Shown: positions 1 to 44,520 of the stretch, piece by piece
How positions within the stretch are numbered: position 1 is the stretch's first letter
How the letters are laid out: each line of letters opens with the position of its first letter
Source: Planctomycetota bacterium
Lineage (GTDB): Bacteria; Planctomycetota; Planctomycetia; Planctomycetales; Planctomycetaceae
Assembly (NCBI GenBank): GCA_016872645.1
Contig: VGZH01000047.1
Coordinates: 1-44,520, forward strand
Reading direction: 5' to 3'
DNA length: 44,520 nt
The notes under the pieces: generated by a model
Told to the model about the DNA's origin: nothing
Database searches by the model: none
Seen by the model: only the letters and a program-made list of their open reading frames with translations
Program-made: the position numbers and the translations under genes

Positions 1-125
1 TCGTTCACAACCGGCCGAGCCTTTACGCCGCTGGCATGCACGACCAGCGACAACACAAATGGCAACAGCGCCGCCGTCCACAACGCTCGCGGCCACCAAC
101 GTCCCTGTTGATTCAACGCTTCCAT
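1..125 (-). CDS. N-terminal fragment of an exported or membrane protein (cut by window edge)
   Basis: A minus-strand reading frame begins with ATG at 125 and runs off the left edge, giving about 41 residues. A strong ribosome binding site (GGAGGT, about 7 nt before the ATG) supports the start. The peptide has a polar and aromatic N-terminus (MEALNQQGRWWPRALW) followed by a hydrophobic stretch (TAALLPFVLSLVVHASG, about residues 17-33), which is a signal peptide or first transmembrane helix. Too little is present to name a family. It is the next minus-strand start after the SGNH hydrolase, about 125 bp downstream of that gene's stop codon, so the two could be co-transcribed. Confidence 0.6.
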   Translation of the reverse strand, partial: MEALNQQGRWWPRALWTAALLPFVLSLVVHASGVKARPVVN

Positions 126-249
126 GCGTGCCACCTCCACTGTTTCACACCGGCAACCACCAGCTAAGTTCGCGGCGGCTTCTAGCACGGTTCGTCAATC
201 CAAGACAAGCTCGGTGTCGCTCATGCGACGGCTTTGAGTCTTGAGCAGA

Positions 250-1479
250 TCACTTCTGCTGAGCCAGCCATTTTGCGAGCACGTCTTCGGCCGAAGATTC
301 GTCTCCGGCAGCGCGATCGACAAGGCTTAAGTGCTGTGCTCGGACCAAAGGGCGGACCAATTCGTCGCGCGATGCGGGCGCACCGGCAGCCGCGACGGAC
401 GGATGCACGACGAAGCAGTCCCATTCTTGAAGCCCGAAGCTCAGTGACCAGTTCATCACCCACGAGTACGACTTCACGAACTGCTCGTCGCTGTCGGCCG
501 TCGCTGAACGCGGGACGGCGAGAACGACCAGGTCCGGCTTCATCGCTCGCACGGTTTGCTGAGCATCTTTTTCCAGTTGGGCGAGCGTCTTGCCCTCCGT
601 CGTCCATGCCGTGACTTCGACAACGGCGTTTGGATGCTGGCGCTTCAACGCCGGTCCGATGAGCTTGTCGAACGGCGGCATCGCGAGCACGCGGATCGGC
701 TTCGACTGCTTCACCAAGTCGAGCGTCTTGGCCAGGACCGGCGACGGAGGTTCAACGTTCTTCAACGAAACCGATTTGCCGGTGATCGTGCGGCAAAGCT
801 CCTCGGCCATCAGTTTGTGACCATCCATGTTCGGATGGATTTCGTCGCTCAGCGTCAGCCGCCAGGCCCAAGCGTCTTGCTTCCGCTGCGCGTCACCCGA
901 TCGGTACTGATCGCACACCGCCAGCTTCAAATCGCGAGCTGTCGAGCGGATGACCTCGCAGTACCGCTCCAGCTTCTCAGTCGGCCGACTCCCCGTGTTG
1001 ATGACCGCGTTCGGCGTGCAGAGCACGACATCCGCTTTGATCTCGCGACAGCGTGCGACAATTGTTTCGAGGTTCTTCCGAAATTGGTCTTCGGGGATGC
1101 GCACCATGTCGTTCAGCCCGAAGCTGACCATGACCAAGTCCGGCTTCTTGCTGAGCACGTCGTGGTCGAGTCGTTCCAAACCGTTCTGCGTCGTGTGCCC
1201 GCTGATCCCCGCGTTGATGACCTTTACGTTGGCCTTCGGGATCGCCAGCTTGATCGCAATCTCCAACATCTCCGGATACGCCCGCCGCCCGCCAGTGTGG
1301 TAGTAGACCCCGGTGACACTGTCCCCAAGACACACAATCGTCACCGGCTTCTCACCGAGCGTCAGCAATGGCTTCGGAAAGTCGTCCGCGATGGCGGGGC
1401 ACAACAGCACACAGGTCAAGAGAGCGAACTCTGACATCGCATTGAGCGACGTGCGGCGAGGAGTCGTCGGAGACGTCAT
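250..1479 (-). CDS. Exported SGNH/GDSL-family hydrolase (esterase-like) with a degenerate second domain
   Basis: This 409-aa protein has an N-terminal export signal (hydrophobic EFALLTCVLLCPAIA ending near residue 31). The SGNH blocks are in order: block I LGDSVTG with nucleophile Ser54, block II Gly in NAGISGHTT (about 91), block III GLND (Asn123), block V DEIHPN (Asp212, His215). This implies a secreted ester hydrolase acting on acylated carbohydrate or lipid; substrate is unknown. Residues from about 250 onward (IRVLAMPPF and PDLVVLAVP) resemble the alpha/beta core of a second SGNH domain lacking the catalytic Ser and Asp-His. I chose ATG 1479 because AGGA lies 7 nt upstream; the longer frame to 1557 reads through the neighbouring pseudogene. 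Alternative start: ATG 1437. Confidence 0.85.
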   Translation of the reverse strand: MTSPTTPRRTSLNAMSEFALLTCVLLCPAIADDFPKPLLTLGEKPVTIVCLGDSVTGVYYHTGGRRAYPEMLEIAIKLAIPKANVKVINAGISGHTTQNGLERLDHDVLSKKPDLVMVSFGLNDMVRIPEDQFRKNLETIVARCREIKADVVLCTPNAVINTGSRPTEKLERYCEVIRSTARDLKLAVCDQYRSGDAQRKQDAWAWRLTLSDEIHPNMDGHKLMAEELCRTITGKSVSLKNVEPPSPVLAKTLDLVKQSKPIRVLAMPPFDKLIGPALKRQHPNAVVEVTAWTTEGKTLAQLEKDAQQTVRAMKPDLVVLAVPRSATADSDEQFVKSYSWVMNWSLSFGLQEWDCFVVHPSVAAAGAPASRDELVRPLVRAQHLSLVDRAAGDESSAEDVLAKWLAQQK

Positions 1480-1505
1480 GATGGATTCCTGTGAAGAGTG
1501 TCCGT

Positions 1506-2049
1506 TCATTCGACGGCCAAGCCATCGATGGTGAATCGCAGAGTCGGAGCGCCCCACGAATCGAAAACCAACGCTAAAGCCCGAATCTTCAAGGGGATTT
1601 CGCCGTCCGTTCTCGCCCCAGCCGAATTCGGGATCGTGGAAGTTGTCGGAGAAGTTTCAGTTCTCGATTGTCCAACCGGAGCCGTCGATGATCTTGAGTC
1701 CCGTCTCCCAGCCTTTTGCATTCACGTTTTTCAACGTGACATTCGACACCCCTGCGGCGAGGACTGCGATTCCCTTGAGCTTATTTCCCGGCGGCTTGAG
1801 GTCGCCAATGAGCCACGCTCCTCCCCCGTCAATCGTGATGCTCGACGACCGGATGACCAGCGGCCCATAGACCTTGTCCGGATCAAGGCGAGTGTCCTGA
1901 GTGATTTCCATCGCAACGGCGTTGGCGGCCAGCACACTCAAGAGAAATGCCAGGAACCCACGAACGGTAATTCTTGTTGACTGGCCAGCTCCCTCTCCGG
2001 TCCGGTCGTGACTGCGCCCGAAGCGGGTCTCAACCTCGTCCGCCGCCAT
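1506..2049 (-). pseudogene. Decayed right-handed beta-helix (pectate-lyase-like) secreted protein
   Basis: The frame opening at 2049 encodes a signal-like segment (GFLAFLLSVLAANAVA), then beta-helix-like sequence (VYGPLVIRSSSITIDGGGA, VSNVTLKNVNAKGWETGLKI). It stops at a TGA at 1659-1657. In the same frame immediately after the stop, the sequence resumes family-like NFSDNFHDPEFGWGENGRR, so the stop is a nonsense lesion. About 20 codons later the homologous-looking sequence ends, and a different frame carries a protein-like tail (RALALVFDSWGAPTLRFTID) ending at 1506. This fits a nonsense mutation plus a deletion or frameshift near 1600. Intact relatives are several hundred residues long. The true start is unclear: the first ~26 residues from ATG 2049 look non-coding. 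Confidence 0.6.
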
Positions 2050-2108
2050 GCTGGTACCTCTGTGTTATCGGGGATTTTGCGGGGGGGAGAACTCGCAAGC
2101 AATCCGCC

Positions 2109-3575
2109 TCAAGCGGGATCGGCCTCAACCCCTTCGCGCGGTGAGGCGCGCAGTTCGAGGGCCTTGCGGCGGTCGGATTCGGCGAGCTTCTCTTTGCCGA
2201 GCTGCTGGTAGGCCTCGGAACGCATCGCGAAGGCGTCGGCGTCCGTCGGATTGAGCTCGATGGCAGCCGTGAAATCAGTGACGGCAGAGTTGTGATCTCC
2301 CAGCCGCCAATGCACTTCACCGCGTGCGCGCAGGCAGACGGGACACTTCGGATCAAGCCGCAACGCCACGTTGTAGTCAGCCAACGCTCGCGGGAGATCG
2401 CCGGTGTCAAGATACAACCCGGCGCGGCCGTTGTACGCCTCATGGTTGTCAGGATCAATCTCGAGCGCACGGTTGAAATCCAGCAGCGCGAGGTCGTGGC
2501 GATTCAGCGCTCGCCAGGAGTCGCCTCGATTGCGATAGGCAATCACCATGTTCGGTTCCAACCGAATCGCCTGCGAGTAGTCGTCGCACGCCTTTTCGAA
2601 CTCACCCTTTTCAAAGCGGATGTTGCCGCGATTGTGCCAGGCGCCGACCAATTCCTGGTCGAACTGCAACGCCCTGTCATAGTCGGCCAGAGCCTTGTCG
2701 GGCTGGCCGAGTTCATCGAACAAGTTACCTCGGCGGTAGAACAAATCCCCTTCGTCCGGGTTCATATCGATCGCGGTGTTGTAATCGGCGAGAGCTTTCT
2801 GATGCTCTCCCTTGCGCAGCCAGGCATCGCCGCGAGACGAAAACGCTCTACGATTGTCCGGTTCGCGTTCCAGCGACCCGTTGAAGTCGGCAATCGCCTC
2901 ATCCAATTTCCCAGAGTTCAAATATGCCAGCCCGCGATTGAAGAGAATCAACGGATCGTTCTCGGACAATTCGAGCGCGCGGTTGTAGTCTTTGAGAGCA
3001 TTCTCCAATTCGCCAAGTTCATCCCAGCAATTGCCACGATCCATCACGGCGGGAACGTATTCGGGGTCGAGATCAATTGCCCGCGTGAAATCTTCGATCG
3101 CCTTGCGGTAGTCCTGCTGAGCTTCCCAGACTAACCCGCGGTCGTAAAACAAATCGGGGTTGTCCGGGGAAAGGTCGAGCGCTTGTTCGTAGTCTTCGAG
3201 CGCCTCGGTCCACTTTTGCTGATCGGAGTACGCTCCGCCACGCAGCAGAAGTGCTTCGGAGTCAAATGGGTCGAGGTGCAACACTTCCGTCAGATCGTCA
3301 GCGGCTCGCTCTGGTTCACTGATGAGCGTGAAGACCCGCGCCCGATTGAAGTAATACGCCGACGCAGTGGGATTGAGGTCGATGGCGGTCGTGAAATCTT
3401 CGATCGCCCGTTCAGAAACTCCCAGCTTATCCCATACCAGCCCACGATCATTGAAATAGTCGGGATCATGCGGTTCGAGTTGGATCGCGAAATTGAACTC
3501 GCGCAAGGCGTCTCGGAATCGCCCTTTCTCGAACAGGCGATTCGCTCGATCGTAGTGCCGTTCCGCTTTGCTCAC
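2109..3575 (-). CDS. Tetratricopeptide-repeat protein, 14 tandem TPR units
   Basis: This 488-aa protein is almost wholly TPR. Fourteen consecutive ~34-residue units can be counted by their second-helix cores (DALREF, RAIEDF, RAADDL, EALEDY, KAIEDF, NALKDY, EAIADF, KALADY, KALADY, KACDDY, LALLDF, RALADY, SAVTDF, LAESDR). Such solenoids are protein-protein scaffolds; the partner is not evident. There is no signal peptide, so it is probably cytoplasmic. The frame extends to ATG 3692 and would add a Cys-rich segment (CRRDCACG, RCDTCWRR). I prefer GTG 3575 because GAGG lies about 6 nt upstream and the TPR homology starts just after it, but a zinc-ribbon N-terminus cannot be excluded. It is divergent from the downstream oxidoreductase. 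Confidence 0.88.
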   Translation of the reverse strand: MSKAERHYDRANRLFEKGRFRDALREFNFAIQLEPHDPDYFNDRGLVWDKLGVSERAIEDFTTAIDLNPTASAYYFNRARVFTLISEPERAADDLTEVLHLDPFDSEALLLRGGAYSDQQKWTEALEDYEQALDLSPDNPDLFYDRGLVWEAQQDYRKAIEDFTRAIDLDPEYVPAVMDRGNCWDELGELENALKDYNRALELSENDPLILFNRGLAYLNSGKLDEAIADFNGSLEREPDNRRAFSSRGDAWLRKGEHQKALADYNTAIDMNPDEGDLFYRRGNLFDELGQPDKALADYDRALQFDQELVGAWHNRGNIRFEKGEFEKACDDYSQAIRLEPNMVIAYRNRGDSWRALNRHDLALLDFNRALEIDPDNHEAYNGRAGLYLDTGDLPRALADYNVALRLDPKCPVCLRARGEVHWRLGDHNSAVTDFTAAIELNPTDADAFAMRSEAYQQLGKEKLAESDRRKALELRASPREGVEADPA

Positions 3576-3899
3576 GGTGTCCTCGCTGGGAGTCGTCACC
3601 GAGACATGTCTCGCTCGTCGAATCCTGACCCGTCGCCAGCAAGTATCGCATCGAACCGCCGTGCCGCAAGCACAATCTCTGCGACAGGGCATTTTCGCTA
3701 TGTCTCAGCCAAAGGACGAAAACTACCGGGTGGCGCGAGTCGACGCAACCAAGGGAGAAGGACACAGTGCCAACTTCCCAGTGCAAGTTACAAAGTGCAG
3801 AATGAGCCTGACGGCTCGCACCGTCCAACGTCATCTTTCACCTTGCGTTCTGTCCTTTTCACTTTGCAGTCATCCCGCCCTCCGAATGGCTGGCATTGA

Positions 3900-3928
3900 T
3901 TGCGAACCCGCTAAACCGTCGGTATCGT
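3900..3928 (+). promoter_or_regulatory. Possible sigma-70-type promoter for the Gfo/Idh/MocA gene
   Basis: A TTGCGA (-35 like, 3900-3905) and TATCGT (-10 like, 3923-3928) pair with a 17-nt spacer lies about 50 nt before the ATG at 3980. The match is moderate only. The rest of the 404-nt divergent gap (3576-3979) holds no convincing gene: it contains a short GAGCC/GGCTC hairpin near 3802 and T-rich runs before the oxidoreductase start. Confidence 0.3.
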
Positions 3929-3979
3929 CACCGTTCCGTATTCGACTTTTTCTTTCCACTTTGCCGAGGGCTTACGCCG

Positions 3980-5464
3980 ATGCGCCGCCGAAACTCCCGC
4001 CGTCAATTTATGAAAAACGTGACCGTCGCCGGTGTCGGCGCTTATGTGGGTCACGGCTTGGTGAATCCCGATCGAGTTCTCTCCGCCAACGAAGAACTCA
4101 ACGTCGCCTGCATCGGTGTGGGCGGCAAGGGAGGCAGCGATTCCAGCAACGCCTCGCAATTTGGCAATGTCGTCGCAATTTGCGATGTCGATCGGAACAC
4201 GCTCGAAAGCAAAGGGAAGTCCGACAAATTCACCAACGCCGAGAAATTTACTGACTATCGCGAACTGCTCGAGAAGCACGGCAGCAAGATCGATCTCTGC
4301 ACCGTCAGTACCCCGGATCACATGCACGCTCCGGCCACACTGGCGGCGATGCGGTTGGGGATTGGCTGCTACACGCAGAAGCCGCTGACTCGAACGATTT
4401 ATGAAGCTCGGCTGTTGGCGACCGTCGCGGCCGAGAAAAAGGTCTGCACGCAAATGGGAAATCAGGGGACTGCCCTGGACTCGTCGCGCGAAGCGATCGC
4501 CCAGATTAAGTCGGGCGTGCTCGGTACGCTGAAGGAAGTCTTCGCCTGGTCGAATCGCCCAGTCTGGGCGCAAGGCCCCGACCGCCGAATGACGATGCAA
4601 AAGTTTGCCGCTCAAGCGAAGATGGATGACCTTGAGAATGCCCCCAAGATCATTGACAAGAAGAAAGAAGAAATTGCCAAGGCTCTCGAGCGAGTCGATT
4701 GGAAAAACTGGATCGGTGTCGCGCCGAATCGGGAGTTCTGGCCAGGCATTTATCACACATTCCAATGGCGTGGCTGGTGGGACTTCGGCAGCGGAGCCTT
4801 GGGCGACATGGCCTGCCATCAATTGACGGTTCCGTTCGCGTCGTGCGGACTGCGTGATCCGATCTCGGTCCAAGCCAAGTCTACCGGTCACGACTTCGAC
4901 AGTTTCCCCGCCAGCGCGGTCATCAAGTTCGAGTTTCCCGAAACGTCCGAACGCCCCGCGATTCCCTTCTGGTGGTATGACCGCAAAGGAAACAAGCCGC
5001 CGATGGAAGTCTTCGAGAAGCACGGCATCACGAAGGTCTCCGACAGCGGCGTGATGATCGTCGGTGAGAAGGGAACCTTCTACAGTTCGGATGACTACTG
5101 CGGTGTTTACGAATTGAAAGGTGTCGGGAAGGTCAAAACCGACTACGAGAAGGCCGAGAACAAAGGGAACAACGACCTCAACAACATGTACGAGTTGTTC
5201 CGCGCGAAGCGAGCCAACGATCCGAAGATCGCCAAGTCCAACTTCGTGGACCGGGCCGGCCCGCTCACCGAGACGATCCTGCTCGGTAACCTTGCCGTCT
5301 GGGCCGCCGCCACCGGAGGAGAGAAAGGCGCAATGGGTGAATGGGGCGAGAAGGTGGAGTGGGACGCCAAGAACCTCAAGGTCACCAACCTCGCGTCGCT
5401 CAAGACACCGCACGTCGCCGATCTGATCAAGCCAAAGTACCCGGAAGGCTACCGATTAGATTAG
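3980..5464 (+). CDS. Tat-exported Gfo/Idh/MocA-family oxidoreductase
   Basis: This 494-aa NAD(P)-dependent oxidoreductase probably acts on a sugar or polyol in the periplasm. The N-terminus is a classic twin-arginine leader (SRRQFMKNVTVAGVGAYVG, residues 6-24). It is followed by a Rossmann nucleotide-binding motif (VACIGVGGKG, about 42-51), an Asp ending strand 2 (AICDVD), the STPDHMHA strand, and the catalytic lysine loop, here TQKPL (Lys134) rather than the canonical EKP. The C-terminal Gfo/Idh alpha-beta sheet domain follows (GWWDFGSGALGDMACHQ). ATG 3980 places the Tat motif correctly and has GAGG about 10 nt upstream; the frame to 3896 is intergenic. Exported oxidoreductases of this kind are abundant in planctomycetes. 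The substrate cannot be read from sequence. Confidence 0.92.
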   Translation: MRRRNSRRQFMKNVTVAGVGAYVGHGLVNPDRVLSANEELNVACIGVGGKGGSDSSNASQFGNVVAICDVDRNTLESKGKSDKFTNAEKFTDYRELLEKHGSKIDLCTVSTPDHMHAPATLAAMRLGIGCYTQKPLTRTIYEARLLATVAAEKKVCTQMGNQGTALDSSREAIAQIKSGVLGTLKEVFAWSNRPVWAQGPDRRMTMQKFAAQAKMDDLENAPKIIDKKKEEIAKALERVDWKNWIGVAPNREFWPGIYHTFQWRGWWDFGSGALGDMACHQLTVPFASCGLRDPISVQAKSTGHDFDSFPASAVIKFEFPETSERPAIPFWWYDRKGNKPPMEVFEKHGITKVSDSGVMIVGEKGTFYSSDDYCGVYELKGVGKVKTDYEKAENKGNNDLNNMYELFRAKRANDPKIAKSNFVDRAGPLTETILLGNLAVWAAATGGEKGAMGEWGEKVEWDAKNLKVTNLASLKTPHVADLIKPKYPEGYRLD

Positions 5465-5490
5465 TTGTCGTTCCGAATTGAGTTTCAATG

Positions 5491-5551
5491 TAGCCACGTT
5501 CGCCAGAGCGTGGGCGTTGGCAGATCGCCCACGTTCTGGCGAACGTGGCTA
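5491..5551. repeat. Near-perfect 26-bp inverted repeat (REP-like or bidirectional terminator-like)
   Basis: The left arm 5491-5516 and right arm 5526-5551 are reverse complements over 26 bases with a single mismatch (GAGCG against GAACG) and a 9-nt loop. The core is AGCCACGTTCGCCAG. It sits 27 nt after the oxidoreductase stop and before the lipoprotein gene. No T-run follows, so it is more likely a dispersed palindromic element or mRNA-stabilising hairpin than a standard terminator. Confidence 0.8.
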
Positions 5552-5582
5552 TTTCTCTGTTGTTTCCAGTGTACTGATTGAG

Positions 5583-6911
5583 ATGAAAGTCATGATGCGT
5601 CACTCGATTGCTTTGTTGATCGTTGGATTATTGGGACTGACGGGATGCGGTCAGCCTGACACTCCTGGTGGTGACAGGGGTGAGTCATCTGCCAGTGAGT
5701 CGAAGAACAAAACGCCGCCAGTGGCCACAAAACAGGGGACGGCCAAATTCGACGACGTCAAAGCCGCAAGGACTCGGATCGACGCATTCGGCTCGCGATC
5801 CAGATACTCGCCGAAAGAGGGCCAACTTCTGACGGAAATCGTCATTCAAGACGGATCGAATCTGACGGCAGACGACTTGGCACTGTTCGGCAAGCTCAGC
5901 GATCTCGAAAAGCTGCAGATCTTCAACTGCCGGACGCTGGATCACGAGATGGTCGTGAAACTCAACGGCTTGGGAGGACTGACCAGTCTCGCGATCACTA
6001 ATTCGGTAATCAACGACTCGACGGTGGGGATGATCGTCCAATCGTTTCCCAATCTCGTCGAACTTGATCTGTCGTCAAACACAAACATGACCAACGGGGT
6101 GGTCAAGATCCTCAGCGAACTCGGCAAGCTCCAGCGGCTGACGTTGGTGCAAAACCAAGTCAATGACATCGGTGCTCGGCGGCTGGAAAAATTGAAGGAA
6201 CTCCGCACGCTCGATCTGCGAGGCAACATGGAGGCGGGGGACATGGCTCTGGAGGTCGTCGCGGATCTGCCGAAGTTGACCGCGTTCAAACACCGCAGTA
6301 CGGCGGTCAACGATGTGGGCCTGGAATACCTCAGCAAGAATCAAACGCTCGATTCGCTGTTGATCCAGGATTTCCAGATCACCGATCAGTCGGGACCGCA
6401 TCTCGCCAAGCTCGGTAAACTCACCCAACTCGAAATCTTCCGCTGCCAGGGCTTCGGGACCGAAGGAGTCCTTGCTCTCAAGGGGATGGGCTTGACCCGG
6501 CTGACACTCCGCGACCTTCCCAACATCGACGATCGAGCGTTGGAGGTCTTCGACGACCTTCCCAAGCTGAAGCGTCTCTACCTGCACGAGATCACGTCGG
6601 TCGGTGATTCCGGGCTGAAACATCTCGCGGCTCTCAAGTTGCTGGAGCTGCTCGATATTTGGACGGTCCCGCAAATGACCGATGCCACGATCGACGTGAT
6701 CGCAACGCTTCCCAATCTGAAGGAACTGACGATCCGAACGACCGGCGTCACCGACGCGGCCATCGATAAGTTGCTCGGAATGCAAAGCCTGCAATCGCTG
6801 GCATTCAAAGAAAATGGCTCAGTCACTGCCGAAGGGCTGAAGAAACTGACGAGTAAGAAATGGTCGAAGTTGGATGTCGGAGCGTCCGACATGAGTGAGT
6901 CGGCCCAATAG
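5583..6911 (+). CDS. Leucine-rich-repeat lipoprotein
   Basis: This 442-aa protein has a lipoprotein signal peptide: Met-Lys-rich start, hydrophobic ALLIVGLLGLTGC, with the lipobox Cys near residue 22. A low-complexity Ser/Lys linker follows. The rest is a solenoid of about 12 leucine-rich repeats of the RNI/cysteine-containing type (LEKLQIFNCRTL, LTSLAITNSVI, LVELDLSSNTNM, LQRLTLVQNQV, LRTLDLRGNM, LKRLYLHEITSV, LKELTIRTTGV), each with a TD or ND turn. Such repeats bind proteins or polysaccharides; here the protein is probably envelope-anchored. The chosen start (ATG 5583) directly precedes the signal peptide; ATGs at 5592 and 5595 are alternatives. The function is unknown and the neighbours give no clear link. 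Confidence 0.85.
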   Translation: MKVMMRHSIALLIVGLLGLTGCGQPDTPGGDRGESSASESKNKTPPVATKQGTAKFDDVKAARTRIDAFGSRSRYSPKEGQLLTEIVIQDGSNLTADDLALFGKLSDLEKLQIFNCRTLDHEMVVKLNGLGGLTSLAITNSVINDSTVGMIVQSFPNLVELDLSSNTNMTNGVVKILSELGKLQRLTLVQNQVNDIGARRLEKLKELRTLDLRGNMEAGDMALEVVADLPKLTAFKHRSTAVNDVGLEYLSKNQTLDSLLIQDFQITDQSGPHLAKLGKLTQLEIFRCQGFGTEGVLALKGMGLTRLTLRDLPNIDDRALEVFDDLPKLKRLYLHEITSVGDSGLKHLAALKLLELLDIWTVPQMTDATIDVIATLPNLKELTIRTTGVTDAAIDKLLGMQSLQSLAFKENGSVTAEGLKKLTSKKWSKLDVGASDMSESAQ

Positions 6912-6929
6912 TTCCTCCAAGTCGTTTGG

Positions 6930-6967
6930 AACACTCGCCCTCGCTGACGCTTCGGGTTAGTGTGTTC
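6930..6967. repeat. Short palindromic REP-like element before panB
   Basis: The segment has AACACT/AGTGTGTT outer arms around the core CCCTCGCTGACGCTTCGGG. The same core (CCCTCGC..ACGCTTCGGG) recurs at 35060-35078, which indicates a dispersed element rather than a gene-specific site. It fills most of the 61-nt gap between the lipoprotein and panB. Confidence 0.5.
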
Positions 6968-6972
6968 TTGCC

Positions 6973-7773
6973 ATGACCAAACCAGCTACCGCGATGACCG
7001 TCCCCAACTTCGTGAAGGCCAAGTCCGAAGGCCGCAAGCTCACGATGTTGACCGCCTACGACTTCACTTGGGCCGGACTACTCGATGCCGCGGGTATAGA
7101 CTCGATTTTGGTCGGCGATAGCCTGGGCAATGTCATCCAAGGTCACTCGACGACACTGCCAGTCACACTGGATGAAATCATCTACCACGCTAAGTGTGTG
7201 ATGCGGGCGGTTCGCCAAGCCCTCGTTATCGTCGATATGCCGTTCCTGTCGTTTCAAGTCAGTCCGTCACAGGCGGTCGAGAATGCCGGCCGCATTCTGA
7301 AGGAGACAGGGGCTGCCGCCGTGAAGCTCGAAGGGGGAGTAAATCAAGCACAGACGATTGCGGCGTTGACGGCAGCAGACATTCCGACGATGGCCCATGT
7401 TGGTTTGCGGCCTCAATCCATTCACAGATACGGTGGAATGAAAATCCAACGGGACAAGCAGGGGCTGCTGGCCGATGCTCGAGCTGCTCAAGAAGCAGGG
7501 GCCTTTAGCGTTTTGCTGGAACTGGTTCCGCGAGATTTCGCCGCACAAATCACTCGCGAACTGACCGTACCGACGATCGGCATCGGAGCCGGCCCCGAAT
7601 GCGACGGCCAAGTGCTGGTTAGCTACGACATGCTCGGCCTGACCGACGGCTTCCATCCGAAGTTCGTCAAGCACTTCGCCGATCTGCGAGCCGAGGCGAC
7701 TCGTGCGACTCAGCAGTACATCGCCGAAGTCCGCTCCGGGGCGTTCCCCGACAACGCTCACAGCCATCGCTGA
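6973..7773 (+). CDS. panB: 3-methyl-2-oxobutanoate hydroxymethyltransferase (ketopantoate hydroxymethyltransferase)
   Basis: PanB catalyses the first committed step of pantothenate and CoA synthesis, transferring a hydroxymethyl group from 5,10-methylene-tetrahydrofolate to alpha-ketoisovalerate in the cytoplasm. The 266-aa length is normal. Metal and substrate residues are visible: Asp49 in LVGDSLGN, Asp88 in VDMPFLSF, Glu120 in KLEGG, His142 in MAHVGLRPQ, and the catalytic base Glu183 in LLELVP. The C-terminal IGIGAGPECDGQVLV motif is intact. There is no clear Shine-Dalgarno at ATG 6973; ATG 6994 is an alternative start. panC and panD are not in the window, so the gene stands alone. Confidence 0.97.
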   Translation: MTKPATAMTVPNFVKAKSEGRKLTMLTAYDFTWAGLLDAAGIDSILVGDSLGNVIQGHSTTLPVTLDEIIYHAKCVMRAVRQALVIVDMPFLSFQVSPSQAVENAGRILKETGAAAVKLEGGVNQAQTIAALTAADIPTMAHVGLRPQSIHRYGGMKIQRDKQGLLADARAAQEAGAFSVLLELVPRDFAAQITRELTVPTIGIGAGPECDGQVLVSYDMLGLTDGFHPKFVKHFADLRAEATRATQQYIAEVRSGAFPDNAHSHR

Positions 7774-8021
7774 ACCTGGCGGATGGGCAGCCTTATCCGT
7801 ACGGCATTTCGGATCGCCGGCTGGTTTCAGAGGGGGCAATCCGCCGACGGCGGACCAACTTCTGTTTTGCATCACGCAGCAGTCGGCCGAGCAAAATGCC
7901 GCAGGTGTTGCAAAGTGCTCGGATCGGCGAAAGGGAATTCTCGCCCACCCAGAAACTTGGAAAACCGAAATTGCTTGGCAGAGCAAGGACTTACAGCTCT
8001 TTTCCAAAACACAATCAAGTT
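7774..8021. other. Non-coding gap upstream of a candidate sigma-54 promoter
   Basis: No convincing gene is seen here. It holds a small GC palindrome (TCCGCCGACGGCGGA, near 7840-7854) and a TTGCT/AGCAA inverted pair (7971-7986) about 40 nt upstream of the promoter-like site at 8022. It is AT-richer near its 3' end (TTTTCCAAAACACAATC). Short ORFs crossing the region lack ribosome binding sites and run through a strong terminator. Confidence 0.5.
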
Positions 8022-8037
8022 TGGCACGAGCACTGCA
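8022..8037 (+). promoter_or_regulatory. Candidate sigma-54 (RpoN) promoter
   Basis: The sequence TGGCACGAGCACTGCA matches the -24/-12 consensus TGGCAC-N5-TTGC at nearly all positions (CTGC instead of TTGC). The invariant GG (8023-8024) and GC (8035-8036) have exactly the required spacing. The predicted transcription start is near 8048. An enhancer site for an RpoN activator would be expected upstream in 7850-7990; only a short TTGCT/AGCAA inverted pair is seen there. Confidence 0.6.
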
Positions 8038-8047
8038 ATTGGATTTG

Positions 8048-8139
8048 CTCGCCGTGGTGGCAGGCGTTGGCCCGCAACTGCAAACTTCGGCAAACCTGAA
8101 AACGCTGTGAGTGACTCGTCGTTGCTCACAGCGTTTTTT
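8048..8139 (+). ncRNA. Candidate ~90-nt small RNA (or leader RNA) between panB and the MFS gene
   Basis: A transcript starting about 12 nt after the sigma-54-like site would end at the intrinsic terminator at 8099-8139, giving roughly 92 nt. It contains no plausible ORF with a ribosome binding site. Two readings are possible: a free-standing small RNA, or a 5' leader of the MFS gene (start at 8202) whose terminator acts as an attenuator. The promoter and terminator are seen directly; expression is inferred. Confidence 0.45.
8099..8139 (+). terminator. Strong Rho-independent terminator
   Basis: A 13-bp perfect stem (AAAACGCTGTGAG at 8099-8111 with CTCACAGCGTTTT at 8125-8137) encloses a 13-nt loop and is followed by a T-rich run (8134-8145, TTTTTTC then TTTTT). 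It lies 63 nt before the MFS start codon and more than 320 nt after the panB stop, so it probably ends a transcript initiated inside the gap. Confidence 0.88.
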
Positions 8140-8201
8140 CTTTTTAGGGTGTCTTCCTCGCGGCCCCGCCTCCCGCCTGTTTCGGCCGCCAAGGAGCGGC
8201 T

Positions 8202-10085
8202 ATGTCTGAAGCAGCGTCCCGTCCAAGTGGCGTCCGGCACTTAATCGTCTTGCTGCTGACGCTGATGTCGGTGCTGCTGTACCTCGACCGCTTCTGCGTT
8301 TCGTTCGCCGGCGACTACATCAAGGAAGACCTCGGCCTATCGCAGACGCAGATGAGCCTGCTGCTCGGCCCGTTCTTTTTTCTGTTTTACGCCTTAGCCC
8401 AAGTCCCGTCGGGCTGGCTGAGCGACCGCTTCGGCGCGCGGATCATGCTGTCGATCTACGTCGTGGCGTGGTCGCTGTTCACGGCTCAGATGGGCTTGGT
8501 CGCCGGCTTCGCGATGCTGCTCGTCGCGCGGCTGATGTGCGGGATCACCCAAGCCGGAGCGTACCCGACGGCCGGTGGAGTCATCAGCCGCTGGGTGCCG
8601 CTCTCCAAACGAGCAACGGCCAGCGCCTGGGTCGGACTTGGTGGCCGAATCGGTGGCGCGATGGCACCGATCCTGACCGCGTTCTTGATGGTGGTCTTCG
8701 TGCCGGTCGAATCGGAAGTCGGGATTGCCGAGCGCGACATGATGGATGCCGGAAGGTTTTGTGCTCGCATTGCACCAATCTCCGACAAAGTGAAGCAAAC
8801 CATCGAATCGGACGGCAACACCGAAGAGTTACGGAGCAAAGCTCGAAAGAGTCTGACGACTCCCTCGTTTCTCGCCGACCGAATGGCGGCCAGTTTTGGC
8901 GCAGCCAAGCGGAGTTCCGATTGGATAGCGATCGAAGCGGCTGCAGAAGAGCACTGGTTATGGCAAGTCAAGAAATCGCTGAATCCACAACCCGACTCAA
9001 CACCGGCTCCGAAGACACCACCAGCGACGGAAGCGGAACTTGTCGATGGTCTGAACCATCTGCTCGACAACAACATTCGGGGACCAATTTATGACCCTGC
9101 TGAAATTCCAAAGATCAACTTGCCGCGCGAGGCGGTCAAATATGCCGAACGGCTGAAGTCGGGCGACTCGCTTTCGCACTCGGAACTGCGGCGGTTCAAT
9201 CGGTTACTGATCGAGGCGGCATTTCCCGGTGAGATTCGGAAGCTCTACGGCCGAGGTTGGCGACCGGTGATGATCGTTTACGGGCTGTCCGGTGTCCTCG
9301 TCGCGTTGGGAATCTGGCTGATGTTCCGCGAGCGGCCGGAGTTGCACTCGCGAGTCAACGACGCCGAACGTGCGCTGATTGAGACCGGGCGGCTCGCCAC
9401 CGCCGCCGATCCTGCGAGCAAGGCCGGACGACTGCCGATCAAGCCGTTTTTTACGAGCTTTAGCTTGTGGTGCAATTGCGCGAATCAGATTGGAACGAAC
9501 ATCGGCTGGGTCTTCTTGGTGACATGGCTGTCACGCTATTTCATCGAGATGCACAACGTTCCGATTCTCGAACGGGGCATGCTGGTGATGCTGCCCAACC
9601 TGATCGGCATGTGCGGCGGCTTTCTCGGAGGTCGCTGGGTTGATTGGCTATTGCCGCGCATCGGACTGAAATGGAGCCGCAGTTTGCCGCCGATCATCAC
9701 GCGATTCATCGCAGCGGGTGGCTATGGGATGTGTCTGTTCTTTGCGGCTCAGCCAGCCGGGTCGGCGCTCAATTCACCGTATGCGTTCACGGCAGCGTTT
9801 TGCTTAATCTACTTTTCGGTGGATCTCGGCCAGTCAGCGTTCTGGGCGTACGCTCAGGATGCCGGCGGCAAATACGTCGGCTCGGTGCTCGGCTGGGGCA
9901 ACATGTGGGGAAATCTCGGAGCCGCGTTTGGCCCGCTGCTCTACAACTATCTGCTCGGCGAAACTCCCGGATTGGACGAGTGGAACAGTCTCTTCTGGCT
10001 CGGCCTGATCGCGTTCGTGTTCGCGGGAATCGCGACGTTCGGTCTGGATGCATCGAAGCCGGTGTTTGCAGACGAAACGAACTAA
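8202..10085 (+). CDS. MFS transporter (ACS/hexuronate-like) with a ~180-residue extracytoplasmic insertion
   Basis: This 627-aa major facilitator is probably an organic-anion or sugar-acid:proton symporter of the inner membrane. Five helices are evident before residue 168 (LIVLLLTLMSVLLY, LLLGPFFFLFYALAQ, IMLSIYVVAW, FAMLLVARLMCG, GGAMAPILTAFLMVVFV), with the MFS signature GWLSDRFGAR at 71-80. A mostly hydrophilic segment of about 180 residues (170-352) then precedes helix 6 (PVMIVYGLSGVLVALGIWLMF) and the remaining helices. By MFS topology the TM5-TM6 loop faces the periplasm and is normally about 10-15 residues. The ribosome binding site AAGGAG lies 6 nt before ATG 8202. The stop overlaps the convergent gene by the tetranucleotide CTAA. 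Confidence 0.9.
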   Translation: MSEAASRPSGVRHLIVLLLTLMSVLLYLDRFCVSFAGDYIKEDLGLSQTQMSLLLGPFFFLFYALAQVPSGWLSDRFGARIMLSIYVVAWSLFTAQMGLVAGFAMLLVARLMCGITQAGAYPTAGGVISRWVPLSKRATASAWVGLGGRIGGAMAPILTAFLMVVFVPVESEVGIAERDMMDAGRFCARIAPISDKVKQTIESDGNTEELRSKARKSLTTPSFLADRMAASFGAAKRSSDWIAIEAAAEEHWLWQVKKSLNPQPDSTPAPKTPPATEAELVDGLNHLLDNNIRGPIYDPAEIPKINLPREAVKYAERLKSGDSLSHSELRRFNRLLIEAAFPGEIRKLYGRGWRPVMIVYGLSGVLVALGIWLMFRERPELHSRVNDAERALIETGRLATAADPASKAGRLPIKPFFTSFSLWCNCANQIGTNIGWVFLVTWLSRYFIEMHNVPILERGMLVMLPNLIGMCGGFLGGRWVDWLLPRIGLKWSRSLPPIITRFIAAGGYGMCLFFAAQPAGSALNSPYAFTAAFCLIYFSVDLGQSAFWAYAQDAGGKYVGSVLGWGNMWGNLGAAFGPLLYNYLLGETPGLDEWNSLFWLGLIAFVFAGIATFGLDASKPVFADETN

Positions 10086-10714
10086 CCCGGATCGCCTGCG
10101 AGCCTCTGTTGCCAGAAGGCATAGTCCTCCGGCGTGTCGAGATCGGCAAGCACGGAATCATGATCGGTCGGCCATTCGGAGACGAGATCCGGCGACGAAC
10201 GGAGCAGCGTGTTAACACCGACGTCCTCAGGCAGCTGTTCGATCCGTTCCGCGAGCGACCACCTCATCAGCGTCGGATGTCCGCGGCGCTGGTCGAGTAT
10301 TGGTAGCAGTACATGACAATCGCCTTGTGACCAGCGCGTCACCAGGCCGTCGAGAACTTCTGGTTCGATGAGCGGGTGATCGGCGGGAATCAACAGCCAG
10401 CCCTCGTCGTCAGTCGGAGCGAATTGTTGGCGGATGGCTCGCAGACCGAACTCGATGCTGTCTCTCATTTCGGGTGGCGCGTGATCGGGAACGACCGCGA
10501 GGGCGGACGTGCGTTGCACAACATCTTGCAGCAGGTGATCGTCGGGGCGGATGACGATCACAATCGCCGTGATATCCGGGCGAGTCAGCGTGTGGATGAG
10601 GTACTCGATGACCGTCGTCCCTTGCCACGGGAGCAGCAGTTTCGATGCCCCCATCCGTCGGCTGCGGCCGGCGGCGGGGATCAGGGCGAACAATCGGCGG
10701 GGAGCATCGGCCAT
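10082..10714 (-). CDS. MobA-like nucleotidyltransferase (molybdenum-cofactor cytidylyl/guanylyltransferase-like)
   Basis: This 210-aa GT-A fold nucleotidyltransferase has the N-terminal nucleotide-binding motif LIPAAGRSRRMGASKLLLPW (residues 11-30). It also has the metal-binding loop LLIPADHPL and a C-terminal LADLDTPEDY, which is characteristic of the MocA/MobA (CTP or GTP:molybdopterin) and related GlmU-like subfamily. It probably transfers a nucleotide to a cofactor or sugar phosphate in the cytoplasm; the exact substrate cannot be fixed, and no molybdenum cofactor genes lie nearby. I start it at ATG 10714, where family homology begins; ATG 10744 and 10810 would overlap the divergent gene's upstream region. 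It is convergent with, and overlaps by 4 nt, the MFS gene. Confidence 0.8.
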   Translation of the reverse strand: MADAPRRLFALIPAAGRSRRMGASKLLLPWQGTTVIEYLIHTLTRPDITAIVIVIRPDDHLLQDVVQRTSALAVVPDHAPPEMRDSIEFGLRAIRQQFAPTDDEGWLLIPADHPLIEPEVLDGLVTRWSQGDCHVLLPILDQRRGHPTLMRWSLAERIEQLPEDVGVNTLLRSSPDLVSEWPTDHDSVLADLDTPEDYAFWQQRLAGDPG

Positions 10715-10780
10715 GTGGCAATCCAGTCGGGGAATCGGAATCATCTGTGACGATTGTGTCTGCTCGAAGGAAGACTGGCG

Positions 10781-11305
10781 ATGCTGAACGATACTTCTCG
10801 CGAACCTCATCCTGCCGCGCTCGACTCAAAGGACTTGCTGCGCGTCTGTTCGCAACGGCGGACTCGGCGTTCGGGTCCGGGAGGTCAGCATCGGAACAAA
10901 GTCGAGACCGCCGTGGTGCTGGTGCATGATCCAACCGGGATCCAGGCCGAGGCCAATGAACGTCGCAGCCAGTCGGAAAACCGGGAGATCGCGTTATTTC
11001 GGTTGCGAGTCCGATTGGCGGTCGAATTCCGCACGGTTCGCTCGTTCGATGCGATTCCGTCGGAGCTGTGGCGGTCTCGATGCCGAGGAGGTCGAATTTC
11101 GGTGAATCCGACCCATCTCGACTTTCCCGCGCTGTTGGCCGAGGCGCTGGATGTGCTCACGCTGTGCGATTTCAATCAGGCGTCGGCGGCAATTTCGTTG
11201 GGCTGTTCTGGCTCGCAACTGGTCAAGTTGCTGAAGGAGGAGCGGTCGGCCTTCGAGCTTCTGAACCGCGAGCGGGCTACTCGCGGAATGCTGCGTCTGA
11301 AGTGA
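10781..11305 (+). CDS. Release-factor-like GGQ protein (RF-1 domain, no codon-recognition domain)
   Basis: This 174-aa protein has one RF-1 catalytic domain: RRSGPGGQHRNKVETAV with the GGQ at 34-36, which in release factors triggers hydrolysis of peptidyl-tRNA in the ribosome. It lacks the stop-codon-recognition domain of RF1/RF2. It also lacks the Arg/Lys-rich C-terminal tail of ArfB. Instead, residues about 105-174 form an extra domain (HLDFPALLAEALDVL, then QASAAISLGCSGSQLVKLLK), which resembles a helix-turn-helix. It is therefore probably a ribosome-rescue type peptidyl-tRNA hydrolase. ATG 10781 has AAGGA upstream (GAAGGAAGACTGGCG). It is divergent from the MobA-like gene. Confidence 0.85.
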   Translation: MLNDTSREPHPAALDSKDLLRVCSQRRTRRSGPGGQHRNKVETAVVLVHDPTGIQAEANERRSQSENREIALFRLRVRLAVEFRTVRSFDAIPSELWRSRCRGGRISVNPTHLDFPALLAEALDVLTLCDFNQASAAISLGCSGSQLVKLLKEERSAFELLNRERATRGMLRLK

Positions 11306-11453
11306 GCTTCCAAAATTGGACTCGTCAATTGGATTTCGCCGGGTACACTCACGGCCACTTGTTGGAATGGCAGGATTGGTCGAATGCTGCCAAAGCGGTC
11401 ATGAGACGACTCCGTATCAATGGAATGTCTGTTCGCAACGGAAGGATGTCGCC

Positions 11454-11816
11454 ATGCGAAAAGCCGGTCGCTTTGAGGAAACTCGTCGCCGAGCCTTGAG
11501 TCCGGTTCGTGTCGACGTGGGTGACGCAGTTGAAGAGCAACAATCGGAAACCGTGCTCTTGCCGGCCGATGACTCGCTGCTGGTGCACCCGCATCACCTG
11601 GAGCAAGAGGTTCGCCACCGATTGATGCAGGAGTCGAACCTCAACTTCACCTCGCTGGTCGTTCGCCGCGTCCGCGATGGGCTTTGCCTGGAAGGGGTGC
11701 TTGAAGCGAACGATTCGGACGAAGTGAGCAAACTCGTCAGCCAAGTCTGCGGCGCGATTCCGGTGCTCAATCATCTCGTCGTTCATTCCCCCCGCGAATT
11801 GCCTCGCAAAGGGTAA
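11454..11816 (+). CDS. BON-domain protein
   Basis: This 120-aa protein has a basic N-terminus (MRKAGRFEETRRRAL) and no signal peptide. Residues about 50-112 match a BON domain: helix HRLMQESNLNF, then LVVRRVRDGLCLEGVLEAND, then the second helix and the final strand AIPVLNHLVVH. BON domains bind phospholipid membranes or other macromolecules; the lack of a leader suggests a cytoplasmic role here. ATG 11454 has AAGGA about 8 nt upstream. The gene lies 148 nt after the GGQ protein on the same strand and ends 15 nt before the convergent DAHP synthase stop. Confidence 0.72.
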   Translation: MRKAGRFEETRRRALSPVRVDVGDAVEEQQSETVLLPADDSLLVHPHHLEQEVRHRLMQESNLNFTSLVVRRVRDGLCLEGVLEANDSDEVSKLVSQVCGAIPVLNHLVVHSPRELPRKG

Positions 11817-11831
11817 CGTCGAAAGATCACA

Positions 11832-12848
11832 TCAGCCGATCGTCTTGCCGACGGCGGCGGCGACGAGTCGGCAGCGAGCCATTATGTCGGCGAACGCAAC
11901 GGGGGTAAGTGACTGTGCTCCGTCGCTCATCGCCTTCTTCGGATCTGGATGAACCTCGACGATTAGCCCGTCGCTGCCACACGCAACTGCGGCGAGACAC
12001 ATCGACGGGACGAGTGACGCGATACCGGTGCCGTGGCTCGGATCGACGACGACCGGCAGGTGCGTTTTCTCTTGCAGGTAGGCAACGGTCGCCAGCGGCA
12101 GAGTGAATCGCGTGTGTGTTTCGAACGTGCGGATGCCTCGCTCGCAGAGCGTCACCTGCTGGTTGCCTTGGTCGAGGATGTATTCCGCCGCGAGCAGAAA
12201 CTCTTCAATCGTCGCCGACGGACCGCGTTTGAGCAGCACTGGCAGCCGCGTCTCACCGACCGCCTGCAGCAAGTGGTAGTTCTGCATGTTGCGAGCGCCG
12301 ATTTGCAGGACGTCGGTGTACTTCGCAACGAGTTCGACATGCTGCGGGGCCATGACCTCGGTGACGATTGCCAGTCCAGTCTTCTCACGGGCGAGGGCCA
12401 GCAATTTCAAACCCTCTTCCTTCATCCCTTGGAAGGCATACGGACTGGTACGGGGCTTAAAGGCTCCACCGCGCAGGCCGGTCGCGCCGGCGGCTTTGAC
12501 TTGTTCGGCGGCCAGCAGGATTTGCTCTTCGCTTTCGACCGAGCAGGGGCCGGCGATGACTCCGATGTGGCCGCCACCGATGACGAGGCCACGAGTTTTG
12601 ATCGCGGTCGGTTCTGGCTTCGTCTCGCGGCTGGCGACTTTGTAAGGCGCGAGAATCGGGACAACTTGCTCAACGTCGTCGTAGGATTCGAGCAACTCTT
12701 TCGCGCCGTTCCGCTTGTCTCCGACGGCGGCGATCACGGTTCGCTCGGTACCGACGATGACGTGCGCCTTCAACCCCATCTCTTCGACCGTACGAGCCAT
12801 CTGCTGGATGGCATCGGGAGTCGCGGTTCGTTTCATCACAACGATCAT
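11832..12848 (-). CDS. aroF: 3-deoxy-7-phosphoheptulonate (DAHP) synthase, type I-beta with N-terminal regulatory domain
   Basis: The enzyme condenses phosphoenolpyruvate and erythrose 4-phosphate, the entry step of the shikimate pathway. The 338-aa architecture matches the Thermotoga-like form. Residues 1-70 form a ferredoxin/ACT-like domain ([20 protein letters not shown]) used for feedback control by Tyr or Phe. The barrel shows GPCSVES (about 100), [33 protein letters not shown], the metal-binding [10 protein letters not shown] and [20 protein letters not shown] site lies 8 nt before ATG 12848. It shares strand with the M20 gene 77 nt upstream, but no functional link is obvious. The symbol aroF is used for this subtype by convention. 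Confidence 0.95.
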
Positions 12849-12925
12849 GATTCATGCTCCCAGGGAGTTCTTGTAGGCTGAGCACTCTGGCCCGACCATC
12901 GACGGGGCCGAGTGCCCAAACTAAG

Positions 12926-14101
12926 TCAAGAAAGCAGCCGTTCGGTGAGTCGTACCCAGTAGCTAGCTCCGATCGGCAGCAGGTCGTCGTTGAAATCATA
13001 GCGAGGATTGTGCAGTACGCGGCCATTGTCCGAGGGACCGTTACCAGCCCAAATGTACGAACCGGGACGTTCGAGCAACAGGAAGGAAAAATCCTCGCCC
13101 CCCATGCAGGGAGCGACATTCGTGTCGACGTGCTGCGAACCGACGACGGCGACGGCGGCCTCGGCGGCCCATTGCGTTTCTTCGGGCGTGTTGACCGTTG
13201 CTGGATAGCGGCGGTCGTAGTGCAGTTCGGCGGAGGCACCCAGCGAGGTCGCGATGCCGCTGACGATCCGTCTCATGTGAGCTTCAGCCATGTCTTGAAC
13301 CTCTTTGCGAAACGTTCGTACGGTGCCGCGGAGCATCACTTGCGAGGGGATCACGTTCCATGTGTCGCCGGCGTGAATTTGCGTGACGCTGATGACCAGT
13401 TGATCGAGCGGATTCATGTTGCGGCTGGCAATCGTCTGCAACGCGGTGACGATCTGCGAGGCCGCGACGATCGGATCGACTCCCAGATGCGGCATCGCGG
13501 CGTGAGTGCCGTGACCGCGGACGATGATCTCGAACACGTCGAACGCGGCCATGATCGGTCCTGAGCAAACACCGAAGTGTCCAACGGGCATCCCCGGCCA
13601 GTTGTGCATTCCGAAGACCGCGTCGCAGGGGAATTGGTTGAAGAGTCCCTCTTCGACCATCACGCGGCCACCCCCTTCGTTTTCCTCGGCGGGCTGAAAG
13701 ATGACGTTGACCGTGCCGGCGAAATTACGTGACTCGGCGAGATAACGAGCGGCTCCGAGCAGCATCGTTGTGTGTCCATCGTGCCCGCAGGCGTGCATCT
13801 TGCCGGGATTCTGCGAGCGATGCGGGACGTCGTTGAGTTCTTCGATGTCGAGCGCGTCGATGTCGGCTCGCAAACCGATGCAGCGCAGCCGTGCTTCGCC
13901 AGCTTGCTTGCCGCGAATCACGCCGACGACGCCGGTCTTGGCAAGTCCGCGATGCGTTTCGATGCCCCACGCTTGCAGCTTCGAGGCAATGAGTTCTGAA
14001 GCGAACGTTTCCTCGAACGCGGTCTGTGGGTGAGCGTGCAGTTCACGCCGCACTGCAGTCAGTTCGGGATGCCATTCGGTCAGTCGCGAGAGAACGTTCA
14101 T
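12926..14101 (-). CDS. M20-family metallo-amidohydrolase (hippurate hydrolase/aminoacylase-like)
   Basis: This 391-aa enzyme belongs to the M20D/AMA/HipO group, which cleaves N-acyl or indole-conjugated amino acids. The metal site is intact: HACGHDGHT at 103-111 (Cys105, His107), the general base pair in FQPAEENEGG, the dimerisation-domain histidine in GHGTHAAMPH, and the final metal His in RVLHNPRYDF. There is no signal peptide, so it is cytoplasmic. The start at ATG 14101 is secured by AAGGAG 6 nt upstream; the reading frame extends 49 codons further without coding character. It could be read together with the DAHP synthase gene downstream (77-nt gap). The natural substrate cannot be told from sequence. 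Confidence 0.92.
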   Translation of the reverse strand: MNVLSRLTEWHPELTAVRRELHAHPQTAFEETFASELIASKLQAWGIETHRGLAKTGVVGVIRGKQAGEARLRCIGLRADIDALDIEELNDVPHRSQNPGKMHACGHDGHTTMLLGAARYLAESRNFAGTVNVIFQPAEENEGGGRVMVEEGLFNQFPCDAVFGMHNWPGMPVGHFGVCSGPIMAAFDVFEIIVRGHGTHAAMPHLGVDPIVAASQIVTALQTIASRNMNPLDQLVISVTQIHAGDTWNVIPSQVMLRGTVRTFRKEVQDMAEAHMRRIVSGIATSLGASAELHYDRRYPATVNTPEETQWAAEAAVAVVGSQHVDTNVAPCMGGEDFSFLLLERPGSYIWAGNGPSDNGRVLHNPRYDFNDDLLPIGASYWVRLTERLLS

Positions 14102-14177
14102 GTCGGCTCCTTGTGGTGTCTTTCGAGACGTCTTGGGATGTTTGAGAGAGCGAGAGTGCGAGGCTCTCAAACTCAAA

Positions 14178-14942
14178 TTATTTGTCGGCGGTCGGCTGTC
14201 CTTCGACAATGACCTCCGGGGATAATATCCAAATCTCGCCGAAGGCATCCGCCTGGTCGGCTCGGAACCCCTGATGTCGCAAGAGTTCGAGAATCGCCAG
14301 AAAGATCCCGATGATTCGGCTGCGCTGCGAGGCGTTGTCGAACAGTGTCGTGAAGCGGACTCGACCAGCTTCGCGGACCTTCGCGCCGATCTGTTCGATG
14401 TAAACGGAGATCGGCGTGTCGTCGTAGCGGATCTTCGATTCCTCTTGGATCACCCGGCGTTCGAGCACTCGGCTGAGCGCGCTGACCAAGTCCCAGAGTT
14501 CGACTCCTTTGATGCGATCCGCACTCGGATCGCGGACGGCATCTGGGCGTTCGTCACTCAGTCGCGGGTACCGTTCCAGCGATTCAGCCGCTCGTTCTTC
14601 GAGAGCTTTCGCCGCCTCTTTGAACCGCTTGTATTCGAGCAACTGCTGAATCAGCCCGCTGCGCGGATCATCCACCGGCTCGACCGGGACTTCTTCTTCC
14701 TCTTCGGTGTTCGGCAACGCCTGTCGGCTTTTGATTTCCAACAGCGTGCTGGCCATCACGACGAATTCGCCGGCGAGGTCGAGGTCCAAAAACTGAATCG
14801 CCGCCAGGTATCTCTGGAACTGAGCGGTGATCTCGGCGATCGGCAGGTCGAGCAAATCCAATTCATTCCGCCGGACCAAGTACAGCAACAGGTCCAGCGG
14901 CCCAGAAAAACGCGGCAAGTTGACTCGGTAATCATCCGTCAT
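14178..14942 (-). CDS. scpA: Segregation and condensation protein A
   Basis: ScpA is the kleisin of the bacterial SMC-ScpAB condensin and helps segregate chromosomes in the cytoplasm. The 254-aa length and motifs fit: the N-terminal [32 protein letters not shown] (positions about 7-38), the helix [23 protein letters not shown], an acidic linker ([11 protein letters not shown]), and the C-terminal winged-helix region ([18 protein letters not shown]). ATG 14942 is chosen because family homology starts there; upstream sequence is non-coding. scpB is not adjacent in this window. It is divergent from the glucose dehydrogenase gene across a 131-nt gap. Confidence 0.95.
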
Positions 14943-15073
14943 GTCGCCACTGTAGCAGCGAGACTGAGTTCGTCGAATCTCACCCGGCCACTCCGTACAA
15001 TCTTGGTCCTTTCCGGGCTGTGAGTGCCGGCCCATTTGCCATTTCTGTTGTCAACTTCCGAGAGTCTGCCGTC

Positions 15074-16177
15074 ATGAAAGCGATTGCCGTCAAACCGCGT
15101 CACCCCAACAGCGTTCATCTTGCCGATCTGCCCAAGCCGCGATTGGACGATATCCCGAACGGTCGTGGCGTGCTGGTCAAAGTTTTGAAAGTCGGCGTCG
15201 ATGCGACCGACCGCGAGATCAACGACGGCCTCTATGGAAATCCGCCGCCGGGCTACGACTTCTTGGTGCTGGGTCACGAGTCATTCGGCATTGTCGAGGA
15301 AGTCGGCTCGAGCGTGCGACACGTCAAGCCGGGCGATTACGTCACTTGCACTGTGCGCCGACCGGGGAACTCGATCTTCGATCGCATTGGCCGTTCGGAC
15401 ACGACCAGCGAAGAAGTCTACTACGAGCGCGGCATCAACTTGCTGCACGGATTCTTGACCGAGTATTACGTCGATGACGCCGAGTTCGTCGTCCGAATTC
15501 CGCCGGCGTTGAAACATCTGGGCGTGCTGGCCGAACCGATGAGCGTTGCGGACAAAGCGATTCAGCAAGTCTACGAAGCACAGAAGCGGCTACTCGTTTG
15601 GGAACCGAAAATTGCCTACGTCACCGGAGCCGGCCAGATCGGCCTGTTAGTGACGTTGATCCTGCGGCTGCGCGGCGTTGAGGTCTTCACGATCGCCCGC
15701 GGAACAAAACCCAGCCTCAAGGCCGAGATCGCCGAGGCTTACGGGGCGACGTACGTCAGTACGCAAAGCATGTCACTGACCGAACTCGCCAAGCACACGG
15801 GTAAGCCGGACCTGATCATCGAAGCCACTGGCAACAGCGCGATCGCGTTCGAAGCCATGAGCGTGCTGGGACACAACGGAGCGATCGTCTGGACAAGCAT
15901 TACTGGCGGCCAGCGCAAAGTCGAAATTCACGCAGATCACATCAATCTCAATTGGGTGCTCGGCAACAAGCTGCTGTTGGGGACCGTCAACGCTAACTAC
16001 CGGCATTTCGAATCGGGCATCAGCGACATGGCTCAAGGAGAGATTTTCTTTCCAGGAGTCACACAGAAAATCCTGACCACGCCGGTCAACGGGCTCGACA
16101 ACTACCGCGAGATGATGCGGCAACTGGTGGACTCCAAAGAGGCACTGAAGGTCTTCGTCAACGTGGCCGAGGGATAA
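15074..16177 (+). CDS. Archaeal-type glucose 1-dehydrogenase (MDR superfamily)
   Basis: This 367-aa zinc-dependent dehydrogenase should oxidise glucose or another aldose at C1 with NAD(P), in the cytoplasm. Catalytic-zinc ligands appear to be Asp43 ([10 protein letters not shown]), His68-Glu69 ([13 protein letters not shown]) and Glu154 ([12 protein letters not shown]). An Asp in the first position is known from Haloferax glucose dehydrogenase, whereas Sulfolobus and Thermoplasma enzymes use Cys. The four-Cys structural-zinc lobe is absent (only Cys92 remains). The Rossmann motif [11 protein letters not shown] is near 186. It heads a plus-strand sugar gene set with galT (87-nt gap) and GH57. 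ATG 15074 is chosen by homology; the frame to 15020 is not conserved-looking. Confidence 0.88.
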
Positions 16178-16264
16178 CCCGCGAACCTGCCTTTCCTGAA
16201 ATCGGCCGAGTCAGTCAAATCCGTTCGCCTGCGGGACCATCCGACCTCTGGCAGAAGCGATGAT

Positions 16265-17269
16265 ATGCCTGAACTTCGCAAAGATCCGATCACCGGCCGC
16301 TGGGTCATCATCGCACCTGACCGAGCCAAGCGGCCGACGGATTTTCAGACGTCGCCGAGCCCGGATGCCGAGAAATTCTGTCCGTTCTGTGAGGGGAATG
16401 AAGCGGCCTGCCCCAACGAAATTCTGGCTTATCGCAATCACGACTCAGTCCCCAATCAGCGCGGCTGGCGAGTCCGTTGCGTCCCCAACAAGTTCCCGGC
16501 GCTAAAAATTGAAGGCCAGCTCGAAAACCGCGGCGTCGGCATGTACGACGTGATGCAGGGTGTCGGTGCTCACGAAGTCATCATCGACTGCCCACATCAC
16601 GAAACCCGATTCGCCAACCTGCCGCCGGCGAACATCCGCGAAGTTCTTTGGATGTACCACGACCGGCTTGTGGATCTCAAACGGGATAAGCGGCTGGTCC
16701 ATCCGATGGTCTTCAAGAACGAAGGGGCGGCGGCCGGAGCGTCGTTGCTGCACGCTCATTCGCAGTTGATCGTAACGCCTGTAGTGCCAATTCAGGTTGC
16801 GGAAGAGATGCGGGGAGCCAAGGAATTTTTCGGTTGGCGAGGCCGGTGCATCTACTGCGACATGATCCGCCAGGAACTGGATGATCAGCATCGAATCGTG
16901 CTCGACTCCCCGAACTTCGTGGTATTCTGCCCCTTCGCCAGCCGGTTCCCGTTCGAGACTTGGATCCTCCCGAAGCGGCACTCCAGCCAATTCGAAACGG
17001 TTCAGGAAGCAGACGTGGACGAACTGGCACACGTCCTGAAGACTACGCTCCAAAAGCTGGAAGTCGCGCTCGACAACCCGCCGTACAACTACATACTGCA
17101 CACCGCACCGTTTCACGCCGACAACTTCGATTTGAAGTCGTACCATTGGCACCTTGAGATCATCCCCCGCCTGACCGGCGTGGCCGGTTTCGAGTGGGGC
17201 AGTGGCTTCTATATCAACTCAGTCCCGCCGGAAGATGCCGGAGCGTTTTTAAGGCGGGCGGAGATTTGA
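16265..17269 (+). CDS. galT: Galactose-1-phosphate uridylyltransferase
   Basis: GalT swaps UMP between UDP-glucose and galactose 1-phosphate through a covalent uridylyl-histidine, in the cytoplasm. The 334-aa protein begins with the diagnostic [22 protein letters not shown], has the zinc pair CPFC (39-42), the active-site [14 protein letters not shown] (HxHxQ), a second CIYC pair typical of Thermotoga-like and archaeal forms, and the C-terminal [12 protein letters not shown] plus [10 protein letters not shown]. It lies between a glucose dehydrogenase and a GH57 enzyme, 23 nt before the latter, so an ADP- or UDP-glucose/glucan role is as likely as galactose catabolism; no galK or galE is present. 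Confidence 0.93.
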
Positions 17270-17292
17270 ACCTTGGGAAATGACGCTGTCTG

Positions 17293-19506
17293 ATGCCCAA
17301 CATCATTCGTCTCTCACTCGTCTTTCACAACCACCAACCGATCGGCAACTTCGAAGGTGTCTTCGAGGCTGCCTATCAGGACAGCTACGCGCCGTTTCTT
17401 CAAGTGCTGCGCGAGTATCCCGACATCAAGGTCGTGATTCACAACTCCGGCAGCCTGGTAGAGTGGCTCGTCACCGCGCATCCGGAATACATCGACGGGC
17501 TAAAAGAACTTGCTCAGCGCGGCCAGATCGAAATCCTGGGTGGGCCGTTTTATGAGCCGATCCTGGCGTGCATCCCGCGCCGCGACCGAGTCGGCCAGAT
17601 GAAACTGTACGCCGACTACCTCGAAGGTCTCTTCGGCCAGCCGATCCGAGGCATGTGGGTACCGGAACGAGTTTGGGAACAGAATTTCGCGGCGGACATT
17701 GCGTCGGCCGGCATCGAGTTCACGGTGCTGGACGACACGCACTTCCGCAATGCGGGGCTCTCGCCGGAGCAACTTTTGGGGCATTACCTCACCGAAGACG
17801 AAGGCCAACTGCTGAAGATTTTCCCGATCGCCGAGCGTCTGCGGTACACAATTCCTTGGCAAGATCCGCAAGCCAGCATCGACTTTCTGCGTGACCTCGC
17901 GGCGAAAAACCCGAACGCGATCGCCGTCTGCGGCGACGACGGTGAGAAATTCGGCGTCTGGCCTGGCACTCACGATCTTGTCTTCCAGCGCGGCTGGCTG
18001 CGGCGTTTCTTTGACGCGCTGCGAGCCAACAGCGATTGGTTGAAGACAACAACGCTCAGCGAGTGCGTCGACAGCGTACCGCCGGTCGGCCGCTGTTTCC
18101 TGCCGGACAGCAGCTATCGCGAGATGACCGAATGGGTTCTGCCGCCGGAACGGCAACTGTCGCTCGCGGCACTTAGCAAGAAGCACGCGGACGACGCCGA
18201 TTGGCCGGAATTCAAACAGTTCATGCGCGGCGGCTTCTGGCGTAACTTCCGCTCGAAGTACTCCGAGTCGAACGAGATGTACGCGCGAGCGTTGCAGGTC
18301 AGCAGCCGGCTTGAAGAGCTGACGCGGCTCGACTCGCGGCAAGAACATCATGACCGCTTGGCGGAGGCTCGCTCAGAGTTGTATCGCGGGCAATGCAACT
18401 GCCCGTACTGGCATGGTTCGTTCGGAGGGCTATATCTGCCACACCTGCGGAACGCGATTTATCAGCACCTCATCGCGGCGGACAACATCCTCGAAGAGGT
18501 CGCCGGACAGCTCGGTTCGGCCAATCATCCAGGCAGCGGCGCGTGGGTGCGGATCGACTCGGACGATTTTGATTTCGATGCCCGTAAGGAGATTCGCCTC
18601 GCCAGCGACCGCCTCGTTGCATTCGTTGCCCCCGCTCGCGGCGGGCATTTGTACGAACTCGATCTCCGCAGCATCCGCCACAATCTGCTGGCAACTCTGG
18701 ATCGTCGCTTTGAGCCGTATCACGAGAAGATCAAGCAAGCCGCGCTCGACGGGTCGCGACAATCGGGCACCGGCGGAGTCGATCCCAACGGCGGAGTGAA
18801 GTTCAAACAACCCGATCTCGACCAAAAACTGATTTACGACGCGACACCGCGCAAGAGCCTCGTCGACCACTTCCTCGCTGACGGCACGTCGCTGGACGAC
18901 TTCCAGCGCGGTCGCGGTGAGATCGGTGATTTTGCATTGGGCGCGTTTCAATCGCTGCTGCGCCGCTCAGTGAAACGAGTCGAAGCGGTTCTCACACGAG
19001 TCGGACGCGTCGGCCCGCATTCGATCAAGCTGACGAAGCGCATCGCCATTGACGCAAACGGCGGCACGGCTCTGGAAATCCGGTACCTTTTCGAGGGGTT
19101 GCCACCAAACGAACCTTTGACTTTCGCCGTGGAACTCAACTTCGCTGGCCTGGCGGCTGAAGCGAGCGACCGCTATTTCTACGACGCTGCCGGTCGCCCT
19201 CTCGGTCAACTGCAATCCGTTCTCGATTTGCCGGAGACGAACCGTCTCGGCCTCGTGGATGAGTGGCTGGGACTCGACGCCGCGATCGAACTTTCGGAAC
19301 CGGCCAAGCTGTGGGCCTTTCCAATTCAAACGGTGAGCAACTCCGAGGGAGGTTTCGAGACCGTCCATCAAAGCTGTGCCGTCGTTCCTCATTGGCGAGT
19401 GCTCGCTGACCAGGGCGGCACCTGGGGTGTGGAGATCACACTGTCGCTGGACACGTCCGCAGCACAAGCCCGCACGCTCGCAAGGCCTTCGGTGGTCACG
19501 GCGTAG
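17293..19506 (+). CDS. Glycoside hydrolase family 57 alpha-amylase/4-alpha-glucanotransferase-like protein
   Basis: This 737-aa protein matches the long GH57 architecture: a catalytic (beta/alpha)7 barrel, then DUF1925- and DUF1926-like C-terminal domains. Conserved GH57 regions are visible: HNHQP (12-16), EILGGPFYEP (about 80-89), WVPERVWE with probable nucleophile Glu125, TVLDDTHFR, and GDDGEKFG with the probable acid/base Asp216. There is no signal peptide, so it acts on intracellular alpha-glucan such as glycogen or maltodextrin. The 23-nt gap to galT implies co-transcription. Whether it is a hydrolase, 4-alpha-glucanotransferase or phosphorylase-supporting enzyme cannot be decided from sequence. 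Confidence 0.92.
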   Translation: MPNIIRLSLVFHNHQPIGNFEGVFEAAYQDSYAPFLQVLREYPDIKVVIHNSGSLVEWLVTAHPEYIDGLKELAQRGQIEILGGPFYEPILACIPRRDRVGQMKLYADYLEGLFGQPIRGMWVPERVWEQNFAADIASAGIEFTVLDDTHFRNAGLSPEQLLGHYLTEDEGQLLKIFPIAERLRYTIPWQDPQASIDFLRDLAAKNPNAIAVCGDDGEKFGVWPGTHDLVFQRGWLRRFFDALRANSDWLKTTTLSECVDSVPPVGRCFLPDSSYREMTEWVLPPERQLSLAALSKKHADDADWPEFKQFMRGGFWRNFRSKYSESNEMYARALQVSSRLEELTRLDSRQEHHDRLAEARSELYRGQCNCPYWHGSFGGLYLPHLRNAIYQHLIAADNILEEVAGQLGSANHPGSGAWVRIDSDDFDFDARKEIRLASDRLVAFVAPARGGHLYELDLRSIRHNLLATLDRRFEPYHEKIKQAALDGSRQSGTGGVDPNGGVKFKQPDLDQKLIYDATPRKSLVDHFLADGTSLDDFQRGRGEIGDFALGAFQSLLRRSVKRVEAVLTRVGRVGPHSIKLTKRIAIDANGGTALEIRYLFEGLPPNEPLTFAVELNFAGLAAEASDRYFYDAAGRPLGQLQSVLDLPETNRLGLVDEWLGLDAAIELSEPAKLWAFPIQTVSNSEGGFETVHQSCAVVPHWRVLADQGGTWGVEITLSLDTSAAQARTLARPSVVTA

Positions 19507-19643
19507 TCCGATCGTCGATCGCGAGATTCGCAATCACGCAAACGCCGACGATTCTGAATTCCGGCTGAGACTCGCCAGATGTCGGCCGAGTCGTTCAAAA
19601 TACCTGTCCGCGATTAAGAACCCTCCACGCTTGGGAGTCCGCC

Positions 19644-22600
19644 GTGCGCTGTCTACTTCGACGAATCTGTGGCCCCTTCCTGCTGGTCGCACTGTTTGCC
19701 AAACCAAACTGCACAGCCGCCGAGCCGACCCCGTTCGATGTCATCGGCATTGAATACGCTCGCGACATCAAGCCGATCCTGAAGCAGTTCTGCCTGCATT
19801 GTCATTCGACGCAGAAGCAGGAAGGTGAACTCGATCTCGAACGCTTCGCCGCTCTGGCCGACGTGCGGAAACAGACCCGTGTCTGGTTGAAGGTCGCAGA
19901 GATGCTCGACACGAACGAGATGCCGCCGAAGGAGGCAAAGCCGCAGCCGACCGCCGCACAAAAGAAACAATTGCGTGCCTGGGTCGAGCGGTATCTCAAC
20001 GCCGAGGCGTTCGCCAGCGCGGGGGATCCAGGACCGGTCGTGCTGCGACGGCTCAGCAACGCCGAGTACACCTACACGATCCGCGATCTGACCGGCATCG
20101 AGTCGCTCAGCCCAGCGAAGGAATTCCCGGCCGACAGCGCAGCGGGAGAAGGCTTCACGAACGCGGGGAACGCAATGGTCATGTCCCCTGCTCTGCTGAC
20201 GAAGTACTTCGATGCAGGGAAGGAAATCGCAAAGCACGCGGTGTTGCTGCCGGATGGCATTCGCTTCTCGCCGTCGCAGAACCGCAGCGATTGGACCAAC
20301 GACACGCTTGATCGGATTCGTCGCTTCTACGCCGAGTTCTCCGCCGAGACCGGCGGGACGAAGGTCAACTTGCAAGGGATTGTCTTCGATACCAACAGCG
20401 GCGGACGCCTCGCCGTCGAGAAGTATCTGGCCGCGACGATCGCAGAACGTGAAGCATTGCAGACTCGGAAGAAGTCCATCGTGGACGTGGCGACGTCGCG
20501 CGGCCTGAATGCGAAATATCTCGGCCTGTTGTGGCAGACGCTCGATGATTCAAGACTCAACGAACGCGAACCGTCGCTGCTGCTCGATTCGATTCGCAGC
20601 CATTGGCGAATTGCGAAAGCCGAAGATGTTCCGAAGCTCGCGGCCGAGATCATGCAGTGGCAGCAAGCGTTGTGGCGATTCACGAGCGTCGGGCACATCG
20701 GGAAAGTCGGCGGCCCGAAGGGCTGGCAAGAACCGATCCTGCCGCTGGTCGCTCGACACGAAGTGAAGGTCAAGCCGACGGCGATGCCGGGTCAAGAAGC
20801 TCTCTCGCTGTTTCTTGTGACGAGCGACGCGGGGGACGGCAACGAAAATGACTTCGTCGTTTGGGAACGTCCGCGTTTCGTCGCTCCGGGCCGGCCGGAG
20901 CTGTTGCTCCGTGACGTGCGCGATGTGAGCCGCGAGCTGACCGCTCGTCGTGACAAGCTCTTCGCGAACGCGGCGAAGTCGCTCAGCGCAGCAGCGGAAG
21001 CGGCGGCATCGACCGAGAAGCTCGAACTCAGTCCACTCGCGGAGAAACATGGCGTCGAACCGGATGCCCTCGCGACGTGGCTCGACTACCTCGGCGTCGG
21101 CACGGGGGGTGAGGTGAAGATCAACTCGCTGATCAAACAGAAGGCTGAAAGCTCCGCGGGCTACGACTTTGTGAAGGGCTGGGTCGGCGAGAACGCGCTG
21201 AGCGTCATCGCGAACTCGTCCGACAATCATGTGCGCATTCCCGGCAACTCGCGTCCGCACGGAGTCGTCGTGCATCCGACTCCAACGCTCGCCGTCGTCG
21301 TCGGCTGGAAGAGCCCGCTTGCGTCCGCAATGAAGATTCAAGCGAAGGTGCAGCACGCTCACCCCGAATGCGGCAACGGCGTCGCGTGGTCGGTAGAAGT
21401 ACGACGTGGCAACACTCGGCAGCGGCTCGCGACGGGAAACTCGCAAGGAGCGAAAGTGATCGACGTCGGCCCGTTCGACAATGTCCCGATTAAGCCGGGT
21501 GATCTCGTTTCGCTGGTGATTGCCCCGCGCGACGGCAATCACTCGTGCGACCTCACGGCGATTGATCTGACACTGACGGCCGGTGATCGCAAGTGGGATC
21601 TCTCCGGCGATGTGTCGCCGAACATCCTCGCGAGCAACCCGCACGCTGATAGCTTCGGCAATGCGAACATCTGGCATTTTTATAGCGAGCCTGTGACGGG
21701 AGACGCGGGAGTCGTCATCCCCGCCGGCTCGGTGTTGGCGAAGTGGCAGTCCGCGTCTGCTGCGGAGAAGCCGCAGCTCGCAAGTGAAGTACAGAAGCTG
21801 CTGCAATCTGGACCGCCCGGCGAAAATGACAGTCCAGACACTGCGTTGTTTCGACAGCTCGCATCGCTCGGCGGACCGCTGTTGAGCGCGGCACGAAACG
21901 CTGTGACGGCCAAGCCAAACGCGGCTTCGCCGGAATCGAACTCAGGAACCGTCGGCCTCGAACCCACGCTCTTCGGCAAGCACCCGAACGGTTCGACGGT
22001 CGAAGCGGCGAGCCTGTGCATGAAGGCTCCGGCAGTGATCGAAGTCCGCATCCCGACGGACCTCATTGAAGGTTACGAGTTCATCGCCACCGGATCGCTG
22101 CATCGCGAGACTGGAACCGAGGGGAGCGTCCAGCTTCAAGTCCTCCCCGCAAAACCGGAGAGAGCAGCGGGACTGTTGCCGACGATTGCCACTGAAAGGA
22201 ACGCTGGCGGCTTGTGGACATCGAACAATCGTGGCGTCTCGCACACGACGCCGATCATCGTGAACGACGGCAGCGAGTCACGACGACGCATCGAAGCATC
22301 GCTCGCGGCATTTCGATCGCTGTTTCCGATCGCCCTCTGCTACACGAAGATCGTCCCGGTCGATGAGGTCGTCACGCTCGCTCACTTCTACCGCGAGGAC
22401 ATCGAGCTTCAACGGCTGATGCTCGATGAGGCCCAGACCGCGCGGCTCAACAAGCTCTGGGACGAGCTGTTGTTCGTCAGCCTCGATGCACTGACGCAGG
22501 TCGACGCGCTCGAACAGTTGATTCAATACGCGACGCAGGACGCCGATCCGAAAGTCTTCGAGCCATTACGAAAACCGTTTGCCGAACGAGCGGCCGCGTT

Positions 22601-23888
22601 CCGCAAGTCGCAGATCGATTCCGAGTCGAAGCAGTTCGAGGCACTGATCGCGTTTGCCTCGCAAGCCTACCGCCGTCCGTTGAAGGACTCCGAAGTCACC
22701 GAACTGCGCGGCTTGTACCGCAAGCTCCGCGACCAAGAACTGCCGCATGACGAAGCGTTTCAATTTACACTTGCACGACTTTTCGTCTCCCCCGCGTTTT
22801 TGTACCGCCTCGAAAAAGCCGCCCCCGGAGCGACGGCCGGACCGGTCTCAGATTGGGAACTCGCCAGCCGACTGAGTTACCTCCTTTGGTCCTCGCAACC
22901 GGATGATGAACTGAGCCGTGTCGCCGCCTCCGGCAAGCTGCGTGACCCGAACGTGCTCACCGAGCAAGCTCGGCGAATGCTTAAGGACGCTCGCGTCCGC
23001 CGACTCGCAACCGAGTTCGCCTGCCAATGGCTGCACATCTACGACTTCGACACGCTCGACGAAAAAAGCGAAAAGCACTTCCCGGAATTCCGCGATCTGC
23101 GCGGCGACATGTACGAGGAACCGATCCGCTTCTTCACCGACGCCTTCCAACAGGATGCCTCGGTGTTGAGTTTCTTCGACGCCGACCACACGTTCGTCAA
23201 CGAACGCCTCGCCAAGTTTTATGGAGTGACCAGTACCGGGGCCGAATGGCAGCGCGTCGGCAACCTCAAGCAACAAGGCCGAGGCGGGTTGCTCGGCATG
23301 TCCGCGACACTCGCCAAACAATCGGGAGCGTCCCGCACTAGCCCGATTCTTCGCGGCAATTGGGTCAGCGAGGTACTGCTTGGCGAAAAACTTCCCAAGC
23401 CGCCCAAGGGGGTCCCGCAACTTCCCGAAGACGAGACCGCCACTGAGGGCAAGACCGTCCGAGAACTCGTGGAACGGCACAGCATCGATGAGAAGTGCAG
23501 AAACTGCCATCAGCGAATCGACCCTTTCGGGTTCGCTCTGGAGGGCTTCGACACGATCGGCCGCCGCCGCGACAAAGACCTCGGAAACCGCCCGATCGAC
23601 ACCAAGACGAAGACACCCGACGGCTCAAACATCGACGGACTCAGCGGCCTGCGAAATTACTTGCTGACGACTCGCCGCGACGCCGTCCTCCGCCAGTTCT
23701 GCCGCAAACTGCTCGGCTACGCCCTCGGCCGAGGCACACAACTCTCTGACGAACCGCTACTCAGCGAGATGCAGCAAGAATTGCAAAAACACGACTACCG
23801 CTTCTCCGCCGCAATCGAAACAATCCTCCGCAGCCGACAATTTCGAGAGATTCGCGGCATCGACGTTCAGTTCGCCGAATCACCGTAG
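19644..23888 (+). CDS. Giant secreted c-type cytochrome-like DUF1587/DUF1595/DUF1592/DUF1588/DUF1585 protein
   Basis: This 1414-aa protein starts at GTG 19644, with GGGAG 6 nt upstream, and has a signal peptide (CGPFLLVALFAKPNCTAAE). A planctomycete cytochrome-c-like domain follows with one heme site CLHCH (50-54) and an axial-ligand-like EMPPKE near 91-96. Next is DUF1587 (LRRLSNAEYTYTIRDLTG). A very long middle region (about 250-950) contains a beta-sandwich/carbohydrate-binding-like stretch. The C-terminal third has DUF1595/DUF1592 (ASQAYRRPL, LFVSPAFLYRLE, LASRLSYLLWSSQPDDEL), DUF1588 with CRNCHQRIDPFGFALEGFD, and DUF1585 (FCRKLLGYALGRGTQL). Usual relatives are about 750-1100 aa. It pairs with the DUF1552 gene 102 nt downstream. 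The function of the family is unknown; a periplasmic redox or polysaccharide role is suspected. Confidence 0.9.
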   Translation: MRCLLRRICGPFLLVALFAKPNCTAAEPTPFDVIGIEYARDIKPILKQFCLHCHSTQKQEGELDLERFAALADVRKQTRVWLKVAEMLDTNEMPPKEAKPQPTAAQKKQLRAWVERYLNAEAFASAGDPGPVVLRRLSNAEYTYTIRDLTGIESLSPAKEFPADSAAGEGFTNAGNAMVMSPALLTKYFDAGKEIAKHAVLLPDGIRFSPSQNRSDWTNDTLDRIRRFYAEFSAETGGTKVNLQGIVFDTNSGGRLAVEKYLAATIAEREALQTRKKSIVDVATSRGLNAKYLGLLWQTLDDSRLNEREPSLLLDSIRSHWRIAKAEDVPKLAAEIMQWQQALWRFTSVGHIGKVGGPKGWQEPILPLVARHEVKVKPTAMPGQEALSLFLVTSDAGDGNENDFVVWERPRFVAPGRPELLLRDVRDVSRELTARRDKLFANAAKSLSAAAEAAASTEKLELSPLAEKHGVEPDALATWLDYLGVGTGGEVKINSLIKQKAESSAGYDFVKGWVGENALSVIANSSDNHVRIPGNSRPHGVVVHPTPTLAVVVGWKSPLASAMKIQAKVQHAHPECGNGVAWSVEVRRGNTRQRLATGNSQGAKVIDVGPFDNVPIKPGDLVSLVIAPRDGNHSCDLTAIDLTLTAGDRKWDLSGDVSPNILASNPHADSFGNANIWHFYSEPVTGDAGVVIPAGSVLAKWQSASAAEKPQLASEVQKLLQSGPPGENDSPDTALFRQLASLGGPLLSAARNAVTAKPNAASPESNSGTVGLEPTLFGKHPNGSTVEAASLCMKAPAVIEVRIPTDLIEGYEFIATGSLHRETGTEGSVQLQVLPAKPERAAGLLPTIATERNAGGLWTSNNRGVSHTTPIIVNDGSESRRRIEASLAAFRSLFPIALCYTKIVPVDEVVTLAHFYREDIELQRLMLDEAQTARLNKLWDELLFVSLDALTQVDALEQLIQYATQDADPKVFEPLRKPFAERAAAFRKSQIDSESKQFEALIAFASQAYRRPLKDSEVTELRGLYRKLRDQELPHDEAFQFTLARLFVSPAFLYRLEKAAPGATAGPVSDWELASRLSYLLWSSQPDDELSRVAASGKLRDPNVLTEQARRMLKDARVRRLATEFACQWLHIYDFDTLDEKSEKHFPEFRDLRGDMYEEPIRFFTDAFQQDASVLSFFDADHTFVNERLAKFYGVTSTGAEWQRVGNLKQQGRGGLLGMSATLAKQSGASRTSPILRGNWVSEVLLGEKLPKPPKGVPQLPEDETATEGKTVRELVERHSIDEKCRNCHQRIDPFGFALEGFDTIGRRRDKDLGNRPIDTKTKTPDGSNIDGLSGLRNYLLTTRRDAVLRQFCRKLLGYALGRGTQLSDEPLLSEMQQELQKHDYRFSAAIETILRSRQFREIRGIDVQFAESP

Positions 23889-23906
23889 AAGAATGAAATC
23901 CAGGCT

Positions 23907-23973
23907 AGCCGGGCGACGTTAGCCCCCGGACTAAATCACATGACAAACATGCGGGGGCTTTCGCCACCCGGCT
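23907..23973. repeat. Imperfect 22-bp inverted repeat between DUF1592 and DUF1552 genes
   Basis: Arms 23907-23928 (AGCCGGGCGACGTTAGCCCC..) and 23952-23973 pair at 18 of 22 positions with a 23-nt loop. The GC-rich AGCCGGG and GCCCCCG ends are perfectly complementary. It ends 17 nt before the next start codon, so it may influence mRNA processing between the paired genes; no T-run follows. Confidence 0.7.
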
Positions 23974-23990
23974 CACCAACGAGGCCAATC

Positions 23991-25295
23991 ATGAACACTC
24001 ACCAGTTTTCTCGACGAACCTTTCTCCGTGGCGTCGGTGTGACGATGGCGTTGCCCTGGATGGAGTCGCTGTCCGTTTGGGGCGATGACGCCAAGGCAGC
24101 AAAGACCGCGAGTCAGGCACCAGTACGTCTGGCGGTGCTGTTCTCTGGCAATGGCTTTCACAGCACGGAGTGGTGGGCCAAGGGAGAAGGCGAGCAGATG
24201 GAACTCGGCAAAGTGCTCGCACCGTTGACCGACTTCCGCAAAAAGATGGTCTACATCCGCGGGCTGTTTAACGCCGAAGCGCTGAAGGGAAACATCCACA
24301 GCTCGATGACCGGCAACATCCTCTCCGGTGCGCCGCTGACGGCTGGTGGCGAGATTCGTTCCGGCACCAGCATCGACCAGTTGATCGCTCAGCGACACGG
24401 CCGCTCGACGAAAGTCCCCAGCCTTGTGCTCGGCTGCGAGAAGTCGAATCCGTCGGTCCACAAAAACTACTCGATGATCTACAGCTCGCACATTTCGTGG
24501 TCATCGCCGACGACGCCGACGCCGCTGGAACTGTATCCTTCGCTCGCCTTCGACCGACTCTTCAAAGACGAAGTCCAACGCGGCGATAAGAGCGTACTCG
24601 ATGCGGTGCTCGCCGACGCGAGCGACGTGCGGAAGCAGATCAGCAAGTCGGACCAGCGGAAGCTCGACGAGTACCTCGATTCGGTGCGCGAGGTCGAGCA
24701 ACGGATCGAGCAAGCCGGCAAGCGCGGCGAACTGCAGGGCTGGAAGCCGACGCTCGACAAGCCGAATGTCCCGCGTCCCGCCGACGGCATCCCGCAGGAC
24801 ATTTCCGAGCACATGCGGTTGATGTGCGACATCCTGGTGCTCGGCTTCCAAACCGACACGACCCGCGTCTGCACGCTAAAGCTCAACAACGATCACAGCT
24901 CGTTGAGGTTCCCGCACCTCAACGTCGATTACATGATCCACCATTTGCTGTCGCACTCGGACACCGCCGACTGGTTGAAGGTGAATCAGTTCTTCATCGA
25001 GCAACTCGCCTATATCGCCCGCAAGCTGGACGCGATCCAAGAAGGGGAGCGAACCGCGCTCGACAACTCCATGCTGCTGTACTGCTCCAGCATGTTGACC
25101 GGCAGCCACGACGCGACGAAGTTGCCCGTCGTACTGCTCGGCGGTGCCGGTGGCCAACTCAAGACCGGCCGAGTGCTCGACTACCTGGAAAAACCGAACC
25201 GCAAGATGTGCAGCCTGTACCTATCGATGCTCGACAAAGTCGGAGTGAACCTGAAGAGCTTCGGCGATTCGGACGAGCGGCTCGCAGAAATCTAA
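23991..25295 (+). CDS. Tat-exported DUF1552 protein
   Basis: This 434-aa protein has a twin-arginine leader (FSRRTFLRGVGVTMALPWME, residues 6-25) and then DUF1552 sequence: APVRLAVLFSGNGFH, NIHSSMTGNILSG, SIDQLIAQRHG, an alpha-helical SVREVEQRIEQAG, DTTRVCTLKLNNDHSS, and the C-terminal LLYCSSMLTGSHDATKLPVVLLGGAGG. DUF1552 proteins resemble alkaline-phosphatase/sulfatase-like DUF1501 proteins and are nearly always encoded next to a DUF1592 gene, as here. The substrate is unknown. ATG 23991 positions the Tat motif; the frame up to 23940 passes through a palindrome. Its stop overlaps the convergent ABC ATPase gene by CTAA. Confidence 0.92.
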   Translation: MNTHQFSRRTFLRGVGVTMALPWMESLSVWGDDAKAAKTASQAPVRLAVLFSGNGFHSTEWWAKGEGEQMELGKVLAPLTDFRKKMVYIRGLFNAEALKGNIHSSMTGNILSGAPLTAGGEIRSGTSIDQLIAQRHGRSTKVPSLVLGCEKSNPSVHKNYSMIYSSHISWSSPTTPTPLELYPSLAFDRLFKDEVQRGDKSVLDAVLADASDVRKQISKSDQRKLDEYLDSVREVEQRIEQAGKRGELQGWKPTLDKPNVPRPADGIPQDISEHMRLMCDILVLGFQTDTTRVCTLKLNNDHSSLRFPHLNVDYMIHHLLSHSDTADWLKVNQFFIEQLAYIARKLDAIQEGERTALDNSMLLYCSSMLTGSHDATKLPVVLLGGAGGQLKTGRVLDYLEKPNRKMCSLYLSMLDKVGVNLKSFGDSDERLAEI

Positions 25296-25972
25296 CAATT
25301 CGTCGCCACCAACCGGCCGGCGTTGAGTCGGTAGACCGTCTCTGCCATCGCGAGCATACGCGGATCGTGTGTCGAGAGAATAAGTGTCGTCCCCGCGGCA
25401 TGAGTCTTTTTCAAGACGGCCATCAGTTCGAGCGCCGCGGCGTCATCCAAGTTCGAGGTCGCTTCGTCAGCGAGGATCACCTCCGGGCGACCGGCGAGCG
25501 CACGGGCGATCGCGACGCGCTGCTGTTCGCCACCACTGAGTTGCTGCGGCCGCTCGTAGGTCTTGTCGGACAATCCCAAGTCGTCCAACAGCGACTGAGC
25601 CAGCGTCAGACGCTTGCCGGCCGACATTCCCCGCGGGATCAGTGGATACGTGATGTTCTCCCAAACCGCCAAGGAAGGGATGAGCGCGAAGTCCTGAAAA
25701 ATAAAGCCCAACTTCCGACGGATGCGAGTCAATTCCGCATCGGAGTCCTTGTGGAGATCGCGGTCCTTGAAAAGAACTAGGCCGTGGCTTGGCCGCTCCA
25801 ATGCTCCCAGCAGAGCCAGCAATGTGGACTTGCCCGATCCCGAAGGCCCCGTGAACGCGACACAACTTCCTGATTCCACGCTCAACGAAACATCGTCCAG
25901 CGCGCGGACTTCCGCCCGAGTTCCAGGTCGGTGAATCTTGGAGACGTTTCGGATTTCCAACAGCACGGACAT
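25292..25972 (-). CDS. ABC transporter ATP-binding protein, LolD/MacB type
   Basis: This 226-aa ATPase has Walker [10 protein letters not shown] (42-50), Q-loop [12 protein letters not shown], signature [15 protein letters not shown], Walker [13 protein letters not shown], and the switch histidine in [10 protein letters not shown]. The residues after the Q-loop ([15 protein letters not shown]) are typical of the MacB/LolD subfamily, which couples to FtsX-like permeases and performs mechanotransmission or lipoprotein/peptide export rather than import. Its start lies 3 nt after the permease stop, so the two are translated together. It is the last gene of the minus-strand operon. Confidence 0.95.
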
Positions 25973-25975
25973 CGG

Positions 25976-27163
25976 TCACCTCATGGCGTCTCGCGGCGGA
26001 ACGATGGCCGCACGCCAAGTGGGATACAGGGTGCCGCTCAGAACAACAATCGCCGAGATCACAAATGCCAACAATACCGGTACAGGGACAAGTCGAAACG
26101 GAATCTTGAATCCCGGCACTGCATCGACTCCGCTTAGAAAGACGCTGGCAATCCAGAGTCCATTCAACCATTTCAGCCAAACGAACGCGACAACTATCGA
26201 AGCGGACGCCGCAACCAGGCATAGCAACACACTCTCGACAACCCCTCGGAGCAAAATCTCGTCGGTCTGCCAACCGGTGGCTTTCAAAATTCCGATTTCG
26301 CGGCGGCGTTCCGACAAGCCAGCACCTGATGTCACCAGCACCGCCAGAATCGCCGCCGCGAACGCCAGCACAAAGTGCAGATGGAAAATCCCCTCCCGGT
26401 GCAACCAGCCGCTCGGAAGTAACGATGCCAACTCGTGTTTCGAGGCGACGCGATAACGGATCGTACCCTGAGCCGAATCGAGCGCGGGCATGCGCAGAAT
26501 CGCGGTTTTGATCTGATCCGAGTACCCCGGACGGCAGGAAACCAACAAACAGGTGACTTGATCGGGTTGGTCAAATACCTGTGACGCCGTTTCCAAAGTT
26601 GTCAGCATCAGATTCGCCTGCCACAACGGCGCCTCGGGCGACAGAACTCCCACGACTTTGCTTAATCGCTCCCCTTTCGCGCTGCGATAGAACGGCGGAA
26701 TAATGGACCCGATCTCTAAGCTCAGTCGCGTCGCCAATTGAGTTCCCACAATAAATTCGTTCAATGTGCTGAATTCTGAAAACTGGCCCTGGACCCAGCT
26801 CACATCTTTCGGCAACCGACCGCGAGGCAAACCGACGAGCACGGCTGGCTCACGATTCTTACCCAGTGCCAGAGCTCCCACAATCCGCGGCACAACCTCG
26901 ATCACTCCCTCGAGTCGCCGAATAGCGTCAACGGCTGACAACGGGATGGGAACAGCACGACCGAAGCGTGTTCCAGTCACGGTCAAGTCCGAGCCGAATC
27001 GCAGTGAATCTTCCCCGACGTCACGAAGGCCGTGGGACAACCCAACTCCGGCCAGGTACGGCACCAGGATCGACATCACCACACAGATCGTCACCCCACT
27101 GCGCACGGGATGCAGACATAGTGCGGAAAATCCGGTGCGGGCAATTTCAAGGAACAGTCGCAT
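25976..27163 (-). CDS. FtsX/MacB-like ABC transporter permease
   Basis: This 395-aa inner-membrane permease has the MacB/LolCE layout: one N-terminal helix (GVTICVVMSILVPYLAGVGL, about 23-42), a large periplasmic domain (about 45-260), then three helices (FVLAFAAAILAVLVTSG, VESVLLCLVAASASIVVAFVW, PVLLAFVISAIVVLSG). The cytoplasmic coupling segment LSERRREIGILKATGW follows the second helix, as is characteristic of FtsX domains. Homodimerised with the adjacent ATPase it should form a type VII ABC machine acting on a periplasmic or lipoprotein partner. The start overlaps the small Cys/His protein by 17 nt. Confidence 0.9.
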   Translation of the reverse strand: MRLFLEIARTGFSALCLHPVRSGVTICVVMSILVPYLAGVGLSHGLRDVGEDSLRFGSDLTVTGTRFGRAVPIPLSAVDAIRRLEGVIEVVPRIVGALALGKNREPAVLVGLPRGRLPKDVSWVQGQFSEFSTLNEFIVGTQLATRLSLEIGSIIPPFYRSAKGERLSKVVGVLSPEAPLWQANLMLTTLETASQVFDQPDQVTCLLVSCRPGYSDQIKTAILRMPALDSAQGTIRYRVASKHELASLLPSGWLHREGIFHLHFVLAFAAAILAVLVTSGAGLSERRREIGILKATGWQTDEILLRGVVESVLLCLVAASASIVVAFVWLKWLNGLWIASVFLSGVDAVPGFKIPFRLVPVPVLLAFVISAIVVLSGTLYPTWRAAIVPPRDAMR

Positions 27164-27494
27164 CCGTCGTGACCTCGGACCACGGAAGCAAGACTTTCAC
27201 CGCAGGCGAATCAACAAAGACAGAACAGGCGTGATACGGGCACACGAACTCGCCTCCAGAGATCGGCCCGAAGTGCGAATCGCACACCGGGCCAAGCCGG
27301 GGATCGAAGGCCAGCGTGCAACGCGACAGGTCGACTGCCGGACCAATCCCCAACCCGCCAAGCATCTGCTGAAACTCTCGCGACTGGCCGGCAGCTACAG
27401 GATTTCGCCTGGACTCCGACAAGACAATCGCGCTGGCCGTAACCGTCAATCCGATGACACTCACCAAGATCCATCGAGGAATCGTCGTGTTCAT
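27147..27494 (-). CDS. Small membrane-anchored Cys/His protein
   Basis: This 115-aa protein has an N-terminal anchor helix (WILVSVIGLTVTASAIVL, about 8-25) and a periplasmic domain. That domain carries Cys59, a CDSH motif (Cys71, His74) and CPYHAC (Cys85, His88, Cys90), spacing that suits a metal site or disulfides. I do not recognise a named family. A good ribosome binding site (GAGGAA) precedes ATG 27494. It is tightly linked: 30 nt after the FG-GAP lipoprotein and overlapping the permease by 17 nt. The position suggests it works with the ABC transporter, for example as a metal- or redox-binding adaptor. Confidence 0.75.
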   Translation of the reverse strand: MNTTIPRWILVSVIGLTVTASAIVLSESRRNPVAAGQSREFQQMLGGLGIGPAVDLSRCTLAFDPRLGPVCDSHFGPISGGEFVCPYHACSVFVDSPAVKVLLPWSEVTTDATVP

Positions 27495-27524
27495 TCGCGG
27501 AGTTCCTCATGGCTCGGCGGGTCG

Positions 27525-29465
27525 TCAGTTGGACTCCGCTGGTTCGACAATTTGATGCACGGCGTTGATTTTTGGCGGATCAAGTCTTTGAACGATTCCC
27601 GATGGCCAAGTAATTTCGACACGGGTGATGCATTCCTTTTTCCCCAATCCAAAGTGCAACGTCTGGGACGACTGCGACAAATAACCTCCGGCGGGATTAA
27701 CTTGGCGAGTCAAAATTTGGTTGTCGACAAACACGCGCGCGACCGCTCCAACGGCGTCAAGGTTGCTCCGCGTTCCTTTCAACTTGAAGGCGACAAAGTT
27801 TCGCGGAGCCAGTTTATTGCGGTAGTAGTACGGCCGATCGTTGAAGTTGTTGGTCACGAGTTCCAATCGCCCATCCCCATCAAAGTCAGCAGTAGCCGCA
27901 CAACGAGAACTCCGCGCTGCCCGCTCGCCGCCGATCTGATCTCGCTGAAACGTGCCGCCGCGCGGAGGCTCGACTCCCAACTCGGTGGATCGCTCAGAAA
28001 ACGTCTCGTCGCTGTTATTCATCATCAAATGGTTCTGCCAGTAAGGGAACGGATAACCCATTCCAGACGCCAGAAAAATATCTTCCGATCCATCACTGTC
28101 CAAGTCGCCGGCGGCAATCGCCCAGGGCCACCACGTTTCCAATCCAGCTTTGTCCGACATCTCCTCCATCCGACCCGATCCCAAGTTTCTGAACAGCGAA
28201 TTGCCAAAGACCACGTCGTCATAACGAACCTGCAGTTTATCAACGAAGCGAGCCTCTATTTCGTCGGCTTGTTTTCCAAACTTAATCCCGGCTCCGGTAA
28301 CTCTCGAATACTTGACCTTGGCGTTTTGCATGGCGTACGTCACAGCGTCCGACAAACTTGCTGGAGGCCACATGTCGGAGTGCATGTCGGAGATGAACAG
28401 ATCAAGATTTCCGTCGTTGTTGAAATCGAGCACTTTGGCGCCGATCGCCCCCCAGGATATTCGCCCCAGCGCCTCCTTTGTGACGTCACGGAAAGTAAGT
28501 TCTCCAAGGTTTTTGTAGAGTTGACTCGCACCAAACATGTTTGTGATCAGAACATCGATCCGTCCATCGGAGTCGAAATCGAAGATCGCGACATCCCCGC
28601 CCCAGCCTTGGCCTTTCAACCCCGATACCTCGGTGATATCTGCAAACGTCCCATCGCCGTTGTTTTTGTAAATGTTGTTGAATTCCTTGGGGCTGACGAC
28701 CAAATCGTCGTAACTCGTCACACCCGGATAATACTTTCCGTCGCTTTCCAGTTCGGCACCAGTCCATTGAGCCGTGTTAGTCACGATCAAATCGAGATCG
28801 CCGTCGTGATCCAAATCGACGAACGAGGCGGTGGACGAATGCGCGATCAACTCCAACCCGGCGCGCTGTGTGACATCCTTGAAGATTCCCTGCCCTTGGT
28901 TTTCAAACAAGATGTTGCCGCCGCGTGTACTGGTCACAAATAGGTCTTGATCGTCGTCGTTGTCGTAATCGGCGAACGTGCCGGCCACGCAGATTCGATC
29001 CCCAACTCCGACACCAGCTTGTCTTGTCACGTCGACGAACGTGCCGTCCCCTTTATTCTTGTACAGAGCATTCGGTCCCAGTTGATTCAGGAAATACAGA
29101 TCATCGTGCCCATCGCCATCGTAGTCACCGACGACCACGCCACAGCCGTGGTCATATAGATTGATCTTGAATTTCTCTCCTTGTTCCTTGGGCAGAAAGT
29201 TCATCCGAAACGTAATTCCCGACTCGATCGCACGATCCTCAAAGCGCCCGCCGGCGTCGGCCACAGTCACGTCGGGACTTGCGGCATTGGAGGCTCGATT
29301 GGTTTTCGCAGTCCGATTGTCTTGCGGTGCTGGCTCAACCACAGACTTTGTCGGCTCAGGATTCGTTTTCGGACAACCCGCCAGCCCAAATAACAACGTC
29401 AACACGATGAAGCCAAACTGTGACACACTTCGAGCACAATCAGGCTGCGGCATCATGACGTTCAT
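27525..29465 (-). CDS. FG-GAP/VCBS-repeat lipoprotein with ASPIC/UnbV domain (CRTAC1-like)
   Basis: This 646-aa protein starts with a lipoprotein signal (FGFIVLTLLFGLAGC), giving an envelope-anchored protein. Seven calcium-binding-like motifs mark a beta-propeller: DYDGDGHDDLYF, DYDNDDDQDLFV, DLDHDGDLDLIV, DFDSDGRIDVLI, DFNNDGNLDLFI, DLDSDGSEDIFL and DFDGDGRLEL. The C-terminus is an UnbV/ASPIC domain (VNPAGGYLSQSSQTLHFGLG, then VEITWPSGIVQRL). CRTAC1-like proteins are common in planctomycetes and are thought to mediate extracellular protein or polysaccharide interactions. The context, between a NosL-like gene and an ABC transporter, hints at a substrate-binding or scaffold role in that system; this is inference. 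Confidence 0.9.
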   Translation of the reverse strand: MNVMMPQPDCARSVSQFGFIVLTLLFGLAGCPKTNPEPTKSVVEPAPQDNRTAKTNRASNAASPDVTVADAGGRFEDRAIESGITFRMNFLPKEQGEKFKINLYDHGCGVVVGDYDGDGHDDLYFLNQLGPNALYKNKGDGTFVDVTRQAGVGVGDRICVAGTFADYDNDDDQDLFVTSTRGGNILFENQGQGIFKDVTQRAGLELIAHSSTASFVDLDHDGDLDLIVTNTAQWTGAELESDGKYYPGVTSYDDLVVSPKEFNNIYKNNGDGTFADITEVSGLKGQGWGGDVAIFDFDSDGRIDVLITNMFGASQLYKNLGELTFRDVTKEALGRISWGAIGAKVLDFNNDGNLDLFISDMHSDMWPPASLSDAVTYAMQNAKVKYSRVTGAGIKFGKQADEIEARFVDKLQVRYDDVVFGNSLFRNLGSGRMEEMSDKAGLETWWPWAIAAGDLDSDGSEDIFLASGMGYPFPYWQNHLMMNNSDETFSERSTELGVEPPRGGTFQRDQIGGERAARSSRCAATADFDGDGRLELVTNNFNDRPYYYRNKLAPRNFVAFKLKGTRSNLDAVGAVARVFVDNQILTRQVNPAGGYLSQSSQTLHFGLGKKECITRVEITWPSGIVQRLDPPKINAVHQIVEPAESN

Positions 29466-29552
29466 TCGCTCCAGTTTAGAAACGATCGGAATAGAAGGTT
29501 GATGACCCTCTTCAACGATCAGCGCGAATACTCCGACTTTCCCAAAGAGAAG

Positions 29553-30011
29553 TCAATTCGCCCGGTCGCGGTGTGTGATGTTTTCAAACGGGCGTGCTGA
29601 CCCCGTCAAGATTGTGCCGCGAGAATCTGATGCATGACGCTCGGCGTCCGAACGGCGTTGAAAGATATGCACTCGATTTCCCGTCGTAGCATTCGTGATC
29701 ACTCCGCTGCGAACAAAATTCGCATCAGCCGCATCGAGCCAACGTCCACTCGTTTCATCGGTCACAAACACCTGTCGTGGTGCTTCTCCTCGTCGCTGAA
29801 CCCACCAAACAGCACATTGCAGACAGCAAAAGCGTGCTTCTATCCCGTGGACATCGATGATTCGGACCGCGAAAACAGGATCGATGCGAACCCCATCCAG
29901 AGCACATCCTTGTTCCGACTGTCGGCGTAGCCATGCCCCCAATATGGGCAGTCCAACCACGACCAACAGTCCGATAGCTCGAACGATCCAACGACTTCGT
30001 TGCGAGTTCAT
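29553..30011 (-). CDS. NosL-like membrane-anchored protein
   Basis: This 152-aa protein has one N-terminal helix (IVRAIGLLVVVGLPILGAWL, about 9-28), then a domain resembling NosL-type copper-binding accessory proteins. Cys36 is in CALDGVRIDP; FCCLQC (Cys62, Cys63, Cys66) follows; VFVTDETSGRWLDAADANFV resembles the NosL VTDY..G.WIDA..A.YV segment; and FQRRSDAERHA matches the ASREDAEAFA region. Classical NosL delivers Cu(I) to nitrous-oxide reductase, but no nosZ is in the window. ATG 30011 overlaps the upstream stop as ATGA, so it is translationally coupled to the membrane protein. The longer frame to 30161 lies inside that gene. Confidence 0.72.
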   Translation of the reverse strand: MNSQRSRWIVRAIGLLVVVGLPILGAWLRRQSEQGCALDGVRIDPVFAVRIIDVHGIEARFCCLQCAVWWVQRRGEAPRQVFVTDETSGRWLDAADANFVRSGVITNATTGNRVHIFQRRSDAERHASDSRGTILTGSARPFENITHRDRAN

Positions 30012-31054
30012 GCCAACGACACTTCCAAAAAAAACATCACAAGCGCCGCAACGTAGCAGTTTAGTCCAACGGACAACAGCCAATCTTGGTCTGACCGGGC
30101 CAGATCCTTGGTTTCTGGACGAACCGCCAGCCATCGAACCGCGCACGCCCAACCAACGCAACCAGCCCCCATCACATACAGCACAATTCCTAAGACCATG
30201 TCGATGGCTCGTGGAATCAGATCGTAAAGGCAGTGATGGTAAGGCAACCGCAGCACAGCGGGTGCCGCAATCTCAGCCAGATAGGCTGCGGTCAACGGAG
30301 CAACCAGGACAGCGCCTAATAACAAAAGGTTCATCCCAGGACTTTTCTCAAATTGACGGGAACGAATACGGAAACACCACAGCGCGAATACCAATCCGAA
30401 GTTCACGACGTAAAACGTGAACGACAACCACTTCGGACCGAGTCCATCCGACAGCGAGGCAAGCCAAGAGATGGAGCGATCTGACTGATAGCTAATGTCC
30501 GACGTGCAACAGCCTGTGAAAAGGAACTCTTCTCGTTTTGGGATCACCAAGTACACACCTTCGAGCAGCGTGTCGGTCAAAGCCAACACGCCAAATCCCA
30601 ATTGCACCAGCAGAATTCGCCCCATCAGCGGTTCAGTCTGCGTTTGCCTCTGGATGCGATACAGCAACCACCACACACCACTCACAAAAACTGCAGCCGG
30701 TTTGAGAAATTGCAGGGCGACAATCAAACCTGGAAGAAAACGGCTATATCCCCGACTTCCGGCCCCGATTTGAGTCACGCCGTAAATGCACATCACTCCG
30801 GGCCAATGGGGGACGTAGCTTTGCAGGAGCAAGTACAGCAGCGGCCAGGAAATCAAACTCAAACCTAACAACCAAGTCGACAGCAGCGACAGCAGATAAA
30901 AGCGATTCTCAGATTCCGTTCGTTCGGTTGGAGAAAACTCAACGCGTCGCCGACTCCGCAACACACAGCAGGCCAAACCAATGACCAGCACCGCAGCAAT
31001 TCCGCGAAGCACCACCACGAATCCGCTCAAGACCGCATACGCATTGAGGATCAT
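30008..31054 (-). CDS. Eight-helix membrane protein with periplasmic Cys motifs, unknown function
   Basis: This 348-aa protein has about eight transmembrane helices. Positively charged loops (RSRRRVEF, RIQRQTQT, RIRSRQFEK and the last loop) put even-numbered loops outside. The three predicted periplasmic loops carry Cys motifs: HWPGVMCIYGVTQIG, FTGCCTSD, and LPYHHCLYDLIP. This suggests a metal or thiol-disulfide site on the outer face. I do not recognise the family. The frame also allows ATG 31123, adding 23 residues (SCSHEHGPTVE) and overlapping DUF1501 by 38 nt; ATG 31054 starts just before the first helix. It is coupled by ATGA to the NosL-like gene. Confidence 0.8.
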   Translation of the reverse strand: MILNAYAVLSGFVVVLRGIAAVLVIGLACCVLRSRRRVEFSPTERTESENRFYLLSLLSTWLLGLSLISWPLLYLLLQSYVPHWPGVMCIYGVTQIGAGSRGYSRFLPGLIVALQFLKPAAVFVSGVWWLLYRIQRQTQTEPLMGRILLVQLGFGVLALTDTLLEGVYLVIPKREEFLFTGCCTSDISYQSDRSISWLASLSDGLGPKWLSFTFYVVNFGLVFALWCFRIRSRQFEKSPGMNLLLLGAVLVAPLTAAYLAEIAAPAVLRLPYHHCLYDLIPRAIDMVLGIVLYVMGAGCVGWACAVRWLAVRPETKDLARSDQDWLLSVGLNCYVAALVMFFLEVSLA

Positions 31055-31085
31055 CGGCAATGATTTCTCGACAGTAGGACCATGC

Positions 31086-32498
31086 TCATGCGAACAACTC
31101 GTGAACGACATTTCCTTCGACATCGGTCAGTCGAAAATCGCGGCCGGCGTGGCGGTAAGTCAGGCGTTCGTGATCGAGGCCGAGCAGATGCAGCATTGTC
31201 GCGTGCAGGTCGTGGATGTGGACTTTGTTCTCAGCCGCGTAGTAGCCGTAGTCGTCCGAGCTACCGTAGCGAAAGCCCCCCTTCACGCCGCCGCCTGCTA
31301 ACCACATCGTGAAGCCGTCGGGATTGTGATCGCGGCCGTTGTTGCCTCCCTCGGCCGTCGGAGTTCGTCCGAATTCGCCACCCCACCAGATCAGCGTGTC
31401 GTCGAGCATTCCGCGCTCTTTGAGATCGGCCAAAAGTCCGGCGATCGGCAGATCAACTTCGCGAGCGTTCTTCTCATGACCGTTCTTGAGGTCCGCATGT
31501 TGGTCCCATTGGACCTTGTTATCGTTGTGGGTAACCTGAATGAATCTCACTCCCGACTCGGCAAAGCGGCGAGCCATCAGGCACATCCGCCCGAAGTTCG
31601 CCGTGACCGGATCGTCGAGTCCGTACAAATGCTGAGTTGCTTTCGATTCTCCGGACAGATTTTCGACCTTCGGCAGCTCAGACTGCATGCGGAATGCGAG
31701 TTCAAACGAATTGATCCGAGCTTCCAGCGACGCTTCGGGACCGGTTCGCGATTGATGCTCGCGGTTGAGCTGACTCAATCGCTCAAGCTGCAACTGCTGA
31801 ACTTCACGCGACAGACGCGAGTTGCGGATGTATCTCACCTTGGCTCGTTCCGACGGGACGCTGGCGTCACCGAGCGCCGTTCCCTGATAGACCGCCGGCA
31901 GAAATGCGGAGCTCCAATTATTGATCCCGCCGAAGGCGAGCGTCGGGCAGATCGTCACAAATGCAGGAAGATTGCCGTTCTCGGTTCCCAATCCGTAGCT
32001 GACCCACGAGCCGATGCTGGGGCGGATGAAATTATCGCTGCCGGTGTGGACCTTCATCACCGCTCCACCGTGAGCGGCGTTCGTGCCGTGCATCGAATGA
32101 ATCATGCAAAGGTCATCAACTCGCTGAGCCAAATGCGGAAAGAGTTCACTGACCCACAGACCGCTGTCGCCGTACTGCCGGAATCGCCACGGCGACTTGA
32201 GCAAGTTACCTGTGCTGTTGAATTGAACTCGCGGCTTGTCGAACGGCAACGGCTTGCCGTCGTCCCGATCGAGCAGCGGCTTCGGATCGAACGTGTCGAC
32301 TTGCGAAGGTCCGCCGCTCATAAACAGGAAGATGATCCGCTTCGCGCGAGCCACAAGATGCGGCGGCCGAACCGCCAGTGGATCGACTCCGCCAGACGCA
32401 GAGGCCGTCTCCGATAACAGCGACGCCAACGCCAGCGAACCGAATCCAGCGGCGAATCGCGTCAGCGCGTTTCGTCGGGAAATGGGGTCGTCAAACAT
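31086..32498 (-). CDS. Tat-exported DUF1501 protein
   Basis: This 470-aa protein has a twin-arginine leader (ISRRNALTRFAAGFGSLALA, residues 6-25) and the complete DUF1501 sequence. Seen in order are RIIFLFMSGGPSQVDTFDPKP, DLCMIHSMHGTNAAHGGAVM, ESGVRFIQVTHNDNKVQWDQH, LIWWGGEFGRTP, NGRDHNPDGFTMWLAGGGVKGG and VHIHDLHATMLHLLGLDH. The family is related in fold to alkaline phosphatase/sulfatase enzymes and retains several His and Asp residues, but its activity is unproven. It is paired with the DUF1549/DUF1553 gene 58 nt upstream, a recurring planctomycete pairing. ATG 32498 is chosen for the Tat position and the GGA upstream. Confidence 0.94.
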   Translation of the reverse strand: MFDDPISRRNALTRFAAGFGSLALASLLSETASASGGVDPLAVRPPHLVARAKRIIFLFMSGGPSQVDTFDPKPLLDRDDGKPLPFDKPRVQFNSTGNLLKSPWRFRQYGDSGLWVSELFPHLAQRVDDLCMIHSMHGTNAAHGGAVMKVHTGSDNFIRPSIGSWVSYGLGTENGNLPAFVTICPTLAFGGINNWSSAFLPAVYQGTALGDASVPSERAKVRYIRNSRLSREVQQLQLERLSQLNREHQSRTGPEASLEARINSFELAFRMQSELPKVENLSGESKATQHLYGLDDPVTANFGRMCLMARRFAESGVRFIQVTHNDNKVQWDQHADLKNGHEKNAREVDLPIAGLLADLKERGMLDDTLIWWGGEFGRTPTAEGGNNGRDHNPDGFTMWLAGGGVKGGFRYGSSDDYGYYAAENKVHIHDLHATMLHLLGLDHERLTYRHAGRDFRLTDVEGNVVHELFA

Positions 32499-32556
32499 GC
32501 TTGATTTCCAAAACTCTGACCCACCGGGCTGCCCCGGTGGAGCACAAGTTGAAGGG

Positions 32557-34971
32557 TCATCGGACGTAAACAAACTCATTGGCCGCGAGAATCACATGAC
32601 AAAGGACGCTCCAAACTTGGTGACGTCGCTTGTCAGCATCAGGCTCTGACGCGGCGGCGGACTGTTCCACCTTCGCCAAAAACCTTTGGTGTTGTTGTCG
32701 CTCCTCGTCAGACGCCTCGCGTCCGTAGGCCACGACGTGCAGGCGTGAGAGCCGCTGATCGTCGTCTCCCGGCTCTGCGAGCAATCTCGCGGCAAGTTCG
32801 TCGGCGGACTGTATCACGAAGTCGCTGTTGAGCATCATCAAGGCTTGCGGTGCGACCGTCGTCATCGCTCGGTCACCGCTGGGAACGGCCGGGTCGGGGA
32901 AGTCCAACAACTGAAACAGGTCGAACACGTTGTTGCGAATCACTGGCAGGTACAACGAGCGGCGGCGGCTGGTGTAGTCGGTCTTGTCGATCGACGTGTG
33001 ATCGAACAGGTAATCGCGATTCTTGACTTTCAGCAGTGTGCCACCGAACGTCCCGTCCAACTGACTGCTGACCGCCAGCAACGAGTCGCGAACTTCCTCC
33101 GCTTCCAGCCGTCGTACGTTGGCTCGGCCGAACAAGCGGTTGTCGGGATCACGAGTGACAACCTCGGCGGGTGCCGAACTGCTCTGCTGATAAACGCTGG
33201 AATTCAGAATCAAGCGATGCAGCGATTTGAGCGACCAGCCGTCCGCCACGAATCGCCGAGCCAGCCAGTCGAGCAACTCTGGATGCGACGGTGCTTCTCC
33301 GAGCAACCCGAAATTTTCGGTGGTGCGGACAAGCCCGCGTCCAAAATGCCAACGCCAGACCCGATTGACGAGGACGCGCGACGTGAGCGGGTGCTGCGGA
33401 TCGATCAGCCACTCGGCGAGCTGTTTGCGACCGCTTTCCGCCAGCGTGATCTGCGGCGGTTGCGGGCCACGCAAGACCGGGGGCGTGCGACGCGGAACGA
33501 CGTCACCCAGTTTGAGCGGGTTGCCGCGCACATGAATTGCCAAATCGACAATCTTGTCTTCGGCAACTCCCATCGCGGCGGGATAATTCGGGGGATTCTT
33601 TTCGAGCGTCGTCAGCGCTTCGCGGAGCTTCGTCAGCTCGGCCTTCGTTGCGTCGGAGTAGAGCGTATCCAATTTCTCCGGTGGCTTCTGGTTGCCGTCG
33701 GCGGAGAGCTTCTCACGCACTTGTTTGTCGGCTTGCGCGACGAAATCCTCAACCGCCTTCTTCTTTGCCGTGAGCTGCATTTCGTACTCAGTTCGCATCG
33801 CGCTCAGCGTCGCGGAGGGCAATTCGTTTTCGTGCCACTTGGCGACCTTCGTGTAGGTGTCCATTGTCCGCGTGCTTTTGAGAATCCCCGCCAAGCCGTA
33901 GTAATCGCCGGTCTCGATCGGATCGAACTTGTGGTCGTGACAGCGAGCACAACCTAGCGTCAGCCCCAGAAACACTCGGCCGATGCTGTCGAGCTGCTCG
34001 TCGACGATGTCCATCTGCATTTTGGAGGGATCGACTTCGGCCAACACTTTCGGACCGATCGACAAGAATCCGGTCGCGATCAGTTGCGCGTGCCGTTGAG
34101 CCTCGTCGGCCGCCGGCAGCAGGTCGCCAGCGAGTTGCTCAACGATGAAGCGATTGAACGGCTGGTCGCGATTAAACTCCGCGACGACATGATCGCGATA
34201 CCGCCACGCGTTGCCGTGCGCGATGTTCTCATCCAGCCCGTTGGAGTCCGCATACCGGGCGACATCCAGCCAATGCCGCCCCCAGCGCTCGCCGTAGGCT
34301 GGCGATGCCAGCAGCCGATCAATGAGATGTGAGAACGCATCGGATCGATCGTCCGTGAGAAATGCATCGATCTCGGCTGACGTCGGCGGCAGGCCGGTCA
34401 GGTCAAAGGTCACCCGGCGGATCAACGTCCGTTTGTCCGCTTCTTTCGCCGGCGAAACTCCAGCCGCTTCGAGTTTCGAGAGAATGAAGTTGTCCAGCGC
34501 CGACTGCGGCCAAGTCACGTTCTTGACGTTTGGGACTCGCTGCGCCTTCGGCGGCTGAAACGACCAGTGATTGGGATCACGGCTTCGTGCGTTCGACTTT
34601 TGAATATCCGGAAACGGAGCACCCATCTCGACCCAGCGGACGAGATCGGCAATTTGCCGATCACTGAGCTTTCCGTCTTCCGGCATCTTGAGATTCTCGT
34701 CCTCGTGCCGTACTGCGCGGATCAGCAAGCTCTTGTTCGGTTCGCCGGCGACGACTGCCGCCCCGGAGTCTCCACCGCGCAACAGAGCCTCGCGCGAGTC
34801 CAAGCGCAATCCGGCCCACTGCTTCTTCGAGCCGTGACATTTCTGGCAATGCTCAACCAGCACAGGACGCACGCTGGTCTCGAAAAACCGCAACTGCTCT
34901 GCTGTCGCTGACGAGGCTTTCACCGGTTCTTCAGCGGCTAAGATCAGGCAGAGCAGAATGGAAATCATCAT
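32557..34971 (-). CDS. Secreted cytochrome-c-like PSCyt1/DUF1549/DUF1553 protein
   Basis: This 804-aa protein has a short signal peptide (MMISILLCLILAAEEP), then a planctomycete cytochrome domain with heme motif CQKCH (42-46). Next is DUF1549 (NFILSKLEAAGVSPAKEAD, FDLTGLPPTSAEID, SPAYGERWGRHWLDVARYADSNG) containing a second CARCH motif (LGCARCHDHKFDPI), then a helical linker and DUF1553 (WLIDPQHPLTSRVLVNRVWRWHFG, NDDSDFV-like ALMMLNSDFVIQSA). Such proteins are a planctomycete hallmark and are usually encoded beside DUF1501, as here. Two CxxCH sites suggest heme attachment and periplasmic electron transfer; the substrate is unknown. Confidence 0.93.
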   Translation of the reverse strand: MMISILLCLILAAEEPVKASSATAEQLRFFETSVRPVLVEHCQKCHGSKKQWAGLRLDSREALLRGGDSGAAVVAGEPNKSLLIRAVRHEDENLKMPEDGKLSDRQIADLVRWVEMGAPFPDIQKSNARSRDPNHWSFQPPKAQRVPNVKNVTWPQSALDNFILSKLEAAGVSPAKEADKRTLIRRVTFDLTGLPPTSAEIDAFLTDDRSDAFSHLIDRLLASPAYGERWGRHWLDVARYADSNGLDENIAHGNAWRYRDHVVAEFNRDQPFNRFIVEQLAGDLLPAADEAQRHAQLIATGFLSIGPKVLAEVDPSKMQMDIVDEQLDSIGRVFLGLTLGCARCHDHKFDPIETGDYYGLAGILKSTRTMDTYTKVAKWHENELPSATLSAMRTEYEMQLTAKKKAVEDFVAQADKQVREKLSADGNQKPPEKLDTLYSDATKAELTKLREALTTLEKNPPNYPAAMGVAEDKIVDLAIHVRGNPLKLGDVVPRRTPPVLRGPQPPQITLAESGRKQLAEWLIDPQHPLTSRVLVNRVWRWHFGRGLVRTTENFGLLGEAPSHPELLDWLARRFVADGWSLKSLHRLILNSSVYQQSSSAPAEVVTRDPDNRLFGRANVRRLEAEEVRDSLLAVSSQLDGTFGGTLLKVKNRDYLFDHTSIDKTDYTSRRRSLYLPVIRNNVFDLFQLLDFPDPAVPSGDRAMTTVAPQALMMLNSDFVIQSADELAARLLAEPGDDDQRLSRLHVVAYGREASDEERQQHQRFLAKVEQSAAASEPDADKRRHQVWSVLCHVILAANEFVYVR

Positions 34972-35025
34972 CAGGCCTCGTGATCGGAGTTGGAACCCCG
35001 AATGTTAATGCCAATCACAAACTAA

Positions 35026-35078
35026 CCCGAAGCGTTCGTGAGAGCGAGCGATGATAATGCCCTCGCAAACGCTTCGGG
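35026..35078. repeat. Imperfect palindrome sharing its core with the element at 6930
   Basis: CCCGAAGCGTT (35026-35036) and AACGCTTCGGG (35068-35078) are perfectly complementary over 11 bp with a 31-nt loop; weaker pairing extends inwards. The core matches the CCCTCGC..ACGCTTCGGG element before panB. It lies between the DUF1549/DUF1553 start and the permease stop (gap 34972-35103), which otherwise holds nothing recognisable. Confidence 0.6.
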
Positions 35079-35103
35079 ATACTTTGCGTCCGTGAATGTG
35101 CTA

Positions 35104-37041
35104 CTAAAACGGCCAGATCAGCGGGCACAGCCCGACCGTCACCAGCATGTACAGCAGGTCGAGCGGAATGCCCATTCGCAGATAGTCGCTGAAACGGTAG
35201 CCGCCGGGGCCCATGACCATCAGGTTGCATTGATAGCCGGTTGGCGTCGCATAACCAGCCGAGGACGCGACCATGATCGAGATGATGAACGGCATCGGAT
35301 TCACGCCCAGCTTGTTGGCTGCCGCGATCGCAATCGGAAAGACCAGTACGGCAGCAGCGTTGTTCGTGATCAGTTCGGTGAGAATCATCGTCGCCAAGTA
35401 GACCGCCGCCAAGACCGCCAATTTGCCACCGCCGAATGCTTCAGCGGCGCCCGTCAATTGATCGGCCAGAAACTGCGCAGCTCCGCTTGTCTCCAGGGCC
35501 TTTCCGATGCCGAATGAGGCCCCGATGCTGACCAGCACGTCAATCTCCAGGCTGTCGCGAGCTTCTCGCGCGGTGCAGCACTTCGTGAGGATCATCAATC
35601 CGGCGGCGATCGTCGCGGCAGTCATGATGTCAAACCACTCGGCGAGATTCGCCATGATCATCACGATCAGAATCAGGATCGCGATCCAGGCTTTCTCGTG
35701 CCGCGGCGGCGTCGAGTTCTGCACACTGCTGACCAGAAAGAAGTCACTGTGATTCCGCATGCGGCTCTCAAACGACTGATGCGCCTCAAGCAACAGCGTA
35801 TCCCCGGACTTCAAGACGATGTCGCCGATCTTGGCATTGATCCGCTCGCCACTGCGAGCCACCGCCAGCACGGCCGCTTCATATCGACGGCGGAATTGAC
35901 CATCGCGAATTGTCTTGCCGACGATCGGACAGCGATCCGAAACGACCGCCTCGATCAAGCAGCGCTGAGTGCGCGGATCGTTGAGCTTGAAGACCTGATT
36001 CGTCGCCGGTTGCAGGCCACGAATTTTTTGCAGATCGACAACTGACTCGACGATGCCGACGAAAATCAGTCGGTCATTCTCCTGCAATCGTTCGTTCGGG
36101 CTGACCGCCGGCAGGATCTTTTCACCACGTTCGATTTCGATCAGAAACAGAGCAGGAAGATGTCGCAGGCCAGCATCTTCGATCGTTTGGCCGACCATCG
36201 GGCCGTCTGGCTGAACGATCATTTCGACGGTGTATTGCCGAGGATCGTCGCTGAGGCTGATTGCCGGCTTGCGATCCGGCAGAAGCCACTTGCTGGCGAT
36301 GATGACAAACACAATTCCAATCACGGCCGCCGGAAGTCCGACCCAAGCGATGTCAAACATCTCTAATGGCCGGACGTTTTTCAGCTTTCCCGCCTCAATC
36401 GCCTTTTTGATCAAGCCATCGACCACGATGTTGGTGCTCGTACCAATCAGCGAGCAGCAGCCGCCGAAAACCGAGGCATAGACGAGCGGCAGATAGAGCT
36501 TCGAGGCACTGAGCTTGTACTTCTTGCAGATGTCGTCCACGACCGGCATGAACATTGCCACGCACGGTGTGTTGTTCAGAAACGTGCTGAGTCCCATCAC
36601 CGGAAACAGCAGCCGAACCTGAGCCGCCATCGTCGACTTCGGTTGGCCGATGATTGGGTTTGTGAGCATCGTCATCGCGCCGGTTCGCACCAATCCCGCG
36701 ACGACGACAAACAACACGGCCACGGTCAGCAGCGCCGAATTTCCGAAACCAGCGACCGCCTGCTCGATCGACGGCAGCAGTTTCCCCTTCGAAAACGGAC
36801 TGACCGCCATGACCAAAGCCAGGCAACCCATCGTGATCATGTCGGCTGCGAGGTTTTTCGCCAGGCCGTAGACCATGAGGACAACGACAACCAGCGCAAA
36901 CCACAGTTCCCAAGGATGTCCGAGCAGCATCGGCAGGCAATTCAAAGCGAGAGAAATTATTCCGCAGCACGATCGAAACAGCCGAAATGTAGCCGATGCC
37001 ATCGTTTCGTTGAATGCAGCACCGTAGCAAGGATTATTCAT
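35104..37041 (-). CDS. SLC13/DASS-type permease with two RCK_C (TrkA-C) domains
   Basis: This 645-aa transporter has about ten helices split by a soluble region. The N-terminal half shows VVVAGLVRTGAMTML and the re-entrant-loop motif STFLNNTPCVAMFMPVV; the C-terminal half shows VLVSIGASFGIGKALETSG and ILTELITNNAAAVLVFPIA plus SSAGYATPTGYQCNLMV, the paired SNN/TP motifs of sodium-coupled dicarboxylate/sulfate transporters. Two tandem RCK_C domains lie at roughly 225-400 (VEMIVQPDGPMVGQTI and LIEAVVSDRCPIVGKTI), probably binding a regulatory ligand. The substrate may be sulfate, a divalent anion or dicarboxylate. Start is uncertain: ATG 37041, 37002 or 36930; the first lies at the edge of a repeat. 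Confidence 0.88.
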   Translation of the reverse strand: MNNPCYGAAFNETMASATFRLFRSCCGIISLALNCLPMLLGHPWELWFALVVVVLMVYGLAKNLAADMITMGCLALVMAVSPFSKGKLLPSIEQAVAGFGNSALLTVAVLFVVVAGLVRTGAMTMLTNPIIGQPKSTMAAQVRLLFPVMGLSTFLNNTPCVAMFMPVVDDICKKYKLSASKLYLPLVYASVFGGCCSLIGTSTNIVVDGLIKKAIEAGKLKNVRPLEMFDIAWVGLPAAVIGIVFVIIASKWLLPDRKPAISLSDDPRQYTVEMIVQPDGPMVGQTIEDAGLRHLPALFLIEIERGEKILPAVSPNERLQENDRLIFVGIVESVVDLQKIRGLQPATNQVFKLNDPRTQRCLIEAVVSDRCPIVGKTIRDGQFRRRYEAAVLAVARSGERINAKIGDIVLKSGDTLLLEAHQSFESRMRNHSDFFLVSSVQNSTPPRHEKAWIAILILIVMIMANLAEWFDIMTAATIAAGLMILTKCCTAREARDSLEIDVLVSIGASFGIGKALETSGAAQFLADQLTGAAEAFGGGKLAVLAAVYLATMILTELITNNAAAVLVFPIAIAAANKLGVNPMPFIISIMVASSAGYATPTGYQCNLMVMGPGGYRFSDYLRMGIPLDLLYMLVTVGLCPLIWPF

Positions 37042-37060
37042 ACTCCCAAATGAGCACGAC

Positions 37061-37100
37061 GCGCAAGCGAGTAATGCCAGTCGACATCATTCGCTTGCGC
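37061..37100. repeat. Palindromic element upstream of the permease
   Basis: GCGCAAGCGA (37061-37070) and TCGCTTGCGC (37091-37100) are perfectly complementary over 10 bp with a 20-nt loop; further partial pairing occurs inside. It lies about 20 nt upstream of the annotated permease start and looks like a dispersed REP-like unit. No promoter was identified in the surrounding 37042-37183 sequence. Confidence 0.55.
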
Positions 37101-37183
37101 ATCTTGCTAATGGGACGCAGTCTGAGAAGAAATCATCTCGAGCAATGAATAATCCAGGTTAGTGACATCGCTTACCAATTCGA

Positions 37184-37203
37184 GTCAGGCTGGAAAGCCT
37201 GAC
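37184..37203. terminator. Stem-loop abutting the stop codon of the giant coiled-coil gene
   Basis: GTCAGGCT (37184-37191) pairs perfectly with AGCCTGAC (37196-37203) across a GGAA tetraloop, immediately after the minus-strand stop codon at 37204. There is no T-run, so it may be a mRNA 3'-end stabiliser or a dispersed palindrome rather than a classical terminator. Confidence 0.5.
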
Positions 37204-40200
37204 CTATTGCTCGGCCAGCGATTCGTAGTAGCGGCGGATGTGTTCCGAGTACTTCGGCAGCGTCTTGTCGTGGGGCAGGTTGAGCATTTTCTCTCGCAGC
37301 GCCGGCGGGAGATGTCCCCAGACCGCCTCGCGCAGTTGGCGTTGGCGGCGGAGATCGGCGAGCGCGTCGCGGCCAGTCTGCTCGCGGTCGGAGGAGTCGC
37401 GGGCCTGAGCGGAATCCCGTCCAGTCGGCTTCCCACCGGTGCCGTCAGTCGTCGAGGAGTTCTCATTGGGAGTCTTGTCCGACATCGGTCCCTTCTGGCC
37501 GGAGCGCGCCAGCGATTGCTGCTGAGCCGCTCGCTGCTGCCACGACTTCAACAATTTGTCGAGCGACTCGACCGCCATCTGTTGTGCCGTCTGCGTCGTC
37601 TTGTCGGTCTGGGCTGCTCGAAGTTTTTCGAACGATTGCTGCATCGCCGACAACGCCATCTCGCGCGGCTCAGTTTCGTCGGGAGTCGGCGGATCTTGTT
37701 TCGGCTCACCGACCGGCACTCGCTCCAATAGGCGGGACGTTGCCTCACGCACCGCCTGTTGATCGTCAGCCAGTTGATGCAGTTCTGCGTCGCGACTTTT
37801 TGATTCGTCGGCATTGGGCGGCGTATTCGGAGCACGGGCCTCGGCCGACCGCGTGCGGTCACTGACTTCGGATTGCAGTTCACGCAGTAACTTTAATTCT
37901 GCAACCGGGGGCACCGGTTCGTCGGGCTGGGCGTTGTTCTGCGGCCCCTCCGGAAGCTGTTGAGAAGTCTCGTCCTTCGACAGTTGATCGGGCGATTTGG
38001 AAGGATTCAAAGCGTTCGACAGCGATTGCAACGCTCGGAGCGCGGACTGCTCGCGGCGAGCGGTCTCCGCGTCGAGCTGCTTCTCTCGGAGTCGCGAGGC
38101 GGCGGCAGCAAGATCGTTCGTCGCGCGGTTTAGCGTCAGTCGCACTGCGTCGATGTCGGTCAGTGATTTCGACAACTCTTCCGTCGCGGCGGCGAGTTCC
38201 TGCTCCTCGTCGCCGAGATTCAACGCGGCCTTGGACAGTGGCCGCGTCCACTTCCCTGCCTTCTCTTGTTCGGTCGAGAGACGCCCCGTTTCTTCGACGA
38301 CTGTTTGTTGCCGAACCACCAATTCGCGCACCCCCTCGGCCAGAGCGCTCATCTTCTCGGCGAGTTCCTGTTGCTGAGCCGCTCGGCGCGCGGCCGCGAT
38401 TTCCCGTCCCGTCTGCTCCAAATCGTCGAGCGCCGCTTGCTCTTCCTCTGCCGCGCGAGCGAGCTGTTTGTCGGCCAACTGCGATTCCGCCTGCTGCATG
38501 TGTCGAGTCGCTTTACGCAGCGCCTCGCGCGATTCTTCGGCCTGAGTCCCCTTCAAGTTCGCGGCCAAAACTTCCGCCGCCTTCTTCGCGTCCGCCTGCC
38601 GATCATGCAACGCTTTCGCCTGCGTGGCGAGTTCCTCGGGCTTGAGCGTGTCGGACTTCTCCGCCGCCGCTTTCGTTTCGTCGAGCAACTTCTGCTGCTG
38701 CTGAGTCAGCGATTCGAGCTGCCCTTCAAGCTCCTGCAACTCACGAACGGCAGCATTCGAGTTGGAATTCGGAGTCTGCGCCAGCTTGTCGGCGAGAGCT
38801 TGTAACTCCTGGGCGAGCTGCTGCTGCGTGCGGCCCGCCTGTCCGAGATTGTTCTCCGCAACCTCGCGAGCCGCTTCGCGTGCTTTCGCAGTGAGTGCAC
38901 GCTCGTCAAGTTCATTCACGACTTCATCGCTGGCTGCGCGAATCCCCTGATCCCCGGATTCTGCGCTCGCCAGTCTCTGCCGCAGTTGCTCGATCCGCTC
39001 GGCCTGACGCGACTGTCGATCGGCAAGCTTTGCGACGTCCGCTTGCTGCTGGCTCGGCAACTGTGACGCCGCTTTGCCGAACGTCTGCGGTGCCAGTTCC
39101 GACGTGTCTCGGTTGAGCAACTCCTGCGTCTTCGCCAGTTCACCCACTTCGCGAGCCACGTCGCGGCGATCGCGCCACTGCGTCAGGTCGCGGATCAACT
39201 CGGTCAATGTAGACAGCACCTCCGCCTGCCGTGCGGCGATTTCCGGGAACGCTTCGGCCAAGCGAGCGACCGGTTGAGCACCGCCGCTCTCCTTCACGAC
39301 TCGGCCCAACACACTTTCCAACGTCGGCAACGTCTGACGGTTCAGCCCTTCGATCGCCTCGGCAATGTGCGTCAGTCGTTCGCGGGTCACTAAATCGTTC
39401 AACTGATTGTCTTCGAGTTGCGACAACATCTCGCGCACGCGAGCGGTCACGCCGTCTCCTTGGCCCGTCAGCCGTAAACTGATCTGCCGCTGATCAAGTT
39501 CGACCCGCTTGAGCGAGTCTCGATCCTGCGGCCGGAATTCGTTCGCCTTCTGCGCTTGCACGTGGAGCAAGTCGGTCTGATCGTTCGTCTGTGACTGCTT
39601 CGCCGCGAGCGACTCCAAATCGTGCAGCAGCAGGTCGAGCCGATGCGCGATCTCCGACAGTTTCTCTTCCGGCGAAACGACCGTCAGCGTCCGAGTCGCG
39701 CTGCGTCCAACTCGCGGTTCGCCAACGTCACAGTGATCCGACGCGACGAATCGCAGCGCGATCCGATCGCCAACCTTCGGATCGACCTGGCTCACGGACC
39801 AAGCCAGCCGTACGACTGCCTCACGCGACCCGTCCTCGTGGGGCAAGTTTTCCACGTGCCAATCAGCAGACCCTTGTGCTGATTCGTCGAGAGGGACCAG
39901 CGGCGCATCGCTACCCCGGCCCACCGGAACCGTGGTTGATGGGCCGGCGTTCGAAGCGAGCTTGTCCGACCCTACGGAATACTCCAGCGCCACTTCTCGC
40001 AACCGCCGATCATCGCGTGCAGTGGCCGCGAGACGAACCGTTGCATTCGCCGTCACGAGCTGATCGGTTGCCGGCTGCTCGAGTGTCACGACCGGCGGCG
40101 GATCGGCGACACCGACGACTTCTAATCGCAATGCCGACAGATTCTGAAATTCGTCCTGATCCGTCACCGCAAGTTGCTGCGTCACCGAACCGGGCTTCCG

Positions 40201-41325
40201 CACAACGAATCGCCAAGTCAACTCGCGCCCCTTCGGAGCGATTACGATCTCGTGTCCGACGCTGGCAACATCCGCCACAGCTTGTGTCGCCGGTCGATTG
40301 GTCTTCGCACTGACCTTCACTCTTGACCCAACCGTCGCTCGGATTTGAGTCGCCCCCTCCGGCAACGTGGTCGACGCTTCACCCGTGTAGCTTGGCGGTG
40401 TTATCTCGACTCGGAACGAATCGATCTTCGGCGGCGGAACGATTCGGAGTTCACGCCACGGCATCTCGCGATCATCGCCGCCGACCGCTCGGAACTCGAT
40501 CGTGCCTTCGTCAATCGGTACTCGAATCGCAGCCGCCTCGCGCGATTGATCCTTAGAGTCTCTAAGCGTCGCAGTTCGCAACGGCTCGGACTGCGGCAAC
40601 CGCCCCCTTTGGCGAAACTCGACCGACACCGGCTGAGGCAAGGTCCCGCGTGTGTTGATAACGAACAAATCGAGCGGCTGTCCCTGCACGTTTCGCAACG
40701 GCCGCTCCGGCAAAGCAATCACCGGCGACAGATCGCCGCGCACCAATTGCAGCTCGACCCGCTTCGGCCAGGGATGATCGGCAAGCGGCAACCATAGCCG
40801 CCGCATTGCCGTCGAGGCCGCCGCCGCATTCGCCACGAACAGGATCAATCCAATGCCAGCCAATGCCAACGCCGACAGCACCGCTCGTCGCGAATCGCGG
40901 CAGTCGAGCACTTCGGCGAAGTCGAGTGATTTCACCTCGGCAGCCGTCTGTTCAATCAGACGCCGCTGTAACTCCGGCGACCCGACACTTGGACTGACGT
41001 CGTGCTCCAAAAACTCAACGGCGGTCGCGAGCCGGCTACGCAGTTTCGGAAAGTGCGATTCCAGATGCCCAGACAACTCTAAGTTCGATAGCGGCCGACG
41101 CAACGGAGCAATGAGACGACGCCAAGACAACCAACCGACCGCGACCACCAACGCCGACAACAATCCGGCTCGCAAACTGCGATCGTCGAAGTGCAGCAAC
41201 CAATCGCCAAGCCCAAGCAACAACGCCCCACTCAGCAATCCCGCGAGCGCCCAGCTCAATCCTGTCAGCCACAACAGCCGACGAATTTGTCGATGCAGGT
41301 CACGCAGTTGATCGAGGAGGTTCAT
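37204..41325 (-). CDS. DUF4175-like giant membrane-anchored coiled-coil protein
   Basis: This 1373-aa protein has three N-terminal helices (LTGLSWALAGLLSGALLLGL about 20-39, LLSALVVAVGWLSW, ALALAGIGLILFVANAAA). A large extracytoplasmic beta-rich region (about 170-560) includes Ig/FN3-like stretches (PPPKIDSFRVEITPPSYTGE, VVTLEQPATDQLVTA). A very long Gln/Ala/Glu-rich coiled coil follows (about 560-1200), then a Pro/Asp-rich low-complexity linker and a conserved tail (REAVWGHLPPALREKMLN, KYSEHIRRYYESLA). DUF4175-type proteins accompany MoxR/DUF58/VWA clusters. Its 94-nt spacing from the VWA gene supports joint expression. The role is unknown, possibly envelope structure or complex assembly. 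Confidence 0.85.
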   Translation of the reverse strand: MNLLDQLRDLHRQIRRLLWLTGLSWALAGLLSGALLLGLGDWLLHFDDRSLRAGLLSALVVAVGWLSWRRLIAPLRRPLSNLELSGHLESHFPKLRSRLATAVEFLEHDVSPSVGSPELQRRLIEQTAAEVKSLDFAEVLDCRDSRRAVLSALALAGIGLILFVANAAAASTAMRRLWLPLADHPWPKRVELQLVRGDLSPVIALPERPLRNVQGQPLDLFVINTRGTLPQPVSVEFRQRGRLPQSEPLRTATLRDSKDQSREAAAIRVPIDEGTIEFRAVGGDDREMPWRELRIVPPPKIDSFRVEITPPSYTGEASTTLPEGATQIRATVGSRVKVSAKTNRPATQAVADVASVGHEIVIAPKGRELTWRFVVRKPGSVTQQLAVTDQDEFQNLSALRLEVVGVADPPPVVTLEQPATDQLVTANATVRLAATARDDRRLREVALEYSVGSDKLASNAGPSTTVPVGRGSDAPLVPLDESAQGSADWHVENLPHEDGSREAVVRLAWSVSQVDPKVGDRIALRFVASDHCDVGEPRVGRSATRTLTVVSPEEKLSEIAHRLDLLLHDLESLAAKQSQTNDQTDLLHVQAQKANEFRPQDRDSLKRVELDQRQISLRLTGQGDGVTARVREMLSQLEDNQLNDLVTRERLTHIAEAIEGLNRQTLPTLESVLGRVVKESGGAQPVARLAEAFPEIAARQAEVLSTLTELIRDLTQWRDRRDVAREVGELAKTQELLNRDTSELAPQTFGKAASQLPSQQQADVAKLADRQSRQAERIEQLRQRLASAESGDQGIRAASDEVVNELDERALTAKAREAAREVAENNLGQAGRTQQQLAQELQALADKLAQTPNSNSNAAVRELQELEGQLESLTQQQQKLLDETKAAAEKSDTLKPEELATQAKALHDRQADAKKAAEVLAANLKGTQAEESREALRKATRHMQQAESQLADKQLARAAEEEQAALDDLEQTGREIAAARRAAQQQELAEKMSALAEGVRELVVRQQTVVEETGRLSTEQEKAGKWTRPLSKAALNLGDEEQELAAATEELSKSLTDIDAVRLTLNRATNDLAAAASRLREKQLDAETARREQSALRALQSLSNALNPSKSPDQLSKDETSQQLPEGPQNNAQPDEPVPPVAELKLLRELQSEVSDRTRSAEARAPNTPPNADESKSRDAELHQLADDQQAVREATSRLLERVPVGEPKQDPPTPDETEPREMALSAMQQSFEKLRAAQTDKTTQTAQQMAVESLDKLLKSWQQRAAQQQSLARSGQKGPMSDKTPNENSSTTDGTGGKPTGRDSAQARDSSDREQTGRDALADLRRQRQLREAVWGHLPPALREKMLNLPHDKTLPKYSEHIRRYYESLAEQ

Positions 41326-41342
41326 TGCGAGAAACCAGAGGT

Positions 41343-41402
41343 TGGGAGCTCGGGGCTAGGGAATGCGGGCAAACGGAGTCCAAAACTAACCCCGAGTCCC
41401 CA
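41343..41402. repeat. Imperfect inverted repeat between VWA and DUF4175-like genes
   Basis: Arms 41343-41359 (TGGGAGCTCGGGGCTAG) and 41386-41402 pair at 14 of 17 positions across a 26-nt loop, with CTCGGGG/CCCCGAG as a perfect core. It occupies most of the 94-nt gap and begins 18 nt upstream of the coiled-coil gene start (41325), so it would sit in a joint transcript and could tune its translation. Confidence 0.6.
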
Positions 41403-41419
41403 GCCCCTCACCCCTCTTC

Positions 41420-43936
41420 TTATACCAGCCGCCAGCGACGACGGCATAGCCATTCCGTCGTAAGGAGACTCACAAAGAGCAGCAAGAGTTCCCAGCGAGT
41501 CCACAGTGGGATGATCGTCGCCGCTGACAGCGGGACCGATTGCCCGGCGGGAATCTCGGCCGGAACACGATCGGCCTCGTGCAGAGCGAAGTAGCGGCCG
41601 TGCGTCGCACGCGTGGCAGCCTCGAGGTCGGCTCGGTCGAGTTGCCGACGCAACAACTCGCGTTGCGGAGCTTCGACGATGAAGTCGACCGCAGGTGGCG
41701 AACCAGGAAACGATGGATCGGAGAGCCACGCATGAAATCGTCCGACGCTCAGCCCCCGCAGCTCACCGGCGAAGAGGTTCGGTGAATTCACGACTCGCGC
41801 CAGTTCGATGCTGCGTCGCGGTTCATCCGTCCGTTCAAGCATCACCGTCGCTACACCGCTTGCCGGGAGTTGTCGCTGATCGTGGAACTCAAGTCGAAAC
41901 TTCACCGAATCGCCACGTTGATACGTCTGGCGATCGGCTGTGAATTCGACGCCACGTGCTCCATCGAGGCTCTGTGATCGACTGAGGAATCTCAGCGCCT
42001 GCACCCAGTACCGCGAGTAAATTCGCTCGCCGTCTCGAAAACGCCAACGCCACAGTTCATCGGTCGCGTGGAACAAGACCTTGCCGGCTCCGAATCGTTG
42101 CAGCGCGATGACAGGCAATGGCTGTTTCTCCCCGCGTCGCAGCGGATGTTCCAGCAACACGGTTGCGCCGGCTCGCAATCGGGGCGCGTCGCACAGCCAG
42201 AACAGACCAGGTAACGATCGCCACACATCGCGCGCTGCACTGCCACCGACTGAGTCGTCGCCGTTTGACAGAGCGTCCAATTGCAGATGCCGAAACAGCG
42301 GAGTGCTCGAGCGTCCGGCCTCGGTCCAGCGGGGTTGAAATGGTTCGCGCAGATCAGCCTCGGGAGCCGGAACGCTCGCCCCGTCAAGCTCCACCGGCAA
42401 CAGCGTTTCCAGCGGTGTACCGCGAAAGCCCAATGGCATGTGTTGCGATCCGGCCATCAGCAACACTCCTCCTCCCTCGCGAACGAACTCGCGGACATGC
42501 TCCAGCGCCCCCGGGGACAACGCTCCGGGGTTCAAGTCGCCGAGCAACAAGACGTCGTAGGCGGAGAGAGCTTCGCGGCTCAGAGGAAAGCGGCCCTGCA
42601 GCGGCTTCGCAGTTTCGTCCTGCAATGTGAATTCGAGATCCGCCTCTTGCAACAACGTGTGCAGCTCAATGGTCGATTCCCGTTCAAGCAAGTTTTTCAG
42701 CTCGCGAAACTCCCAACGTGGCAGTCCTTCCGCTAAGAGGATTTTCAGTTTCCCTTCGCGAATGCGCACCGATCGTGACAAGCGATTATTGTCACGATCC
42801 ACGTCCCCCGGCGGGGGTGCGACGAATAATTCAAAATCGAGATCTCCCGGTTGCGTTGGAGTGAATAACAAATCGACTGTCAGCGCTTGCCCGTCCTCCG
42901 GCAGTTTGATGGACCTCCGCACGAGGCTGATTTCCTTGCCACGCTCACGCAATTCGACCGTGGCAGATTGCCCGGCCAACCCAAACGATTTGACTTTCGC
43001 CGAAAACATCAGCGGATCGTTGGCGAAGGCAACGTCGTCCACGATCAGCTCAGCCAGTTGTACATCGCGCGTTGCCTGATCGCTGCCAATGCCGATGACA
43101 AACAGGGGCACCAATCGCTCACGAGCCAGAGGAACAACGGCACTCAATCGATCGGCATCGCCACTGCTGGCGATGCCATCTGTCAGCAGCACGATGGCCG
43201 CAGGCGGCGTCCCACGCGTTTGATTCAACACCTGCCGAACGGCCTCCGCAGGTCGAGTCACATCGCCGGTTGGCAGCAGCCGTTCGAGGTCCGCAATCAA
43301 TCGCCGCACCGATTCGTCATCGAGCATTTCATCGCCGATCGGTACCGTCTCCGCCGAGAATCTCTCGATGCGGAGTTTGTGCCGACGGCGCAATTCTCGC
43401 AGCCAGCGTCCGTCTTCTCGCGTCAGAATTCGTCGTGCCAACTCCCATCGCTCGGCATCGGCGGATGCCGTCGCAGAGCTTGATCCGACGAGTGTGGCGA
43501 CATACTGCCGGTCTGCGTCCGCCGAGTACGCCTCGCGCAGGCCCATACTGGCAGAGTCGTCGATCAACACCACCAGCAATGGCAATCCGGTCCGCTCCAC
43601 TGAAACACTGACTTGAGCCAGCAGCAGCAACACCAACGACACAATCGCACAGCGCAGCGCAATCAAAACAGCCCGTTGCCGCACGCCAAGAGTCCGCCCG
43701 TCACGGCGATAGACCTCGACAATCACCAACACCAGAGCAGCCAGCATCAGCCAGCCGAGCGTCGGCGGCAACCAAGACGGCCAAGGGAGTTTCGCCGTCC
43801 AACTCCAACGCGACACCTGCCCGGGCTCCGCCGCCGGCAAGCCCACAGAATTCTCCCACCAGCGTTGCAGCCAATTGCTCACGGTGTTGCAGTGCCTCAG
43901 AACTCCGCCGATCTCCCCGCTCGAAGTGCGTGACAT
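41420..43936 (-). CDS. VWA-domain membrane protein with glutamine-amidotransferase-like domain
   Basis: This 838-aa protein has two helices near the N-terminus (LGWLMLAALVLVIVEVY, VLIALRCAIVSLVLLLL) followed by a von Willebrand A domain with the MIDAS start LLVVLIDDSASMG and a later LLTDGIASSGD. A beta-sandwich region and a Rossmann-like class-I glutamine-amidotransferase-like domain follow (AYDVLLLGDLNPGAL, FVREGGGVLLMAGSQHMPLG), and then a C-terminal helix (WELLLLFVSLLTTEWL). This is the BatA/BatB-like VWA family of planctomycetes, usually linked to MoxR ATPases acting on envelope complexes; no MoxR or DUF58 gene is in the window. ATG 43936 or 43981 could be the start. Confidence 0.88.
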   Translation of the reverse strand: MSRTSSGEIGGVLRHCNTVSNWLQRWWENSVGLPAAEPGQVSRWSWTAKLPWPSWLPPTLGWLMLAALVLVIVEVYRRDGRTLGVRQRAVLIALRCAIVSLVLLLLAQVSVSVERTGLPLLVVLIDDSASMGLREAYSADADRQYVATLVGSSSATASADAERWELARRILTREDGRWLRELRRRHKLRIERFSAETVPIGDEMLDDESVRRLIADLERLLPTGDVTRPAEAVRQVLNQTRGTPPAAIVLLTDGIASSGDADRLSAVVPLARERLVPLFVIGIGSDQATRDVQLAELIVDDVAFANDPLMFSAKVKSFGLAGQSATVELRERGKEISLVRRSIKLPEDGQALTVDLLFTPTQPGDLDFELFVAPPPGDVDRDNNRLSRSVRIREGKLKILLAEGLPRWEFRELKNLLERESTIELHTLLQEADLEFTLQDETAKPLQGRFPLSREALSAYDVLLLGDLNPGALSPGALEHVREFVREGGGVLLMAGSQHMPLGFRGTPLETLLPVELDGASVPAPEADLREPFQPRWTEAGRSSTPLFRHLQLDALSNGDDSVGGSAARDVWRSLPGLFWLCDAPRLRAGATVLLEHPLRRGEKQPLPVIALQRFGAGKVLFHATDELWRWRFRDGERIYSRYWVQALRFLSRSQSLDGARGVEFTADRQTYQRGDSVKFRLEFHDQRQLPASGVATVMLERTDEPRRSIELARVVNSPNLFAGELRGLSVGRFHAWLSDPSFPGSPPAVDFIVEAPQRELLRRQLDRADLEAATRATHGRYFALHEADRVPAEIPAGQSVPLSAATIIPLWTRWELLLLFVSLLTTEWLCRRRWRLV

Positions 43937-44027
43937 TGTCTCGTCACGCCGCTCCGATTTCCAAGCCGAGACTCGTGACATTACGATCTGCCGGGTCGAG
44001 TCTTCGTTACCCCATTGCGATCAAATA

Positions 44028-44333
44028 ATGCGCCGCTTCCTCAAAAACTATCGTGAACGTCATCTGCACCCCGCAAATCTGGCCATCCACTTGGTTGCTC
44101 TACCGGTCACGTTTGTCCTGCCAATTCACTTCCTGGTGTGGCCTAAGGACTACCCAGCTTGGTGGGCGCTGGTCGCTTTTGTGCTCGGCTACGCCTTGCA
44201 GTTCATCGGCCATGCGATCGAAGGCAACGATGCCGGCGAGACGATACTGATCAAACGTTGGCTCGGTCGGCCGTACGTCGAATTTGGTCCCCGACACCCC
44301 TCGCGCACCGGCTCAACATCAACAGAGACATGA
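44028..44333 (+). CDS. DUF962/Mpo1-like small membrane protein
   Basis: This 101-aa protein matches the DUF962 (Mpo1-like) family. It shows FLKNYRERHLHPANLAIHLVALP with the conserved His pair, helix VTFVLPIHFLVW, helix WWALVAFVLGYALQFIGHAIEGN with the GHxxEGN signature, and RPYVEFGP. Eukaryotic Mpo1 is a dioxygenase in alpha-oxidation of hydroxy fatty acids; bacterial members are presumed lipid-related. Two helices imply an inner-membrane location. The longer frame to 43875 lies in the opposite gene. There is no clear ribosome binding site before ATG 44028, so a leaderless or weak start is possible. It is divergent from the VWA gene. Confidence 0.85.
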   Translation: MRRFLKNYRERHLHPANLAIHLVALPVTFVLPIHFLVWPKDYPAWWALVAFVLGYALQFIGHAIEGNDAGETILIKRWLGRPYVEFGPRHPSRTGSTSTET

Positions 44334-44380
44334 TCCGCCACAACGCCAAACGACATACACCGACGACGGTTTCATCAAAG

Positions 44381-44408
44381 TTGCTTTCCGATTTGAGTGC
44401 GATATAGT
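44381..44408 (+). promoter_or_regulatory. Probable sigma-70 promoter of tRNA-Ser
   Basis: TTGCTT (-35 like, 44381-44386) and TATAGT (-10 like, 44403-44408) are separated by 16 nt and lie 22 nt before the tRNA 5' end. The -10 box is a good match for a housekeeping promoter, and the spacing fits a precursor starting near 44415. Confidence 0.6.
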
Positions 44409-44430
44409 TCCGCCCGTCCGCACGCGGATC

Positions 44431-44519
44431 GGAGAGGTGGCAGAGTGGCCGAATGCGCCGGTTTGCTAAATCGGTGTAGGGTTTTAATCCTACCGCGGGT
44501 TCGAATCCCGCCCTCTCCG
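44431..44519 (+). tRNA. tRNA-Ser (anticodon GCT)
   Basis: An 89-nt class II tRNA folds completely. The acceptor stem is GGAGAGG/CCTCTCC (44431-44437 with 44512-44518) with discriminator G44519. The anticodon stem is CCGGT/ATCGG with anticodon GCT at 44465-44467, reading Ser AGC/AGT. It has a long variable arm (GTAGGGTTTTAATCCTAC) typical of tRNA-Ser, and the T loop TTCGAAT is in place. CCA is not encoded within the window, which ends at 44520. Confidence 0.97.
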
Positions 44520-44520
44520 C

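Follow-up and report, generated by a model that had tools for sequence, protein, structure and literature searches.

In a planctomycete contig, a sigma-54-type promoter lies a short distance ahead of an intrinsic terminator in the gap between a panB-like gene and a transporter gene. This raises the question of whether the interval is a gene for a small RNA (sRNA) in its own right or a conditional leader of the transporter, both of which had been proposed in the initial annotation. We analyzed the window, by which we mean the whole stretch of 44,520 nucleotides, and compared it with genomes of the same genus, family, class, and phylum. Judging from sequence comparison, the window probably carries one copy of a gene for a small regulatory RNA that had not been listed before. 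More specifically, we favor, with a probability of roughly 0.7, an independent gene that would represent a new family of trans-encoded, sigma-54-dependent sRNAs of about 90 nt acting via their loop. The features of the locus are as follows.

6973 to 7773, + strand: panB-like gene, which we take to encode 3-methyl-2-oxobutanoate hydroxymethyltransferase; neighbor, outside the element
7866 to 7918, + strand: putative upstream activator-site cluster, about -182 to -130 relative to the predicted start, with the sites TTTTGCATCAC (7866-7876), GCAAAATGC (7891-7899), and GTGTTGCAAAGTGC (7905-7918)
8022 to 8037, + strand: sigma-54-type -24/-12 promoter TGGCACGAGCACTGCA, whose GG occupies 8023-8024 and whose GC occupies 8035-8036
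8048 to 8145, + strand: predicted sRNA of about 90 to 98 nt, extending from the inferred start as far as the U tract
8051 to 8091, + strand: hairpin 1, with the loop UUGGCC (8067-8072) within GCGUUGGCCCGC; highly conserved in the genus, stem covarying across genera
8098 to 8145, + strand: intrinsic terminator, stem-loop (8098-8138) plus T tract, recognized by stem length, fold, and conservation
8202 to 10085, + strand: presumed MFS-type transporter gene, a naming that we share with the initial annotation; neighbor, outside the element

Promoter, terminator, and predicted transcript

The promoter TGGCACGAGCACTGCA differs from the consensus TGGCACGNNNNTTGCW at a single position, and the initial annotation was right in that its GG and GC have the spacing of RpoN promoters. 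As sole proof, this match was rejected, since the window contains 2 such matches (up to two mismatches allowed), which is below the mean of 8.46 expected from shuffled sequences. Terminator-like sites were not in excess either, with 19 of them in positions 1 to 20000 of the window compared to 19.4 in shuffles. The terminator of this locus has a stem of 18 pairs (A-T and G-T pairs counted) followed by TCTTTTT, while the runner-up stem in the same 20,000 positions has 9 pairs. The terminator described in the initial annotation is real, although its coordinates, given as 8099-8139, were shifted by one base. As had also been noted, it lies ahead of the MFS gene and ends about 60 nt before the ATG at 8202. 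What places the pair of promoter and terminator above chance is its conservation, both in the genus and in the family.

From the position of the promoter, we infer a start at 8048. The 98 nt from there fold with -44.9 kcal/mol (z = -5.05), and none of 200 shuffles was equally good. This RNA matched our covariance model R1 with 98.9 bits, a score that is not independent because the window copy was one of the 13 sequences used to build the model.

Conservation in the genus and distribution in the family

The DNA of the window occurs once in its own genome. Strong matches were found in 8 of 11 genomes of the same genus, the three without being drafts that are 87 to 92% complete. In these eight relatives, identity to the window is 79% at the 3' end of panB and 26% over the next 97 bases. 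It is 86% over the upstream-site cluster (7871-7922), compared with 26% and 60% in its flanks, the latter being the 93 bases between these sites and the promoter. The promoter (8016-8038) reaches 93%, the segment from -9 to +3 69%, hairpin 1 98%, the linker 75%, the terminator 98%, and the T tract 82%, followed by 67% between the T tract and the start of the MFS gene and 63% over the initial 99 bases of that gene. A lack of conservation of promoter and stem in close relatives had been named as one result that would speak against an RNA gene; both are instead conserved, there and in many other genera, which supports the stand-alone sRNA of the initial annotation.

A covariance search among planctomycete genomes, which had been suggested as a check, extended the element across most of the family. 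Model R1 matched 108 of 170 family genomes and 47 of 58 genera (E up to 0.1), and R2, built from 85 matches, identified 130 of the 170 genomes and 53 of the 58 genera (E up to 0.01); since both models were calibrated only briefly, their E-values are rough. R2 had no match at this threshold in 40 of the 170 genomes, including 3 of the 11 same-genus relatives and also some complete genomes (e.g., G018, G052, and G015). When 19 weak in-family matches were read, GG and GC were properly spaced in 18 and GGCC was present in the loop region of all 19, with a hairpin and a T run after it by eye. The DNA search that had identified the genus relatives also gave 21 weaker matches in other genomes. Of these, 4 (L010, L011, L012, and L023) proved to be real on inspection, each having GGCAC, then a properly spaced GC, the core GCGTTGGCCCGC about 30 nt further on, and a terminator of different sequence.

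Outside the family, the matches are marginal. R1 matched 30 of 392 genomes of the phylum, 10 of them outside the family and all of these with E of at least 0.006, and the promoter-core layout was absent from the six out-of-family matches that were read. R2 matched 151 of 397 genomes of the class, 50 of them outside the family (E from 1.1e-5 to 0.05). Seven of these 50, including the best one, came from a single family, f110 (G785, G674, G790, G712, G619, G670, and G740). The best match (L449) harbors the promoter and GGTTGGCCCGC without a visible terminator, and none was seen by eye in the second out-of-family match read for this feature (L458). Distant members may exist outside the family. 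In a named collection, promoter plus core was found in 71 stretches, and no viral contig matched. A terminator followed in 0 of 13 matches from records not assigned to planctomycetes, versus 59 of 62 in the rest, two of the three misses being contig ends.

For a closer view of the layout, 104 places were extracted, of which 12 that lacked the core or the promoter-core layout were dropped (6 outside the family and 6 weak ones inside); together with the window, this gave 93 loci. The set represents part of the R1 matches, e.g., 3 main copies from genus g33 (16 genomes) and 3 of 9 from the genus of the window. GG and GC at promoter spacing were present in 90 of the 93 loci, which had been chosen via a model that includes the promoter. 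A terminator followed the hairpin in 90 loci when mismatches were allowed and in 68 when a perfect stem was demanded, compared to 7 of 255 random 80-mers with mismatches allowed; the three misses are two contig ends and L159.

The link between promoter and RNA can also be approached from the core. The exact 16-mer GCGTTGGCCCGCACTT was found in 85 places in 77 of the 170 family genomes, while its backward control was found once. A strict -24/-12 element lies just 5' of this core in 64 of 75 distinct copies, versus 0.95% of random places. This count covers genome loci only, with 8 of the 85 core places left out, and it omits records retrieved by a pattern that contained the promoter (68 of 79 with those). 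Of the 11 exact cores lacking a strict promoter, two (L148 and L173) retain both GG and GC but deviate at a single base, two from one genus (L444 and L077) are without GG and GC, and seven lie in other contexts, among them two inside long open frames (L461 and L462). In L444 and L171, from two genomes of genus g29, core and terminator are retained and the -24/-12 element is unrecognizable; a switch of promoter type is possible in this genus. GT stands in place of the promoter GC in two genomes of a further genus (L161 and L172). Four weak R1 matches (L139, L170, L179, and L186) have a good -24/-12 promoter without the RNA core; they were picked up because R1 contains the promoter.

Others of these seven exact cores lie in RNAs of different build. 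In L460 and L463 (near position 2000; G094 and G118) and in L464 and L465 (near position 2000; G119), it sits in hairpins without a sigma-54 promoter, and in the latter two, a separate hairpin precedes the core hairpin and a T run directly follows it. Tandem copies of the RNA were seen in one genus (G107 to G110). Three loci of genus g51 (L133, L137, and L138) carry at least two tandem copies, every one of which has a promoter and a terminator of its own, and a more divergent copy with the loop GCGTCGGCCCAC just 5' of the tandem.

Throughout the family, the loop GGCCCGC is nearly invariant and sits on a covarying stem. In an alignment of 89 members, the loop and its closing pairs hardly change and the rest of the stem varies. 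The upper stem of seven pairs has 93.4% of its cells paired, compared to at most 45.4% in slid versions, and 42 cells with a double change, compared to 16.6 in shuffles and 1 to 30 in slid versions. Pairs showing a double change were not in excess over shuffles in this unfitted alignment (4 versus 3.4), because three of the seven pairs barely vary. The outer stem covaries as well on a model-fitted alignment, which itself leans towards structure. An alternative register of the stem with a larger loop is about equally good, and GGCCC is exposed in both.

Upstream sites and candidate activators

The upstream cluster consists of TTGCATTTTGCAA-like sites that are common to family members. Gibbs sampling on 92 upstream regions, one locus being short of upstream sequence, returned the motif TGttgCATTTTGCaaC, which was recovered across genera and is very similar to the LuxO site TTGCAWWWTGCAA. 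At 7 bits, 60 of the 92 regions have two or more sites, 27 have one, and 5 have none; in the window, the middle site alone exceeds this value. When half of the genera were used for training, 10 bits were reached in both repeats by 20 of the 23 genera held out. At the same threshold, 35 of 56 and 31 of 40 held-out loci scored, the corresponding counts among control windows being 97 of 2055 and 67 of 1556. Searched genome-wide in 12 genomes, the upstream-site pattern gave 33 matches (7 for the backward pattern), 3 of which are the RNA itself, and a second search in 12 genomes gave 28 (11 backward), including 2 at the RNA itself. A wider regulon under these sites may exist.

These sites would be bound by an NtrC-type enhancer-binding protein. 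PF00158 matches number 10 to 21 per genome in ten genomes, and we compared 60 such proteins from five genomes (all of those in G000, G018, G121, and G125 and 14 of 16 in G043). A group of response regulators (L355 group) seemed at first to be confined to three RNA-bearing genomes but was then found in 149 of the 170 family genomes, including genomes without an RNA match; its G043 member is one of the two G043 proteins outside the set of 60. As GAFTGA is also missing from the three members read, this group was rejected as the activator. The protein encoded at L355:1269-2609 and its orthologues have a receiver-AAA+-HTH architecture and share 63 to 100% identity among the matches listed; this NtrC-like protein may no longer work with sigma-54. 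Within the scanned RNA loci (up to about 4 kb on each side), no protein combined GAFTGA-like and Walker-A patterns.

Mode of action and comparison with known systems

No neighbor of the RNA is constant. Genes of the panB cluster lie within four ORFs of it in 37 of the 93 loci, upstream and on the opposite strand in 34 of these. Under the leader/attenuator reading, the terminator would be conditional and would govern read-through into the MFS gene; the roughly 60 nt between the two in the window fit such an arrangement, as does the MFS cluster found downstream in 16 of the 93 loci. Neighboring ORFs were called by a simple longest-frame rule, and the first one downstream of at least 200 amino acids lies on the same strand in 73 loci, but on the other strand in 14, with none in 6, and these ORFs belong to 42 clusters. 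Moreover, the minimum-energy and centroid structures of the window RNA are identical and contain no competing anti-terminator. Because the downstream genes differ so much, we regard an attenuator of the transporter, the other proposal of the initial annotation, as highly improbable. We attach even less weight to a transcript that encodes a short peptide. An ORF starting with ATG, GTG, or TTG does run across the core in 38 of the 93 loci in one frame, but in 22 it does so in a second frame and in 1 in the third, so that no frame is preserved across the family; in addition, the distance between promoter and core varies by single bases, every base of the core is conserved, and the stem covaries. 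Varied neighbors and tandem copies point instead to a gene acting in trans.

A stronger competitor, which we still judge unlikely, is that the same sigma-54-dependent RNA serves as a protein decoy, its GGCCCGC hairpin titrating an RNA-binding protein off mRNAs as CsrB titrates CsrA. The near invariance of the loop and closing pairs on a variable stem speaks for this reading, and the same 16-nt core recurs in the four promoterless hairpins of other architecture, for which a protein-binding element fits at least as well; the T run after the core hairpin in L464 and L465 is also in keeping with it. CsrA recognizes GGA, which is missing from the loop, and CsrA is therefore an unlikely partner; furthermore, titrating RNAs usually carry many sites, whereas a single loop is present per RNA here. 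Of three RNAs of odd architecture that were folded, two were not better than shuffles (z of -0.73 and -0.85), which weakens the case, and L464 gave -2.06. In favor of a decoy, Hfq (PF17209, E up to 1e-5) was found in 0 of the 170 family genomes, with 5 of 14 control genomes positive. Also in its favor, one study reports sigma-54-type promoters for csrA of a planctomycete and an enrichment of the csrA COG among the genes of the sigma-54 regulon predicted for Planctomycetia (PMC12316311). The invariance of the loop fits both; we place a loop-seeded antisense RNA working without Hfq first and a protein decoy second.

For the loop-seeded antisense RNA, we propose the following course of events. 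An NtrC-type enhancer-binding protein on the TTGCATTTTGCAA-like sites at 7866-7918 would activate sigma-54 RNA polymerase, which would start at about 8048, and the transcript would end at the intrinsic terminator (8098-8145). The RNA would consist of a hairpin presenting the GGCCCGC loop and a terminator hairpin, and the exposed loop would, independently of Hfq, pair in trans with a single mRNA or a small number of them. In this way, the signal sensed by the activator could be turned into posttranscriptional control, as in the LuxO-Qrr circuits of Vibrio. On a more speculative note, and with considerable doubt, Planctomycetaceae might possess a LuxO-like circuit without Hfq, in which a phosphorelay-controlled activator on TTGCATTTTGCAA sites drives a loop-seeded sRNA. 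The GGCCCGC hairpin could then be a module reused in other RNAs, marking an RNA-recognition system specific to this lineage, which would have either a partner protein of its own or a target in common. Conserved across most of the family with a complete layout of promoter, upstream sites, and terminator, in genomes without a recognizable Hfq, the element offers a concrete handle on the use of sRNAs in Hfq-less bacteria.

At the gathering cutoff of Rfam 15, the search returned one tRNA only in the window (44431-44519, at its end; 58.1 bits) and one tRNA only in 20 fetched loci. The Rfam model of Qrr was unmatched in the window and in these 20 loci at this threshold, and a search of positions 7700-8300 with E up to 5 gave no Qrr match and no family at the gathering cutoff. 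The genes for the sRNAs CrcZ, NrsZ, and GlmY/GlmZ each have a sigma-54 promoter of their own, which is served by an enhancer-binding activator. The window RNA differs from them in having no Rfam match, in its GGCCCGC loop, and in that its clear members are confined to one planctomycete family. The Rhodopirellula-1 motif, which a table lists for Proteobacteria and Planctomycetes without an Rfam number (PMC2864571), is likewise a structured-RNA candidate from planctomycetes, and the likeness is one of description. In the part of the literature on sRNA, RpoN, or Hfq in planctomycetes that was covered, no account of a sigma-54-dependent sRNA was found.

The closest parallel is Qrr of the Vibrionaceae, whose genes are activated by LuxO and sigma-54. 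Qrr genes have an intrinsic terminator and are present in several copies in some genomes, and Qrr action depends on Hfq. As described in one study, Qrr is an intergenic sRNA with a -24/-12 promoter (TGGCA-N7-TGC), and qrr1 of Vibrio fischeri has two upstream LuxO sites, TTGCAWWWTGCAA, between -60 and -175 (PMC10162802). The window RNA shares the intergenic position, the -24/-12 promoter, the terminator, and the occurrence in multiple copies, and its upstream sites resemble the LuxO sites in sequence. In contrast to Qrr, it belongs to another phylum, it matches no Rfam family, Hfq was not found in its host family, and no gene for a GAFTGA-type activator was recognized in the scanned loci. Its promoter spacing and upstream enhancer sites are those of a sigma-54-dependent sRNA gene, a term that denotes a kind of gene and not a family. 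The window RNA thus has a Qrr-type layout, yet it is outside the Qrr family on the tests made, and it bears on the question of an independent origin of the LuxO-Qrr layout in so distant a phylum.
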